Shown here in pieces: positions 1 to 64,000 of a DNA stretch of 64,000 bases (positions are counted from its first letter, which is position 1; the number at the start of each line of letters is the position of its first letter). The stretch is from contig JAOMWM010000002.1 of the NCBI GenBank assembly GCA_028357285.1, forward strand, positions 62,001-126,000, given 5' to 3'. The notes beneath the pieces were generated by a model. It did not search any database. It was not told where the DNA came from and was given only the letters and a program-made list of their open reading frames with translations. The translations under genes and the position numbers were made by a program. The DNA is from Schleiferiaceae bacterium (GTDB lineage Bacteria > Bacteroidota > Bacteroidia > Flavobacteriales > Schleiferiaceae).

Positions 1-1
1 C

Positions 2-451
2 AAGCAAACCATCACGGCACTGCCGGGTGCGAGCTTCTTTTCCAGCGAGCTCAGTTTCGGAATGATTCGCGGTCAACACGTTCAATTGACCGTTTTGGGC
101 GCCATGGAAGTGAGCGATCGCGGCGATATTGCGAACTGGAAGATTCCAGGGAAGATGGTTAAAGGAATGGGCGGTGCTATGGATTTAGTGGCTTCCGCAG
201 AAAACATCATCGTAGCCATGCAACACACGAATCGTGCAGGAGAAAGTAAACTCCTCAGTGACTGTTCCTTGCCGCTTACCGGTGTTGCTTGTGTAAAGCG
301 CATTGTAACGGATCTCGCCGTACTAGAGGTGGACGCAGAACGCGGCTTCCTTTTAATTGAGCGCGCACCAGGTGTCACTGTCGAAGAAATTCAAGCAAAG
401 ACCGCAGGTCGCCTAGTCGTTGAAGGTGATGTACCGGAAATGAAATTTTAA
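2..451 (+). CDS. scoB: 3-oxoacid CoA-transferase subunit B, 3' part
   Basis: The reading frame is open from base 2, upstream of the ATG at 62 used by the ORF track, so this is the C-terminal part of a gene cut by the left edge. The frame reads through [20 protein letters not shown] and continues with [26 protein letters not shown] and LPLTG, the conserved C-terminal block of the B subunit of succinyl-CoA:3-ketoacid CoA-transferase. The family moves CoA between succinyl-CoA and acetoacetate in ketone-body and short-chain acid use. The catalytic glutamate of the family should lie further upstream, outside the window. A strong hairpin terminator follows at once. Subunit A is expected upstream, which is inference. 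Confidence 0.9.
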
Positions 452-470
452 GGCCTTGGATAAGGACTAA

Positions 471-497
471 AAAAGGCGCCCAAGGGCGTCTTTTTTT
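471..497 (+). terminator. Rho-independent terminator after scoB
   Basis: AAAGGCGCCCAAGGGCGTCTTT forms a roughly 9-bp GC-rich stem with a 4-base loop and is followed by seven T residues. It lies 20 bases past the scoB stop codon. Confidence 0.85.
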
Positions 498-558
498 ATT
501 TCGTCTAATCGCAATACATGCGCTTACAGAAAATTATCTTTTTAATAATCAATAATAA

Positions 559-574
559 GTAAGTAATCACTCAT
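559..574. promoter_or_regulatory. Degenerate second copy of the TetR palindrome
   Basis: GTAAGTAATCACTCAT matches 13 of 16 central positions of the perfect palindrome at 1093-1114. The left half-site is intact and the right half is degenerate. It spans the stop codon of the TetR gene in the convergent scoB/tetR gap, so it may be a weak secondary site or chance. Confidence 0.3.
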
Positions 575-1094
575 TTATAATTAATTCACGCAAACCGCGC
601 AACAGCATCAAAGAACTTTCTTCATCGCCGCGAAAGGCAAGCAGTATTGACCGTTCCAAAATTTCAATAGCGGTGCGAGCCACTGCTTCCTCTGCACCGT
701 GACCAACACTTGAGATGGCCCAACGCAAGCGTTCCAAAACAAATGCGTCTATGGTGCGACTCTCTGGATTTTCCCTTGTAATTCGAATCATAGCTACCCA
801 CGCGAGAACACTCTCTGAATCATTTAATACATTGAGTTGAATGGCTGTAAAGGAACGTAAGACTTGGGTGGGATCTGGGTCATTAAGACGACCGTAAATC
901 ATTTCAGATCTCGCTCGCTCGCCAGCGGACAGAACTGCTGAAGCCAATCCTTTTTTAGATTTAAAGTGACGAAAAATCAATGCTTCACTCACACCTGCAT
1001 GCGCAGCAATCTTCGCTGTCGATACGGCAGAAAATCCGTGTGAAGCGATGAGCGTCTGAGCGCTTTTTAGCAAGGCTTGTTGTTTTTCGGTCAT
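567..1094 (-). CDS. TetR/AcrR family transcriptional regulator
   Basis: This 175-residue protein has an N-terminal helix-turn-helix of the TetR family. The DNA-reading segment IAAHAGVSEALIFRHFKSKK (about residues 28-47) is the typical signature, and the rest is a helical ligand-binding domain with no recognisable ligand specificity. The length is slightly short for the family (180-220). It sits 43 bases downstream of polA on the same strand and converges on scoB. A perfect palindrome overlaps its start codon, so negative autoregulation is likely. Control of the neighbouring acyl-CoA or ketoacid genes is possible but unproven. Confidence 0.88.
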   Translation of the reverse strand: MTEKQQALLKSAQTLIASHGFSAVSTAKIAAHAGVSEALIFRHFKSKKGLASAVLSAGERARSEMIYGRLNDPDPTQVLRSFTAIQLNVLNDSESVLAWVAMIRITRENPESRTIDAFVLERLRWAISSVGHGAEEAVARTAIEILERSILLAFRGDEESSLMLLRGLRELIINE

Positions 1095-1114
1095 TGTAAG
1101 TATTCACTTACAAT
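1093..1114. promoter_or_regulatory. Perfect palindromic operator at the TetR start
   Basis: ATTGTAAGT-ATTC-ACTTACAAT is an exact inverted repeat with 9-bp arms and a 4-bp spacer. It overlaps the ATG of the TetR gene (complement of 1092-1094) in the 43-base gap to polA. Size and symmetry fit a TetR-family dimer site. Confidence 0.7.
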
Positions 1115-1137
1115 AATACAAAAATTAGAATACCGAA

Positions 1138-3972
1138 TTAATGTGCCTCTAGCCAAGTTTTCCCAGTTCCTACTTCGGCAATCATCGGCACGGCTAAATC
1201 CACAGCAGCCTCCATTTTTTCTACAACTAACGCCTGGAGAACCTCTAATTCCTCTTTAACCACATCAAAGACCAGTTCATCATGCACCTGCAGAAGCATC
1301 TTCGACATTAATCCCTCTACACGCATAGCTCTATCAATTTCGATCATAGCAAGCTTGATAATATCTGCTGCAGAACCTTGAATAGGCGCATTTACTGCAT
1401 TGCGTTCGCTGTGTCCTCGAACCACCGCATTGCGACTCTCGATGTCTTTAAGGTACCTACGTCGACCCGTTATAGTCTCTACATACCCGTTTTCACGGGC
1501 AAACGCCACCTGTTCATCCATATAGGCTTTGATTCCCGGATACGTTCGGAAGTAACCGTCAATTGCGGCTTTAGCTTCTTTACGACTCATGTCTGTTTGT
1601 TGACTTAAACCGAAAGCGCTCACACCATAGACAATACCGAAATTGACCGTCTTGGCGTTAGAACGTTGTTCACGAGACACTTCTTCCAGCGGTACTTCAA
1701 AAACCTTCGCTGCCGTAGCCTTGTGAATGTCCTCCCCGTTGCGGAAGGCCTCGATCATCGCAGTATCTTTTGCCAAAGCCGCAATCACACGCAATTCTAT
1801 CTGACTATAATCTGCCGCAAGCAACAAATGATTTTCGTTAGCAGGAATAAACATAGCGCGCACGCGGCGACCGTTTTCTGTACGGATAGGAATGTTCTGA
1901 AGGTTCGGGTTAGTCGAACTTAATCGTCCCGTTGCAGCGACTGTCTGGTTATAACTGGTATGGATACGCCCTGATGCTGGATGGGCTAATTCTGGTAAAG
2001 CGTCTACATAGGTACTCTTCAGTTTTTTTAACTCGCGGTAGGTCAAGATCGAATCCACAATCTCGTGTTTGTCTCTGTAACCTTGCAAGATGTCCTCCGA
2101 TGTGGCGTATTGGCCTGTTTTTGTTTTCTTAGGCTTATCAGATAATTTCAAATCTTCGAACAGGACCTCACCCAATTGACGTGGGGAGCCCACATTAAAA
2201 GGACGGCCAGCCAATTCAATAATAGTTTCCTCTAAGGATTCAATTAATTGGCCCAATTCATGACTGTAACTGTTCAATGCAGCAACGTCAACCTTAATCC
2301 CTTCACGCTCCATTCGCGCTAAGACTGGGACCAACGGCATTTCAATATTTTCAAACACCTTCGCAACGCCGGTTTCTCTCAATTTTGGTGCAAAAACCTC
2401 CTTTAACTGTAGCGTAATATCTGCATCCTCCGCAGCATAATCGGTTACTGCTTCTAACGTCACCTCACGCAAGGTCTTCTGCGTTTTACCCTTTTTACCC
2501 ACCACACTTTCGTAGGAAATAGTGGTATAATTCAAATAGGTCTCCGCGAGAATATCCATTTTGTGGCGCATATCCGGCTGCAGTAAGTAATGGGCAATCA
2601 TAGTATCAAACAAGGGACCGTGCACTTCAACACCATAATTCAGTAATACACCGATATCGTACTTTAGATTCTGACCGATTTTACGTACCGATTCCGATTC
2701 GAAAAACGGCTGAAAGGCAGCGAGCCATGGTTGTGCCGCATCGCGCTCTTCGGGCAGGGGAACGTAATAGGCTTTGCCTGCTTCGAAGGAGAAACTAATA
2801 CCGATAAGCTCGGCAGAGCGTATATCTAAAGAGGTGGTTTCTGTATCGAAACAAACTTCTTCCTTCTCGAGCAGTAATCGGCCCAATTCTCGGGCTTCAG
2901 GTAATGTCTCTACACATTGATAAAGATGGCCCGCCGTGGAAATCGACTTTCTGCCGCTCGGGACTTCAACAGCCGTATTGGTCTGTTGCGGCTCACCGAA
3001 AAGACTCATTTGGTCATTACTGGCCAATTCCACTTTCTTTGTTGGTGCAGGCTTTGCACTCACTTCATCCGCGGCTTCCCGTTGTAATCCCAACCTTCTC
3101 CCTAGTGTTCGAAACTCCAATTCCTCGAACAAATCCAATAGTGCCTCTTGATCCCATGGATCTCGAGTAAGTGTTCCTGGATTCAGCTCTACGGGTACTT
3201 CAAGTATAATCCGAGCTAGTTTTTTCGAGAGGAGCCCTAATTCTGCATTATCGCGAATTTTCTCTCCTAGTTTGCCTTTGATTTCATCTGCATGTGCCAG
3301 CGTTTCTTCTAAAGAACCGTATTGCTTTAAGAGCTTAGATGCGGTCTTCGCACCAACACCTGGTAAGCCAGGTATATTATCGACAGCGTCACCCATCATT
3401 CCTAGGTAATCAATCACTTGCTCGACGCGATCCAAGCCAAACTTCTCGCAAACCTCAGCTTCACCCCAAATCTCCGGCGGATTGCCGCCTCGAGCAGGGC
3501 GGTACATGAAAATATTCGGCGACACCAATTGGCCAAAATCCTTATCGGGAGTCATCATGTAGGTGGTATAACCTTCTTTTTCCGCTTGCTTGGCTAAGGT
3601 TCCGATCACATCATCCGCCTCGTATCCCGGAACTCCAATGGCAGGGATTTTAAAAGCCTCCAACAACCGATGAATAAAGGGCACGGCCAGTTTTATTGCT
3701 TCCGGCGTGGCATCGCGATTCGCTTTGTATTCAGGAAAAATCTCATGACGTTCCGTCGGCTGTGGCAAATCGAAACATACAGCGATGTGTGTAGGGTTCT
3801 CCTTCGATAACAGGTCCAGTAATGCACTCGTAAATCCGTATACTGCGCTCGTATCTAACCCACCAGAAGTTACTCGGGGATTTTTGGCAAAGGCAAAGTA
3901 TGCCCTGAAAATCAGTGCGTAAGCATCTAATAAAAACAGTTTTTTTTCTTGATCTGGTGTTTCTTGACCCAT
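1138..3972 (-). CDS. polA: DNA polymerase I
   Basis: This is a 944-residue family A DNA polymerase of full length. The N-terminal third is the 5'-3' exonuclease (LLDAYALIFRAYFAF, YEADDVIGTLA, MMGDAVDNIPGLPGVGAKTA). The middle is a 3'-5' exonuclease domain that keeps the Exo I motif CFDTETTSLD, so proofreading is probably active. The C-terminal polymerase shows motif A (LLAADYSQIELRVIA), motif B (RSNAKTVNFGIVYGVSAFG) and motif C (VHDELVFDV). It fills gaps in repair and removes Okazaki primers. The start ATG gives MGQETPDQEKKLFLLD, which is normal for Bacteroidota homologues. It is divergent from the metallophosphoesterase gene across 97 bases. Confidence 0.97.
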   Translation of the reverse strand: MGQETPDQEKKLFLLDAYALIFRAYFAFAKNPRVTSGGLDTSAVYGFTSALLDLLSKENPTHIAVCFDLPQPTERHEIFPEYKANRDATPEAIKLAVPFIHRLLEAFKIPAIGVPGYEADDVIGTLAKQAEKEGYTTYMMTPDKDFGQLVSPNIFMYRPARGGNPPEIWGEAEVCEKFGLDRVEQVIDYLGMMGDAVDNIPGLPGVGAKTASKLLKQYGSLEETLAHADEIKGKLGEKIRDNAELGLLSKKLARIILEVPVELNPGTLTRDPWDQEALLDLFEELEFRTLGRRLGLQREAADEVSAKPAPTKKVELASNDQMSLFGEPQQTNTAVEVPSGRKSISTAGHLYQCVETLPEARELGRLLLEKEEVCFDTETTSLDIRSAELIGISFSFEAGKAYYVPLPEERDAAQPWLAAFQPFFESESVRKIGQNLKYDIGVLLNYGVEVHGPLFDTMIAHYLLQPDMRHKMDILAETYLNYTTISYESVVGKKGKTQKTLREVTLEAVTDYAAEDADITLQLKEVFAPKLRETGVAKVFENIEMPLVPVLARMEREGIKVDVAALNSYSHELGQLIESLEETIIELAGRPFNVGSPRQLGEVLFEDLKLSDKPKKTKTGQYATSEDILQGYRDKHEIVDSILTYRELKKLKSTYVDALPELAHPASGRIHTSYNQTVAATGRLSSTNPNLQNIPIRTENGRRVRAMFIPANENHLLLAADYSQIELRVIAALAKDTAMIEAFRNGEDIHKATAAKVFEVPLEEVSREQRSNAKTVNFGIVYGVSAFGLSQQTDMSRKEAKAAIDGYFRTYPGIKAYMDEQVAFARENGYVETITGRRRYLKDIESRNAVVRGHSERNAVNAPIQGSAADIIKLAMIEIDRAMRVEGLMSKMLLQVHDELVFDVVKEELEVLQALVVEKMEAAVDLAVPMIAEVGTGKTWLEAH

Positions 3973-4069
3973 TGAATAGATTTTGCGAGTGGCTACAGAA
4001 AAATAAGGGAAGTAAGATAGCTACTTCAAGGCAAATACCGAGTTTTGCAATCGAAACAATCCTAATCGC

Positions 4070-5326
4070 ATGGCGTTGTTATTAAGCATCCACTCAGATA
4101 TTATGATCTTCAGAATATTCTTCACCCTCGGGTTCGTGCTCGCCATCGACCTTTACGCGTACCAAGCGTTTAAAACCGTCTTCCGTAGCAGCGCCACACC
4201 CTATGTCTATTGGAGTATTACGGTCGCCTATATCATATTCTCTATCGTAATGGCGACTGTAATGACTAGTGGGAAAGTCGACTATAAATACCTAAGTCTT
4301 CTTATGGGGGTCTCTGTATTGCTCGCTGTACCTAAACTCATCGCAATCGGCCCGCTGCTTATCGAAGATGTGGTCCGATTAGGCCAATTTATTTTCCGTG
4401 GTGTAACCACTCAGCCCACGGTATTGCCAGAGCGCAGAGCCTTTATTTCGAAATTGGCGCTTGGACTTGCTGCCATCCCTTTCTTAGGCATTATTGACGG
4501 GATTTGGAAAGGACGTTACCGCTATCGAGTCATTTCGCACACCCTCGAATACGAGGACCTACCAGATGCATTCGATGGCTTTACCATCGCCCAGATTTCA
4601 GACATCCACAGCGGTTCATTCGACAATACAGAAAAGGTGCAATACGGCGTCGACATGGTCACAGAACTAGGAGCCGATTGCATTGTGTTCACCGGCGACA
4701 TGGTCAACAACACGGCCAGTGAAGCGGAACCATGGATCCCTGTTTTCCAACGCTTAAAGGCTAAATCCGGTATATTTTCAATCTTAGGCAATCACGATTA
4801 TGGTGATTATTGGCGGTTTCCAACGCCAGAAGCGAAAGTCGCCAACATGGATAGATTGAAAGAAATCCATGCAGAAATGGGCATGGATCTTCTGCTCAAC
4901 GACAGCCGATATTTCGAGAGAAACGGCGCAAAATTATACCTTGCGGGAGTTGAAAACTGGGGTTTACCTCCGTTTCCGCAATACGGAGATATAAACACTG
5001 CATTAGAACAAATCCCTGAAGATGCGTTCACTGTGCTTTTGAGCCACGACCCGTCTCATTTTGACGCTGAAGTGAAGCAACACCCCAACAAAATTCACTT
5101 AACGTTAAGCGGTCATACGCACGGAATGCAGTTTGGGATTGAAATTCCTGGATGGATCAAATGGTCGCCTGTAAAATTCAAATATCCAAAGTGGGCGGGA
5201 CTATATCCTGAACAAGATGGGAGAATACTGCATGTAAACCGCGGATTTGGGTTTTTAGCCTTTCCAGGGCGTGTAGGCATGTGGCCTGAAATCACGCACA
5301 TTACCTTGAAAAAGAAGGTCGTTTAG
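4070..5326 (+). CDS. Membrane-anchored metallophosphoesterase
   Basis: This 418-residue calcineurin-type phosphoesterase has the dinuclear metal motifs in order: ISDIHSGSF (D178, H180), TGDMVNN (D210), LGNHDYGDY (N241, H242), LLSHDPSHF (H326) and LSGHTHGMQFG (H349, H351). Three hydrophobic segments fill residues 12-105. A twin-arginine-like ERRAFISKLALGLAAIPFLG (121-140) then leads a fourth segment, so the catalytic domain is probably outside the cytoplasm. The substrate is unknown; relatives include YaeI-like UDP-diacylglucosamine hydrolases. An alternative ATG at 4103 (MIFRIFFTLG) is equally credible, as neither has a clear ribosome binding site. The 3' end overlaps the convergent crtY-blh gene by a few bases. 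Confidence 0.88.
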   Translation: MALLLSIHSDIMIFRIFFTLGFVLAIDLYAYQAFKTVFRSSATPYVYWSITVAYIIFSIVMATVMTSGKVDYKYLSLLMGVSVLLAVPKLIAIGPLLIEDVVRLGQFIFRGVTTQPTVLPERRAFISKLALGLAAIPFLGIIDGIWKGRYRYRVISHTLEYEDLPDAFDGFTIAQISDIHSGSFDNTEKVQYGVDMVTELGADCIVFTGDMVNNTASEAEPWIPVFQRLKAKSGIFSILGNHDYGDYWRFPTPEAKVANMDRLKEIHAEMGMDLLLNDSRYFERNGAKLYLAGVENWGLPPFPQYGDINTALEQIPEDAFTVLLSHDPSHFDAEVKQHPNKIHLTLSGHTHGMQFGIEIPGWIKWSPVKFKYPKWAGLYPEQDGRILHVNRGFGFLAFPGRVGMWPEITHITLKKKVV

Positions 5327-7302
5327 AATCGGTCCTTGTAAAGCTTCGACATGAAGTAAATGTGTGGTAAGCTAATGGCGCTGAGGAACACTAAAAAATA
5401 GCTCGACCAAGCCAATAATGAGCTCTTGTCAAATCTAAACACCAATAGAAAGAGCGCGACAGCACCTATGGTAAACGGCAAGGCTTTCATCCACATTTCG
5501 GCATTCGTCCATTTGTGTGACAATTTTAAGTGGCTCCAACCCGACAGACTGTGTTGTAAAACAAAGTAAATTCCAAATGCCGTAGCCAGCGGTAAGTAAG
5601 CCGTCAGACTTAGCGTCACCATGGCAACCACCCAAGGAATGGAGCGGAACCAGAAGCCCATAAAAAGTCCGAGTGACAGCGCCATTCTGTAAACCATGTT
5701 CATGAATTCCGTGGACCATGTTACTTTACCAATACCCATGACTTCAAGCACTGTGTTCACTTCAATCGAATGGGGTATAAGTATCAGCGCCAATAGTAAA
5801 GTCCCCCATAAAAACGACAGACCAATACTAGGAAAGCCCCATTCTCGTAGGTCTGTTTCTCCAAAATGCCATGCACTGTAAATCAAAAAGGCAAGTAGTC
5901 CTGTTACAGGACTCGCCGCCCAGAATAAAACAACCATCAGCATAATAAAGCAGTAACGCAAAATAAATTTCGGTAACCGTTCCTGATTCGCATGGCTATA
6001 ACCGTCCAGTGCTCCATGTGGAATACCGTATAAGAATAACAAGAAAACGAGTACCGCTTGTAACCCGTAAGAAACGGAGCTTGGCAATAAAGCTTCAGCA
6101 GCTAAGGCAAGTACGGCGAATAAAATGGGAGCCCAGCGCGAAGGCTTTGCCACTACAATCGCCACGAATGATGCCGCTAACGCCCATAAAAATTTCATGA
6201 TGGGTAGACGGAAAAACATGCTCAATTCCCATTTAAAGGAAGACTTCTCATCTAAGAACTGAAAGACTTTATTGGCTTTCTGAGTCGCGAATAACGTTTC
6301 AAAGATCTCCTTGCCCCAATGCGGTTTGTGTTTTAAGATGTGTAGCAACAAGTGATCATAGAAATTGAAGCGGTCCATATTACTCTTTGGCAGCCGCAAC
6401 CATGACGAATCTTTGCGCTCTTGGGCGATACTTTCCGCGAGTTCTTTTGCATGCTCAAACATGCTTTTAAAGGCATAACCGGTTGTAGCCTTTACTCTTC
6501 CGGCACGCGCACCTGTTGAAACGATGCGTGCATCTTGATCTTTAACCTCAGCATATTGTGTCATCGGGATTACACCGCGCTCCTCGTGCAGTATCTCAAA
6601 GGACAACCCTCTTGAGAGCAGGTAGTTTCTAAGGTGATTGCTGGCCAATTCATGAGGTAATTGTTCGCTACCGAATCGTGTCATTTCAACCAGCGCTTCC
6701 TTAGCGTCCGTTGGGAGAACATACATGAATTGAGTAAAGTCATTCTGTGGAATACCAAAATCCATCAGCGTCATTTGATTCGGTGTCCAGTAGTCTTCCT
6801 GCAGTTTCACCCGCCAACCCACGAAACTTTGTAATACTAATGGCCCCATCGGCTCCTTAATGATGGGTGGTCTGCTGTCAAATAATTGCTGAACCTCCCA
6901 AGAATGACTCCCGCTAGAAACAACAATACTTTCCTGCTCTCCCTTTAGTCCATCTACAGCACCCCGTATCCATTTAACGTTATCATAGGATTGTGCTATA
7001 CTTTTAACCTTATTATATAGCGCAATACTTTCAACCATATAATAATGTTGATCCTCAAGTGACTCTAAACCATCAACCGTATCAATTGTATCCCACTGAT
7101 GGAACATAACATCTTTAAGCTGTGTGCGTATTTCATGTTTCGCATCTGCCCAAAAACAGTACGTTTTATCGTTTTTTAATTTTGCGTCGGGCTCCAAAAC
7201 AAGAACGTTTAGCGAACGGAGTAAATTCTTTCGCTCCAATTCAAGCAAAAGCAATCCGTTGGCTGCACCCATTCCTAGAAAACCTATATCGTAACGCTCC
7301 AT
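5323..7302 (-). CDS. Bifunctional lycopene cyclase / beta-carotene 15,15'-dioxygenase (CrtY-Blh fusion)
   Basis: One uninterrupted 659-residue ORF contains two full enzymes. Residues 1-375 are a CrtY-type flavoprotein lycopene cyclase: dinucleotide-binding GFLGMGAANGLLL (7-19), LQSFVGWRV (157-165), MDFGIPQ (180-186), ERGVIPM (241-247) and TGARAGRVKATTGYAF (263-278). Residues 376-659 are a polytopic Brp/Blh-family dioxygenase carrying the four histidine motifs expected to bind iron: GIPHGALD (426-433), AWHFGETD (477-484), LQHSLSGWSH (582-591) and SLPHIYFM (644-651). The N half closes lycopene to beta-carotene and the C half cleaves beta-carotene into two retinals. The gene is divergent from proteorhodopsin, its obvious client. 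The two halves together are as long as the separate enzymes (about 380 + 280). The third glycine of the usual GxGxxG is Asn here. Confidence 0.92.
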   Translation of the reverse strand: MERYDIGFLGMGAANGLLLLELERKNLLRSLNVLVLEPDAKLKNDKTYCFWADAKHEIRTQLKDVMFHQWDTIDTVDGLESLEDQHYYMVESIALYNKVKSIAQSYDNVKWIRGAVDGLKGEQESIVVSSGSHSWEVQQLFDSRPPIIKEPMGPLVLQSFVGWRVKLQEDYWTPNQMTLMDFGIPQNDFTQFMYVLPTDAKEALVEMTRFGSEQLPHELASNHLRNYLLSRGLSFEILHEERGVIPMTQYAEVKDQDARIVSTGARAGRVKATTGYAFKSMFEHAKELAESIAQERKDSSWLRLPKSNMDRFNFYDHLLLHILKHKPHWGKEIFETLFATQKANKVFQFLDEKSSFKWELSMFFRLPIMKFLWALAASFVAIVVAKPSRWAPILFAVLALAAEALLPSSVSYGLQAVLVFLLFLYGIPHGALDGYSHANQERLPKFILRYCFIMLMVVLFWAASPVTGLLAFLIYSAWHFGETDLREWGFPSIGLSFLWGTLLLALILIPHSIEVNTVLEVMGIGKVTWSTEFMNMVYRMALSLGLFMGFWFRSIPWVVAMVTLSLTAYLPLATAFGIYFVLQHSLSGWSHLKLSHKWTNAEMWMKALPFTIGAVALFLLVFRFDKSSLLAWSSYFLVFLSAISLPHIYFMSKLYKDRF

Positions 7303-7438
7303 TGATTAAATGTCGATTAGACCCTTTATATTATTTGCAACAATTACGAGCTGTTTTTGTTCTGTCCGTAGTGCTTATTAGATATATAATTGGGTTTTTT
7401 GTTGGAAAACAGGCAGGTTTATAAGCTTTTCTACTCAA

Positions 7439-7470
7439 TTTTTTGATGTCGTGAACAAAACTATTATTCG
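7439..7470 (+). promoter_or_regulatory. Possible proteorhodopsin promoter
   Basis: TTTTTTG (7439-7445), then 16 bases, then TATTATTCG resembles the Bacteroidota -33 TTTG / -7 TAnnTTTG promoter only loosely. It ends 40 bases before the rhodopsin ATG. The 208-base gap is AT-rich, and no ribosome binding site is visible, as is common in this phylum. Confidence 0.3.
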
Positions 7471-7510
7471 TAAGTTAAGTGGTAGTTATAACCTTTAATA
7501 TTTTAACACC

Positions 7511-8254
7511 ATGTCATTATTTTTAGACGGATCTATGGGATTCGATCCGAACGATTACGTATCGTTCACATTCTTCGCCGGTTACATGGCGATGTTAGCC
7601 GCTTCGGTATTCTTCTTCTTCGAAAGAAGTAGAGTTGCAGACGAGTGGAAAACTTCAATGCTCGTTAGTGGGCTTATTACTGGTATTGCAGCAGTGCACT
7701 ACTACTACATGCGTGATTTCTACGCTGCCGGTAATGGAAGTCCAGTTGTTCTACGTTATGTAGACTGGACCTTAACTGTTCCACTTATGTGTGTTGAGTT
7801 CTATTTGATCACCAAGAAAGCTGGTGGTACGAAGTCAATCTTGTACAAACTGATCTTAGCTTCAGTTGCGATGTTAGTTACCGGTTACATCGGTGAGGCA
7901 TTTTACGCAAACGATGCTGTTTCATGGGTTTGGGGTGCTATTTCTGGTGCTGCTTACTTCTACATCGTATGGATGGTATGGAAAGGAGACGTTGCGAAAT
8001 TGGCAAACAACGCTGGTGGTGCAGTAGCAAAAGCAAACGGAGCTTTGGCTAAATTTGTTATCATCGGTTGGGGTATCTACCCTATCGGTTACATCTTAGG
8101 TACAGCTGGTGGATTCTTCGGAATGGACCTCGGTATCGCGGCAAACGAAGAAGTACTAAACTTGTGCTACAACCTTGCTGATGCAATCAACAAAATTGGA
8201 TTCGGTCTTGTAATCTATTCTCTAGCAATAAGCTCAGAGACAGAAGCGGCTTAA
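7511..8254 (+). CDS. Proteorhodopsin, green-type light-driven proton pump with antenna-type glycine
   Basis: This is a 247-residue seven-helix microbial rhodopsin. Helix C reads RYVDWTLTVPLMCVEFYLI, giving D85 (proton acceptor), T89 and E96 (proton donor): the DTE motif of outward proton pumps, not NDQ sodium or NTQ chloride pumps. M93 sits at the spectral tuning position (105 in the reference proteorhodopsin), where Met or Leu means green absorption. H63 pairs with the acceptor as in proteorhodopsins. K228 in NLADAINKIGFG is the retinal Schiff-base lysine. In helix E, WVWGAISGAAYFYI aligns with bacteriorhodopsin VWWAIST so that G142 replaces W138, the position that opens a carotenoid-binding window in xanthorhodopsin. 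It is a single-gene unit with its own terminator, divergent from the retinal synthesis gene. Confidence 0.97.
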   Translation: MSLFLDGSMGFDPNDYVSFTFFAGYMAMLAASVFFFFERSRVADEWKTSMLVSGLITGIAAVHYYYMRDFYAAGNGSPVVLRYVDWTLTVPLMCVEFYLITKKAGGTKSILYKLILASVAMLVTGYIGEAFYANDAVSWVWGAISGAAYFYIVWMVWKGDVAKLANNAGGAVAKANGALAKFVIIGWGIYPIGYILGTAGGFFGMDLGIAANEEVLNLCYNLADAINKIGFGLVIYSLAISSETEAA

Positions 8255-8277
8255 TCATACGTTTCAGAGTGTTAGTG

Positions 8278-8311
8278 AGCCCCGCGACGAAAGTCGTGGG
8301 GCTTTTTTTTT
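8278..8311 (+). terminator. Strong terminator after proteorhodopsin
   Basis: AGCCCCGCGAC-GAAA-GTCGTGGGGCT is an 11-bp stem (one G-T pair) with a GNRA-type tetraloop, followed by nine T residues. It should isolate rhodopsin transcription from the M61 peptidase gene. Confidence 0.9.
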
Positions 8312-8407
8312 AACAAGTCTATAGCGCCTTATATTTATATGTATAGAACTGTTTAGTTCTAAAACGATGTAATTGTCTTCCTAGAAATAACGCTCTTTAC
8401 TGACACA

Positions 8408-10282
8408 ATGAGATCTAAGCTTCTAATTCTAATTCTTTTCATCGCTTCAAACGCTTTCGGTCAACCCACTGGCATGCATTCGTACGCTATTGACCTTACT
8501 GAAGTAGTAGATGACCGCGTCAAAGTTACTGTTGATGCCAAATTGATTCAATGGTCCAATTCTAAACAAAACATTTATAATTTTCATTTCCCGGCCACTA
8601 TTCCAGGCACTTATGCCACGCTTGACTACGGCAGGTTTATTCAAAATTTCCAAGCTTATGACGCCTATGGAACAAAGCTCAAAGTAAAAAAAAAGGGAAA
8701 CACTTTTAGGATTTACGGCCAACCGGAAAGTCTTGAATACTGGGCTGATGATACCTTCGATGCACGAATACGCAAGAACAAAGTTTTTGAACCTGCCGGT
8801 ACTAACAATCAAGAGCATGCAAATTTTCTCCTAAACGCAGCCGGTTACTTTGGTTTCTTTGAAGGACAAGAAGAATTACCCGTATCCCTCGAAATCACTA
8901 AAAGTCCTAGTCTATATGGTCTAAGTGCCATGGATAGTTACAGTTATGGTAATACACAGAATTTTTATGCTCGTAATTACCATCACTTCTTAGATTCCCC
9001 AGTTATGGTCAGTAAACCGGACACCACTTCCTTTAAGCTGGGCGGTGCTAAGGTTACCATAGGGGTATTTACAGAAAATGGGAGATCGCTGTCGCAAGAA
9101 ATTTACAAGCAAGTAGAAACGAGTATGAAGGCTATTGAGGCCTTTTTAGAAGGCGAGCTACCCGTAGAAAATTATGCCTTTATTTTTTACATCAAAGATC
9201 ATACAGAGTTCGAAAGTCTATTCAGCGGGCAGGAAATTAAAATAGGCACCATTTTTAAAGCCATTCGTAAACTAGCAGGCAAAGGCTTTGGGGCACTCGA
9301 ACATGGCAATAGCTCCGTATACTATTTACCCGATTTCGGAGGAACAACAGTCCTTGATGGAATGGCGGACGTTTGTATCCATGAATTCTTCCACATACTC
9401 ACTCCGCTTGGACTGCACAGTGAAGAAATAGGAAACTTCAATTATATCAATCCGGAAATGAGTCAACATTTGTGGCTCTATGAAGGTATTACTGAATATT
9501 TCGCTGGTATTAGCCAACTTAAAGGCAGCGTGTTAGATGAAGAAACGTATGTGCGGAGCTTACTTCGAGGAAAAATCCGTGCGGCGGACCGATACCCAAC
9601 TAAAAAAATGTCATTCACTGAAATGAGTGAAAACGTTTTAAAAAAGCCCTACAAAAAACAGTACGCCCAGGTGTATCAACGCGGAGCACTTATGGCCGCC
9701 TTGCTTGATATACGCATTATGGAATTAACACAAGGACAAAAAGACTTACACGATATCATACTTACCCTTCGAGATACTTACGGTCCAGAAAATAGCTTTA
9801 AGGATGAAACCATCATCAGTGAATTCGTTGCTTTAGTTCATCCAGATCTTCAACAATTCTTTGACGACTATGTCACTGGGCGAGAAGAGCTACCTACTCG
9901 AGCGTATCTAAAAAAGGTTGGTATCGATTATAATCGTCGATATGAAGGTGCCGTCGTCATGGATCCCCTTCGCGATAATGGGTATAAAATAAGAGGGATT
10001 CGTTCTGTAGACTACATCGAGGTAAGAAAGGTATCAAAAGAAAATCCCTACCAACTTCAAGAAGGAGACCGAATCGAGCGTTACAGTGCGGAACTAGAAA
10101 ATAAATACGGTGGGCTTGAAGAGGGAACTTCTATGATCCTCAAAGTAAATCGGGAAGATTCATCATTCACCATTCCCTATAAGGTGAAATATCAGACAGG
10201 TTCTAAGAAGCATTTTATTCGCTTCCAAAGAACCCCAACCCCTGAGCAATTAGCTTTGAGAAAGTATTGGTTTGAGAATTAA
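8408..10282 (+). CDS. M61-family (glycyl aminopeptidase-like) metallopeptidase
   Basis: This 624-residue secreted peptidase has a signal peptide (MRSKLLILILFIASNAFG, residues 1-18). Residues 20-200 form the M61 N-terminal beta domain. ALEHGNSSVY (about 296) and the zinc site HEFFH (325-329), with the distal ligand in LWLYEGITEYF (E359), identify the family. The C-terminal 100 residues look like a PDZ domain. M61 enzymes are gluzincin aminopeptidases with a preference for N-terminal Gly or Ala. The localisation is periplasmic or outer surface; there is no lipobox and no T9SS tail. It is monocistronic, ending at a bidirectional hairpin. Confidence 0.88.
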   Translation: MRSKLLILILFIASNAFGQPTGMHSYAIDLTEVVDDRVKVTVDAKLIQWSNSKQNIYNFHFPATIPGTYATLDYGRFIQNFQAYDAYGTKLKVKKKGNTFRIYGQPESLEYWADDTFDARIRKNKVFEPAGTNNQEHANFLLNAAGYFGFFEGQEELPVSLEITKSPSLYGLSAMDSYSYGNTQNFYARNYHHFLDSPVMVSKPDTTSFKLGGAKVTIGVFTENGRSLSQEIYKQVETSMKAIEAFLEGELPVENYAFIFYIKDHTEFESLFSGQEIKIGTIFKAIRKLAGKGFGALEHGNSSVYYLPDFGGTTVLDGMADVCIHEFFHILTPLGLHSEEIGNFNYINPEMSQHLWLYEGITEYFAGISQLKGSVLDEETYVRSLLRGKIRAADRYPTKKMSFTEMSENVLKKPYKKQYAQVYQRGALMAALLDIRIMELTQGQKDLHDIILTLRDTYGPENSFKDETIISEFVALVHPDLQQFFDDYVTGREELPTRAYLKKVGIDYNRRYEGAVVMDPLRDNGYKIRGIRSVDYIEVRKVSKENPYQLQEGDRIERYSAELENKYGGLEEGTSMILKVNREDSSFTIPYKVKYQTGSKKHFIRFQRTPTPEQLALRKYWFEN

Positions 10283-10285
10283 TCC

Positions 10286-10327
10286 AAAAACAAAACCCGC
10301 GTTTTATAAAGCGCTGGTTTTGTTTTT
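10286..10327. terminator. Bidirectional terminator between M61 peptidase and GH5
   Basis: AAAAACAAAACCCGCG and its near-complement CGCTGGTTTTGTTTTT form a stem of about 15 bp with one mismatch, flanked by A and T runs. It lies between two converging genes and can serve both. Confidence 0.75.
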
Positions 10328-10368
10328 AGTAACGACAGGTCATCGTTCACCGCCATATCGGTAACGGT

Positions 10369-13080
10369 TTAATGCGCTATAATTAGTTGCTCTGTAAATC
10401 TATTCGAAGTTGAAGCCGCAGTTACATGATAAATTCCATTAGGCAACGATTGAATATTTAAACTAATCTTTGAGCCCTCATACATGCGCTTTTCGCGAGT
10501 CCAAAGCTTACCTGTAGTATCGTAAATGTATATGTCAAGAGGCGTCCCCGAAAGCCAAGCACCGTCGATGAACAGTTCGTCGTTCGCTGGATTAGGATAC
10601 AACATGATTGGTCTCGACAGATCTTGCTCTGAAAGTCCAATTCCCTGAACAAATTCGAACCAATTTAAATTGAACTCGGAACCCACATCAAGTCGAAGCT
10701 TATAATCGCCTTGAGATAGAACACCGCCAGGCTGATTAGTTGTTTGCCATGTTTGCCAACCTCCAGTTGCGCCAAGTGAAATCGAGGGGAAACTCGTTAC
10801 ATAATTACCCAACGTATCCATAAAAATGAACTGCATATTGACTCCTGACTGTGAAGAATGCCTGTAATCCACACTGTAAGTAGCACTATTTAAAACTTTG
10901 ACATCGTAAATGAGGTAATCACCAGCTCCCAAATAACCTATGTTTTGACCACCGCCTATATCCGTGGTATTCTCTAACGAGATACCGTCCATACTGGAAT
11001 ATGCTTCCGCTTCAATTTTACCCGGTATGACATGCACCGTAGGCAAGGTGTTTTCAACCAACTCTTGACTAAATGACTGAACGTTGGTTCCATCTTTTGC
11101 TTTTAGCGTCGTTCCAGCGTAGGATATTTTTATTTCATCTAGGAAAGTAAGCGCCTGCCCAACCCCAATAAGTACATTACGTGAATTCGATAAACTTTTA
11201 GTTATGGAAGTCACTGTCGCTGGCACTCCATTCACTGTTACATAATAAGATGCAGCGAGACCAAGATTGGCAGTATCTAGAGGTTTATTCGTTTGCACCT
11301 CAATCGTGGTATTATCGTAGGTCACCCCATGTACATAATCAGCCGTGATGGTGTTCGTTGCACCTGTGGCTACGAACTCAAAACTAGTGACATTAAACCC
11401 GCCTTGATTCGCTACAAAACGCATCTTCTTATCGGTGGAAGAAAGAACAACATTAGGAATAGTCTTAGTAGACATAACCGTCCAACTGCCTGTATTCGTA
11501 GCGTAATAGTTCGGTGTTAATCGCACACCATCCGCTTCGAAATAAAAATTTCCTCCCGTAGAACCGCTACAACCTTGTCTAACTTTAATAGTGTATACAC
11601 TGTCTTGGGGAATATTGACGCTGTAGCTCATCCAATCCTCAGTATCGACAAACCCTACCATATAACCATTACTGTTAACGGCATCAGTGAATTTCTCAAT
11701 ATCTACACCGTCATTTCTATACGTCCATCCAGAATTCCATGAGGGCGGTGGGTTAAGTTGGTACGACTCTGTATCGAAGTATGCGTCTCCTAATGGGCCC
11801 ATATCATATTCTGAGGCATGCACTACACCTGGTAAATCATGCGTTTTCCACGGGAGAGATGTGGGATCTTGAACTTGACGGAACATCGCGTCAATAACTC
11901 CTCTATTATACGTACAATTCTGAGCTTTCAAATCCGTCGTCAACTGCATAAGCGTTGCTGTGGCAGCAGCTACTGATGGAGCCGAACCATTACCGCTCCA
12001 GTAATCCAATAGATCTTGATAGCCAGCAGACTTCGTTATACTAAGGGGAGCGTTGATTGTTTCTATCTTTTTCAAAGGCCACCACGCCCATCCTACACCT
12101 TCTGCCTCAAATAAACTGATGAGCCCGGTATACCAAGCATTTGAATTTTCGCCGGATTCCCCAAACCAGATGGGTATGTTGTAGGTGTCTCTTAAATCTA
12201 ATCCGTACTGAATATCAGCAACACTATTCACAGGAGACCAGTATTTATGTGGAGAATACACCATATTATTATCCCACGGAGGGGTTAAACCTGTAAATGT
12301 ATTAGCGAACCAATTCCCCTCTATAAAGATCACATGATTCGTATCCACCGAACGGATACTATCGGTTATGTCCTCATACATTGATCTCAGTAGAGTTCCT
12401 CCAGGTAAGTTCCAGTTGGGCTCATTGATCAAATCATATCCAGCAATGGTTGTATCAGTAGCGTATCGCTCCGCAAGTTTTCGCCACAGTGAAGACGTCT
12501 TATTTCTGTTATGAACACTTTCCCATAGTGATGGCTTTGAAGGATCGTAATCACTAATCCCTTCGTCATAACCTTGTCCACCCGGTGCAGCATGTAAATC
12601 GAGTATGACATACATATCGTTTACTCGACACCATTTAACAACGGAATCAAGCAGGTAGAAACCTTTAGTCAGCCATGTGTTTTGTCCTAAGACAGGTTCG
12701 TCCTCAATCGGCAAAGTGAAAAGATTGTAGTGCATTGGAACACGGACCGTATTAAAACCCCAAGCGGCCATTGAATCTACATCGGCTTTGTTAAAGTGAT
12801 TTTCTAACCATGCATCATAGAAAGCATCCGTTGCTGTAACTCCGATAAGATCTTCGATCGTGTCTCTAATTTTATGCTGCGGACTTGCAAACGAAGCCGT
12901 CTGAAGCATGTAACCCTCTTGAACCATCCAACCACCGACACCCATCGATCGAATAAGCAGGGTGTCTCCATTACCATCTAAGATTACCTTACCTGCGGTC
13001 TGAACATATTGTCCTTTAAGTGGCGTTAATACACTTATGAAGCAAAACACCAAAAGCCCTGCCAATGAATTCTTTTTCAT
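10369..13080 (-). CDS. GH5 glycoside hydrolase with two CBM6-like domains, T9SS-exported
   Basis: The ORF track starts at a TTG (13107); the ATG at 13080 gives a proper signal peptide (MKKNSLAGLLVFCFISVLTPLKG). In ORF-track numbering, residues 40-400 are a GH5 TIM barrel: FNTVRVPMHYN, the acid/base E229 in DLINEPNW and the nucleophile E317 in IWFGESGE. They are followed by a CBM6-like domain (430-580), an Ig-like domain (585-690), a second CBM6 (695-822; IEAEAYSSMDGI, NWFEF) and a T9SS type A sorting domain (832-912; YPNPANDELFI). It probably hydrolyses a beta-glucan at the cell surface; the context of GH16 and SusCD suggests laminarin or mixed-linkage glucan. It follows the PUL regulator by 84 bases, with a direct-repeat motif in that gap. 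Confidence 0.88.
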   Translation of the reverse strand: MKKNSLAGLLVFCFISVLTPLKGQYVQTAGKVILDGNGDTLLIRSMGVGGWMVQEGYMLQTASFASPQHKIRDTIEDLIGVTATDAFYDAWLENHFNKADVDSMAAWGFNTVRVPMHYNLFTLPIEDEPVLGQNTWLTKGFYLLDSVVKWCRVNDMYVILDLHAAPGGQGYDEGISDYDPSKPSLWESVHNRNKTSSLWRKLAERYATDTTIAGYDLINEPNWNLPGGTLLRSMYEDITDSIRSVDTNHVIFIEGNWFANTFTGLTPPWDNNMVYSPHKYWSPVNSVADIQYGLDLRDTYNIPIWFGESGENSNAWYTGLISLFEAEGVGWAWWPLKKIETINAPLSITKSAGYQDLLDYWSGNGSAPSVAAATATLMQLTTDLKAQNCTYNRGVIDAMFRQVQDPTSLPWKTHDLPGVVHASEYDMGPLGDAYFDTESYQLNPPPSWNSGWTYRNDGVDIEKFTDAVNSNGYMVGFVDTEDWMSYSVNIPQDSVYTIKVRQGCSGSTGGNFYFEADGVRLTPNYYATNTGSWTVMSTKTIPNVVLSSTDKKMRFVANQGGFNVTSFEFVATGATNTITADYVHGVTYDNTTIEVQTNKPLDTANLGLAASYYVTVNGVPATVTSITKSLSNSRNVLIGVGQALTFLDEIKISYAGTTLKAKDGTNVQSFSQELVENTLPTVHVIPGKIEAEAYSSMDGISLENTTDIGGGQNIGYLGAGDYLIYDVKVLNSATYSVDYRHSSQSGVNMQFIFMDTLGNYVTSFPSISLGATGGWQTWQTTNQPGGVLSQGDYKLRLDVGSEFNLNWFEFVQGIGLSEQDLSRPIMLYPNPANDELFIDGAWLSGTPLDIYIYDTTGKLWTREKRMYEGSKISLNIQSLPNGIYHVTAASTSNRFTEQLIIAH

Positions 13081-13144
13081 CTGATTTAATGATTTAAGAG
13101 GTATCAAGTTCTATTAAAATCTCAATAATCTACGATGAAACCGG

Positions 13145-13161
13145 TGGACAATAACTGGACA
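13145..13161. promoter_or_regulatory. Direct-repeat motif upstream of GH5 (shared with susC)
   Basis: TGGACA-ATAAC-TGGACA repeats with exactly 11-bp periodicity. It is 65-81 bases upstream of the GH5 ATG. On the transcribed strand it reads TGTCCAGTTATTGTCCA, closely matching the element upstream of susC at 23852-23868. Confidence 0.6.
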
Positions 13162-13164
13162 CGG

Positions 13165-15981
13165 TTAAAGGCCCTGAATATATTCGTCCAGAGCATCTTC
13201 TTTATTAAGCGCTATTTTCTTTTTTAATCGGTATTTCGCTTTTTCAATCGCAGCCGGGCTCACATTTAGAACCGTAGCGATCTCTTTATTACTCATTTTC
13301 TGACGTATTAAATAACAAAGGCGAACCTCCCCTTTGGTGAGCTTAGGGAACTGCTTTATTAAACGTCTTGAAAATTCTTCGTGTAACTCTCGGTAATTCC
13401 GTTCAAAATGATCCCAATAGTTTTCGCTCTGTAATTCCCTATTAATCTCACGAGTCATCGATTTTAGAAATGTCAATACTTCATCTGAGCGGTTTTTTTG
13501 TTTGCTTTCACTTTCCAATCGCTCTTTAAAGGAATGCAGAAGCTCGAGTCTGCTTGATGTTTTTAATAATTGGAAACTTAATTCGGTTTTTTGCTGGTTT
13601 GACTTTACCTCAAGCTCCGATGCTTTTGCTTTAAGTAACTCTCTTTCTGTTTCTACCAATTTAAGGCGGGTTGACCTGTACTTTCTCTCTTGATAAAAGG
13701 AAACAGCCGTGCCTATTAGAAGTATAATAATGACAAAAATTAATATTCTGAACCAGGATCGCTGGATAAGAAACGACTTTATTCTGAAGGAAATTAACAC
13801 TGTTTTTTCAACCGCATTAGCTCCAAGAGACCGCACCTCCAATAGATACTTCCCTGGCGGCAACTCTTGCAAGTCAATAGTGCGGGTTCCATAAGGCAAC
13901 TCCACATAGTAATCTCCGAGCTCCTTTATTCTATATGCATTGCTTATACCATTCCGGAGCGTATTGCTGGCCAATTCAAAATTAAAACGTACAGATTTAG
14001 TTCCTGCCGCGAATACTACCGTCCGCGCTGAAGAAATGCCGTCCTTAATAATGGGAATAGGCTCTGGAAGATTATCTGCAAATACTTCCGTAATAAGCAT
14101 TGGAGGAATCGCTGCTGCAGAGGAGTCTTCAGTTGATATTTCAACTACCCCTTGAGTACCTCCTAACAACAGGCGTTCCCCATTCCATAACAACGCTTTT
14201 CTATTCGAGAGACCTACTTGAAGTTCATCAAGCTCTTTGAACACTTCATAAGACCATTCCAATTGGTCATTTAATTTAATCTCTAAAAGACCTACACTTG
14301 TCGCTGCATATACCCTTCCTTTTCTTTCGCTAATGGAATAGCAATTCACAAACGTCTCCTTCCCAATAATTGTATCAACGACTCGACCCTCATCGATCAC
14401 AATTATCCCACTGCCTTCAGTGCCTACCAGTTTATAATCTAAATAGGTCTCTATATCTAAGACTGAATTTTTTATAGGTATACTTTGAATGGAGCCTTGT
14501 CTTGAAAGGGTATAAATGCCTTGAAATTCTGTACCTACCCAAAGTAAGTCACCATCGAACTCTAAATCCATTATGTTTCGACCTACACGCCATGGAGTAT
14601 CAAATGGCGATGTGATTTCCGCCCCATCCCAGAATTGTAAACCGTAAAGCGTACCAATCCATAAACTATCGCCCCAGGTTTTCTCCAACGACCAAATATT
14701 TGAATTTTCGAGTCCACGCGACGATTGAGAGTAGGCTAAGAATTGTTCTTTAATGGTACCCGATGTATCCATCACAAATAATCCCTGACCCAGACTGCCT
14801 ATCCATAATTCGTCTTGATAAAACTCAAGACTTGTAACCACGTCGGGTAAATAAGGGTTATCAAATGTAGTGGGCTGCCAGCCTGCCGGCGATTCTCGGT
14901 AGCGAACGAGACCATCTCCATCAAAACCAACCCACAAATCGTTATCGCTCACCATGCTAATGGCACTTTGAATACTCGATGCGACGAATTTTTTAGGCTT
15001 CGGAAGTAACGATACCGCACTGTTGTTTACCGGAAATTGCGCGACACCGCCATTATAGGTGCCTAACCAGAGGGCATCATACACTTCATATATTCCATAA
15101 AATTGATCCGTAATAATTCCTGAGGTTGGATCTTGTTTCGTAAAATGTTGAATAGCACTACCGTTCCATTGGTATACGCCATATCCATCCGTGGAAATCC
15201 AAACATTGCCCTCGTAAAAAATGGCATCACGCTGGGTTCCCTTTGTCGGAATCGCTAATTCGTAAAACACATCGCCTGACAGTTCAAAAACGCCAGTTCC
15301 TTCAACAGAAAAAATGACTCGCCCGCCAGATACATCCACCGATTTTCGAAAAGAACTCACGCTTTTATTTGCCTCAAGCGCATAAACAGACTTTTGCGAC
15401 TTTAAGTAATACAGCAGGTGATCACCGCTCGTCGCAATCCACAAAGTATCACCTTGATCTTCAAAATCGAATATAAATTTTAAGTCCTCGGCATATTCGT
15501 CAGAAACAAAACGCTTCCATTTTTCACTGCCCGGTCTTAGTTGGAATATTCCGGAACCAGAACTTCCTGCCCATATAGTTCCTTCCGAATCTTGATGAAG
15601 GGAGATTATTGATATCTCTCTTGGAAGTTGCGGAATCTTACTGTCTGGAATTGGCCGAAGACTTTCAAGATCAACTCCCATTATGCCACCTAGCTGCAGA
15701 CCAATAAGCAGTACTGAGTCTTGAGTGACCAATAAGCTTTGGACATTATTTGATCTACGAAAATCTGTAGAATCTAGAAAAGGAAAAGAGCGTGCTCGAC
15801 CTTCATTGTATTTATATAAACCGTCACGCGTTCCTATCCAAACAAAACCCCAGTCGTCCTGCACTATGGAATACACTGTGGGATTGTTGAGTCCCTCAGC
15901 AGCGCCTATATGACGTATGGACTGGCCGCTTGCAAAAAGTGAACAGGCAACAAAAAGAACGATATATAAGAAACTTCGCAT
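13165..15981 (-). CDS. Membrane-tethered beta-propeller sensor / LuxR-type regulator of the PUL
   Basis: This 938-residue protein has a signal sequence (residues 1-19) and then about 620 residues of Reg_prop-type propeller repeats (SIVQDDWGFVWIGTRDGLYK, DNDLWVGFDGDGL, GDSLWIGTLYGLQFW). A triple-tyrosine-type beta domain follows (about 640-735). Next come one transmembrane helix (743-762), a coiled coil (764-850) and a C-terminal LuxR/GerE-like helix-turn-helix (about 880-925; LTKGEVRLCYLIRQKMSNKEIATVLNVSPAAIEK). There is no HisKA, HATPase or receiver domain, so it is a one-component relative of hybrid SusR-type systems. It probably senses a glucan fragment in the periplasm and controls the flanking operons. 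The start is ATG. A terminator separates it from the upstream susC operon, so it probably has its own promoter in 15982-15998. Confidence 0.88.
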   Translation of the reverse strand: MRSFLYIVLFVACSLFASGQSIRHIGAAEGLNNPTVYSIVQDDWGFVWIGTRDGLYKYNEGRARSFPFLDSTDFRRSNNVQSLLVTQDSVLLIGLQLGGIMGVDLESLRPIPDSKIPQLPREISIISLHQDSEGTIWAGSSGSGIFQLRPGSEKWKRFVSDEYAEDLKFIFDFEDQGDTLWIATSGDHLLYYLKSQKSVYALEANKSVSSFRKSVDVSGGRVIFSVEGTGVFELSGDVFYELAIPTKGTQRDAIFYEGNVWISTDGYGVYQWNGSAIQHFTKQDPTSGIITDQFYGIYEVYDALWLGTYNGGVAQFPVNNSAVSLLPKPKKFVASSIQSAISMVSDNDLWVGFDGDGLVRYRESPAGWQPTTFDNPYLPDVVTSLEFYQDELWIGSLGQGLFVMDTSGTIKEQFLAYSQSSRGLENSNIWSLEKTWGDSLWIGTLYGLQFWDGAEITSPFDTPWRVGRNIMDLEFDGDLLWVGTEFQGIYTLSRQGSIQSIPIKNSVLDIETYLDYKLVGTEGSGIIVIDEGRVVDTIIGKETFVNCYSISERKGRVYAATSVGLLEIKLNDQLEWSYEVFKELDELQVGLSNRKALLWNGERLLLGGTQGVVEISTEDSSAAAIPPMLITEVFADNLPEPIPIIKDGISSARTVVFAAGTKSVRFNFELASNTLRNGISNAYRIKELGDYYVELPYGTRTIDLQELPPGKYLLEVRSLGANAVEKTVLISFRIKSFLIQRSWFRILIFVIIILLIGTAVSFYQERKYRSTRLKLVETERELLKAKASELEVKSNQQKTELSFQLLKTSSRLELLHSFKERLESESKQKNRSDEVLTFLKSMTREINRELQSENYWDHFERNYRELHEEFSRRLIKQFPKLTKGEVRLCYLIRQKMSNKEIATVLNVSPAAIEKAKYRLKKKIALNKEDALDEYIQGL

Positions 15982-15998
15982 ACAGCAATTTACAAATG

Positions 15999-16026
15999 AA
16001 AAAGGGACCCGTTACCGAGTCCCTTT
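15999..16026 (-). terminator. Terminator at the end of the susC operon
   Basis: AAAGGGAC-CCGTTACCGA-GTCCCTTT is a perfect 8-bp stem. Read on the minus strand it is followed by a short T run (CCCTTTTTC). It lies 29 bases past the last gene of the susC-led operon. Confidence 0.75.
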
Positions 16027-16054
16027 ATCACTTACTTACTAACTAAATTAAATT

Positions 16055-17068
16055 TTAGTTGAGTGAGATACGAATTACACTATCCGTTTCCTCGTTTTGT
16101 AAACGCACGATGTACATACCGCGTGGCAATGTTGCAACATCAAGGCGTGTATTCGCCTCAAAGCTTTCCTCCATTACTTTGGCACCTGTTACGTTATATA
16201 CAGCTACAGAAGTAGTAGTTCCTGTGGTATTTTCAATGAATAACACATCAGAAGCTGGGTTCGGCTTTACGGTAAAGCTAGCAGCAACCTCTTCAACTCC
16301 AATGTTAGAGTAACCACCACACTCTTCCCAAGCATGTATCATCAAAGTAGTATCAGACGTTCCAACTGTAAGAACGCGATCAGTGAAACCTGCAGAATTA
16401 GTGTTGATACAAGTAGTGTCGCTCATGGATGCAGGAACGAAGTTTTCTTGAATCGCCCAATCATCAGCAGTAAACTTGTAGCGGTAGTCTCCTGGCGTTA
16501 ATGACATAACAACAGTGTACACACCATCTCCATCTGTATCCGTCATCGGATAAGCAGTACCATTCCACGCAACCGGGAATGTACCAGAAAGATATGCATT
16601 TGTAAATGCTGGACTGTTAGAGCGATCAGATTGGAAAGTCACGTCAACAGGTGTTAATGGCGTTGGACAAACTGTATCTGTTGCACAGGTACCAAAACAA
16701 AACATTAACGTGGTATCCTGAGTAAACGATGGTAAAATACGATCATCATAATTACTCGGGTCAGAACACGGTAATCCGTTTAACGATTCCTTTGTACCCC
16801 AATCTGCATCATTTGCTGGACTGTTAAGGAAGATGAAATTACCTCCACCAGTTCCATCTAAAGTATCAGTTCCTTCATAAACACCGTTACCATCTGGATC
16901 GGTTAATTGAACTGCGTTTGCACCACCAATGACACCACCGCCTAAGAATAGACCGTTAGCACCTACTGTGATGTTAGCTGTATTGACTTTAAAAGTCACT
17001 ACATGTGTTGTTTGTGCGAAACCCAACATAGGTAGGGCAAGCATTAATAAAGCGTAGATTTTTTTCAT
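16055..17068 (-). CDS. T9SS-sorted protein with two tandem glycan-binding-like domains
   Basis: The second in-frame ATG (17068; the ORF track uses 17077) directly starts the signal peptide MKKIYALLMLALPMLGFAQ. Two similar beta domains follow (about 25-136 and 143-253 in ORF-track numbering), each with the pattern D-x-DGxGVY then a GxxxxF/RYKF strand, reminiscent of CBM20/CBM48 or SusE/F-type starch-binding folds. The C-terminal 75 residues are a T9SS sorting domain (VKPNPASDVLFIEN, LPRGMYIVRL). It has no catalytic motif. As the last gene of the susC operon it is best read as a surface glucan-binding protein; that is inference from fold pattern and position. Confidence 0.78.
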   Translation of the reverse strand: MKKIYALLMLALPMLGFAQTTHVVTFKVNTANITVGANGLFLGGGVIGGANAVQLTDPDGNGVYEGTDTLDGTGGGNFIFLNSPANDADWGTKESLNGLPCSDPSNYDDRILPSFTQDTTLMFCFGTCATDTVCPTPLTPVDVTFQSDRSNSPAFTNAYLSGTFPVAWNGTAYPMTDTDGDGVYTVVMSLTPGDYRYKFTADDWAIQENFVPASMSDTTCINTNSAGFTDRVLTVGTSDTTLMIHAWEECGGYSNIGVEEVAASFTVKPNPASDVLFIENTTGTTTSVAVYNVTGAKVMEESFEANTRLDVATLPRGMYIVRLQNEETDSVIRISLN

Positions 17069-17093
17069 GTTAAGCATTATTTATAGTTAGTAA

Positions 17094-18254
17094 TTATTGA
17101 AATACTCTTATGTAATCCACCAGCATGTACTGAGGGAATGTTGTTGAAGGGCCAACTGGACCTGGCCAGTTTCCTTCTACGGCAATGTTTAGTATGAAGA
17201 AGAACTTCTCTTTAAACGCCCCTAAGTTGGAGATGTTCAAAGTGTGAAATAAAATATCATCACGAAACCACTTGATGGAACCACTATCCCAAACTATGGA
17301 GAATACATGAAATTCGTCATTATACTTTCCAGAAGTAAGGCTGTTATTTCCGCCATATTCTGCATGACTACCATTATTCGACCAATGTGCTGTACCATAA
17401 ACAGTGCGATCATTATAACCGTCACCTCCGATCAACTCCATAATATCAATCTCACCACAGCTGGGCCAGCCATCCGTAGAAAAGTTATCGCCCAACATCC
17501 AGATCGCAGGCCATATACCCGGACCGTATGGCACTTTTGCGCGAATATCTATTCTCCCGTACTTAAATGACTGCTTTCCTTGAGTGGTAATTCGAGCCGA
17601 AGTATAGGGCGCGCCTAAATGCGTTTCCTGTTTAGCCGTTATGCGTAAATATCCCTGATCTAGCTCTGCATTGCGATTACCACCACGGTAGTATTGACTT
17701 TCATTATTTCCCCAACCTGAAGCACCGGTCTCGTAATTCCAATCCGATAAATTTAAATCTGTACCTGAAAAATCTTCTTCCCAGACTAATGTTTTTCCGG
17801 AATAGGAGTTCGGAGTAGTGTAACCTATATCTTCAATAGGTGGTGCACCGTCGTCGTTACGTAAAGTGATTGACGCATAAGGCTCCGGTATCGTTACATT
17901 CACAGCATTACTGAAAGAAATCCAAAATGTCTCGGTCTCCTCAGACTCCTCATCTCCATAAATAGTGAGTGGAATGGACGCCATTGTTGCGCCTTTCGGA
18001 ATTTCTAAGGTGCCTTGTGCCAATTCAAAATCATCACCAGATTCTGCATTAACGTCGCTTGTAGTATAATCGAGCGTTATAGTCTTTGCCGCAGGTGCTG
18101 AAAGAAAAACGTCAAAGTCAATCGTTTTAGTCGCGTTACCCTCGTCTATTTCAATGCTGTACGCAGTGAGTTGAGGAACCGAAGGGGCTTCGCAACCAAC
18201 GGTTGCAAGGCCTACTACGATTGTTATTGCTGTATTTCTTAGGGTCTGAATCAT
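17094..18254 (-). CDS. GH16 endo-beta-glucanase (laminarinase-like) lipoprotein with Calx-beta domain
   Basis: This is a 386-residue lipoprotein (lipobox ending in TVGC, C21). Residues 30-135 form a Calx-beta domain (DEGNATKTIDFDVFLS). Residues 153-386 are a GH16 beta-sandwich with the catalytic signature GEIDIMELIG: E268 is the nucleophile, D270 the assistant and E273 the acid/base. The insertion (M272) marks the laminarinase/lichenase type. KYGRIDIRAKVPYGPGIWPAIW and the C-terminal YMLVDYIRVFQ are further family blocks. It would cut beta-1,3 or beta-1,3/1,4 glucan at the outer membrane next to SusCD. It lies 6 bases behind the PKD lipoprotein gene in one operon. Confidence 0.93.
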   Translation of the reverse strand: MIQTLRNTAITIVVGLATVGCEAPSVPQLTAYSIEIDEGNATKTIDFDVFLSAPAAKTITLDYTTSDVNAESGDDFELAQGTLEIPKGATMASIPLTIYGDEESEETETFWISFSNAVNVTIPEPYASITLRNDDGAPPIEDIGYTTPNSYSGKTLVWEEDFSGTDLNLSDWNYETGASGWGNNESQYYRGGNRNAELDQGYLRITAKQETHLGAPYTSARITTQGKQSFKYGRIDIRAKVPYGPGIWPAIWMLGDNFSTDGWPSCGEIDIMELIGGDGYNDRTVYGTAHWSNNGSHAEYGGNNSLTSGKYNDEFHVFSIVWDSGSIKWFRDDILFHTLNISNLGAFKEKFFFILNIAVEGNWPGPVGPSTTFPQYMLVDYIRVFQ

Positions 18255-18260
18255 CTATTA

Positions 18261-19130
18261 TTATTCAGAATAAAGCGTGAAACGCCAAAGGCCACCGCCA
18301 AAGTCACATTCAATTTCCATGTAACGATCACCAGCAACATCAGTCATCGATAAAATATCATACGTCACAGACGTTACTGGAGAAGATACCTCACCGCCGT
18401 TTGCTGCCTTAGGTATCCCGATAAAGGCACCTAAACCGTTTACTTTTAATTGATCTGGAAGCGGTCCATTACCCGGTATAATTTCAAACGAATGCGTTCC
18501 ACTCGCCCATGCATCATGAGGAGAAGTCAAAGCCGTCTCAGGAGTACATCCCTCAGTAGCAACACCGAAATATGTTTCAGCATAAACATCACCGTTAGCA
18601 TCGTATTCCATCGTGCCGTCCTCACTGAAAATCCACTCGTCATTGAATAAACATGGACGATCCGTAGGGCCTGAAGCAGGGATTGCCCACCACGTAGTGT
18701 TGCCATCAGGACCAACCCATAAAGAGCCCGCCTGTGGAGCTAATTTCCATGTACGAGATGTACATTCTGTTAACCACTCCATGGCACCTATACAAGGCAT
18801 CGGGCCATCTATCAAAATTTCAATCTGACCTGTTGCAGATGCACTACCCCCTTGATTGAAGACGGTGTGTGAAACATCATAAGTACCCATAGCACCGATG
18901 AATACTTCAATACTTTCACCGGTGTAGGTACCAACACCGTCGATTTCCCATTGATATAGGAATGGATCACCGGTAGAGGTTGAAACCAATTGTACAGTAT
19001 TACTGTCAATGAAGGTTACGGAGTAATCTGCTTGAGGGAGTGCCCCCAATTCTGTATGTCCCGCCTCGCTTGGTTCACAAGCGATAAAACCGAGAGCTAC
19101 AAGACTAAATAAAGCTAATTTCTTTAACAT
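18261..19130 (-). CDS. PKD-domain surface glycan-binding lipoprotein
   Basis: This 289-residue lipoprotein (LGFIAC lipobox) has a PKD domain at about residues 34-110 (LYQWEIDGVGTYTGE, GTYDVSHTVFNQGG). A second module follows with the block CTSRTWKLAPQAGSLWVGPD, seen in Bacteroidota proteins next to SusD and in GH16 enzymes. Many exposed Trp residues fit sugar binding, and no catalytic motif is seen. The position directly after SusD is that of a SusE/SGBP-type accessory protein. Its predicted role is to hold glucan at the cell surface for SusCD. Confidence 0.83.
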   Translation of the reverse strand: MLKKLALFSLVALGFIACEPSEAGHTELGALPQADYSVTFIDSNTVQLVSTSTGDPFLYQWEIDGVGTYTGESIEVFIGAMGTYDVSHTVFNQGGSASATGQIEILIDGPMPCIGAMEWLTECTSRTWKLAPQAGSLWVGPDGNTTWWAIPASGPTDRPCLFNDEWIFSEDGTMEYDANGDVYAETYFGVATEGCTPETALTSPHDAWASGTHSFEIIPGNGPLPDQLKVNGLGAFIGIPKAANGGEVSSPVTSVTYDILSMTDVAGDRYMEIECDFGGGLWRFTLYSE

Positions 19131-19142
19131 CGTTATCGATTT

Positions 19143-20657
19143 TTAGTATCCTGGATTCTGAGTTAATACATCTGGTGCAGCATCAATTTCCTGCTGCGGG
19201 ATTGGAAGGTAAGTATGCGTAGACGCAACAAAACCTTGATCACCCAATACTTCCGTGGCTTTACCGGTTCTGAGAAGATCAAAGAAACGGTGTCCTTCCG
19301 TCGCTAATTCCATGCGACGTTCTGTATAAATATCTTCAAGTAGTTGGTTGCCTGTGCTCGTTAAAGCGGCAAGACCAACGCGGCTTCTTACCTGGTTTAA
19401 ATACGTTCGAGCCGTACCTTCTGAACCACCGCTTCTAACGATTCCCTCAGCAGCCATTAATAAAACGTCTGCATAGCGAATTTCGCGAATGTTGTTCCCC
19501 CAGTTAAGAGCAGGATCACCGTCTGGCGCAACATTTGATGCGATCGGTGCATATTTGCGCATCCAGAACCCAGTGTTTTGATACCCAGGCGTGTATTCTG
19601 CACCTGGTAATGCATCTGCATCGATAATGGTGTAGCCATAACGTGGATCACCGTCCATCGCAGCCTCTAATTCAGTTGACACTGGGCAGAAGCCCCATCC
19701 TGTTGCATACGTAGGGCCGTTGTAGTCACGCATTCCAATGAACTGGACACCAACGTTTCCTTCTCCACCGCCCCAGCCGAACGAGCCCCAGTCAGAAGCT
19801 GAGTTTTCACTGTAGGTTATTTCAAAAACACTCTCCGAAGACCACTCCCCTTCTGCAGACCAAATGTCAGAGAAACTTGAAAGAAGTGAATACTCTCCTG
19901 ATTGAATTACTGACTCACATAGAGAAGCCACTTGTGCCATGCTAGATGCGTCGTCTTCGAAAAGTAAAACGCGTGCTAGAAGTGCTTGTGCAGCACCTTT
20001 AGTAACACGGCCTAATTGGTTGGAACCAACAGAGCTCGGTAAATCTGTAATTGCTGCTTCAAGATCAGAAACAATAAATGGATAAATTTGATCAGGACCT
20101 ACCTGCTCCACAGTGTAATATTCTGATGCTCCTAGCGTATGATCAATTAAAGGGATATTCCCGAACAGACGAACTAGATCAAAGTAAAACTTCGCACGGA
20201 GGAATTTCGCCTCTGCCTTTGTGCGCGTTCTAAATGCTTCACTCGCATCTTCGATTTCGTCAATTTTTTCAAGGAATAAATTAGCGCGGTAAATTCCTTT
20301 ATACCCTTTTCTCCAAAAACCACGCTGTGGCCCTAGGTTCGGGGTTAGTGTAAAGTTATTGTAGGCAACCCATGAAGGTTGATCGGAAGCATCACTACCT
20401 CCTGCATATGTATCGTCAGAAGCAACATTCTGTAAGAATCTAAACATGGTGAAACCATATTGATCATTCCACTGTAGTACATCGTAAATACTTACCAATG
20501 CTTCGAAAGCTTGCTCCTCAGTCTGGTAGTAGTTCACCTCTAATACACGGCCAACGGGTCTAGTATTCAAAAAGTCTTTTGAACACGAGCCCAGAATCAT
20601 AGTAAGCGCTAGAAGCAAGCTTACCCAGATACCTTTTGTTTGGTTTAACTTATTCAT
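19143..20657 (-). CDS. susD: SusD/RagB-family nutrient-binding lipoprotein
   Basis: This is a 504-residue SusD homologue of standard length with lipobox LGSC near residue 25. KDFLNTRPVGRVLEVNYYQTEEQAFEA at the mature N terminus, AEAKFLRAKFYFDLVRLFGNIPL in the TPR region and the C-terminal TERRMELATEGHRFFDLLRTG are diagnostic. It forms the lid of the SusC transporter and binds the oligosaccharide. It starts 7 bases after susC. The glucan specificity is inferred from the GH16 gene in the same operon. Confidence 0.95.
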   Translation of the reverse strand: MNKLNQTKGIWVSLLLALTMILGSCSKDFLNTRPVGRVLEVNYYQTEEQAFEALVSIYDVLQWNDQYGFTMFRFLQNVASDDTYAGGSDASDQPSWVAYNNFTLTPNLGPQRGFWRKGYKGIYRANLFLEKIDEIEDASEAFRTRTKAEAKFLRAKFYFDLVRLFGNIPLIDHTLGASEYYTVEQVGPDQIYPFIVSDLEAAITDLPSSVGSNQLGRVTKGAAQALLARVLLFEDDASSMAQVASLCESVIQSGEYSLLSSFSDIWSAEGEWSSESVFEITYSENSASDWGSFGWGGGEGNVGVQFIGMRDYNGPTYATGWGFCPVSTELEAAMDGDPRYGYTIIDADALPGAEYTPGYQNTGFWMRKYAPIASNVAPDGDPALNWGNNIREIRYADVLLMAAEGIVRSGGSEGTARTYLNQVRSRVGLAALTSTGNQLLEDIYTERRMELATEGHRFFDLLRTGKATEVLGDQGFVASTHTYLPIPQQEIDAAPDVLTQNPGY

Positions 20658-20664
20658 GTTTTAT

Positions 20665-23600
20665 TTATTTAAATGTGATGTTCAATCCTATTGTATTCAC
20701 TCGTGCTTGCGGGTAGATACCTCTGTCTATACCGAAACCAGCACCGATTTCCGGATCAAATCCACTGTATTTAGTGAATGTAAGAAGGTTCGTACCGCTG
20801 TAGTATATACGCATTTTACGAAGACCTATACGCTCGGCAGTTGGACCCGTTATATTGTATCCTATCTGTAACGACTTCAATCTAAAGAAGCTACCGTCTT
20901 CAACATAGAAATCTGAACTACGTGCAAAGTTTCTATTTACGTCGTTGAACGTAAGTCTTGGATATTCATTCGTAGAACCTTCTCCTGTCCAGCGATCGAT
21001 TGCCTTAGCAGGCATGTTCGAGGTTGGTAAGTCGTAACGGCGTGTAGCATTGTAAATCTGATTTCCAAATACTCCTTGACCGAAAATATTTACGTCCCAA
21101 TTTTTGTAGCGCATATCGATCGTTAAACCAGCAGTCCAATCCGGTGTAGGATTACCAATCATAGTTCTATCATCCGCGTCAATTACACCGTCACCGTTGA
21201 CATCAACAAAACGGAAATCACCAGCTTGTGCCATTGGCTGCAGAGTATCGCCATCGCCACTCGTGTAACTGAATACATCATCCATATTTTGGAAGATTCC
21301 GTCCGTTTGATATCCGTAGAGGTAACCGATAGGTAAACCTTCTGTAATACGAGTGATTTCGATACCCTGTGGTCCCCATCCGGCACCTGTAAGGTAACCG
21401 GCATCATTACCGATCAAGATTACTTCGTTTTTGATAAAACTTGCATTTCCGCTAACACCGAAAGAGAAATCTTTACTGTAGCTGCGGTCGTATCCGAATT
21501 CAATATCAACACCCTGGTTCAACATTGAACCAACGTTCGCTGTAGAAGGGTCATTACCAATGTAATCAGGTAATGGTGGACGCGTTTTCATACCATTGGT
21601 ACGACGACTAAATACATCTACTCCTAATACAAGGTAATCATAGGCACGAATTTCTGTACCAACGTTTAATTGAGCAACACTCTCCCAACGTAAATCAGGA
21701 TTCGCTACTTGTGCTGGTGTCGTACCATTAACAAGTACTTCGTTTGCACCAAATGTGTACGAACGACCACCGATGATGGTAGAAGCATACTCTAAAGAAC
21801 CTGCTGCGTCACTACCATTCAAACCGTAACCGGCCTTAAACTTCAACGTGTTTACATTATCGTAAATCCACCAATTTTCTTTGTGAACATTCCATCCAGC
21901 AGATAACGAAGGGAAATATCCCCAACGGTTGTTCTGTCCAAAACGAGAAGAAGCATCGGCACGAAGAATTGCAGTGGCCACATATTTACCATCGTAGTCA
22001 TAGTTTACACGACCGAAGTATGATTCGATTGCATAACGCTCCCACTTACCACCGTATACTTGCTCTGAAATTTCGTTACGGGCATAGTCGATGGTAGCGT
22101 CTTGAAAGTCTTGTGTAGGTACATCACGCTTATTTCCGCCGATATAACGACCGTTTACTTCTTGAGCACTGTGACCCACCAAATAGTTGAGGTTGTGCTT
22201 ACCTATGCTTTGAGTGTAGGTCAAGGTATTGTCCCATATCCATGTAAAACCTCTATTGAAACTAGAGTAGACATTATTAGTGTCTAGAAGGTTTGTCGCA
22301 TTCAGATAGTGTGATGGAGTCATTCCATCATTTCCCCAAAATGCAAGGTCAATACCCATGCTAGAACGCGCTTTCAATCCAGGTAGGATTTCAAATTCAG
22401 CGTAGGTATTATTGACGATTTTATCTGCCCAACCTACATTATTAATCATCGAATAAGCAGCCACAGGATTTACTACCTCAGATGTTACACGATTTGAAAT
22501 ACCGAAAATTCCATTCTCATCGCGAACTAAATTTCCGCGAAGAACACCTCCTGAAGAATAGGGAGTTCCTGACAATACTGTAGGATCTGTTTCGTAAAGT
22601 GGTGTAATTGGGTCAATGTTTAATGCACGACCTAAAGGCGAGCCCCATTCTGTATTTTCTGCAACACCATTGCTTTGATTGTGTGTATAAGCTACATTCC
22701 AGCCTACTGTCAAACGGTCATTGACTTTCGTTACAGTATTTAGGCGAGCCGCCAATCTTTCATAGTACGACTTGCCTTCCGCGACAATACCTTCTTGATT
22801 GAAGGAGCTAATAGAGGCATAGTACGAACCACGGTCTGTTCCGCCAGCGATACTAATATCGCTGTTCTGAATCACTGCGTTTCTGTTAAATACAGCGTCT
22901 TGCCAATCTGTACCTGTACCGTACATGCTTGGATTGCTGTAAGGTAAAGTTTGGCCTGCAGCACCGGCCATTTCATTTTGCAATGTAGCATACTCAGTAG
23001 CATTCAATACTGGTGCTTTCTTCCATGGATTCTGCAGACCCGTGTATGAAGTAACCTTCACTTCCATACCTCGAGCTTTCGATCCGTTTTTCGTTGTAAT
23101 GATAATAACACCATTCGCGCCACGAGCACCATAGATAGCGGCAGAAGCTGCATCCTTAAGTACTTCTATAGTTTCAATGTCGTTAGGGTTTAAATAATCT
23201 ATACCGCCGCCAATAACAACACCGTCAATCACGAAGAGTGGATCTGAGCCGTTTATTGATGAAGTACCACGTACACGAATCACCGCGCCAGCACCTGGCT
23301 GACCAGAACTCTGAACGACACTAACTCCTGATGTTCTACCTTGAAGCGCAGTTTCAACGCGAGGCAAAACAATATCCTCTAAGTCTTCCGACTTAACACT
23401 AGATATCGCTCCGGTAACATTTGACTTCTTTTGAGTTCCAAACCCAACAACAACTACTTCATCTAAGGTAGAAGCGGCTTTGTCGTAGACTAGTTTTATG
23501 TTAATACTTTTTGAAGCACCCAGAGACACCTCTGTGGTAACATATCCCACGAAGGAAACTGTTGCCGTTGAGCCCTCTTTGGCGTCAAGCGTCCATCTAC

Positions 23601-23772
23601 CTTCCATGTCTGTCATTGCAGATTTCTGACCGGCCTTCACTACGGCACCCGGCAGCGGTGAGTTGTCAGTAGCATCGACTACCGTTCCCCTGTACTGAGC
23701 ACTTACCTGCGCCGAAAATCCTAAGAAAAGAAGGACTAGAAAGGACGCGATGTAATGTTGTCGTTTGTTCAT
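20665..23772 (-). CDS. susC: SusC/RagA-family TonB-dependent outer membrane transporter
   Basis: The ORF begins at 23814, but the ATG at 23772 begins the signal peptide MNKRQHYIASFLVLLFLGFSAQ, and the earlier stretch holds a palindrome that looks regulatory. A carboxypeptidase-regulatory-like domain follows (YRGTVVDATDNSPLPGAVV). Next come the TonB-box-like segment LDEVVVVGFGTQKK, the plug with IEVLKDAASAAIYGARGANGVIIITTK and a large beta-barrel ending in LNITFK. It imports glucan oligosaccharides with SusD. It is the first gene of the PUL operon. The direct-repeat motif 80-96 bases upstream of the ATG is shared with the GH5 gene. Confidence 0.95.
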   Translation of the reverse strand: MNKRQHYIASFLVLLFLGFSAQVSAQYRGTVVDATDNSPLPGAVVKAGQKSAMTDMEGRWTLDAKEGSTATVSFVGYVTTEVSLGASKSINIKLVYDKAASTLDEVVVVGFGTQKKSNVTGAISSVKSEDLEDIVLPRVETALQGRTSGVSVVQSSGQPGAGAVIRVRGTSSINGSDPLFVIDGVVIGGGIDYLNPNDIETIEVLKDAASAAIYGARGANGVIIITTKNGSKARGMEVKVTSYTGLQNPWKKAPVLNATEYATLQNEMAGAAGQTLPYSNPSMYGTGTDWQDAVFNRNAVIQNSDISIAGGTDRGSYYASISSFNQEGIVAEGKSYYERLAARLNTVTKVNDRLTVGWNVAYTHNQSNGVAENTEWGSPLGRALNIDPITPLYETDPTVLSGTPYSSGGVLRGNLVRDENGIFGISNRVTSEVVNPVAAYSMINNVGWADKIVNNTYAEFEILPGLKARSSMGIDLAFWGNDGMTPSHYLNATNLLDTNNVYSSFNRGFTWIWDNTLTYTQSIGKHNLNYLVGHSAQEVNGRYIGGNKRDVPTQDFQDATIDYARNEISEQVYGGKWERYAIESYFGRVNYDYDGKYVATAILRADASSRFGQNNRWGYFPSLSAGWNVHKENWWIYDNVNTLKFKAGYGLNGSDAAGSLEYASTIIGGRSYTFGANEVLVNGTTPAQVANPDLRWESVAQLNVGTEIRAYDYLVLGVDVFSRRTNGMKTRPPLPDYIGNDPSTANVGSMLNQGVDIEFGYDRSYSKDFSFGVSGNASFIKNEVILIGNDAGYLTGAGWGPQGIEITRITEGLPIGYLYGYQTDGIFQNMDDVFSYTSGDGDTLQPMAQAGDFRFVDVNGDGVIDADDRTMIGNPTPDWTAGLTIDMRYKNWDVNIFGQGVFGNQIYNATRRYDLPTSNMPAKAIDRWTGEGSTNEYPRLTFNDVNRNFARSSDFYVEDGSFFRLKSLQIGYNITGPTAERIGLRKMRIYYSGTNLLTFTKYSGFDPEIGAGFGIDRGIYPQARVNTIGLNITFK

Positions 23773-23793
23773 TGTGTCTAGTTTTATTGATAA

Positions 23794-23810
23794 AGTGTAT
23801 TTTGTACACT
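23794..23810. promoter_or_regulatory. Palindrome in the susC leader
   Basis: AGTGTA-TTTTG-TACACT is a perfect 6-bp inverted repeat with a 5-bp spacer, 22-38 bases upstream of the chosen susC ATG. It could be a promoter-proximal operator or a 5' leader hairpin. Confidence 0.4.
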
Positions 23811-23851
23811 GCAATGTGCTAATGAATTAGTCAAGGAACAACTTCTTAGCC

Positions 23852-23868
23852 CGGACAAATGCCGGACA
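23852..23868. promoter_or_regulatory. Direct-repeat motif upstream of susC
   Basis: CGGACA-AATGC-CGGACA repeats with exactly 11-bp periodicity, 80-96 bases upstream of the susC ATG. On the transcribed strand it reads TGTCCGGCATTTGTCCG. The same arrangement and orientation occur before GH5. Confidence 0.6.
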
Positions 23869-23932
23869 TTTTAACATTATTAAAGGATTTACAGCCTATT
23901 AAGAAGGCTCACAGAGCGAATGTACGTGAATT

Positions 23933-24295
23933 TTATTCGAGAAAATCATCGATGTCTCGACGTTCTTTTTTGGTGGGCCTTCCGACCCCTTTTTGTCGAC
24001 TTACGTTTCTTGCTAAGCGAAGAAAGTTCTTTTTATCTAACTCAATTTGAGGGGTTTGATCGCTAATTAATTCCTCCACGAACTTTGCACTCACTCTGCT
24101 TTTAGGGAGACCAATAACTTCATAAATCTCATCATATCCGTGACGTTTAAGCGTAAACACATCCCCTTCCTTCACGTCTCTTGAAGGTTTTACAGGTAAT
24201 TCCGACATCAAAACCCGGTTATTGCGGATGTGCTCACCTGCTAAGGTGCGGGTTTTGAACAATCGGACACACCACAAGAATTTGTCTATACGCAT
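23933..24295 (-). CDS. hslR: S4-domain RNA-binding protein (Hsp15-like)
   Basis: This protein of about 120 residues starts at ATG 24295 (the ORF track begins at a GTG six bases earlier). MRIDKFLWCVRLFKTRTLAGEHIRNN is a classic S4 domain. VKPSRDVKEGDVFTL completes the fold, and a basic tail follows (GVGRPTKKERRDIDDFLE). Hsp15-type proteins bind stalled 50S-nascent chain complexes. In Bacteroidota this is a common single-copy housekeeping gene. It lies upstream of susC on the same strand, 160 bases away, and is divergent from the TIM-barrel lipoprotein gene. Confidence 0.85.
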   Translation of the reverse strand: MRIDKFLWCVRLFKTRTLAGEHIRNNRVLMSELPVKPSRDVKEGDVFTLKRHGYDEIYEVIGLPKSRVSAKFVEELISDQTPQIELDKKNFLRLARNVSRQKGVGRPTKKERRDIDDFLE

Positions 24296-24353
24296 GACCA
24301 CAAAATTGCACGTTTTCCACTAATTTCAAGCCTTCAAGATTAAAAAACATCGA

Positions 24354-25280
24354 ATGAAGAAATTAACGCTCCTCGGTGCTGTTAGCCTATGTACATTCTT
24401 TGCCTGCCAAAACACAGACAAAAACGCCATAGCCCAAAACAATGAAAGCACACGTACTATGAATAACGCTGAAAAAGGATACCAGTTATATACTGTACGC
24501 GAAGCCCTAACGGGTGCGGACTCTATTGCAGTGACTTTACAAGCAACGCGGGATATGGGCTATGATAAAGTTGAGAGTTTTGGATATGCCGAAGGCGGTT
24601 TTCTAGGCCTAAGTACCTCAGATTTCAAAACCGCTATCGAGGATGCTGATCTAAAAAGTCCATCAGGACATTATATGCCATCGGAATTAGAGAGCGCAAA
24701 CATGGTAACTATTGATCCTGAATCCATAAATGATTTCCTAAATGCAGCCGAGGCATTAGGGCAAAAATGGGTGGTTATACCCTGGATGAACGAAGCGTGG
24801 AGAAATAAGGAAGGGTACGATCATTTGATCGAATACCTTATCAAATTAGGAGAGGCAGCAGCAAAACGAGGCATGGTCGCAGGCTGGCACAACCACGATT
24901 TCGAATTTGAGCCTTTAGAACCCAATCAGCCGGGATCACCCTTCGCTTATGAATACCTTCTGAACGCCTTAGAGGGGAGCAATGTCGTCTTTGAAATGGA
25001 TATTCATTGGGTCGCCTTCGCAGGGCAAAATCCTGTAGAATGGATGGCCAATTATCCCGGTAGATTTCCTTTATGGCACGTTAAAGATTTTGCTGCAGAT
25101 ACTGCGACTCAAGTTCCCGTAGGGCAAGGCGTCCTAGATTGGGCGGAAATATTTGCCATGGCAGAAACAGCAGGACTCGAACACTACTATATTGAACAGG
25201 ACTTCTGTTCAGCGGACAAAGCCGTCCAATGTCTTAAAGAAAGTATAGAATGGGCGAATGAGCAGCCCTTCATGAATTAA
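24354..25280 (+). CDS. Exported TIM-barrel protein, sugar phosphate isomerase/epimerase family
   Basis: This 308-residue protein has a lipoprotein-like signal (MKKLTLLGAVSLCTFFACQN; Phe at -3 is unusual but tolerated in this phylum). The AP-endonuclease-2-type barrel shows the metal-binding acidic/His residues in MVAGWHNHDFEFEP, VFEMDIHWVAF, PLWHVKDF and YYIEQDFC. Despite the family name, exported members do not act on phosphorylated sugars. Periplasmic relatives include keto-sugar isomerases and 3-keto-glycoside lyases, so such a role is possible. It is monocistronic or weakly linked to kbl, 48 bases downstream. Confidence 0.82.
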   Translation: MKKLTLLGAVSLCTFFACQNTDKNAIAQNNESTRTMNNAEKGYQLYTVREALTGADSIAVTLQATRDMGYDKVESFGYAEGGFLGLSTSDFKTAIEDADLKSPSGHYMPSELESANMVTIDPESINDFLNAAEALGQKWVVIPWMNEAWRNKEGYDHLIEYLIKLGEAAAKRGMVAGWHNHDFEFEPLEPNQPGSPFAYEYLLNALEGSNVVFEMDIHWVAFAGQNPVEWMANYPGRFPLWHVKDFAADTATQVPVGQGVLDWAEIFAMAETAGLEHYYIEQDFCSADKAVQCLKESIEWANEQPFMN

Positions 25281-25328
25281 ACTAAACCGCTCACGCAGCG
25301 TTAACACCACAACGAATACAACTGACCT

Positions 25329-26519
25329 ATGTACGGAGGATTAAAAGAACATTTGACCACACAGCTCGAAGAAATCACAGCAGCCGGCTTATTCAAGCGC
25401 GAACGTGTCATTACAACACCCCAAGATGCCATCATTAAAACTACTGAAGGCGAAGAGGTTCTGAATTTTTGTGCAAACAATTATTTAGGCTTGAGCTCAC
25501 ATCCGCGAGTATTGGCGGCAGCTCAAAAGACATTAGAAACGCACGGTTTCGGCATGTCATCCGTACGTTTTATTTGCGGGACACAAGACATTCACAAAGA
25601 ATTGGAAGCAAAACTTGCGGAGTTCTTGCACTGCGAAGACACAATACTATACGCAGCCGCCTTTGATGCCAACGGAGGAGTGTTCGAACCGCTGCTTACC
25701 GCAGAAGACGCTATTATTTCTGACAGTTTAAATCACGCCTCCATTATTGATGGGGTTCGACTTTGTAAAGCGCAACGTTACCGTTATGCGAATAACGACA
25801 TGGCAGATTTAGAGTTGCAATTAAAAGCAGCTGAAGGTGCCCGATTCAAAATAATTGTGACCGACGGTGTTTTTTCTATGGACGGCTATGTCGCCCAATT
25901 GGATAAAATATGTGATCTCGCCGACAAATACGATGCGTTAGTAATGGTAGATGAATGCCACGCAACCGGGTTTATTGGAAAGACGGGACGTGGGACGGTC
26001 GAGCTGAAAAACGTGCTGGGGCGTGTAGATATTATCACAGGAACCTTAGGTAAAGCTCTAGGCGGTGCAATGGGTGGTTTTACTACAGGACGAAAGGAAA
26101 TTATCGAGATGTTGCGTCAAAAATCGCGTCCATACCTTTTCTCTAACTCATTAGCGCCGGCTATTGTAGGGGCTTCTATTGAGGTATTGAATTTGCTAAG
26201 TGAAACTACGGACCTCCGTGACCAGTTGGAATGGAATATTAACTACTTCAAAGACGGCATGAAGGCTGCAGGGTTTGACTACAAGGATGGTGAAAGTGCC
26301 ATTGTACCGATCATGCTTTATGATGCAGCCTTAAGTCAGGAGTTTGCAGATAAACTACTTACCGAAGGTATCTACGTTATAGGCTTCTTTTATCCGGTTG
26401 TGCCGCAAGGTCAGGCGAGAATAAGGGTTCAGTTGAGTGCTGCACATAGCCAATCACACCTCGATAAAGCCATTGCGGCATTTACAAAGGTGGGTAAGGA
26501 ATTAGGCGTAGTACAGTAA
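25329..26519 (+). CDS. kbl: Glycine C-acetyltransferase (2-amino-3-ketobutyrate CoA ligase)
   Basis: This is a 396-residue alpha-oxoamine synthase, full length for Kbl. [18 protein letters not shown] and [20 protein letters not shown] match Kbl much better than serine palmitoyltransferase or KBL-like BioF. D208 and H211 in DECHATGF bind PLP, and K242 in [14 protein letters not shown] is the Schiff-base lysine. It converts 2-amino-3-ketobutyrate and CoA to glycine and acetyl-CoA in threonine breakdown. No tdh gene is in the window. Confidence 0.93.
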
Positions 26520-26622
26520 GGACGTCCACTTTTAACAACACTTTATCGAGGTTTATTAGCTGCTCAAAGTGCTCATCTGCAACCGTAGCGTTACTTTTGA
26601 CCCTCAATTAGAACTACAGCAC

Positions 26623-27951
26623 ATGCTTATTCAGATTTTACAGTTCGTTTTAGGACTCTCTATATTAATCGTACTTCACGAGTTTGGTCACTACCTACCT
26701 GCACGCTTTTTTGGAGTGCGTGTCACTAAATTCTACCTCTTTTTCGATTATAAATTTTCATTATTAAAGAAAAAAATCGGGGAAACTGAATGGGGAATTG
26801 GCTGGATTCCATTAGGCGGATATGTAAAGATTGAAGGCATGGTGGACGAAAGCATGGATACCGAAAACCTCAGCGAAGAGCCTGAAGATTGGGAATTCAG
26901 AGCGAAGCCGGCCTGGCAACGCGTGATCATTCTTACCGGGGGCGTCATCATGAATTTCATTACTGCGTACTTCATTTACGTCTTCTTATTGATGTCGTAC
27001 GGAAAGGACTATTTGCCTAACGAAAGTTTAGTAAACGGCATCTGGACCAACGAAATGGGACTTTCAATGGGGCTCGAAAACGGTGATAAAATTGTGAGTA
27101 TCGGAGATATGGTCCCCGAAAGCTACCGTGAAATTCCAATGGAGATTCTATTAAGCCAAGAAGAAGATATCGTCGTGGAGCGCGCGGGTAATCTAGTTAC
27201 CGTACCCATCACCATGGAAGCTATCGAAGATATGATCAGCAACAAAAAATTTGTTGGATTGATCAAACCCCGTATGCCCTATGTCATAGGCGCATTTGGC
27301 GAGGTTAGTGCCGGTGCCGATGCAGGACTTGCCGTGGGCGATAGCATCGTCGGTCTTAACGGTCAGGAGCTGCTGTTTTTTGACCAGTACAAAGAAGCCT
27401 TACCGGAATTCGTAGGGCAAGAGATTGTACTTTCTGTGTACCGCGAAGGCCAATTAGACAGTGTTAAAATGACCGTCCCTGAATCTGGTCAGATTGGTGT
27501 TTACAATACTGGCGAGGTCTTTAAATACTACGAAATCAAGAACAAAGCCTACACCTTTGCTGAAGCCTTGGGCGGCGCTGGTGGCGAGGTCCAGAATAAA
27601 TTAATGAGCTATATCCGTCAATTCAAGCTCATCTTCAACCCTAAAACGGAGGCGTACAAAGAGGTTGGCGGTTTCTTGACTATTTTAAAGCAATACGACC
27701 AAGCCTGGAATTGGCGTCATTTCTGGGAATTCACTGCATTTTTAAGCATCATGCTCGGATTCTTAAACATCCTCCCTATTCCCGCATTAGACGGTGGTCA
27801 TGTGATTTTCACAGTAATCGAATGGGTATCGGGTAGAAAACCATCCATCAAAGTGCTGGAATATGCACAAATGGTTGGATTCTTCTTACTTCTCGCACTA
27901 CTCATTTTCGCAAATGGGAACGACATAATGAAGGCCGTTGTAGGCGGGTAA
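26623..27951 (+). CDS. rseP: RseP-like site-2 zinc metalloprotease
   Basis: ATG 26623 is preferred over the GTG at 26569 because it begins directly with the first membrane helix (MLIQILQFVLGLSILIVLHEFGH). The active site HEFGH lies in this helix and the third metal ligand is in LPIPALDGGHVIF near the C terminus. Two PDZ-like regions lie in the middle (about 150-290). This is the site-2 protease family that cleaves anti-sigma factors and signal peptide remnants in the membrane. The length (442 residues) is normal. The start of the next gene follows its stop by 4 bases. Confidence 0.92.
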   Translation: MLIQILQFVLGLSILIVLHEFGHYLPARFFGVRVTKFYLFFDYKFSLLKKKIGETEWGIGWIPLGGYVKIEGMVDESMDTENLSEEPEDWEFRAKPAWQRVIILTGGVIMNFITAYFIYVFLLMSYGKDYLPNESLVNGIWTNEMGLSMGLENGDKIVSIGDMVPESYREIPMEILLSQEEDIVVERAGNLVTVPITMEAIEDMISNKKFVGLIKPRMPYVIGAFGEVSAGADAGLAVGDSIVGLNGQELLFFDQYKEALPEFVGQEIVLSVYREGQLDSVKMTVPESGQIGVYNTGEVFKYYEIKNKAYTFAEALGGAGGEVQNKLMSYIRQFKLIFNPKTEAYKEVGGFLTILKQYDQAWNWRHFWEFTAFLSIMLGFLNILPIPALDGGHVIFTVIEWVSGRKPSIKVLEYAQMVGFFLLLALLIFANGNDIMKAVVGG

Positions 27952-27955
27952 TCCT

Positions 27956-28516
27956 ATGGATTTAAGCAGTACCATATACACGCATCTCGGTCAGGTCAAC
28001 GATCCTGAGATTCCGGTACTGAGCCTTCACGATATGGGCATTTTACGCGCAGTAAAAGTGCTCCCAGAGAACGACGAACGCCATGCGCAGGCACTAGAGC
28101 GCTTTCGCACGAGCCATCCCGACGCTCCAAAGGAACATGCCGATAGTGTCTATGAGATTGTCATCAGCCCAACCTACGTAGGCTGCCCAGCAATGGACCG
28201 CATGTCCCAAGATATTGAAGAGGCAATGTTTGTGCGCCAATTGCCCTTTGCCATCACCCAACAACTCCAACCTTCCTGGACCACCGAATGGATTTCGGAA
28301 GAAGGAAGAAAAAAAATGGAAGCTTACGGCATTGCACCCCCTGTATCTGGGTCAGCTGATAAAAGAGCCCTCTTTGCGGAGGCACCGAAAGTACGCTGTC
28401 CCAAATGCAAAGACCAAGATACCCGAATGCTCAGTTTACACGGCAGTACGGCTTGCAAAAGCCAGTACGTCTGTAACAGTTGTTTGGAGCCGTTCGAATA
28501 CTTTAAGTGTTTGTAG
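27956..28516 (+). CDS. paaD: PaaD-like protein of phenylacetyl-CoA epoxidase maturation
   Basis: This 186-residue protein has an N-terminal MIP18/DUF59 domain (NDPEIPVLSLHDMGILR, ISPTYVGCPAMD) and a C-terminal zinc-binding segment (VRCPKCKDQD, STACKSQYVCNSCLEPFEYF). This is exactly the PaaD (PaaJ) architecture, which distinguishes it from plain SufT-type DUF59 proteins. PaaD is needed for assembly of the PaaABCE diiron epoxidase. The rest of the epoxidase is not in the window. A PaaG-like isomerase and a PaaH-like dehydrogenase lie 6-7 kb downstream, suggesting a scattered phenylacetate pathway. Confidence 0.88.
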   Translation: MDLSSTIYTHLGQVNDPEIPVLSLHDMGILRAVKVLPENDERHAQALERFRTSHPDAPKEHADSVYEIVISPTYVGCPAMDRMSQDIEEAMFVRQLPFAITQQLQPSWTTEWISEEGRKKMEAYGIAPPVSGSADKRALFAEAPKVRCPKCKDQDTRMLSLHGSTACKSQYVCNSCLEPFEYFKCL

Positions 28517-28575
28517 AAACGACCGAGGACAAATGCGCTCCATGTCCTAACTTTGAGGAGCCCAAACACAGACTC

Positions 28576-30633
28576 ATGTCAAAAAAGACCACTATTCCGT
28601 TCGAAAAAGCGTTTAAGCTCATGGCCACGGCCAAGAGCATGACTGAGCTGTATGAGCGGGAAAAGGATACGACATCAAAATATGTTCACGCGACGAGCCG
28701 TGGCCACGAATCGGCCCAGCTTGCGCTTGCCTTGCATCTAGAGCCAAAAGATTATGTCGCTCCATATTACCGCGACGACAGCTTGCTACTAGGTATCGGC
28801 ATGACCCCAAAAGATTTAATGTTGCAACTGCTGGCAAAAGTGGACGATCCCTTTTCCGGTGGTCGCACCTATTACAGCCACCCAAGCCTCAACGACGCGG
28901 ATAAACCAAAAATTCCGCACCAGAGTTCTGCAACTGGAATGCAAGCCATTCCCACAGCCGGTGTGGCCATGGGGATACAATACCGCGAGCAGCAGGGGTT
29001 AGCCAGTAAAGAGGAATTGGGCGGAATCGCCGTATGTAGTATTGGCGACAGTGCCATGACGGAAGGTGAGATTTCTGAAGCACTGCACATGGCAGCTTTG
29101 AAGCAATTCCCGCTACTTATGTTTGTTCAAGACAACGGCTGGGACATCAGTGCCAACAGGGCGGAGGTTCACCACAGCAATGCGGTGGAGTATGCGAAAG
29201 GGTTCACTGGTATTGAAGCCGTAGATATAGACGGGACAGATTTTGAATCGGCGTATTCGGAATTGGGCAAGATTATCAAGACCATGCGCAAAGAGCGTCG
29301 TCCGTTCTTAGTTCGCATGGATGTCCCGCTGCTGAACCACCATACTTCTGGTGTGCGAAAGGAATGGTACCGCGACGATTTGGAGGAAGCGGCAAAACGC
29401 GACCCCTATCCTATTTTGAAGGCGCAATGTTTGAAGGCCGGGGTGAGCGAAAAGGAATTGGACCAGTGGGAAACCGAAGCGGGCCAATTCGTTCAAGCCC
29501 AGTACGAAAGCGCCCTATCCATGCCAGATCCGCAACCGGCAGATCTACTTACTCATGATTTCGCGCCCACCCCCATTACTGAAGAGCGCGGCGAACGTGC
29601 GCCCAAAGGTGCTGAACCTACGGTAATGGTGGATGCCGCATTGTTTGCCATCAAAGAACTCATGGCAGCGCATCCGGAAGCACTATTGTACGGGCAGGAT
29701 GTCGGTGGAAGATTGGGCGGTGTGTTCCGCGAAGCGGCCACGCTTGCGCAGAAATTTGGTGACGAGCGCGTGTTCAACACACCCATTCAAGAAGCATTTA
29801 TCATCGGTTCTACAGTCGGAATGTCGGCTACTGGGCTCAAGCCATTTGTCGAAGTTCAGTTCGCAGATTACCTCTGGCCAGGCATGAACCAATTGTTCAC
29901 TGAAGTCAGCCGCAGCTATTACCTCAGCAATGGAAAATGGCCGGTGAGTACCGTCATCCGCGTCCCCATCGGCGCATATGGATCCGGCGGACCCTTCCAC
30001 AGTTCTTCTATTGAGACAGCCGTGACGAGCATTCGAGGTATTAAAATCGCTTACCCATCGACAGGAGCGGATCTGAAAGGATTGATGAAATCGGCGTTTT
30101 ATGACCCTAATCCGGTGGTTATTTTTGAACATAAAGGCCTGTATTGGAGCAAAATACCGGGAACCGAAGGGGCTAAAACCCCAGAACCTAGCGCAGACTA
30201 CGTCATTCCGTTTGGAAAAGCGCGTATGGTGATCGAAGCGGAAGCTTCTGCAGTTACCTCGGGTGAATCTGCGGTAGTGGTGACCTATGGCATGGGAGTG
30301 TATTGGGCGCAAAAAGCGGCCAAAGCTTTCCCAGGGCAGATCAGTATATTGGATTTACGCACGCTCGCACCGTGGGACCGTGCTGCGGTCATGGCGGAAG
30401 CTAGAACTCACGGCCGCGTGCTGGTGCTTACTGAAGAATGCAGCAGCCCTAGTTTCGCTCAAAGTGTGCAAGGTGCTATTGCCGAGGAATGCTTCGAATT
30501 TTTAGATGCGCCCGTGCAACTTCTGGGTGCAGTGAATGTACCGGCGATTCCATTGAACACTACCCTCGAACAAACCATGCTCCCGAACGCCGATAAAGTG
30601 GAAGGAGCATTGCGCAGTTTGCTCGCGTATTAA
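28576..30633 (+). CDS. 2-oxoacid dehydrogenase E1 component, alpha-beta fusion
   Basis: The ATG at 28576 (MSKKTTIPFEKAF) is preferred over the upstream start at 28507, which overlaps the paaD end. The first half is the E1-alpha thiamine pyrophosphate domain (TSRGHESAQLALALHL, the GDSAMTEG...NGW cofactor motif). The second half is E1-beta (LYGQDVGGRLGGVFREA, FNTPIQEAFIIGSTVGMSATG, VQFADYLWPGMNQL). Single-chain E1 proteins of this type decarboxylate branched-chain or related 2-oxoacids and pass the acyl group to lipoyl E2. No E2 or E3 is adjacent. At 685 residues it equals the sum of the two subunits. Confidence 0.9.
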   Translation: MSKKTTIPFEKAFKLMATAKSMTELYEREKDTTSKYVHATSRGHESAQLALALHLEPKDYVAPYYRDDSLLLGIGMTPKDLMLQLLAKVDDPFSGGRTYYSHPSLNDADKPKIPHQSSATGMQAIPTAGVAMGIQYREQQGLASKEELGGIAVCSIGDSAMTEGEISEALHMAALKQFPLLMFVQDNGWDISANRAEVHHSNAVEYAKGFTGIEAVDIDGTDFESAYSELGKIIKTMRKERRPFLVRMDVPLLNHHTSGVRKEWYRDDLEEAAKRDPYPILKAQCLKAGVSEKELDQWETEAGQFVQAQYESALSMPDPQPADLLTHDFAPTPITEERGERAPKGAEPTVMVDAALFAIKELMAAHPEALLYGQDVGGRLGGVFREAATLAQKFGDERVFNTPIQEAFIIGSTVGMSATGLKPFVEVQFADYLWPGMNQLFTEVSRSYYLSNGKWPVSTVIRVPIGAYGSGGPFHSSSIETAVTSIRGIKIAYPSTGADLKGLMKSAFYDPNPVVIFEHKGLYWSKIPGTEGAKTPEPSADYVIPFGKARMVIEAEASAVTSGESAVVVTYGMGVYWAQKAAKAFPGQISILDLRTLAPWDRAAVMAEARTHGRVLVLTEECSSPSFAQSVQGAIAEECFEFLDAPVQLLGAVNVPAIPLNTTLEQTMLPNADKVEGALRSLLAY

Positions 30634-30685
30634 TAGGGACCAATTCAGTAAAAATGGGTACTTTAGTCGCTCAAAATCAGTAGTG

Positions 30686-30865
30686 ATGAACACAGTATTT
30701 CTAGGGATCATGGGTCCCAACCAAATGATTCTCATCCTTGTGGTGGTTCTGTTGCTTTTTGGAGGCCGCAAAATCCCGGAATTAATGCGTGGTTTAGGTC
30801 GCGGTGTTAAAGAATTTAAGGACGGCGTTGCCGACGAAGAATCAAAGGACGACTCGAAAGAGTAA
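30686..30865 (+). CDS. tatA: Twin-arginine translocase subunit TatA/TatE
   Basis: This 59-residue protein (ATG 30686; the ORF track starts at a GTG one codon earlier) has one short hydrophobic helix (QMILILVVVLLLFGG). The TatA FGxxKxP hinge follows (FGGRKIPELMRGLGRGVKEF) and then an acidic tail. It forms the pore of Tat export. It sits between the E1 gene and gatA, 21 bases before the latter, a spacing that suggests co-transcription. Confidence 0.92.
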   Translation: MNTVFLGIMGPNQMILILVVVLLLFGGRKIPELMRGLGRGVKEFKDGVADEESKDDSKE

Positions 30866-30886
30866 ACCCATCCCAACGTAACGCAT

Positions 30887-32245
30887 ATGAGTACCACGGC
30901 CCAGGCGGTTGAACAGTTTTTGGCAAAAATTGACCAAACGAAAGACCTCAACATCTTTCTAGAAGTTTGGGCAGATGAAGCGCGCGCGCAAGCGGCGCAA
31001 GTCGATGAAAAAATTGCTGCAGGAACGGCCGGTTCTCTCGCAGGTATGGTCATTGCGTTGAAAGACAATATTTGCTACCGCGGACACAAAGTCAGTGCTG
31101 CGTCAAAAATCTTAGACGGTTTCGAAAGCCAATTTTCAGCCACCGCCGTTGAACGTTTGCTTGCTGCAGATGCGGTGTTTATAGGCCGCACCAACTGTGA
31201 TGAATTTGCTATGGGTTCTGGGAATGAAAATTCTGCCTTTGGCCCAACCAAAAACCCTCACGACCCAACGAAAGTACCTGGCGGTTCTTCAGGCGGCTCT
31301 GCTGCTGCAGTAGCAGCCGGTCTTTGCCATGCCGCGCTAGGATCAGATACGGGTGGATCTATTCGCCAGCCCGCTAGTTTTACGGGTACCGTTGGCTTCA
31401 AGCCTTCCTACGGCCGCGTCAGTCGCCACGGGTTGATCGCTTATGCCAGCAGCTTTGACCAGATCGGTCCGTTCACCACTTCGGTGAAAGACGCGGCCCG
31501 CATCATGGAAGTCATTGCCGGACCGGATGCTTTTGACGCCACCGCCATGCAAGAGCCCTTAGCTCCTGCAACAAAAGGCCAGCCGAAAAAAGTAGCTTAT
31601 TTAAAAACTGCTGTAGACAATCCCGCAGTGGACGAAGGCGTTCGCAAGGCGTTCATGACCCAGTTAGAATTGCTTGAAAATGCGGGGGTCATCGTTGAGC
31701 CAGTAGAACTGGAGCTCTTGAATACGCTCGTTCCCATTTACTACATTATTACTACCGCTGAAGCCAGTTCCAACCTCGCAAGGTTTGACGGTGTTCACGC
31801 AGGTTACCGCCATCCTGAAAGTACCGATCTTGAGAGCGTATATAAACTCAGCCGCAGTGCAGGGTTTGGCAAAGAGGTTCAACGCCGTATTATGCTGGGG
31901 ACCTTTGTGTTGAGCTCAGGGTATTACGATTCTTTCTTTGGCAAGGCACAATCGGCCCGTCGTTTGGTTCAGGAGTGGACCGACAAAACGTTGGAAGAAT
32001 ACGACGCCATTTTATGTCCTACTTCGCCGACTACGGCGTTTGAGATTGGGCGTGAGGTGAGCGACCCTACCGTGAATTATTTAGAAGATATTTTTACAGT
32101 TCAAGCAAATATTGCAGGCGTTCCCGCCGTTAGTATACCTATGGGCGTCCATGCAAACGGACTACCGATGGGTCTTCAACTCATGGGGAGCAACGGTGCG
32201 GATTTGGACGTATTGGCCATGGCCGATTGGATCCAAAACCACTAA
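30887..32245 (+). CDS. gatA: Asp-tRNA(Asn)/Glu-tRNA(Gln) amidotransferase subunit A
   Basis: This is a 452-residue amidase-signature enzyme. The Ser-cisSer-Lys triad is visible as K59 (VIALKDNI), S134 (GGSSGGSAAAVAAG) and S158 (LGSDTGGSIRQPASF), with the same 75- and 24-residue spacing as known GatA proteins. It releases ammonia from glutamine for tRNA transamidation with GatB and GatC, neither of which is in the window. ENSAFGPTKNPHDPTKVPGG supports GatA over other amidases. The downstream mltD gene begins 2 bases after its stop codon. Confidence 0.94.
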   Translation: MSTTAQAVEQFLAKIDQTKDLNIFLEVWADEARAQAAQVDEKIAAGTAGSLAGMVIALKDNICYRGHKVSAASKILDGFESQFSATAVERLLAADAVFIGRTNCDEFAMGSGNENSAFGPTKNPHDPTKVPGGSSGGSAAAVAAGLCHAALGSDTGGSIRQPASFTGTVGFKPSYGRVSRHGLIAYASSFDQIGPFTTSVKDAARIMEVIAGPDAFDATAMQEPLAPATKGQPKKVAYLKTAVDNPAVDEGVRKAFMTQLELLENAGVIVEPVELELLNTLVPIYYIITTAEASSNLARFDGVHAGYRHPESTDLESVYKLSRSAGFGKEVQRRIMLGTFVLSSGYYDSFFGKAQSARRLVQEWTDKTLEEYDAILCPTSPTTAFEIGREVSDPTVNYLEDIFTVQANIAGVPAVSIPMGVHANGLPMGLQLMGSNGADLDVLAMADWIQNH

Positions 32246-32247
32246 GA

Positions 32248-33525
32248 ATGCGCACGACAACTACCTTACTTTTTACTTTCATTTTTGCAGCCGCTTTTGG
32301 TCAAAACAGCGATACAACTGCCTTATCGACTGATACTACGACCACGGCATTAGCTGCGTCAACCACTTTAGATAGCGCGGCCTTGTGGGCACTGGATGAT
32401 CGTCTTGCAAAATTGGATGCTGAGCATGTTTTTCGCACCGCTGCACAGATTAAAGTCATTGATACCGTACATCCGCTGCCCTTAACAGACAGCATCTTCG
32501 AGCACTACATGGCCGAATTGGACCAACGTACGCCGTTTGAAATGACCTACAATCCCACCGTGCGTAAATACATTGAGCGTTACCTCAAGCACGGTACGGC
32601 GCGGTTGAGTCGCATGATGGCCCACGGTCAATATTACTTCCCCATGTTCGAGGAACACCTCGACAAATATGACATGCCGTTAGAGCTTAAATATTTAGCG
32701 GTGGTTGAAAGTGCGTTGAATCCTAAGGCCCGCTCCTACGTTGGCGCGACCGGTTTGTGGCAATTCATGTACAGCACGGGGAAAATGTACGATCTCAAGG
32801 TCAACAGCTACGTTGATGACCGCAACGATCCATTAAAAAGTACCGAAGCCGCGTGCCAATACATGCTTAAAATGTATGATGTTTTTGAAGATTGGAACCT
32901 CGTTCTAGCTGCGTACAACAGCGGTCCAGGCAATGTCCGTAAAGCCATTCGCCGCAGTGGAGGGAAAACGTCCTACTGGGAAATTCGTCCGTTTTTACCG
33001 CGCGAAACTTCGGCGTACGTACCGCTCTTTATCGCAGCGACTTATGCGATGGAATACGGGCATTTGTACGGTGTAGGGCCCGCCGATATACCCGCCTACT
33101 ACGTTGCAACAGATACGGTTCGCGTTACGAACCAATTGCACTTTCAACAGCTAGAACAACAGCTCGGCGTTGCATCCGACCTACTGGAATTCTTAAATCC
33201 GCAGTACCGATATAAGATCATTCCTGTTGTCGATGGCACCGATTATTTCATCACCCTACCAAAGGAAAGTGCCGTAGCCTTTAGAGCACAACAAGATTCC
33301 ATTTACACCATAGCCGCCGGCTATTTTGAGTCGCGCGCGAGCACGATGCCAGAGTTCACACAAATGAACGAACGGACTACGCACCGGGTTCAAAGCGGCG
33401 AAACCTTAGGACACATCGCTGGGAAATACGGCGTGGGGGTAAGTGAGATTAAACGTTGGAACGGGCTAACTTCGGATATGATACGTGTGGGTCAGCGCAT
33501 TGTCGTTTATCCGCGCCGCATCTAA
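32248..33525 (+). CDS. mltD: MltD-like lytic transglycosylase with LysM domain
   Basis: The ATG at 32248 starts a signal peptide (MRTTTTLLFTFIFAAAFG); the ORF track start overlaps gatA. A Ser/Thr-rich linker precedes the SLT catalytic domain, with the catalytic Glu in YLAVVESALNPKARSYVGAT, the GLWQFM block and LAAYNSGPGNVRKAI. The last 50 residues are a LysM peptidoglycan-binding module (HRVQSGETLGHIAGKYGVGV). It cleaves murein glycan strands in the periplasm. Relatives usually carry one or more LysM repeats. Confidence 0.93.
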   Translation: MRTTTTLLFTFIFAAAFGQNSDTTALSTDTTTTALAASTTLDSAALWALDDRLAKLDAEHVFRTAAQIKVIDTVHPLPLTDSIFEHYMAELDQRTPFEMTYNPTVRKYIERYLKHGTARLSRMMAHGQYYFPMFEEHLDKYDMPLELKYLAVVESALNPKARSYVGATGLWQFMYSTGKMYDLKVNSYVDDRNDPLKSTEAACQYMLKMYDVFEDWNLVLAAYNSGPGNVRKAIRRSGGKTSYWEIRPFLPRETSAYVPLFIAATYAMEYGHLYGVGPADIPAYYVATDTVRVTNQLHFQQLEQQLGVASDLLEFLNPQYRYKIIPVVDGTDYFITLPKESAVAFRAQQDSIYTIAAGYFESRASTMPEFTQMNERTTHRVQSGETLGHIAGKYGVGVSEIKRWNGLTSDMIRVGQRIVVYPRRI

Positions 33526-33589
33526 AACAAAAACTGTCAGAAGGCTTTGGTCTACTTTTTGCCTAATTTCCAGTACTAATTCCTGCATT

Positions 33590-34597
33590 ATGTTACGCAA
33601 CAGCGCTTTACTTCCACTTCTTGTTACTGCTTCGCTCTCCCTCTTCTTCTTTAGTGGATGTACAGAGAAAAACGCAGACGGTACCACTAAAAAAAAGGAG
33701 CGCATACTGCCCCCGTCCAGCGGTACTCACAGTGAGCTTTTACTGGTAATGCCTGATGCGCTTTGGGAAGGTGCACCGGGGGAAGAATTCAGAGCACTAT
33801 ACCTTGCAGATGTAGAAGGGTTGCCTCAGGCAGAAGCCTATTTCGATGCTTCTAGAGTTGAACCTAAGGACGTCAATAAAATTCTACAGAAAACAAAGAG
33901 CATCCTTTGGGTTGAAAAAAGCGATACCTCGTTTGTGAAAATGCAGAAAGATTTGTGGGCGCGACCGCAACGAATCGTACGCATCACTGCACCGAGCGAA
34001 GAAGCAATAGCAAAGTCCATAAAAGAAAGTGCGAAGCAATTGATGGACGCTTTTAAGGAGCACGACATGGGCGTAATTCAGGGTAGGTTGAAGAAATCGT
34101 CTTATGCCTATACCCATGAGAACTTAAAAGATATCGGCATTAAAAGCATGCTACTCCATCAAGGGTTCGACCCCACGCTAGACAAGGAAGATCTGAAAAT
34201 TTTCGCAACGAAGACGGTAAAGACCATTCAGTACGTTATCGTGAGCGAACGCCCTATGTCTGAAGGTTTGGTCAGTGTTGATGCCATTATTGCGCACCGC
34301 GACAGCATCGGAAAAAATTATTTTGAAGGCACCTACGAAGGGTCGTTTATGTCTACGGAACTGATGATCCCGCCCAGCATTGAGAATACAGAAATCAGCG
34401 GGATGTTTGCCATTGAAACGCGCGGATTGTGGCGAATGAATGGCGATTTTATGGGCGGCCCGTTCTTATCCTACACCATTTACGACGAGAAAAACGACCG
34501 CATATTGACCATTGAAAGTCTCCTGTATGGACCTACTGCGAAGAAGCGAAATGTAGTGTTAGAAATGGAGGCAATGATGCGTTCCATTAAGTTGTAG
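33590..34597 (+). CDS. DUF4837-family lipoprotein
   Basis: The ATG at 33590 gives a lipoprotein signal (MLRNSALLPLLVTASLSLFFFSGC); the upstream ORF extension overlaps mltD and is not supported. The mature 310-residue protein (LLLVMPDALWEGAPGEEFRA, ILWVEKSDTSFVKMQKDLWARPQ, ETRGLWRMNGDFMGGPFLSY) matches the DUF4837 pattern widespread in Bacteroidota. The function is unknown. It follows mltD closely, so an envelope role is likely. Confidence 0.85.
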   Translation: MLRNSALLPLLVTASLSLFFFSGCTEKNADGTTKKKERILPPSSGTHSELLLVMPDALWEGAPGEEFRALYLADVEGLPQAEAYFDASRVEPKDVNKILQKTKSILWVEKSDTSFVKMQKDLWARPQRIVRITAPSEEAIAKSIKESAKQLMDAFKEHDMGVIQGRLKKSSYAYTHENLKDIGIKSMLLHQGFDPTLDKEDLKIFATKTVKTIQYVIVSERPMSEGLVSVDAIIAHRDSIGKNYFEGTYEGSFMSTELMIPPSIENTEISGMFAIETRGLWRMNGDFMGGPFLSYTIYDEKNDRILTIESLLYGPTAKKRNVVLEMEAMMRSIKL

Positions 34598-34642
34598 CAA
34601 AGCCGCCTATACTGTACCTTGGGGAGACAAACCCAAGGAAGC

Positions 34643-35413
34643 ATGTTAGAAGTAACTACTAAGGAAGGTGTATTGACCATTACCTTCGATCGTCCCGACA
34701 AATTCAATGCATTTAACCGCGAACTTGCCTTAGGTGTGCAGGAAGCATTACGTCTGGCTGCAACGGATACAGCGGTGCGTTGTGTGGTCATCACCGGTGC
34801 AGGCAAAGCCTTTTGTGCAGGCCAAGACCTCGGTGAAGCCATCGCAGAAAATGGCCCAACCTTGCGCGATATCGTCGCGAAGCATTACAACCCCATCATT
34901 AAAGCCATTCGAGAATTACCGAAGCCCGTCATAGCAGCGGTCAACGGCGTTGCTGCCGGGGCAGGTGCAAATATTGCGCTCGCTTGTGACATTGTAGTGG
35001 CACACGAAAAGGCCAGTTTTGTGCAAGCCTTCAGTAAAATTGGTCTAATTCCAGACAGCGGCGGTACGTTTACACTGCCCAGATTGGTCGGTTTTCAGCA
35101 CGCGAGTGCACTGATGATGACCGGCGATAAGGTGCCTGCTGCTCAAGCGCAGCGTATGGGCATGGTCTATCAAGTGTTCCCGGAAGAACGCTACGAAGGA
35201 GAAGTTGCTGCATTAGCGCTGCGCATGGCTCAGATGCCGACTAAAGGTTTGGCATTGACTAAACGAGCGTTGAACGCGGCGGCAACGAATGATCTTAACA
35301 CACAATTGGACTTAGAAGAAGCACTGCAGACTAAAGCAGGAAAAACATACGATTTCAACGAAGGTGTCCAGGCGTTTTTAGAAAAGCGTGCACCTGAATT
35401 TAAAGGAGAATAA
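34643..35413 (+). CDS. paaG: Enoyl-CoA hydratase/isomerase, PaaG-like
   Basis: ATG 34643 is preceded by AAGGAAGC, a good ribosome binding site; the ORF track start is an upstream TTG. This is a 256-residue crotonase-fold enzyme. The oxyanion-hole segment AFCAGQDLGE and the catalytic Asp in FSKIGLIPDSGGTFTLPRLVG match PaaG, the ring-1,2-epoxyphenylacetyl-CoA isomerase, rather than a two-Glu hydratase. It would make oxepin-CoA in phenylacetate breakdown. A general delta3,delta2-enoyl-CoA isomerase is the alternative. The next gene starts 1 base after its stop. Confidence 0.83.
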   Translation: MLEVTTKEGVLTITFDRPDKFNAFNRELALGVQEALRLAATDTAVRCVVITGAGKAFCAGQDLGEAIAENGPTLRDIVAKHYNPIIKAIRELPKPVIAAVNGVAAGAGANIALACDIVVAHEKASFVQAFSKIGLIPDSGGTFTLPRLVGFQHASALMMTGDKVPAAQAQRMGMVYQVFPEERYEGEVAALALRMAQMPTKGLALTKRALNAAATNDLNTQLDLEEALQTKAGKTYDFNEGVQAFLEKRAPEFKGE

Positions 35414-35414
35414 A

Positions 35415-36611
35415 ATGAAAGTAGCCGTATTAGGTGCTGGTGCGATGGGCACAGGAATTGGACAGATTGCCGTACAGAACGGTTGTCATGTAGTGTATTA
35501 CGACAGCTTCCCCGGCGCTACAGACCGCAGTAAAGCTTCAATAGAAAAAATCTTTGGCCGACTGGTCGAGAAAGGTAAAATCACGTCAGACCAAAAAGCA
35601 GAAATGCTGGGCCGCATGCATTGGAGTGCAGATGTAGACGCCGTTACAGGTGCAGATCTTGTGGTTGAAGCCGTGATTGAAGACCTCGACGTGAAAAAAG
35701 CGTTGTTCGCTCAGGTGGAGCCATTACTCCGTTCAGATGCTTGGCTATGTACGAACACCTCGAGCTTAAGTATTGCTGCCCTTTCGAGCGGGTTAACACA
35801 TCCAGAACGTTTCGGCGGGTTGCACTTTTTCAACCCTGCGCCGCTGATGCCCTTAGTAGAGATAGTGCCTGGCGTGAAAACCGGTGATGACTTTACGGAG
35901 ACTATGGAAGCTTTAATGCTGGAATGGGGCAAAGTACCCGTTGTGGCAAAAGATACCCCAGGGTTTATCGTGAATAAAGTAGCCCGTCCGTTTTACAGTG
36001 AGGCTATAAAACTCTATGAAGAAGGCGTAGCAAGTGTAGCGGAGATTGATGCGGCAGTGAAAAGTATCGGGTTTCGAATGGGACCTTTTGAATTGACTGA
36101 TCTCATCGGTCACGACGTGAATTATACGGTGACGGAAACCGTCTGGAGCCAATTCTTTTACGACCCACGCTTCCGCCCTTCCATCACCCAAAAAAGACTG
36201 AAAGAAGCCGGATTGTTCGGTCGTAAAACCGGCCGTGGTTTCTACAACTACGCTAGTGGTATGGACGCCGCAGTAGTGGCACAGGAAGAAGTGGAAATTG
36301 ATCCCATGCTGAGTGAAAAAATTGTCGAGCGCATTCTATGCCTTATTATCAATGAGGCCTTAGATGCGGTGTGGCAGGGCATTGCTTCTCCTGAAAATGT
36401 CGACCTCGCCATGACTAAAGGAGTAAATTACCCCAAGGGACCCATTCAGTGGGGACGTGAAATGGGCTGGGACCAAGTGCTCGGCACCTTAAAACGCTGC
36501 CACAAACACTATGGGGACGACCGCTACCGCCCATGTCCGTTATTGCGTCACCTGAACACTGGAAATGCAGAATTAGGCGAAGGACAGCTCACTGATAATT
36601 TTATGGTGTAA
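35415..36611 (+). CDS. 3-hydroxyacyl-CoA dehydrogenase, PaaH-like
   Basis: ATG 35415 follows AAGGAGAATAAA, a clear ribosome binding site inside the end of paaG. The 398-residue protein begins with a Rossmann fold (VAVLGAGAMGTGIGQIAVQNG). The catalytic His lies in GGLHFFNPAPLMPLVEIV, the Asn/Glu block is DTPGFIVNKVARPFYSEA, and two C-terminal 3HCDH domains follow. It oxidises 3-hydroxyacyl-CoA with NAD. The tight coupling to the PaaG-like gene suggests the phenylacetate pathway, although general beta-oxidation cannot be excluded. Confidence 0.87.
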   Translation: MKVAVLGAGAMGTGIGQIAVQNGCHVVYYDSFPGATDRSKASIEKIFGRLVEKGKITSDQKAEMLGRMHWSADVDAVTGADLVVEAVIEDLDVKKALFAQVEPLLRSDAWLCTNTSSLSIAALSSGLTHPERFGGLHFFNPAPLMPLVEIVPGVKTGDDFTETMEALMLEWGKVPVVAKDTPGFIVNKVARPFYSEAIKLYEEGVASVAEIDAAVKSIGFRMGPFELTDLIGHDVNYTVTETVWSQFFYDPRFRPSITQKRLKEAGLFGRKTGRGFYNYASGMDAAVVAQEEVEIDPMLSEKIVERILCLIINEALDAVWQGIASPENVDLAMTKGVNYPKGPIQWGREMGWDQVLGTLKRCHKHYGDDRYRPCPLLRHLNTGNAELGEGQLTDNFMV

Positions 36612-36615
36612 TACC

Positions 36616-39396
36616 GTGACTCAACCCAGCGATAAACTCCTTCAACGTGCCTATGCGCAAGATGCTTCCATCTACCAGGAAACGCCCGAATCTGTAGCCT
36701 TTCCAAAATCGGCGGATGATGTGGTCGATTTAGTGCGAAGCGGCGCCCAACTGATCCCACGCGCCGCAGGAACCTCCCTGGCCGGCCAAGTCGTGGGCAA
36801 TGGTACCGTATTAGATACCGGCAGGCACATGAACGCCATTCTCCACATCAACGTAGAGGAGCGATGGGCAGAAGTACAACCGGGTGTCGTACGTGATGAA
36901 CTGAACCACTATCTTAAAGAACACGGGCTGTTTTTCGGTCCCAACACCTCCACCTCGAACCGCTGTATGATGGGCGGAATGGTGGGCAATAACAGCTCCG
37001 GCTCCACCTCTATTTCCTACGGAACCACACGCGAAAAGCTGCTTGGCCTTGAACTGGTCACCGCAGATGGCGTGTTGCGCGCGATGGGCGCAATCAACGC
37101 TGAAGGATCTCGAGAAATTCCCAAAGCAGTCGAAAGCTGGCTCAAGCAATGGTCGGAGGCGTGGACCGCAGAAAATCTTGCAATCCATTTCCCGGATCCG
37201 AGCATTCACCGAAGAAATACCGGTTATGCCATTGATCTTTTGGGAGCAAACCCGGAAGCACTCTTGCAAGTACTGTGTGGCTCTGAAGGAACTTTAGGCA
37301 TTACCACGAAGATTCGTATAGCCTTAGATCCGCTCCCACCTGCGCATGTCGCAGTAGCAGCACTGCACTACCAGAGTATGGACGATGCCATGGGGGCCAC
37401 GCCCAAACTAATGGCTTATAAGCCTTATCAACTCGAGCTCATGGACCGCATCATCTTAGAATGTACGCGTGAGAGTAAAGAATATTCAAGCTACCGCGAT
37501 TTCGTACAAGGCGATCCGGCTGCCATTTTATTGGTGGAAGTACGCGGTGAAAGCGAGAAAGAACTGACCGAAAATTTAGCTGCACTTCAGTGTGAGACCA
37601 GCTATGCAAGAGCCGAACTCTTTGGCGAGGACAGCGATAAAGTTTGGAAGCTCCGCGCTGCCGGATTGGGACTGCTTTCTAATGTCCCTGGCGATGCAAA
37701 ACCCGTTGCGTGTATTGAAGATACTGCCGTGCGCATCGATGTGCTCCAAGACTATATCCGGGAATTTGATGCATTAATGCAGGACTTCGGCCAGGAAAGT
37801 GTCTACTACGCGCATGCCGGTGCTGGGGAATTGCACCTGCGCCCTATTCTAAATTTAAAGACTTCCGAGGGGGTCCGATTATTATACGAAATCAGTAAAG
37901 CCAGCGCCGCGCTCGTCAAAAGATACGGCGGCTCGCTCTCAGGCGAGCACGGTGACGGTCGCGTTCGTGCGGCCTTCATCAAAGATTTTTACGGCCCCGA
38001 GGTCTACCCGTGGATGGAAAGCTTTAAGAAAGCTTGGGATCCCGAGAACCAATTAAACCCAGGTAAGATCGTGGGCGCAAAGCCCATGGACGAAGATTTG
38101 CGCTATAAAGTGGATCGTGAGGAGCCCGTTTTAGACACCCAATTCCCGTTTAGCGAGGAAGGCGGATTCTTACGCGCTGTAGAAAAATGCAACGGATCGG
38201 GCGATTGCAGAAGACTTCCGCATACCGGAGCCCTGATGTGCCCTTCGTATATGGCCTCTCGCAATGAATGGGACAGCACGCGTGGTCGGGCCAATGTGCT
38301 GCGGAGCGTATTGACCGAACAAAGTATAGCCGGGTTCAAAGCACCAGAATTGGCAGAAGCCATGCAACATTGTGTGGGCTGTAAAGGGTGTACGAAGGAA
38401 TGTCCTTCTGGGGTTGATATGGCCGCCATGAAGTCTGAATACCTCTATCAAAACCGTTCTAAACGTACGATGGCGGATAAGGCCTTTGCCAACTTCCATA
38501 AGAGCTTAAGCTACCAAGGATTATGGCGTTTGATCAATCCTGTCCTGAAATCTGGACTGACCAAACGATTGATGGGCATTCACCCGGAGCGATCAGTTCC
38601 AGGGCTTGCACCACCGGCCTATATGAAAGCCTATGAAAAAAACTATTCGGTAGAAAGTGCCGCGGACCAGGAGCGCACAGTGATTTTGTGGGTAGATGAA
38701 TTTACGCAAGCTCAAGATCCCCTGCTTGTGGGAAAAGCACTGGACGTGCTCGGCGCGCTCGGATATAGTCCAGCGGTTGTTTGTGGCCCGAGTGGACGCG
38801 CAGCGATAAGTGGTGGTTTTTTGCCAGAATCGAAGAAAATAGCCCAAAAAGCGCTGAAAAATCTTCAAAATGCGACAAAAACACTCAAAAACGCACCTAT
38901 TTTGGGTCTAGAGGCAAGCGCCGTACTCAGTGCAAAGGACGAATACCCGCGTTTGCTTCCCGCAGATAACGAATGGCTTAAGGCGCAGCGCTTCGAAACC
39001 GTCGATAAATTCTTAGCGTCGGAACTGCCAAAGCTGACCGGGACAAAGCAACTCTTCGCACCGCACCCAGAGGAAATTTTACTCCACGTGCACTGCCACC
39101 AGAAAAGTTTAGAAAGCGCTGGCGATACGGCCTACGTGCTCCAACTCCTGTTAGGCGCAAAGGTCAACCGCGTGAAAAGCAGTTGCTGCGGTATGGCCGG
39201 GTCCTACGGTATGAAGCGCGAAAATTTCGAAATGAGTAAAAAGATGGCCGATTTAGTCTTACTTCCGACCGTTGAAGCCTTCGAAGGTGAACACATCGTC
39301 GCCACTGGAACTTCATGCCGTCACCAGATCGACGACCTCAGTTCACGGAGCGCAGTACATCTAATGGATGTGCTTTGGGAGCAACTGCTGTTCTAA
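36616..39396 (+). CDS. FAD-linked oxidase / Fe-S oxidoreductase fusion (GlcD-GlcF or D-lactate dehydrogenase type)
   Basis: The protein has 926 residues and a GTG start 4 bases after the previous stop. The N-terminal half is a PCMH/VAO-type FAD domain (LIPRAAGTSLAGQVVG, NTSTSNRCMMGGMVGNNSSG, GSEGTLGITTKIRI) with a GlcD-like cap ending in SGEHGDGRVRAAF and LNPGKIVG. Two iron-sulphur cysteine clusters follow (CNGSGDCRRLPHTGALMCPS; HCVGCKGCTKECPSGVD). The C-terminal domain has the cysteine-rich CCG-type motifs HVHCHQKSLE and SSCCGMAGSYG. It probably oxidises a 2-hydroxy acid such as D-lactate or glycolate and passes electrons to quinone. Substrate choice cannot be read from sequence. Confidence 0.88.
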   Translation: MTQPSDKLLQRAYAQDASIYQETPESVAFPKSADDVVDLVRSGAQLIPRAAGTSLAGQVVGNGTVLDTGRHMNAILHINVEERWAEVQPGVVRDELNHYLKEHGLFFGPNTSTSNRCMMGGMVGNNSSGSTSISYGTTREKLLGLELVTADGVLRAMGAINAEGSREIPKAVESWLKQWSEAWTAENLAIHFPDPSIHRRNTGYAIDLLGANPEALLQVLCGSEGTLGITTKIRIALDPLPPAHVAVAALHYQSMDDAMGATPKLMAYKPYQLELMDRIILECTRESKEYSSYRDFVQGDPAAILLVEVRGESEKELTENLAALQCETSYARAELFGEDSDKVWKLRAAGLGLLSNVPGDAKPVACIEDTAVRIDVLQDYIREFDALMQDFGQESVYYAHAGAGELHLRPILNLKTSEGVRLLYEISKASAALVKRYGGSLSGEHGDGRVRAAFIKDFYGPEVYPWMESFKKAWDPENQLNPGKIVGAKPMDEDLRYKVDREEPVLDTQFPFSEEGGFLRAVEKCNGSGDCRRLPHTGALMCPSYMASRNEWDSTRGRANVLRSVLTEQSIAGFKAPELAEAMQHCVGCKGCTKECPSGVDMAAMKSEYLYQNRSKRTMADKAFANFHKSLSYQGLWRLINPVLKSGLTKRLMGIHPERSVPGLAPPAYMKAYEKNYSVESAADQERTVILWVDEFTQAQDPLLVGKALDVLGALGYSPAVVCGPSGRAAISGGFLPESKKIAQKALKNLQNATKTLKNAPILGLEASAVLSAKDEYPRLLPADNEWLKAQRFETVDKFLASELPKLTGTKQLFAPHPEEILLHVHCHQKSLESAGDTAYVLQLLLGAKVNRVKSSCCGMAGSYGMKRENFEMSKKMADLVLLPTVEAFEGEHIVATGTSCRHQIDDLSSRSAVHLMDVLWEQLLF

Positions 39397-39402
39397 GTGG
39401 AC

Positions 39403-39912
39403 CTAGTTTTCTGCCTGCTCAAATTTAACAACGACGTCTTGAATCCCCGTGAGTACAGTATCGCGCATTCCATGAATAATGGACAGGGTATACCGCTCGT
39501 TTCCTTTGAAGCGAACTGCACCGCCGCCTATGGGTGCGAAGACCGTTTTAAGCGTACTCATTCCGGTTCCGTTCCAACGGCCCAGGTCATCCGCCAATGC
39601 GATGTTCACGGTGTCCGAATATTCCACGCCCTGACTTGAGCGTATGGTGCGAAACAGGTACAGGTTGTTGTACGGATAGTCGACTAAATGGCGTACATAC
39701 ATGCCCATGAAAACTGGTTTTTCCGCATCCTGAGGTGCCCACTGCACGGTGATCGCGCTGTCCATATGCCACCGGTTGTTTTCAAAGGTGGTCAGTTCAT
39801 CTAAGATTGGCGTGGGCGAGCAACTTTGCATGAAAAGAAAAAACAGTGAAAAAAGACCCAAAACGAGTCCATTTCCAGCTGTTTTTATGTGTTTTTGCGC
39901 TAAAAAGGGCAT
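39403..39912 (-). CDS. gldH: Gliding motility lipoprotein GldH
   Basis: This 169-residue lipoprotein (lipobox FMQSC near residue 31) matches GldH in length and pattern: SAITVQWAPQDAEKPVFMGMYVRHLVDYPYNNLYLFRTI, followed by DTVNIALADDLGRWNGTG. GldH is needed for gliding and for stability of the gliding/T9SS apparatus. Its ATG overlaps the ricT stop codon (TAATG), the usual ricT-gldH pairing in Bacteroidota. It does not prove that the organism glides, because non-gliding members also keep it. Confidence 0.88.
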   Translation of the reverse strand: MPFLAQKHIKTAGNGLVLGLFSLFFLFMQSCSPTPILDELTTFENNRWHMDSAITVQWAPQDAEKPVFMGMYVRHLVDYPYNNLYLFRTIRSSQGVEYSDTVNIALADDLGRWNGTGMSTLKTVFAPIGGGAVRFKGNERYTLSIIHGMRDTVLTGIQDVVVKFEQAEN

Positions 39913-41111
39913 TATTCTGCTTTTTTCGGTGCGTTTGGTTTTTTACCACTGCGGTTACGACCGCCACGATTGCGGTTGCGTCCACCGCGATTGCGACCGC
40001 CTTTGGGCTGATCGAAACGGGTAATACTATCTTCCGCACTTCCGCCTACGAAATCGGCCACCGCAACTTCAGCCTTCACTTTAGGCTGCTCGACGTAAGC
40101 AAATTCTGCAAGGTCGTCGGGAGTTTCCCCTTGTTTGTTCGCTTCCACAATCTCAAGCACCTGGTCGAGCTTTAACGGCACCCAATTGTTGGGATCGCTA
40201 TCGAGCGAATACCAGAGCATCTCCTTAAAAATGTCCATTTTCTGGAAGAACGCTACGCCTTTCGCGAGCTTGAGTTTCTTTGAAGGTGATGGGAAACGCT
40301 TTACGGCTTCGATGTAGCTGTCCAATTCATAGTTCAAACAACACTTCAACTTCCCACACTGTCCCGCCAATTTCTGCGGATTCAGACTGAGTTGCTGATA
40401 ACGCGCCGCCGCAGTATTCACACTACGGAAATCACTAAGCCAAGTTGAACAACACAGCTCACGACCACACGACCCGATCCCACCCAAACGTTGGGCTTCC
40501 TGGCGTGCACCGATCTGTTTCATTTCAATACGTACGGAGAACAGTTGGGCCAGTTCACGGATCAATTGGCGAAAATCTACCCGCTCATCTGCCGTATAAT
40601 AGAACGTCGCTTTTGAACCGTCGCCCTGGAATTCAACGTCGGATATTTTCATCCGCAACCCTAGACGCTGCGCCACATCGCGGCTCTGCATCATGGTTTG
40701 TTTTTCACGCGCTCGAGCTTCCGCCCACTTTTCTAAGTCGTGTTCTGAAGCTTTACGGTACACCTTGTTCGGATGCTCTTCCGATTCGTATTTAAACTTC
40801 TTTTTATTCATCTGGAGCTTTACCAGCTCCCCGGTGATAGAGACGTTTCCTATGTCGTGTCCGGAGTGGGCTTCAACAGCCACAGCATCTCCGATCTGGA
40901 GTGGAAGACCTTCAGCATTGTGGAAAAATTCCTTGCGTCCGTTCTTAAATCTGACCTCGACCCAGTCAAAAGCTTGATCTGTCGAGGGTAGTTCCATATT
41001 TGAAAGCCAGTCATAGACCGACAGTTTTCCGCATCCTCCAGTTCCACATGAGCCGTTGCTTTGACAACCCTTTGGAACGCCACCACCGCTGCCACAATTA
41101 CTGCATGCCAT
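39912..41111 (-). CDS. ricT: RicT-like PSP1-domain protein with Cys-rich N terminus and RG-rich tail
   Basis: ATG 41111 (MACSNCGSGGGVPKGCQS) is chosen; the ORF track extension to 41219 overlaps the porZ start and shows no conservation I recognise. The N terminus is rich in Cys and Gly. The PSP1 core includes GSKATFYYTADERVDFRQLIRELA, GGIGSCGRELCCSTWL and AGQCGKLKCCLNYELD. RicT joins RicA and RicF in a 4Fe-4S complex acting on RNase Y-dependent RNA processing in Firmicutes; the role in Bacteroidota is unclear. The C terminus is an Arg/Gly/Asn repeat (GGRNRGGRNRNRGGRNRSGK) that may bind RNA. Confidence 0.87.
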   Translation of the reverse strand: MACSNCGSGGGVPKGCQSNGSCGTGGCGKLSVYDWLSNMELPSTDQAFDWVEVRFKNGRKEFFHNAEGLPLQIGDAVAVEAHSGHDIGNVSITGELVKLQMNKKKFKYESEEHPNKVYRKASEHDLEKWAEARAREKQTMMQSRDVAQRLGLRMKISDVEFQGDGSKATFYYTADERVDFRQLIRELAQLFSVRIEMKQIGARQEAQRLGGIGSCGRELCCSTWLSDFRSVNTAAARYQQLSLNPQKLAGQCGKLKCCLNYELDSYIEAVKRFPSPSKKLKLAKGVAFFQKMDIFKEMLWYSLDSDPNNWVPLKLDQVLEIVEANKQGETPDDLAEFAYVEQPKVKAEVAVADFVGGSAEDSITRFDQPKGGRNRGGRNRNRGGRNRSGKKPNAPKKAE

Positions 41112-41184
41112 GGTCGTTATATTTATGCTATCAAACAACAACTTTGTTGTGTTGTTTGCGATACTAAGGTCGTAAATTGAACCC

Positions 41185-43644
41185 ATGATTGAACGGAATC
41201 TGTTTAAAATTCTCCTCACCGCTTGTTTCGCGGTTCTAGTTGCCCCGTTAGCGAAGGGACAAGACGGGAAATGGCAGGCTGCGAGCGCCTTTGAGCACTG
41301 GGTGGATCACCTTCCCTACAACACGTTTGAGCACGTGGACCAATTGGACCCGCTCGTTTTCTGCGCCTCCCAGGACAACCTGCTCATTATCGACGGCAGC
41401 ACCGACGAATTTTCCAGGTACTCCCGCATCAACGGACTTTCAGGAACCAACATCACTGCCTTGCGCTCGGATCCTTCCTCGCAGACCGTTTGGATTGGCT
41501 ATGCCAACGGGCGCATCGATGTTTGGCGCAATGGCTCTTTTCAACCCATCACCGCCATCGAAGAAACTCCCTCTTTTACCGGACTCAAACAAATCAATGG
41601 CTTCGCCTTTTTTGATGGAAACGCCTACGTCGGAACGGACTTTGGATTGGTCGAATTTGAAATTTCTTCCCGCCTTGCCGGTCGAACTTTTCTTCTCGGC
41701 GACAACTACAGTCCTATTGCCATCGCTTCCTTTGACATCAACCCATCGGGCACCGCCTGCGTCTATTCCCCTGACCAACAAAATGCGTTTTTAGTCGCCG
41801 ACCTCACCCAAAACTTACCGCAGTGGACCCCCATAAATTACCGCGTTTTCTCCAGCGTCTACGACCCCAGCCATATCGTGTGGTACGGAGTCGAAGCGTG
41901 TTTTTTGTATGCCGCAACCGACCTTACTTCAGGAACTCTGCTTTTTGATGTCACCGAAAACAGCAACGGCGATTGGGAGGCTGGAACCTACCCGCAGCCT
42001 TGGGGTAGCGGAAGCTTAAGTCAGGAAATACAAGATGTACGCGTGAACGAGAACTGGCTCGTGGTTACACGAGATTTCAATGTCATCGGTAAAAAATCGG
42101 ACCAAAAAAACAGTCCTGTGGATTCCGTCAATATTTCCAACGCGCTCTTCGCTCCTGGGGTGCTTCGGCCCCTCTCCTCTGCGTTTGTAGCCAGTGAGAA
42201 TGCCTTCTACACGGGTAATTTTCAAACGGGCATGGTACGCGTTAAGGACCGCACTAAAGTCAAACGCATTCTCCCGAGCAGCCCGTACAGCAACAAAGCT
42301 TTTCACCTCGTGCCTTTCGGATTGGGCAAGGATAACGACCCTAATCCAGATGGTGCCAATCCATACGCAGCAACCTACCGCGGCAATACAGGCGGTGTCC
42401 TTCATTTGCCGGGCGCCTTAAATGAACTGTGGTCAAAAGCCTATTCGAGCGACGGCGCCGGTCGCTACGAGAACCAGCAATGGCTGCATTGGGATAAAAA
42501 TTACCTGTACGGTTTGACGGATTTTGTGAGTGCGGCGCACGAATTCACCGCATCGGGCGAGCGACTCTACCTCAGCAGTTGGGGTGGCGGGATTGTTGAG
42601 CTGACCGACGGTGATACGACGGGCTGGTTTCGCGCAAGTAATACTGATGGTGCGCTGCTCGCCGTGAACGGAAATGCAAATGATCTGCGGACCGGTGGTT
42701 TGACCTTTGACGATGAAGGGAATCTATGGGGTGTGCAAAGTTTAGTCGCTGCGCCGTTGTTTAAGAAAGATGCGGCAGGAAATTGGTCCAATTTCGCTTT
42801 AAGTCCCGGTGCAGACGCCGTGGCATTAAAAAACATCGTTCACCACAACGGCATGTTCTTTATTCAAAGCCGAACGAACGGCATCTACGCCTACCGTGCT
42901 TCCGACGGACTGAAACGGCAGATCAGCTCGGGTACGGGAAGCGGCAACCTGCCTTCCAACCACGTACTGAGTATGGCCGTGGATCACGACGGAGAATTGT
43001 GGATTGGCACGGATGAAGGGTTAGTGGTACTGTACAGTCCCTCAAATATTTTTAACGGTGGAACTTCCGATGCGCGTCCTATTCTCTTCGAGGAAGACGG
43101 TGTTGTACAAAAGCTTTTGGGTGAAACGCCCATAACGAGCGTATTCGTGGACGGCGGCAACCGCAAGTGGATCGGAACACGCGGCGCTGGACTCTTTTTA
43201 GTCAGTCCCGAGGGGTTGCAAACCCTACAGCAATTTACAGCGACCAATTCCCCTTTACTCGCCAATGACATCCTCAGTATTGCAGCGGACCCAACCAGCG
43301 GAGAGCTCCTCATTGCTACCTCAAAAGGGTTGATCGGCTACCGCGGAGATGCGACACCCGGCTACACCGGCAATGTACCCGAAGCTTCCATCTATCCCAA
43401 CCCAGTACGCCCCGGGTATGAAGGGCTCATTTTTGTCCAGGGCTGCCCGGAAGGTGCGGTAGTAAAGTTTACGGACATAACCGGGGCGCTGGTGTATGAA
43501 ACGCAATCCAACGGGGGGACAGCACGGTGGAACGGTACAAACCTGGGCGGAGCGCCCGCAGCTAGTGGCGTTTACCTGGTCTACATTACAGATGCATTAG
43601 GCACCGTTACTGCACAAGGAAAAGTTCTTCTCATCCGGCAGTAA
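41185..43644 (+). CDS. porZ: PorZ-like two-propeller surface protein of the T9SS
   Basis: This is an 819-residue secreted protein (signal peptide to about residue 25, LAKGQ). Propeller repeats cover most of the chain (SSQTVWIGYANGRIDVWRNG, AVDHDGELWIGTDEGLVVLYS, FVDGGNRKWIGTRGAGLFLV). A C-terminal sorting domain follows (IYPNPVRPGYEGLIFVQG, SGVYLVYITDALG). PorZ helps deliver anionic LPS to T9SS cargo at the cell surface. Its place divergent from ricT-gldH and ahead of a class A penicillin-binding protein fits Bacteroidota gene order. Its lack of a transmembrane helix and DNA-binding domain separates it from the propeller regulator in the PUL. Confidence 0.85.
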   Translation: MIERNLFKILLTACFAVLVAPLAKGQDGKWQAASAFEHWVDHLPYNTFEHVDQLDPLVFCASQDNLLIIDGSTDEFSRYSRINGLSGTNITALRSDPSSQTVWIGYANGRIDVWRNGSFQPITAIEETPSFTGLKQINGFAFFDGNAYVGTDFGLVEFEISSRLAGRTFLLGDNYSPIAIASFDINPSGTACVYSPDQQNAFLVADLTQNLPQWTPINYRVFSSVYDPSHIVWYGVEACFLYAATDLTSGTLLFDVTENSNGDWEAGTYPQPWGSGSLSQEIQDVRVNENWLVVTRDFNVIGKKSDQKNSPVDSVNISNALFAPGVLRPLSSAFVASENAFYTGNFQTGMVRVKDRTKVKRILPSSPYSNKAFHLVPFGLGKDNDPNPDGANPYAATYRGNTGGVLHLPGALNELWSKAYSSDGAGRYENQQWLHWDKNYLYGLTDFVSAAHEFTASGERLYLSSWGGGIVELTDGDTTGWFRASNTDGALLAVNGNANDLRTGGLTFDDEGNLWGVQSLVAAPLFKKDAAGNWSNFALSPGADAVALKNIVHHNGMFFIQSRTNGIYAYRASDGLKRQISSGTGSGNLPSNHVLSMAVDHDGELWIGTDEGLVVLYSPSNIFNGGTSDARPILFEEDGVVQKLLGETPITSVFVDGGNRKWIGTRGAGLFLVSPEGLQTLQQFTATNSPLLANDILSIAADPTSGELLIATSKGLIGYRGDATPGYTGNVPEASIYPNPVRPGYEGLIFVQGCPEGAVVKFTDITGALVYETQSNGGTARWNGTNLGGAPAASGVYLVYITDALGTVTAQGKVLLIRQ

Positions 43645-43677
43645 ACCGGTCTGAGATATTGGTATTTTTGAGAGGCT

Positions 43678-45987
43678 ATGGCACAAGAGACAGAAAAAAA
43701 GAAACGCAATTACCGCAAGCAAATCATCTGGACGGTGGTCGTGCTTACGGGACCGGTTTGGGGCTTGACGGTTTTGCTCAGTTTGACGAGCATGGGCGTG
43801 TTTAGTGAATTGCCTAACATCGCGCAGATTGCAAATCCCGATACAAAATTGGCCACTGAAATCATTACCGAAGACGGTGAAACCCTAGGTACCTTCTTCC
43901 GCGAAAACAGAACGGCTGCAACCTTCGATGAACTCTCGCCATGGCTTGGTAAAGCGCTCGTAGCAACGGAAGATGAACGCTTCTATTCCCACAGCGGGGT
44001 GGATGCAAAGGCACTGGCACGTGCTGTTGCGTATCTGGGATCCAAAGGTGGGGGCTCTACGCTCACGCAGCAATTGGCGAAGATGCAGTACAACGAACCC
44101 GCGCGTAATTTGGTGGAGCGCATTGGACAGAAATTGGGCGAATGGATCATCGCGGTGCAGCTGGAAAGGCTCTACACGAAAGACGAAATTATTGCCTTGT
44201 ATTTGAACCAATTGGACTTTCTCTACCAAGCCGTCGGTATCAATTCTGCAGCCCGCGTCTACTTCAACAAGAAGCCTATTGACCTCACCATCGAGGAGGC
44301 TGCGGTATTCGTTGCCATGGCAAAAAACCCCTCCCTCTACAATCCTAAACGCTACCCGGAACGCACCAAACAACGCCGCGATCAAGTGTTCGTACAAATG
44401 GTTAAAAACGGCATGCTTACGGTAGCAGAAAAAGACAGCCTGCAACAAATCCCCCTTCAGCTGGAATTCCGACCACAGAGTCATACGGCCGGTCTAGCGC
44501 CGTATTTCCGCGAATATTTACGTGGCTACATGAAGGAGTGGATCAAAGATTACGAGAAACGGACCGGCCGTGAATTGGACCTCTACAGTGGCGGTTTAAA
44601 AATCTACACGACCATCAATGCAGAGATGCAACAGAATGCGGAAGAAGCCGTGCAAGAGCATTTGAGCAATTACCAACGCATTTTTGACATCATCAAAGAA
44701 GACCGCAAATACGGTCCGTTCTACTTCGATGAAGATCCCGCCGGGAATGTAAAGCGCATCGTAGACCGCGCCATGAAAAACACACAGCGCTACCGCGGTA
44801 TGAAGCGCCGGGGCGCCAGCCAGGACAGCATTCAGAAGGCCTTTGCTACCCCTATCCCCATGACCGTATTCACGTGGAACGGGGACAAAGACACCGTGCT
44901 ATCGCCGCGCGACAGCATCATGTATTACAAGGGACTCTACCAGGTGGGCATGATGAGCGTGGAACCACAGACCGGCCACGTCAAAGCATGGGTAGGCGGT
45001 AACGACTACCAGTACTTTAAATACGACCACGTAAAGCAAGGAAAACGCCAGGTGGGCTCCACCTTCAAACCGTTCGTTTATGCTTCTGCCATTCTAGAGA
45101 AAAACTACAGCCCCTGTATGGAGGTACCCAACGCCAAGATCTGTATTGAAAAAGGAGAGTTTGGGCTCATTGAGGATTGGTGCCCGTCCAATTCTGATGA
45201 TAAATACGGCGGTACGAAGAGCTTAAAACACGCCTTAGCAAATTCCATGAATACCGTGACGACCTTCCTGATGAAGCAGGTAGGGCCACGTCCTGTTATT
45301 GACCTGGCCAGACGAATGGGCATTACGGGCGACATTCCAGAAGTGCCTTCTATTGCACTAGGTACGGTCGACCTCAGCGTGTATGAGATGGTAGGCAGCT
45401 ACACTACCTTCGCTAACAAAGGGCGCTATGTGCAGCCCATCATGGTGACGCGTATAGAAGATAAGAATGGTGTCGTATTGGAAGAATTTACGCCCGAAAC
45501 ACGTCAGGTCATGAGCGATCGCGATGCCTATGTAATTCTTAAACTCCTCATGGGAGTGACGGAAGACGGCACCGGGGTCCGATTGCGCCACGATTTAGGC
45601 AAAACCTTCTACCGCAATAATGCAGTAACCGGCTATCCCTACAAGTTCACTAATGAAATCGCCGGTAAAACGGGGACGACGCAAAACAACTCTGACGGTT
45701 GGTTTATGGGCGCTGTACCTAACCTAATCACTGGGGTATGGACCGGTTGTGAAGATCGTGCTGCGCACATGGGCGGCAGGTTCGGCACGTATTATGGACA
45801 AGGCGCTACGGCGGCACTTCCCATCTGGGCCGTCTACATGAAAAAGAACTACGCCAACCCTGATCTCGGCATCAGCAAGAGTCCGTTTGAACGTCCTAAA
45901 GGTGCGTTGGGTATCGATGTAGATTGCATGCCCACCACATTCGACTTTGATAGCGGCGAAGGCGACGATTTTGACGAAAATTTCTAA
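43678..45987 (+). CDS. mrcA: Class A penicillin-binding protein (PBP1A type)
   Basis: This is a 769-residue bifunctional murein synthase. A cytoplasmic basic tail and one membrane helix (15-38) precede the GT51 transglycosylase with catalytic E98 in ATEDERFYSHSGVD and GGSTLTQQLAKMQYNE. The transpeptidase has S461-x-x-K464 (GSTFKPF), SMN at 523-525 and KTGTT at 664-668. All active-site motifs are intact. It starts 33 bases after porZ, so both may share a transcript. Its 3' end overlaps the convergent orphan gene by 4 bases. Confidence 0.94.
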   Translation: MAQETEKKKRNYRKQIIWTVVVLTGPVWGLTVLLSLTSMGVFSELPNIAQIANPDTKLATEIITEDGETLGTFFRENRTAATFDELSPWLGKALVATEDERFYSHSGVDAKALARAVAYLGSKGGGSTLTQQLAKMQYNEPARNLVERIGQKLGEWIIAVQLERLYTKDEIIALYLNQLDFLYQAVGINSAARVYFNKKPIDLTIEEAAVFVAMAKNPSLYNPKRYPERTKQRRDQVFVQMVKNGMLTVAEKDSLQQIPLQLEFRPQSHTAGLAPYFREYLRGYMKEWIKDYEKRTGRELDLYSGGLKIYTTINAEMQQNAEEAVQEHLSNYQRIFDIIKEDRKYGPFYFDEDPAGNVKRIVDRAMKNTQRYRGMKRRGASQDSIQKAFATPIPMTVFTWNGDKDTVLSPRDSIMYYKGLYQVGMMSVEPQTGHVKAWVGGNDYQYFKYDHVKQGKRQVGSTFKPFVYASAILEKNYSPCMEVPNAKICIEKGEFGLIEDWCPSNSDDKYGGTKSLKHALANSMNTVTTFLMKQVGPRPVIDLARRMGITGDIPEVPSIALGTVDLSVYEMVGSYTTFANKGRYVQPIMVTRIEDKNGVVLEEFTPETRQVMSDRDAYVILKLLMGVTEDGTGVRLRHDLGKTFYRNNAVTGYPYKFTNEIAGKTGTTQNNSDGWFMGAVPNLITGVWTGCEDRAAHMGGRFGTYYGQGATAALPIWAVYMKKNYANPDLGISKSPFERPKGALGIDVDCMPTTFDFDSGEGDDFDENF

Positions 45988-46670
45988 CGACCTACAGCCA
46001 GTTTCAATGCCGTTGTAAATTCTGCTGGAACCAGCAATTCGTCTACCGGTTCGACCACAAATTGTGTATTGCTGCTTCGTGATGAAGAATTGCGTCCCGC
46101 CTCGCGCTGCTGTATTTCTGCTCTGTTGTCTAAGGCCACTTTTGTGCCTTTAATCAATCCTGCTGCCACAGAGATCACTGCACCCACAGTTGCCACAAGC
46201 AGTCCTGTGAAAAACCCAACGAACAACGCGAAGCCATCGCCATCGTCTAAGGCCGCTATAGCCGCAAAAACCACCACTCCAGAACCTAAAGAAATGAGGT
46301 ACCCTCTTCCTGCAGTCTTCGCCCCCTGCACGGTTGCAGAAGGCAAGGGTGTAAGCTCTTGAATATACGGCTCGTCGGAACCTCCAACTTCTTTGGGGCC
46401 CATATAGAGGTAAGCCAATTGGCCCGCTGTATCCATACAAAGCGCATAGTAAAAGGTTGCCGGCTTGAGCAACGTGAGGTAACTGCTGGCTGTATCAAAG
46501 GTGAATTCTGAAAGTTCACCTGCATCCGTGACCACTGCGGCCACTTCATACCCCTGGGTTAATGCACCACGTAAATCGTACACAACGGGGTCCATAATGG
46601 AACGTTCTGCGCTGAGAGAAAACGGGGTGATAAAAAGGGCAACGAGTGCGAGGCGGATCAAATGTTTCAT
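45984..46670 (-). CDS. Uncharacterised secreted/membrane protein
   Basis: This 228-residue protein is not recognised. It has a signal peptide (MKHLIRLALVALFITPFSLSA), about 110 residues of beta-rich sequence and a glycine-rich hydrophobic region (GYLISLGSGVVVFAAIAAL and FALFVGFFTGLLVATVGAVI) that could form a transmembrane hairpin. A polar Ser/Gln-rich stretch and a short C-terminal segment follow. No Cys lipobox and no T9SS tail are present. It converges on the penicillin-binding protein gene with a 4-base overlap. The envelope location is inferred. Confidence 0.65.
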   Translation of the reverse strand: MKHLIRLALVALFITPFSLSAERSIMDPVVYDLRGALTQGYEVAAVVTDAGELSEFTFDTASSYLTLLKPATFYYALCMDTAGQLAYLYMGPKEVGGSDEPYIQELTPLPSATVQGAKTAGRGYLISLGSGVVVFAAIAALDDGDGFALFVGFFTGLLVATVGAVISVAAGLIKGTKVALDNRAEIQQREAGRNSSSRSSNTQFVVEPVDELLVPAEFTTALKLAVGR

Positions 46671-46740
46671 AGCTCAATTTAAAAAATACCCCGAAAATAT
46701 CCGGTTGCGTAAAATTAAGTCACAATGGTATAAAAATGAA

Positions 46741-49224
46741 TTAGAACATGTCCATATCCATTCCTCCACCACCGCTTCCACGGTCCATTTGACGACGACG
46801 GCGTTGTACTTCGCCAAAGTTGTAGGTTAGACCGGCTTCAACAATGCGGTTGCTCCAGCGGAATTGCCCCTCTTGGTAGAAATTGGGGCCCATGGATTCG
46901 TAATTCCATCCCATGGTATTGAAGAGGTCCCGGCAATTGATGGACAGGTTCAAACGGTCGTTCATGAACCCTTGTTTGAATCCACCGCCCATAAAATAGA
47001 ACGGACGGCCTATGCCCTGCGCCATAACACGTTTACTGCGGTAATTCCCCATGATTTGTAAGCTCGCGCCTTTCCAAAGCGGCGTGCTCACCATAGTGTT
47101 CAAACCAAAACCATATCCGCTGTTGACCCAGCCGCGGCCGTCGATATCGCCGCTGACCTGGCTGTAAAAATAATTTCCTCCGAGCGTCGCGAACGCACCT
47201 TTGCTGCCGAGACGGCCGCGGAAATTAAAGTCCATACCCACATCTTCGCCATTATTGAGGTTTTTATGGGTGGTCGTGTTGATCCCGTTGGTGTCGACTT
47301 GGCTGAACCAAGTAATGAGATTGCTCTTATCCCGGAAGTAGACGTTTGCGCTCAGGGTAGAACCTTTTTTCAAAATGTGCGTGTACCCTACTTCATACGA
47401 TCCTGTGAACTCTGGAAGGAGGTACGGATTTCCTTGACGAAGGTTGAATGGATCGCTGTAGTCAATAAATGGGTTGAGCTGTCGACCACCGGGGCGCTGG
47501 ACACGGCGGCTGTAACTGAAATTAAGTTCACGTCCACGCGCGATCTCGTAGGTCATGAACGCACTGGGATATATTTGGAAATAGTCATTGACGAAGGTCG
47601 AATCCTGAGTGATTTGTGTGGCCTCGATGTTCGCTTGTTCTGCGCGAAGTCCCAACTGGAAGCCCCACGGACCCTTTTTGAAGCCGTAGTTTGCGTAGGC
47701 AGCGAAAATATCTTCAGAGTATAAAAATTCATTTACTGAAAGGGGATCTAACGTGGCGATGCCCGTGTTGATGTCGGTATTCGTTCTATTGAAGCCGTCG
47801 AGATCATCGCGAAGAATCATCTTCACACCCACCTCTAATTTGCGGTCCTCGTTCCACTTCTTGACGTAATCGGCTAAACCGTTAAACTCCCATTGGTCGC
47901 CAAAACTTTCTGTTGCATAGCGCAGTGATGGCGATTTAATGCTCCCTGAGTTAAGCGTATCTTGTTCAAAGACCATGTCGTCGTGACGGTTTCCGTCGGT
48001 GTAACTGAACCGGACGTTGAGTTCCTCGCCTTTTTTCGGTTTGTAGTCGTAAATAAGGTCGGCACTGTTGTTCCAACGAATGCCGTTTTCTTCATTCGCC
48101 TGGAGAATGGTATAGATGCTCGTTGGCGTGGTCCAATCCGTGGTTTTCTCTTCCGAACGCGGACGCAACCCTTGATTGATGGTGCCTTGAAGCGTGAGGG
48201 TATGTTTGTCGTTCGGGGTCCAATCGATCCCCGTTTTAACATTGTTTCCATTGCGACCGCCCAGTCCATCCGTCACTTGCTCAAAGCTGTAGGTGCCGTC
48301 CGTAAGGTAATTTTCACGATTTGCCCACGAACTGCGTGGGGTAAACCCTGAACTGTGTCCTGCATTAAAAAAGAGGTTCACGTTATCCACCTTGTAGTTC
48401 AAATTGAGTCCACCGCGCACGCGATCTGCTCCCGAATAGGAGGCATTGACCGATCCATTTAAACCTTGCAACGCCGATTTCTTCAATACGATATTGATCA
48501 TACCCGCAGTACCGTCCGGGTCGTATTTTGCGCTTGGATTCGTCATCACTTCAATCTTCTCAACACTATTGCCCGGTAAACTTTGCAACAACGCGGTAAG
48601 GTCCTCCCCTGTGAAACGCGAAGGGCGCCCGTCGATCATAATGCGCACTGCACTAGAACCGCGGAGCGTGATGTTGCCATCGAGGTCCAATTCCACCGAC
48701 GGTATATTTTCAAGAATGTCCGTCGCAGAACCCGTCTTACTTAAGATCAGCTTCGAAGGATCGTACACTTTGCGGTCGATCTCATTCGTCATGAACTGGC
48801 GTTCCGCTTGCACGGTTACTTCGTCAAGCTCTACTCCAGAATGTTGTAGGCCAATTTCACCGAGCGACTGCTCCACACCTTCACGCCCTAAACGTACTTC
48901 CTGCGTCTTCGTTTTGTACCCTACATACGCAAATTCGATCACGTTAGGACCGAGCGTAATGCCTTCGATTTTGAACTGGCCACGATCGTTGGTCATTCCC
49001 CCGGTAACGAGTTCTTCACTCATTTTGTGGGTGACTTTCACCGCAGCAAACGCAAGCGGTTCTTTGGTTTCAGCGTCCACCAATTTTCCGGTGATCACAC
49101 CAATTTTCGGGAGTTTAGAAGGGTCGAAATTTCCGCCGCGCTGGGCGCCCGGTTGCTGGGCGTGGAGTGTTCCGGTCAAAATCACGGTGAGAAATAGGAG
49201 TAGGGTGTTGCTTAGGTTCTTCAT
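46741..49224 (-). CDS. TonB-dependent receptor-like outer membrane protein
   Basis: ATG 49224 gives the signal peptide MKNLSNTLLLFLTVILTGTLHA. The ORF track extension to 49269 is not supported. The mature protein begins with a Gln/Gly-rich stretch, then a carboxypeptidase-regulatory-like domain (ITGKLVDAETKEPLAFAAVKV). A plug follows (KTGSATDILENIPSVELDLDGNITLRGS; VEKIEVMTNPSAKYDPDGTAGMINIVLKK) and then a large OMP_b-brl_3-type barrel. The C terminus is MDMDMF after a Gly-rich run, with the terminal aromatic typical of barrels. It is not a SusC because no SusD is adjacent. The cargo is unknown; iron complexes or peptides are possible. Confidence 0.85.
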   Translation of the reverse strand: MKNLSNTLLLFLTVILTGTLHAQQPGAQRGGNFDPSKLPKIGVITGKLVDAETKEPLAFAAVKVTHKMSEELVTGGMTNDRGQFKIEGITLGPNVIEFAYVGYKTKTQEVRLGREGVEQSLGEIGLQHSGVELDEVTVQAERQFMTNEIDRKVYDPSKLILSKTGSATDILENIPSVELDLDGNITLRGSSAVRIMIDGRPSRFTGEDLTALLQSLPGNSVEKIEVMTNPSAKYDPDGTAGMINIVLKKSALQGLNGSVNASYSGADRVRGGLNLNYKVDNVNLFFNAGHSSGFTPRSSWANRENYLTDGTYSFEQVTDGLGGRNGNNVKTGIDWTPNDKHTLTLQGTINQGLRPRSEEKTTDWTTPTSIYTILQANEENGIRWNNSADLIYDYKPKKGEELNVRFSYTDGNRHDDMVFEQDTLNSGSIKSPSLRYATESFGDQWEFNGLADYVKKWNEDRKLEVGVKMILRDDLDGFNRTNTDINTGIATLDPLSVNEFLYSEDIFAAYANYGFKKGPWGFQLGLRAEQANIEATQITQDSTFVNDYFQIYPSAFMTYEIARGRELNFSYSRRVQRPGGRQLNPFIDYSDPFNLRQGNPYLLPEFTGSYEVGYTHILKKGSTLSANVYFRDKSNLITWFSQVDTNGINTTTHKNLNNGEDVGMDFNFRGRLGSKGAFATLGGNYFYSQVSGDIDGRGWVNSGYGFGLNTMVSTPLWKGASLQIMGNYRSKRVMAQGIGRPFYFMGGGFKQGFMNDRLNLSINCRDLFNTMGWNYESMGPNFYQEGQFRWSNRIVEAGLTYNFGEVQRRRRQMDRGSGGGGMDMDMF

Positions 49225-49337
49225 GTCTAATAGACGCGTATTGGGGTCAAAAGGTTTAATACTCAGCAATTTTCTTGCTAAGACACGCGAAGATAAGGTA
49301 CTTCTGTCGCCTAAACTGTTGGTGATGTGTTAACGCC

Positions 49338-50057
49338 CTAAACGGCCCGGTAACCGAGGCTATTTTTAACGTGAATGCGGCGCAAGAATAATTGGATCAA
49401 CCAAAAATTCAAGGCAGCGAAAACCTCGAAGAATACCACATGGAGGTAGGCAAAGCTTTCGCTCGTAATGATCAGTGGGTTATCTGCGATTGGGGGTTCC
49501 ATGAGGTACATGTAATTTCCACCGGTCAGTAGATTTACACCAAGCGCAATAAGCGCCATGAGTTGTATTCGACCGAAGCTGCGGAGCCACGCCCACTTCT
49601 TGAGGCGATTGTGCTGTACCACAATAATGTAAAAGCCCACCGCGATGATGGATGCGTGGTTTACGTAGTAGTCAAAGGCGTAAACCACGTTGATACCGTG
49701 GGTAAATTCTGGAGTAAGCAAGCTTTGCAAACCACCTGCAATGCCAGTGAAGGTGACCAATTCTCCCATCCAGCGTTTACCGGTAAAAAAGTAACCGATG
49801 AGCAAGAGTCGCGAGAAGCCGCACATGTGAAATAGCAAGGAACTGCCCCAGCTAAATTCGCCTCGAGAAATGGAAAGTCCCGTCATCGCGAGGTACGCAG
49901 CCACTAAAACCAGTGCCCAACCGCGCTCAAATTTTCTTCGGGCTACAGGACCTAATTGGCCGCCCAACCACAGCGGGAAGAGGATGACAAATAGTGCTGC
50001 CGCCCAGCCAAACCAGTACAGTACATCTCCAGGAGATAATGCAACATGCAAGTCCAT
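49338..50057 (-). CDS. YwaF/TIGR02206-family integral membrane protein
   Basis: This 239-residue polytopic protein has about seven hydrophobic segments. The family pattern is seen in LLFHMCGFSRLLLIGYFFTGKRWMGE and HASIIAVGFYIIV, and in LTGGNYMYLMEPP near the end. The function of the family is unknown. It lies between the TonB-dependent receptor and prohibitin genes, and a terminator upstream separates it from the latter. Confidence 0.78.
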   Translation of the reverse strand: MDLHVALSPGDVLYWFGWAAALFVILFPLWLGGQLGPVARRKFERGWALVLVAAYLAMTGLSISRGEFSWGSSLLFHMCGFSRLLLIGYFFTGKRWMGELVTFTGIAGGLQSLLTPEFTHGINVVYAFDYYVNHASIIAVGFYIIVVQHNRLKKWAWLRSFGRIQLMALIALGVNLLTGGNYMYLMEPPIADNPLIITSESFAYLHVVFFEVFAALNFWLIQLFLRRIHVKNSLGYRAV

Positions 50058-50117
50058 TCGCGATTTTGTTCGTTCGTTTCAGTCGTAGTGCTAGGTCGAC
50101 GGGGACTCCGAATATAA

Positions 50118-50144
50118 AAAAAGGCGGCCATGTGGCCGCCTTTC
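50118..50144 (-). terminator. Terminator after the prohibitin gene
   Basis: AAAGGCGGCCA-TG-TGGCCGCCTTT is a near-perfect 11-bp inverted repeat. On the minus strand it is followed by a run of seven T residues. It lies 28 bases past the prohibitin stop. Confidence 0.85.
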
Positions 50145-50171
50145 TATCTCAATTTTAATCAGTTGAACCGA

Positions 50172-50981
50172 TTAGTTATTTCCCAATATCAAAGGAAGTC
50201 CATCGCTTCCACCTACTACGATCACTTTACTGTTCGGACTTTCTGCCAACTTCAAGGTGGCATCAATCCCTTTGTCTTGAAGAATCTTGTCCGTAAGTGA
50301 CTGGCTCAACAAACGGTTCGCTACTGCTTTACCCTCTGCTTCAATACGCTGACGTTCTGCCTCTTTTTGAGCTCGAGTCAAACGGAATTCATATTCTAAA
50401 GAAACCTGCTCTTGCTCCAGCTTACGCTCGATCGCTTGCTTCAATTTATCCGGTAACCCTACATCACGAATCAAAACTGCATCCAATTCAATGTATTTAT
50501 CCTTGATGCGATCTGCAGCCAATTCAAAAATCTCCGTCTGGATGCTATCACGCTTCGAACTGTAAAGCTCTTCAGGTAAATATTTACCGATGATTTCGCG
50601 CGTTGCAGAACGAATTTCCGGTATGATAATGCGCTCATGGTAATTCTCACCTACTTCATTGTGTAAGTAGCCAATTTTATCTTGGAACGGACGGTAACGG
50701 TAGGAAAGCTCGGCACGAATGGTCAAACCGTTCGCACTCAGTACCTCCATTACGGAGCGGTCTTCCTGAATACGCGTGCTGTAGATAAACATGCGGTTCC
50801 ACGGCGCGATGATTTTCAAACCTTGGTCGTAGACACGGTCCACTTTAAGACCTTTAACTAGATCGTATTGAACACCCGCTTCACCGGATTCAATTTTAAC
50901 AAACAATCGTGACGAAAACACGAGGATTAAGAGGAAGGCTGCAAATGCAGGGATCAACCACTTTGGAAAAGAATTATTCAT
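50172..50981 (-). CDS. Prohibitin-family (SPFH/band 7) membrane protein
   Basis: This 269-residue protein has one N-terminal membrane anchor (LIPAFAAFLLILVFSSRLFV). The SPFH domain follows (ESGEAGVQYDLVKGLKVDRVYDQGLKII, AELSYRYRP) and then a coiled coil (LEQEQVSLEYEFRLTRAQKEAERQRIEAEGKA, about 190-225). Such proteins form large membrane rings that scaffold proteases such as FtsH and organise lipid domains. The gene appears monocistronic. The 189 bases upstream hold AT-rich DNA with no feature I can support. Confidence 0.88.
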   Translation of the reverse strand: MNNSFPKWLIPAFAAFLLILVFSSRLFVKIESGEAGVQYDLVKGLKVDRVYDQGLKIIAPWNRMFIYSTRIQEDRSVMEVLSANGLTIRAELSYRYRPFQDKIGYLHNEVGENYHERIIIPEIRSATREIIGKYLPEELYSSKRDSIQTEIFELAADRIKDKYIELDAVLIRDVGLPDKLKQAIERKLEQEQVSLEYEFRLTRAQKEAERQRIEAEGKAVANRLLSQSLTDKILQDKGIDATLKLAESPNSKVIVVGGSDGLPLILGNN

Positions 50982-51170
50982 GTAGTTCTTTTAGTATTAA
51001 TTACACGGTTAAAATAGCAAATATCCTACCAACCTGTTTCGGGTGTCAGAGTGTCGGGGTATTTACGGATTTTGTCCGATTTCGGCTGATTTTCCCTCTA
51101 TTTTCAGCGAATTTTTGATTTTTTCGCCGATTTTTTATTGAAATCTAGCATTTTCCCCAAACTGCCTGCG

Positions 51171-51896
51171 CTACACAAACAGCTCTTTCAGCACGTCTAA
51201 ACTCTTGAAGGTGCCAAATCCATCGAGGTGAATGTTCATGTACCTGCTCAATCCATCCATTAAATCTGAGCGGCCCTGCTTGGATATGCCCAGCGGCCCG
51301 TCAAAATTCCACTCCAATGCAATCCGGAGGTATTCGCTCGCTTCCGGCTGAAGATACCCGTGCAGCAGGGGCGGTTCCGGGACGAAGTTGCCGTTGTGGA
51401 GGTCGAAATAATTGGTCCCGTTCGACGCATTGAGGTTGGGAGCGAATCCCAGGTAGGTGGTTAATCGGGCCCAAACAGCGAGGTGAAAGGCGGGCGGAAT
51501 AGGATCTATGGTATCTAGCGCCAGGCACGCGGAACGGACAAAATCGAACTTTTCTGAATTCGCCTCCCCCGTCTGCAACACCTTTTGAAAGAGTTCAGAA
51601 AGGAAGAGCGCCAGCGCATTGCGCACGGGATCATACGGAATACTCGTGAAGGTCAGGTCCATCTTCGCCTCCTTGATGCGGTCCAGTTTTCCTTCCCCCT
51701 TGTTCGTATGGACCAATTCCAGCAAGGACAGCGGCAACAGCATAGAACTGCGCACCACCCCGCGCTTGCTCCCAACACTGTTCACCAGAAAACTCAATAG
51801 CCCAAATTCCTCCGTATACACGCGCACAATCCTACTGCTTTCGCCGTACTTCAGCGCGCTTAAAACAATGCCTTTACTATGGTGGTATTGAGCCAT
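51171..51896 (-). CDS. recO: DNA repair protein RecO
   Basis: This is a 241-residue RecO of normal length. The N-terminal OB fold (HHSKGIVLSALKYGESSRIVRVYTEEFGLLSFLVNSVGS) is typical, and the helical C-terminal half (ALFLSELFQKVLQTGEANSEKFDFV) agrees. The usual zinc-finger cysteines are absent, as in many Bacteroidota homologues. It loads RecA on gaps together with RecR. Confidence 0.9.
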   Translation of the reverse strand: MAQYHHSKGIVLSALKYGESSRIVRVYTEEFGLLSFLVNSVGSKRGVVRSSMLLPLSLLELVHTNKGEGKLDRIKEAKMDLTFTSIPYDPVRNALALFLSELFQKVLQTGEANSEKFDFVRSACLALDTIDPIPPAFHLAVWARLTTYLGFAPNLNASNGTNYFDLHNGNFVPEPPLLHGYLQPEASEYLRIALEWNFDGPLGISKQGRSDLMDGLSRYMNIHLDGFGTFKSLDVLKELFV

Positions 51897-51975
51897 GCCC
51901 TAAAATTAGGGAAGTCCCAGGGTCTTTAAACTTTTTGGAAAATAAGTTGTCTTAAAGATGTACCGAACCCCTTGA

Positions 51976-54900
51976 CTAATGGATCAACTCCACCATTCGA
52001 ACTTCCTCCCATCCGGTTCCTCGGATTCTCAACCAATATGAGCCTGCAGGAAGGGTTGATAAATCCAATTGCGTCGAACAAGGTGTGCGAAGTACATGTT
52101 CTCCACGTGCATTATACACCTCAACGAATTCAACGATTGCATTTGTTTGAATATGAATTGGCCCGGTGGTTGGTGCAGGGTAAATGATCAAGGAATTGGG
52201 TTTCAAATCAACAAGGCCAATATCATTTTTGATGTAAATCATTCGGACTTCTGTTTCCGTGCAACCCGCCGCATTTTCAGTCCCCAATGTCACGAAATAG
52301 GTACCTGGGGAATTGTAGGTGTGGAAGAGCGCGGAATCTGTCGAAGTGTTTCCATCTCCAAAAGACCATTGGCGGCTGATGGGGACTAGGGAAGAATCCG
52401 AGAAGAGAATAGGACCAAGTCCAGCCGTATCGGGATATACCCCATGGGTGAACAACACATCCGGCAGATTGACATTCATGGTTACCGTATCTCCGCCCAC
52501 TACATTCTGCGCAATAAGCATCACTACATAGGTGCCTGGTTTATCAAATGTGGTATTCGGATCCGTGGCGCTTGAAGAATTCCCATTGCCAAAATCCCAC
52601 AGGTACGAAGTAGCAGCAGTAGAGGTGTTGGCGAATGATACCTTGCCCTTACATGAATTGGTGATTTGGTAGGTAAAGTTCGCGGTAGGTGCCACTTGAG
52701 CGGTACCATTTACATAGATGATTCGAGTCGTATCGTTGCTCAATAACGTTAAAGTTCCAGAAGCATTTCCGGGAGTTTGGGCGGTGTAAGTAATGGGTAA
52801 CCATTCCCCATTTCCTACCCCAATATTTTTGGTTGTCCAACCGGGAATAAACTCATTGTTACTCGAACTGATATTCGAAATTTGCAGGGTATTACAGCCC
52901 GTATTTACGACAAGAACACTGTCATGAGCCCCACCGATGGAGGTAATAGTACCGTAATAAATAGAATCATTTGATAGGGCCAATTCTGGCAAGCTCATTA
53001 CCTCAAATTCGATAGGCAATCTGGCCAACGGTTTACTCGCATCGTTCGAGCTTATGAACAACGTCGTTTTATGGGTGCCCACAGCCAAACTGCTTGGGTC
53101 TAAAGTGATGGTTCGACTGTTTTGACCCGACGTATCTATACTCCCTTGATTCGGACCTGAAAAAGTAGCCCATGGACAGGAATTGTACTGTGCTACATTC
53201 ATGGTACAATATTGTCCAGTGTGGAACGTACCGTCGAACAAATACACATCAAGCTTAACAAAACCCTGATTCAAAGCATTTTGCAAAACTGATCCCGTGA
53301 AGTAACCCGAAATAGTATCATTGGTATAATCTGGTTTATCATTGTCGTAGAAGAATGCAGAACTAGTACCGTTTACGTAGATGTAAAATCTACTGGTGGA
53401 ACCTGAAAACTCTCCATTGATGATCATCTCATAGAACAATGTATCTGAGCTGATGACATTGTTGAAGGTATGGGTTACTTTCTGGTAATACTGAGACGGG
53501 TTATAATTCCACTCTTGCGTGTCAGTGGAATCATAGCGATCTCCTATTTGTAAGTGGTAGTTCAGAGTATCGAGTCCAATATTTTCTAGAGAAATAACCT
53601 TATTGATTGACCCTTTACATTGATTGACCGAGGCGTACAAGGTGGTATCTGGATCAAATTTGAGTTTGGCCGCACCTAAGCTTTCATAGCTCACACATAG
53701 CGCTAAGGTATCGGCATTCGTGTAGAAGGTGATGGTATCTTGGTGTACACCTAAGGACGGATGGTTCAGGGACAATGGGAAGGCACTAGAATCTGCTGGC
53801 GCTATTCTGACCCCTGGCAACGTAGCCCATGCAGAAAGTGAGGTATCTGTGGATGACATTGATTGCAGAAGAAGATCCGCACACCCAATGTTCTCCAATG
53901 AGAGGGTAGCAATGGTCCGTGCATTGTACGGCACCTCGCCAAGATCTATACAACCCGAGCCCGATGCCAACTCACCCTTGCCTTGTAGGTTGAATTGCAG
54001 CGGTAGAATAGTACTTGATTGAAGCGGATCATTTGTGCTGATCTCGATCACACATTCTTTAATACCGCTACGTAAACTACTAGAAAAAATCTGTCCTGTT
54101 ACTTGGGTAGAGTCCCCGCCGGTGATGAAACCTTGTGTCGGCGAAAGGCTTAACCACGAAAAATCAACAGATTTTCGGTCATAGGCTTCCTTCATGAGGT
54201 TATGAAGCAACAGCTTTATTTCATCATATACCTGCGCAAATGTGAATCCAAAATAAATCAACTTTCCATCCTCAAGATTCATGATGGAATAGATATGATC
54301 ATTGGCAGTTTTGGTGATAATATGCTGCGCAGGCGGCTTCACATGATTAAAGATCAATGAATACGCAGCGTTTTGAGCAGTGAAGCTGGTCACACCATTA
54401 GTATATGGCGGGACGTTACTCACACTTAAAAGTTGATTACTGTGATTCGAGCCCACGGTGGCGTTCATAAAGTCGATGGACAGAATCTTTGAGATGTTCG
54501 GGGAACCCATCACAACCATCGTTCCTCCCTTGGCGACGAAGCCTTGAAGGTCTGTTTCGATGTTTTGGTAATTTGAGGAAACAGCAATCGTTGTTACCGG
54601 CGGGAAGATGACGACATCCGCCCAAGATAATTGGGCAACAACATCTTGTACACTGTTGACTTTTTTGATTTGAATTAACGGATTCTCCTCTAATACATCC
54701 TCAATATTTCCTGCTAACGTGGCGAACACTTGAGCGTTGACCATGACCACGTTCAAATGGTTCTTTGGCGCCAAGGACCATCTCAAGGATGTGGCCGAAG
54801 GGGCGTCATTTCCTACGTAAAACTGAACGTCTATGGTATCTTGACAATCTAAGGATACGGCTGTTATAGAATCCTCACTCAAGGTTAAGGATGGGGCCTC

Positions 54901-57816
54901 CAATACCCATCCAGAATAGCAAAGGGACAGCAATGAATCTGTCGTGCTAATAAAGATGGAGTCTTGAATGCTTTTGATTTGCTTGGCCTCATATTGGACC
55001 ACTAGATACGTGGTATCAAAAGGCGCCAATGCAGTATCTGCCCAATAAACAGTCAGCAGAGAGTCGGTAGACCATGCGGAATCTAATTGGGCCCAACCAC
55101 ACCCCTCATTCCATAGCAAAATGCTATCGACGACTAGAGCATTACTTAATAACGTATCAAAATTTGAACATGATAAGGCCGAATGCGCCAAAGACGAAGG
55201 GCCGTCCAGTTCCAGCGTAACAGGCAAATTCATCAACGGATGATCGGGATCTCCATTGATGAACTCAATGCCTAGGTTATACATCCCTGAGGCCAATCCT
55301 TTGGTATATACCTGAAGGACGACCTTTTGCGAATCTCCGGGCAATATGGATCCGGAGGTGGGGTTAGTTTGTACCGACCTGTTGGCATTACTCATGATTT
55401 TTACATTATCCACCACCCAACTATTCCCGCTACTCGCATATGTTTTTTGGATGAAACGAATCTGTGTATGTGATGACCTCCCCGCAATGGGCAGCACCGC
55501 AAAGAAAGTTGGATAGGTGGACCACTCCCAGGTGTGGAATTGAGCGAAATCTGTCCAATTCGTTCCATTCAAACTGTACTGAAGGAACATAGGCATGTTG
55601 CCTCCAGCCGTGCCACAATTCCCTTGATACATCTGAAATTCAACGGTAGCGCCATCAATTACATTCAAAGGCCGTGTCGTAGCGGTCCGATTGTTGCCCC
55701 AGGCGCCTTTGAAGGTCAAACTCTTGCTGCCGGCGATGCTACCACAATTCAATGTGTCGGTCGCTCCTGGACCCCAGTTCAGCCAAAGCGTACTATCCAT
55801 TCCAGCGCCTTCAAAATCGTCGAAGTAAAATGTATCTGATTGTGTGATGGACCAATTCAAATTCTGCGTTCCCAGATTATATATGGTCATCGTATCCGAG
55901 ACCGTGTCCAAGCAAAGTGTTGAATACAAATAATAGGCATTGGTGTCCAATTCCGTGATGGGCGCATCCGATACATTGAGCGCGACACAAAAGGCATAGG
56001 TACTGTCCTGGGTGGCTATAAAAATGGTATCAGAGAATTGGCCACTCGTTGCACTAAAAAAGTCAAAGGGGACATACATCGAATCGTACGGCTGGACATT
56101 AGCCGGCAAAACCAAATTTTGTAGTCTACCGCTCGAACCTTGAATGGAAGTAAACCGCAAAGAATCACACCCCGAATTATACATCAATAGTGAATCCCGG
56201 TGAACTCGCTTTGTATAACCGTAGCTCAAGGGACAACTGCCCTCTGCACTGTTTAATATCCCGGTGCCTTCGACCAACACCTCAACGGGCACGACTACGG
56301 TTGCATTGACCGTATCTTTCAACTGGAACACCATGTCGTAATGTTGCGTGCCTACACTGCCATTGGCTAGGAATGAGAATGTCACATAGGTGGAATCCCC
56401 GCCATACACAACAGCTTGATCCGTGCTAAGTTGAGTGCTGTAGGCGTCGCCCTCGAAGGATATTTCGTCAATAAAACAAACCGCACTTGTGCTGTTCGTG
56501 TAGACCTCAAAGGAGCGTATGTCTTGGGCTTGATCATAAAACTCACAATCTGCGATGTAGAGCGAATGATTCAAATACAAATCGAAGGTTTCGTTTTCCC
56601 AATCAATATTTTCATAGCTCACATGCACCCATGCAGGCCCTGTTGGTGAGGCAATAAAATTTTGGTTGGTTTGGGTATAGCCGTTTTTTCTATACCCCAC
56701 CGTGAGATATGCTGTGGCATAATCATAGGCGACAAAGCCAAAAACCGAATTATCCTGGTCGTCTCTTAAGTAAACAAATGAGCCCCGTTGATTATAGGTT
56801 CCTCCCCTAAAAGCAAATGAAACTTTGTTAGGACGCTGGGCCGGAAAAGTTCTTTGAACTGGATCGTATCCACCGGTTTTTCCAGAAATACGAAGTGAAC
56901 TCCCTCCACCATAGTTCTGGGTACTGGATTGCAGCGTGACCGCATTACTTCCATTAAAAACAAACCCGTCGAGGTTGCCCGGCAAATCAAAATCAGCGTG
57001 GAAAGACTCGTTGGTATCGAGCAAGGAGATATTGGTAATCATCCGGCCTGAACTGGCCAAATTATAAATGGTCACACCTGCGGTTACGGAATCACCACAT
57101 GATGCAACCAATTGTACGCTATCCGGGCTTACATCAAACACTGGACGCTCCTCGACAACAATGGTTTTTGTGGTAGAATCAGATCCCTGACAATTCGATG
57201 CTTTCAGTTGAACCAAATGACTTCCTGCCGCGCTAAAAACATGGCTGGGTGAAAACTTTGAAGATGTTGTGCCGTCGTCAAAATCCCATTCCATTTCATC
57301 TTGGCTGGAGCTCAAGTTTGTGAAATCCACCGAGGTGTTGAACGGAATTACTGTGTCACTCGCAGTAAAGGCTGCAGACGGGGCGGTTGTAGAATCTGTG
57401 GTCCAGCTTAACTGAAAACCAGGATTAGAATTAAAACTGGCATAAAACCTGAAATACAACACCTTGGCGCTCGTCACTATGGGCGTATTTAATGTAGGAG
57501 GGTTTGTATTCGTATAGACGGCGATCCAAGAATTATTAGACTCGTCCCTACAATACAAAGCGGAACCAAAGCTTCCTACACTAAAAGATGTAAAGGTGAA
57601 TGTCACCACACCATCGCCTGGAGGATCGATAAACACTTCGCCAACATCGCCGGAACTGTAATTACCGTTGGCCCCTCCACCGTCTACCAATATACCAGAA
57701 CACGCTCTAATGGTATCCTTAGAATAATCTGTTGGAATCAAATATGTGTTTTGACTTTTCGAAACGAAGGCCATTCCCAAAAACAGGATTGAAAGTAGGG
57801 CTTTGATAGATTTCAT
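51976..57816 (-). CDS. Giant modular T9SS surface protein with four-fold repeated scaffold
   Basis: The protein has 1946 residues and a signal peptide (1-21). In order it has a CUB-like domain (22-140) and a PKD domain (143-222, DFDDGTTSS). Four A-B repeat pairs follow: A1 226-515/B1 520-616, A2 618-872/B2 876-973, A3 975-1279/B3 1283-1380 and A4 1383-1607/B4 1610-1708. Two PKD domains (1710-1865) and a T9SS sorting domain (1876-1946, IYPAPTTGPIHIQ) close the chain. A modules end with ISTNDPLQSS-like choice-of-anchor-D strands, and B modules carry NSGC/NEGC/NIGC/NTGC. Each A module holds a different insert: a concanavalin-like domain in A1, a jelly-roll (FDDFEG) in A2, a flavodoxin/GATase-like domain in A3 (1018-1210) and a P-domain-like insert in A4. 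The function is unknown; adhesion or substrate binding is likely. Confidence 0.85.
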   Translation of the reverse strand: MKSIKALLSILFLGMAFVSKSQNTYLIPTDYSKDTIRACSGILVDGGGANGNYSSGDVGEVFIDPPGDGVVTFTFTSFSVGSFGSALYCRDESNNSWIAVYTNTNPPTLNTPIVTSAKVLYFRFYASFNSNPGFQLSWTTDSTTAPSAAFTASDTVIPFNTSVDFTNLSSSQDEMEWDFDDGTTSSKFSPSHVFSAAGSHLVQLKASNCQGSDSTTKTIVVEERPVFDVSPDSVQLVASCGDSVTAGVTIYNLASSGRMITNISLLDTNESFHADFDLPGNLDGFVFNGSNAVTLQSSTQNYGGGSSLRISGKTGGYDPVQRTFPAQRPNKVSFAFRGGTYNQRGSFVYLRDDQDNSVFGFVAYDYATAYLTVGYRKNGYTQTNQNFIASPTGPAWVHVSYENIDWENETFDLYLNHSLYIADCEFYDQAQDIRSFEVYTNSTSAVCFIDEISFEGDAYSTQLSTDQAVVYGGDSTYVTFSFLANGSVGTQHYDMVFQLKDTVNATVVVPVEVLVEGTGILNSAEGSCPLSYGYTKRVHRDSLLMYNSGCDSLRFTSIQGSSGRLQNLVLPANVQPYDSMYVPFDFFSATSGQFSDTIFIATQDSTYAFCVALNVSDAPITELDTNAYYLYSTLCLDTVSDTMTIYNLGTQNLNWSITQSDTFYFDDFEGAGMDSTLWLNWGPGATDTLNCGSIAGSKSLTFKGAWGNNRTATTRPLNVIDGATVEFQMYQGNCGTAGGNMPMFLQYSLNGTNWTDFAQFHTWEWSTYPTFFAVLPIAGRSSHTQIRFIQKTYASSGNSWVVDNVKIMSNANRSVQTNPTSGSILPGDSQKVVLQVYTKGLASGMYNLGIEFINGDPDHPLMNLPVTLELDGPSSLAHSALSCSNFDTLLSNALVVDSILLWNEGCGWAQLDSAWSTDSLLTVYWADTALAPFDTTYLVVQYEAKQIKSIQDSIFISTTDSLLSLCYSGWVLEAPSLTLSEDSITAVSLDCQDTIDVQFYVGNDAPSATSLRWSLAPKNHLNVVMVNAQVFATLAGNIEDVLEENPLIQIKKVNSVQDVVAQLSWADVVIFPPVTTIAVSSNYQNIETDLQGFVAKGGTMVVMGSPNISKILSIDFMNATVGSNHSNQLLSVSNVPPYTNGVTSFTAQNAAYSLIFNHVKPPAQHIITKTANDHIYSIMNLEDGKLIYFGFTFAQVYDEIKLLLHNLMKEAYDRKSVDFSWLSLSPTQGFITGGDSTQVTGQIFSSSLRSGIKECVIEISTNDPLQSSTILPLQFNLQGKGELASGSGCIDLGEVPYNARTIATLSLENIGCADLLLQSMSSTDTSLSAWATLPGVRIAPADSSAFPLSLNHPSLGVHQDTITFYTNADTLALCVSYESLGAAKLKFDPDTTLYASVNQCKGSINKVISLENIGLDTLNYHLQIGDRYDSTDTQEWNYNPSQYYQKVTHTFNNVISSDTLFYEMIINGEFSGSTSRFYIYVNGTSSAFFYDNDKPDYTNDTISGYFTGSVLQNALNQGFVKLDVYLFDGTFHTGQYCTMNVAQYNSCPWATFSGPNQGSIDTSGQNSRTITLDPSSLAVGTHKTTLFISSNDASKPLARLPIEFEVMSLPELALSNDSIYYGTITSIGGAHDSVLVVNTGCNTLQISNISSSNNEFIPGWTTKNIGVGNGEWLPITYTAQTPGNASGTLTLLSNDTTRIIYVNGTAQVAPTANFTYQITNSCKGKVSFANTSTAATSYLWDFGNGNSSSATDPNTTFDKPGTYVVMLIAQNVVGGDTVTMNVNLPDVLFTHGVYPDTAGLGPILFSDSSLVPISRQWSFGDGNTSTDSALFHTYNSPGTYFVTLGTENAAGCTETEVRMIYIKNDIGLVDLKPNSLIIYPAPTTGPIHIQTNAIVEFVEVYNARGEHVLRTPCSTQLDLSTLPAGSYWLRIRGTGWEEVRMVELIH

Positions 57817-57923
57817 GGATTGGTATAGAGGCAGGTCAAATAATCTCTATCCAATTTAACGCTTTATTCTTCAATTAGGTAAAAAATTTCTTCCGTACCG
57901 TGAACTGACCCAGTGCCCAAAAT

Positions 57924-57954
57924 AAAAACCCGAGCCTCCGGCTCGGGTTTTTAT
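57924..57954 (-). terminator. Terminator of the Gfo/Idh-DUF1080 operon
   Basis: AAAAACCCGAGCC-TCC-GGCTCGGGTTTTT is a perfect 13-bp inverted repeat with T runs on both sides. It lies 30 bases past the DUF1080 stop, upstream of the giant surface protein gene. It is strong in the minus direction. Confidence 0.9.
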
Positions 57955-57983
57955 TTTTCTAGGAAAATTTTCGGAATCGAAAA

Positions 57984-58820
57984 TTATTCTTCAATCGCTT
58001 CAGCTTCTGCCGACGCAAGCGACTTAATCTTCAAGTTGCGGTACCACACGTTATCGCCGTGGTCCTGCAGCGCAATCCCACCCTTGCGGTAGGTGCCGTA
58101 TCCAGGGAATTCATGGAATTTCGACGCCGCAACATCCGCACGCCACGCATCGTCGAAGAGGTCGCGATCCACGATGACCACGCCGTTGAGCTTCTGGGTG
58201 AGGTGACCGTTTTGAACGATAATTTCGAACTGGTTCCATTCCCCTGCGAGCTTGGCGGCGCCTTCCGGAGCTGCATTGATATCGTACAGATCCCCTGCAC
58301 GGTGTTTGTGGATCGCGGCATCGGGATGGCCTTCAGTGGAATCGGTCCCGTTGTCTAACACTTGCATTTCTAATCCCGTCATCCAGCAGTACGGATACTG
58401 CTCGGTATCCTCGTTGATGAGGTAGATGATGCCGGAATTTCCGCGTTCGCCTATCTTCCATTCCCCCTTGAAGTGGAAGTTTTCAAATTCCCGGATCGAA
58501 CCGTCAATATCCTGGTACACGATATCGCCACCACCGTTGACTTGCCAGTCCTCTTTGTTGCTCGCGTCCAAATGCAAGGCCTCGTCTTCGATGACCCACG
58601 CTTTGCCAATCACCGTATCGCCGTACTTGCGGAAATTGCCGGTGCATTGGCCGTCGAACAGGAGCTCCCAGCCGTCGATGATTTCGGCTTCTGTGATGTT
58701 ATTGTGCAATTTTTCAGGAGCGTCGGCCGTTTCTTCGGCCGGCGCATCAACGGGTGCTTCAGCAGGTGCGGTGCAGGCGACGGCAAAAAGAGCCGCGGCA
58801 GATAGAAGGAGATGTTTCAT
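57984..58820 (-). CDS. DUF1080 / 3-keto-disaccharide hydrolase-like lipoprotein
   Basis: This 278-residue lipoprotein (ALFAVAC lipobox) has an Ala/Glu/Pro-rich linker (20-37). The DUF1080 concanavalin-like domain follows: GWELLFDGQCTGNFRKYG, FENFHFKGEWKIGERGNSGIIYLI, LEMQVLDNG and KGGIALQDHGDNVWYRNLKIK. The family is now linked to hydrolysis of 3-keto-glycosides in the periplasm. It is the last gene of a four-gene operon that includes an oxidoreductase and an isomerase-like barrel, which supports that role. The 30-base gap to the esterase gene and the strong terminator after it define the operon end. Confidence 0.88.
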   Translation of the reverse strand: MKHLLLSAAALFAVACTAPAEAPVDAPAEETADAPEKLHNNITEAEIIDGWELLFDGQCTGNFRKYGDTVIGKAWVIEDEALHLDASNKEDWQVNGGGDIVYQDIDGSIREFENFHFKGEWKIGERGNSGIIYLINEDTEQYPYCWMTGLEMQVLDNGTDSTEGHPDAAIHKHRAGDLYDINAAPEGAAKLAGEWNQFEIIVQNGHLTQKLNGVVIVDRDLFDDAWRADVAASKFHEFPGYGTYRKGGIALQDHGDNVWYRNLKIKSLASAEAEAIEE

Positions 58821-58850
58821 TCGTGCTAAAAATTGAGTTTTGAGTTGAGT

Positions 58851-60158
58851 TTATGGTTTAATCTTCACGGTCAATTCGTCCAGACGCTCTTTGTAGCGGG
58901 GCAAAGGATCCAGTAAAATCGCTTTTTTCATGCATTCTGCCGCCGCAGGATAGGCTTGAGTGGCTTCATAAAAATCGGCCATAGAATCATAGGCATTCGC
59001 ACTGTTAGGAAAATGTTCCAGCGCTGCTGTAAAATACATTTCTGATTTCTCCAGATCGCCCATATCCATTTGCATGTAGCCTGACATATTGAGCAATTCC
59101 TCTGGATACGGGGGCACCGCATAGCCGAAGTTGTGTTCCAATTTTGCTGCTCTATTATTGATAATCTTCGACAGCGTTGCAACCGACGTCGCTGGATCGT
59201 TGATTTTGTGCGTACCCTCCATTTGATACCAATCGAACAGGGCAATCAACCCCTCCATTAAAGAGGGCAAGGGTACCGTACCGTGCAAATCTCTTTCAAA
59301 GAATTGGAATCCCACACGAAGTCCAGTAGGGGCTAATGCTTCCAATTGGTCGACAGTCTTGAGGATGGCACGAGGAAATTCGGTTGGCCAAGAATCGTCT
59401 TCACGCACATTTTCCAATGTTACAGAAGTGTCTTGCATATGCAATTGGCCACTCATGGTGATGAACACCGAACGGCCCTCGAGGGAGGGCGTACTCAACT
59501 TTTCCGGGAGTACCTCATGATAATGTCCGCCGCTCCAATCCATGCTTGGATCGATCGCGAGGTAGTAGTTGAACAGTTCGGGGCGCTCGGCTAGGGCAAA
59601 TAAGGTGAAGAGTCCGCCGTAGGAATGTCCGATCAGGGTTCTGAATTGGGTCACCGGATAATTGGCCTCCACATGAGGGACCAATTCTTTCTCAATAAAT
59701 TCCAGGAAAGCAGCCGCTCCACCATCAGCAACGGCATTGGGCGTCATCGCCACCTCCATCTTATCTGCAGACCCAATGGCCTGCGCTTTCACAACCTTCG
59801 GCGGCGTCAAATCCCGAGTTCGATCTACTGCATTTGAAATGCCAATGATGATCATATCCGGCGTGTATCCGCCACTGTAATAATCCTGCACCGTACCTGC
59901 CGCCGGCAACAGCACATCGCCGTCCAGTAAAAATGCCACCGGGTACTTCTGCGCACTGCCCGGCGTATAGGTCAAAGGAAAATCCACATAAATGAGCCGG
60001 TCCTCATTCAACACTTCAGAATGTACGGTGTCTGGAACGCCGCGCTGCTGTAAAAATTCTGGGCCCGATTGCGCAACGGCGCCCCGGAGTCCCATCAGCA
60101 TACTGCACATCAAAAGAAAGGCGAAGCGACACTGCGACATTGAGAATTTGTAACTCAT
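58851..60158 (-). CDS. Secreted alpha/beta hydrolase (esterase D/IroE-like) with C-terminal TPR
   Basis: This 435-residue protein has a signal peptide (cleavage near VAQ, residue 30). The hydrolase fold resembles the putative esterase (Fes/IroE) family: YPVAFLLDGDVLLPAAG, the nucleophile elbow LIGHSYGGLFTLFALAERP, and a likely catalytic His in ERDLHGTVPLPSL. Residues 350-430 look like tetratricopeptide repeats (GDLEKSEMYFTAALEHFPN, YPAAAECMKKAILLDP). A second ATG at 60140 is also possible. Within the keto-sugar operon it might remove acyl groups from the sugar substrate, which is inference. Confidence 0.78.
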   Translation of the reverse strand: MSYKFSMSQCRFAFLLMCSMLMGLRGAVAQSGPEFLQQRGVPDTVHSEVLNEDRLIYVDFPLTYTPGSAQKYPVAFLLDGDVLLPAAGTVQDYYSGGYTPDMIIIGISNAVDRTRDLTPPKVVKAQAIGSADKMEVAMTPNAVADGGAAAFLEFIEKELVPHVEANYPVTQFRTLIGHSYGGLFTLFALAERPELFNYYLAIDPSMDWSGGHYHEVLPEKLSTPSLEGRSVFITMSGQLHMQDTSVTLENVREDDSWPTEFPRAILKTVDQLEALAPTGLRVGFQFFERDLHGTVPLPSLMEGLIALFDWYQMEGTHKINDPATSVATLSKIINNRAAKLEHNFGYAVPPYPEELLNMSGYMQMDMGDLEKSEMYFTAALEHFPNSANAYDSMADFYEATQAYPAAAECMKKAILLDPLPRYKERLDELTVKIKP

Positions 60159-60173
60159 TTATTTGGGGGGTTT

Positions 60174-61232
60174 TTATTGATCCAATCCTAATGCCTTGCG
60201 GTTCGCGGCTCTGTCTACGCCCGTTGCGGCGAAGTCGTCGAAGGCGCGCGAGGCCACTGGGATGATCCAATCGGCGATGCGTTCTGCGCCCTCGCGCGCA
60301 CCGGCAGCCGAATCTTTCAAACAGCACTCCCATTCTAGCACGGCCCAACCTTCGTAATCGTATTGGGCGAGCTTGGCAAAAATGGCAGGAAAATCGATCT
60401 CTCCATCGCCCACGGAACGGAATCGGCCGGCGCGTTCTACCCAAGGAAGGTAGCCACCGTAGGCACCGGTTCTAGCGTCCGGGTTAAATTCTGCGTCCTT
60501 CACATGGAAGGCTTTAATGCGTTCGTGGTACAGGTCGATGTAGCCCAAATAATCCATCCCCTGCAAAACCAGGTGGGAAGGATCGTACAGCATGTTTGCA
60601 CGCTGGTGGCCGCCTACCACATCGAGGAAGCGTTCAAAGGTGGCTCCGTCATGCAGGTCTTCACCCGGATGAATTTCATAGGCCAGATCTACGCCACAAC
60701 TGTCGAAATGATTAAGAATTGGCAACCATCTACGGCCCAATTCCTCAAACGCCTCTTCCACCAACCCCGCCGGTCGTTGCGGCCAAGGATAGAAATACGG
60801 CCAGGCCAATGCGCCTGAAAACGTCGGATGGGCTGTAAGTCCCAAACGTTGTGAAGCCGTTGCGGCAAGATGTAATTGGTCCACCGCCCACGCCATGCGC
60901 GCTTTGGGATTTCCATGAACCTCAGCCGGGGCAAATGCATCAAATTGCGCGTCGAAGGCCGGGTGAACAGCCACGAGCTGGCCCTGTAAATGGGTACTTA
61001 ATTCCGTGATTTGTATACCGTGCTCCGCAGCAATGCCTGTGAGTTCATCTGCCGCATCTTGGCTGTTCGCCACCTTTTTAAGGTCCATGAATCGGCCATC
61101 CCAGGAAGGGATTTGTATCCCCTTGTACCCAAGGTCGGCAGCCCATTTACAAATGGACGCCCATGAATTGAACGGGGCGAGGTCGTCTGCGAATTGGGCG
61201 ATAAAAATGCCCGGTCCTTTCAGCGTTTTCAT
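60174..61232 (-). CDS. Cytoplasmic TIM-barrel sugar isomerase/epimerase
   Basis: The 352-residue protein has no signal peptide. Family blocks are MKTLKGPGIFIAQFADDLAPFNSW at the start, LAYEIHPGEDLHDG (metal-binding Glu and His), NMLYDPSHLVLQGMDYL, IKAFHVKDAEF and WAVLEWECCLKD. These give the Glu-Asp-His-Glu metal site of the AP-endonuclease-2-like barrel. Its start overlaps the stop of the Gfo/Idh gene (ATGA), so translation is coupled. It probably isomerises or lyses the keto-sugar made by the partner enzyme; the exact reaction is not known. Confidence 0.85.
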   Translation of the reverse strand: MKTLKGPGIFIAQFADDLAPFNSWASICKWAADLGYKGIQIPSWDGRFMDLKKVANSQDAADELTGIAAEHGIQITELSTHLQGQLVAVHPAFDAQFDAFAPAEVHGNPKARMAWAVDQLHLAATASQRLGLTAHPTFSGALAWPYFYPWPQRPAGLVEEAFEELGRRWLPILNHFDSCGVDLAYEIHPGEDLHDGATFERFLDVVGGHQRANMLYDPSHLVLQGMDYLGYIDLYHERIKAFHVKDAEFNPDARTGAYGGYLPWVERAGRFRSVGDGEIDFPAIFAKLAQYDYEGWAVLEWECCLKDSAAGAREGAERIADWIIPVASRAFDDFAATGVDRAANRKALGLDQ

Positions 61233-62374
61233 AGTGCTGTGTATTTTTCGTTTCCAGCGTTGTTGGTGACAATCGCTTCGATGAATTTCATACCGCGCAC
61301 ACCGTCTTCAATACCCGGGTAGTCCAGGTGCGGATGCTGCGCTTTTCCAGTTTCGTGGGCACGAACATGGGCCGCGAAATTTTTGTAGAGGTTGGCAAAC
61401 GCCTCAAGGTAGCCTTCCGGGTGGCCCGGAGGTATGCGGTGGTTCGCCAGGGACCAGTCCGATGTCCCCGGGCCTCCCGTACGCAATTTTACCACTGGCG
61501 CGTCCAATGGCATAAGCGTTAAGCTGTTATTATCGGTGTGTTCCCAGCAAAGACCGCCCTTTTCTCCAAAAACACGAATCTTCACATTGTTTTCCTCACC
61601 TGCGGCAATTTGCGTCGCCATGAGAACGCCCGTGGCGCCTGAGGTGGTGCGGAAGAGTACGGCACCATCGTCGTCCAAAGCGCGCCCGTGGACGACGGTG
61701 TTTAATTGGGCACAGACCTCCACAATCTCTTCGCCACTCACGTATTCCGCAAGGTTAAAAGCGTGTGTCCCTATATCTCCCATAGCGCCAACTTTCCCCG
61801 ATTTTGTCGGGTCCGTTCGCCACGCCGCCTGCGTATGGTCCCCGCCCTCTAAATAGGTCGACAACCAGCCTTGCGGATATTCTACATAGATCTTACGGAC
61901 TTTTCCGAGCGCACCGGAAGCGATCTGGTGCTTGGCCTCTTTGACCATGGGATACCCGGTGTAGGTGTGCGTCAAACAGAAGAGCCCTTTGGCGTTTTTC
62001 ACCCCTGCTTCGATGGCATAGGCTTCTTCCATGGAGGTGCAGAGGGGCTTGTCGAGCACGACGTGATAGCCGGCTTCGAGCGCCGCGATGGTGGGAGCCG
62101 CATGCACGTGGTTGGGCGTAGTGATCATAATGACTTGGACACGCTCACTTGCGGGACGCTCCAACTCGGCTGAAATCAATTCTTGCCAACTCCCGTAGGC
62201 GCGGTCGTCGGAGATGCCTAGTTCACGTGCCGTTTCCAAACATTTTTCGGGTTTAGAGGAGAAGGCGCCAGCGACCAATTCATAGTCACCATCAATACGC
62301 GCAGCGATGCGGTGCACGCCGCCGATAAAACTACCTGGTCCGCCGCCAATCATGGCAGCACGTATCTTTTTCAT
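61229..62374 (-). CDS. Gfo/Idh/MocA-family sugar oxidoreductase
   Basis: This is a 381-residue NAD(P)-dependent oxidoreductase. The Rossmann segment MIGGGPGSFIGGVHRIAARI resembles the levoglucosan/inositol dehydrogenase group. The catalytic Lys lies in HVVLDKPLCTSMEEA and the His in MGDIGTHAFNLAEYVSGEE. It has no signal peptide and is therefore cytosolic. It is the first gene of the operon leading to the DUF1080 lipoprotein. A likely role is reversible oxidation at C3 of a sugar, inferred from the operon. A palindrome lies upstream at 62420. Confidence 0.9.
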   Translation of the reverse strand: MKKIRAAMIGGGPGSFIGGVHRIAARIDGDYELVAGAFSSKPEKCLETARELGISDDRAYGSWQELISAELERPASERVQVIMITTPNHVHAAPTIAALEAGYHVVLDKPLCTSMEEAYAIEAGVKNAKGLFCLTHTYTGYPMVKEAKHQIASGALGKVRKIYVEYPQGWLSTYLEGGDHTQAAWRTDPTKSGKVGAMGDIGTHAFNLAEYVSGEEIVEVCAQLNTVVHGRALDDDGAVLFRTTSGATGVLMATQIAAGEENNVKIRVFGEKGGLCWEHTDNNSLTLMPLDAPVVKLRTGGPGTSDWSLANHRIPPGHPEGYLEAFANLYKNFAAHVRAHETGKAQHPHLDYPGIEDGVRGMKFIEAIVTNNAGNEKYTAL

Positions 62375-62419
62375 AGGAGAGTTAACGCGTTAGAACGCCC
62401 AAAATACACAATAAACTAC

Positions 62420-62436
62420 GACACTAAAAAAGTGTC
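62420..62436. promoter_or_regulatory. Palindrome between divergent genes
   Basis: GACACT-AAAAA-AGTGTC is a perfect 6-bp inverted repeat with a 5-bp spacer. It lies 46 bases upstream of the Gfo/Idh ATG and 40 bases upstream of the divergent surface protein ATG. It may be an operator for either gene. Confidence 0.45.
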
Positions 62437-62475
62437 TCAACTTTAATGTATCTTCATTGCACAAATTGATTTCCC

Positions 62476-64000
62476 ATGAACCTAAAGCGTATCCTGTTCG
62501 TTGCCACCGCACTTTTATTTTCTCTTGTTGGTCAAGCCTCACACCAACGCGGAGGCTCCATTCGTTACACCAACGTGACCACTGCCAATACTCCCAGCGG
62601 TTTTAATGAGTATTACATAGAAATTGAGCTGCTGAGAGACCCCAGTGGGATCACCATGCCGGCCAACTTATCTGTCACTTTTACCCGTAGACCCATTGGG
62701 AATTACTCGGCAACTAATTATACTTTCCCACAAATAGGGAGCTACACCACCTTGTCGCAAGCATGTGGGGCCACAGGAACCGTTGAATCCTACATTTATG
62801 GAGATACCGTTTCCTTAGTGGAATATGGGGCCTATGATATACGCTATGCCAATTGTTGTAGAAACGCCAACATCAATAACATTGCGAATGCAAGTGGTCA
62901 AGGAAATGTAGTATTGGCCACACTCGTTTCAGGCAAGCCGGCGCGTAATTACAACAACTCACCTACTTTCTCTTCGTCTGTAAAGTCCTTTCCTGTGGGT
63001 CAAGCCACCTTCGATATTTGTGGTCCCGATCCCGACGGAGATAGCCTGTATATTGAACTTATTACTCCACATAACAACACCACAAATTCTGCCTACATAT
63101 ATCCGGTAACCTATGCTACAGGGTATTCGCTTTCCGAGCCTTTTGGGGATAGCGCTTCTTTCTTTATTGATACATTGAACAGGACCATTACGGTGCAATC
63201 TTCTATTCAGCAGATATGTGTCATTGCCTTCAAAGTATCGGAATATGTAAAAGATACCTCGGGCGTATGGCGCTACTATGGCAGCATTGAGCGCGATGAA
63301 CAATATTACATCACGGCACCGATCAGTGGCACTGCGGGAGACACCTTGGAGATTGTCAATGCAGGCACGCCCACAGGTAATCCATCAGATTCTGTATTGG
63401 TTGATCTAAACTTCAACGCCTATCCGGTGATGTTTGATGTGGATTCGGTTCAGATGGTGTTGAGTCACGCGACGAAATCTGCCTACGTACAAAGCGTGGA
63501 GAGAACGACCAGTAATGACCAATTGTTATTGCGCACCGATGTGCCGTTGGCACCAGGGAATTGGACCCTACATATTGGAGAAAGCGCGGACAGTATTGTC
63601 CTTTACAGCAAATGTGGCAATACGCTTGACGATAGCCTTACCTTCTATGTGGATATACCTATCGATACCAACTATATCGTAGGCCAAGATAGTGCTTACA
63701 CAGGGGTAAGTGAATTTTACCACCTGTACGACACTTCCTATGTGGACAGTGTGAATTATTCAGTAACCAATGGCTTTTGGTGGAACCCAACCTCGGCGCC
63801 TTATGATACGGTTGAAATTACTTGGACTGTACCTCCAGCAAAACTTGAGGCCTCTGTCTTCATTGGGGACACCATCATCGTACTCACTAAAGAAATCACC
63901 GTCAATGGCATTGGACTTGGAGAAAATGATTTGAACGGAATTACCTTGGCGCCACAACCTTCCAATAGCCATGTTGTATTACTAGGTCTTGTGGAACCTA
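62476..64000 (+). CDS. Secreted surface protein, 5' part (runs off the right edge)
   Basis: This gene is missing from the ORF track because it has no stop within the window. My translation from ATG 62476 stays open for 508 codons. It starts with the signal peptide MNLKRILFVATALLFSLVGQ, followed by ASHQRGGSIRYTNV, an N-terminal pattern (SHxxGGxIxY) common in large T9SS proteins of Bacteroidota. FDICGPDPDGDSLYIELITP is a second typical block. The last visible residues, ITLAPQPSNSHVVLLG, look like the beginning of a T9SS sorting domain, so the gene probably ends just outside. Function unknown. Confidence 0.85.
   Translation, partial: MNLKRILFVATALLFSLVGQASHQRGGSIRYTNVTTANTPSGFNEYYIEIELLRDPSGITMPANLSVTFTRRPIGNYSATNYTFPQIGSYTTLSQACGATGTVESYIYGDTVSLVEYGAYDIRYANCCRNANINNIANASGQGNVVLATLVSGKPARNYNNSPTFSSSVKSFPVGQATFDICGPDPDGDSLYIELITPHNNTTNSAYIYPVTYATGYSLSEPFGDSASFFIDTLNRTITVQSSIQQICVIAFKVSEYVKDTSGVWRYYGSIERDEQYYITAPISGTAGDTLEIVNAGTPTGNPSDSVLVDLNFNAYPVMFDVDSVQMVLSHATKSAYVQSVERTTSNDQLLLRTDVPLAPGNWTLHIGESADSIVLYSKCGNTLDDSLTFYVDIPIDTNYIVGQDSAYTGVSEFYHLYDTSYVDSVNYSVTNGFWWNPTSAPYDTVEITWTVPPAKLEASVFIGDTIIVLTKEITVNGIGLGENDLNGITLAPQPSNSHVVLLGLVEP

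Follow-up and report, generated by a model that had tools for sequence, protein, structure and literature searches.

The window analyzed here is a stretch of 64,000 nucleotides from a Schleiferiaceae metagenome-assembled genome (MAG; 74% complete, 67 contigs). It carries a proteorhodopsin gene, a divergently oriented crtY-blh fusion gene and the following features of the predicted carotenoid site, with residues of the pump matched to those of xanthorhodopsin (XR), Kin4B8 and bacteriorhodopsin (BR):

5323..7302, minus strand: crtY-blh fusion gene, 659 aa, divergent from the pump gene (lycopene beta-cyclase at residues 5-370, Blh/BCD at residues 421-655)
7511..8254, plus strand: proteorhodopsin gene, open reading frame of 247 aa (ATG at 7511, stop at 8252-8254)
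7934..7936, plus strand: codon of Gly142, the predicted fenestration glycine, equivalent to XR Gly156, Kin4B8 Gly153 and BR Trp138
8090..8092, plus strand: codon of Tyr194, equivalent to XR Tyr207 and Kin4B8 Tyr204 (alignment; PMC12308411, Table 2)
8102..8107, plus strand: codons of Thr198-Ala199, equivalent to Kin4B8 Ser208/Tyr209 near the 3-hydroxy ring, with the polar Thr kept and Ala at the second position
8277..8311, plus strand: intrinsic-terminator-like hairpin 3' of the pump gene (12-pair stem, T run)

The product of the proteorhodopsin gene matches Pfam Bac_rhodopsin (3.2e-42), and alignment places in it the motif D85-T89-M93-E96 and the Schiff-base (retinal) lysine K228. D85, T89 and E96 form the DTE proton-pump signature and M93 occupies the spectral-tuning position (L93 in BR); the proteorhodopsin family features of seven helices, Schiff-base Lys, Asp acceptor, Thr and Glu donor are all present. 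On this sequence the protein is predicted to be an outward proton pump of the DTE type. An AF2 model of the pump (mean pLDDT 88.6) matches proteorhodopsin structures with TM scores of about 0.8-0.9. Identity is 60% to NM-R1 (over aligned positions), 45% to green proteorhodopsin and 28-29% to XR, GR and Kin4B8, and at only 28-29% the pump falls outside the xanthorhodopsin family (the XR/GR/Kin4B8 clade).

Bases 7931-7942 translate as W141-G142-A143-I144. In a MAFFT multiple alignment G142 shares a column with W138 of BR, G156 of XR and the Gly of Kin4B8, GR and NM-R1 (9jov), and green proteorhodopsin has Phe there; every sequence other than that of BR was taken from search output or identified with a PDB entry. 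HMMER, aligning the pump to PDB sequences, places G142 in the same way, which bears out the original prediction that helix E aligns without gaps and that its glycine stands where BR has W138, XR Gly156 and green proteorhodopsin Phe. This glycine is present in all 126 homologous stretches from relatives and GTDB genomes (some loci overlap or represent the same gene twice), as well as in further, more divergent flavobacterial pumps, which points to a clade feature of Bacteroidota proteorhodopsins. Across an alignment of 34 sequences, Gly142, Ser145 and Tyr194 are invariant (34/34) and Thr198 occurs in 33 of the 34, whereas position 143 can be any of six residues; since G142 is fixed while its neighbor varies, the glycine is not a chance occurrence. 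Judging by these alignments, Gly142 is not special to the Schleiferiaceae genome and is a trait of the Bacteroidota proteorhodopsin clade.

Kin4B8 no longer binds zeaxanthin when its Gly153 is exchanged for a bulkier residue (PMC12308411). No bulky side chain that would block the fenestration was found in the pump, where helix E has Ala143 and Gly146, both less bulky than their XR counterparts Phe157 and Thr160; the size of the opening was judged from the sequence and the fold match. The counterpart of Tyr194, Tyr204 of Kin4B8, is conserved across all known carotenoid-binding rhodopsins (PMC12308411). At four positions tabulated for these proteins the pump has Tyr194, Ile195, Thr198 and Ala199, KR1 has Y, M, T and D, EinA29G6 has Y, I, T and E, and XR has Y, M, M and A (PMC12308411, Table 2). 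Ser208 of Kin4B8 is required for zeaxanthin binding, and Tyr209 aids energy transfer, which falls from about 40% to 18% in Y209F (PMC12308411). At these two positions the pump has a polar residue (T198) followed by one that is not (A199), and NM-R1 has T and P. Ala199 is the same residue as in XR, whereas Kin4B8 has Tyr, KR1 Asp and EinA29G6 Glu; because NM-R1 has Pro here, Ala199 need not stop binding. The ring-B partners of Kin4B8, Asn188 and Tyr191, are not kept in the pump, as read from the sequences.

The best PDB fold match to the AF2 model is 9jou, titled 'zeaxanthin-bound light-driven proton pumping rhodopsin, NM-R1' (Nonlabens marinus), and by sequence, too, 9jou and 9jov rank first, so that the structural modeling suggested with the original prediction leads to a zeaxanthin-bound proteorhodopsin as the nearest fold. 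NM-R1 resembles the pump in its DTE motif, in Met at the tuning site and in Gly, Tyr and Thr at the carotenoid site, and differs from it in sequence (60% identity), in having Pro for Ala199 and in coming from a different Flavobacteriales family; its carotenoid complex has been solved, whereas that of the Schleiferiaceae pump is predicted. KR1 (Dokdonia eikasta), also a flavobacterial proteorhodopsin with a fenestration site, is reported to bind lutein, zeaxanthin and astaxanthin, with astaxanthin participating in energy transfer (PMC12308411), and has Thr-Asp at the ring end compared to Thr-Ala in the pump. Kin4B8 (8i2z) and Salinibacter XR (3ddl) have Gly153/Gly156 and Tyr204/Tyr207 in common with the pump and hold their carotenoid against helices E and F, but belong to a different rhodopsin family (28-29% identity); XR has a 4-keto carotenoid and Met-Ala at the ring end. 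Flavobacterial proteorhodopsins that bind carotenoids are already known, one of them from a zeaxanthin-bound structure, and the pump extends this known kind.

The fusion protein encoded beside the pump matches Pfam Lycopene_cycl (7.9e-45) and BCD (1e-22), and TIGR03753 over its cutoff; its Blh part belongs to the beta-carotene 15,15'-dioxygenase family, and from these domains CrtY-Blh is presumed to supply retinal to the adjacent pump. Wherever a congener locus is long enough to tell, the two genes are fused; other Bacteroidota have the fusion too, mostly beside a proteorhodopsin, most such loci having been selected for holding one. Full-length fusions are few in a 396-genome sample of the phylum, where separate crtY and blh genes are the common state. 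A literature search of incomplete coverage yielded no paper that describes CrtY-Blh fused in a bacterium; a protist CrtI-CrtB-CrtYcd-Blh fusion has been reported (PMC10016063). At another locus (G046:C37, L160; 9770-13840), two tandem proteorhodopsins have a CrtY-Blh fusion between them.

The original prediction, which proposed a hydroxylated antenna carotenoid, also suggested a search for crtZ, and the result favors the prediction at the level of the genus: a protein search with a real CrtZ among Schleiferiaceae/Cryomorphaceae MAGs detected crtZ in 22 of 24 congeners, but the window's own assembly holds a terminal fragment and no intact copy. The fragment, on contig C42, covers the last 54 residues (the last third) and is 85% identical. 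A search with Pfam PF04116 had returned only a lipid-desaturase (CarF/TMEM189-type) gene in the own genome and few CrtZ in the genus, which would have indicated absence of crtZ; because true CrtZ, scanned directly, gives no Pfam or NCBIfam match, this negative is an artefact, and the search with the real protein replaces it. Five FA_desaturase matches were considered as CrtR/CrtW-type enzymes, and no P450 hydroxylase was found. The own genome has intact crtB and crtI, two polyprenyl synthases, and intact cruF and crtD (CrtD scores 613 bits where the cutoff is 500) adjoining a CarF-type gene. Synteny in the congeners defines a conserved crtZ-crtYcd-terC-crtD-cruF cluster. In five other genomes (G009, G016, G023, G013 and G022) the same locus runs on through terC to a CrtYcd-type lycopene cyclase and CrtZ; own-genome contig C34 stops inside terC, just before crtYcd and crtZ. 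At positions 3933-4187 of contig C42 (G000:C42, L206), the CrtZ tail and crtYcd start run in inverted orientation into a lipoprotein gene, from which they are separated by several genes in relatives.

The myxol cluster of Nonlabens spongiae is similar, with CrtZ, CrtD, CruF, a lycopene cyclase and CrtB/CrtI in a monocyclic 3-hydroxy route: the cyclase and CruF yield a monocyclic 1'-hydroxy product, which CrtD desaturates, and CrtA-OH and CrtZ complete myxol (PMC11855829). The Schleiferiaceae genes differ in having a CrtYcd-type cyclase in the xanthophyll cluster, crtI and crtB elsewhere, and no crtA-OH seen in the cluster. Since CruF, CrtD and CrtZ occur together with no CrtA-OH seen in the cluster, the pathway is expected to end in a product of the saproxanthin type, with zeaxanthin as a possible product. 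Carotenoids of the saproxanthin type are 3-hydroxy derivatives of 1'-hydroxytorulene, and like zeaxanthin they have a 3-hydroxy beta-ring, the part that would lie at the fenestration. The crtZ cluster of the congeners, together with the own genome's cruF, crtD and crtZ fragment, makes a 3-hydroxy carotenoid the candidate for the native antenna; it is probably monocyclic, of the saproxanthin/myxol type, and a monocyclic 3-hydroxy carotenoid appears at least as likely as zeaxanthin.

With CrtY-Blh and the CrtYcd of the xanthophyll cluster, the genus has two lycopene cyclases. We tentatively suggest, as an idea that is more doubtful than the antenna itself, that CrtY-Blh converts lycopene to retinal with its beta-carotene shielded from CrtZ, and that the separate CrtYcd-CrtZ-CruF-CrtD branch produces a saproxanthin-type antenna. 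If so, two insulated branches would feed the two chromophores of one light-harvesting complex, and the pump would natively use an antenna carotenoid unreported for a proteorhodopsin in the literature found.

The basis of our best explanation is the sequence, its alignment, the pump motif, the conserved site residues, the gene clusters and the nearest solved structure, from which pumping, carotenoid binding, energy transfer and the identity of the native carotenoid are predicted. The protein is probably a proton-pumping proteorhodopsin whose Gly142 fenestration seats a 3-hydroxy carotenoid antenna, with retinal from the CrtY-Blh fusion. Gly142 in helix E, replacing a bulky residue, would open a lateral passage to the retinal ring; the beta-ring of a 3-hydroxylated carotenoid would sit in it, and the carotenoid would pass blue-green excitation to the retinal. 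The partner xanthophyll (saproxanthin-like, myxol-like or zeaxanthin) would come from the CrtYcd/CrtZ/CruF/CrtD cluster elsewhere in the genome, and the retinal would be delivered by the adjacent CrtY-Blh fusion. The carotenoid-antenna interpretation of the original prediction is supported in substance.

Bacteroidota proteorhodopsins could instead have inherited the same glycine for packing or tuning, with the pump using retinal alone and the carotenoids of the cell serving only membrane stability and photoprotection. This is unlikely, though not negligibly so: the glycine is invariant clade-wide whatever the lifestyle, and CrtZ is common in pumpless relatives too (25 of 39 genomes). A Flavobacteriales genome that is 98% complete (G070; L222, G070:C4) has the pump, the Gly and blh, with no crtZ, CrtI or CrtD detected and blh as its only carotenoid gene detected; Gly by itself is thus no proof of antenna use or of xanthophyll synthesis by the organism, and this one may obtain carotenoid or retinal from its surroundings. 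Two members of the clade, however, bind zeaxanthin, namely KR1 (PMC12308411) and NM-R1 (by the title of 9jou), and genomes with the pump have crtZ more often, at 37 of 41 against the 25 of 39 without it (Fisher p 0.007, shared ancestry ignored). The fenestration might also hold a carotenoid whose main role is to stabilize the structure; since Ala199 offers no polar contact to fix the angle of the ring, little energy would be transferred. The Ala lies at the position of Kin4B8 Tyr209, where Y209F halves transfer (PMC12308411), and Kin4B8 binds salinixanthin without energy transfer (PMC13093654, PMC12308411). Yet KR1, EinA29G6 and NM-R1 also do without this Tyr, and astaxanthin in KR1 still joins in energy transfer (PMC12308411), and a mainly structural role is improbable.

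Least probable is that crtZ is truly broken, with the C42 junction a real inversion breakpoint and the organism making no 3-hydroxy carotenoid. The crtZ tail is indeed inverted onto a gene found several genes off in relatives, but the junction has about 14 shared bases and lies less than 250 bases from the contig end of an incomplete, fragmented MAG, the crtZ frame and crtYcd start are otherwise intact, and nearly all congeners have the gene. The junction is most likely an assembly chimera and only possibly a real inversion.

With this pump, the predicted carotenoid-antenna site reaches an uncultured lineage of marine Schleiferiaceae. Gly seems to be the rule at this site in Bacteroidota, and xanthophylls may therefore collect blue light for many proteorhodopsins from sea and fresh water that are now regarded as using retinal only. 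With its paired gene sets, the fused cyclase-Blh for retinal and CrtYcd/CrtZ for xanthophyll, the system lends itself to a direct test of which carotenoid is the native antenna.

Elsewhere in the window, positions 10369-23814 (minus strand), adjoining the pump and an M61 peptidase, hold genes for a GH5 with CBM6, a Reg_prop regulator, a GH16, SusD and TonB/SusC-like proteins, and are probably a beta-glucan (laminarin-like) utilization locus. Positions 51976-57816 (minus strand) encode a secreted protein of 1946 aa that contains PKD domains and a sorting tail for type IX secretion.
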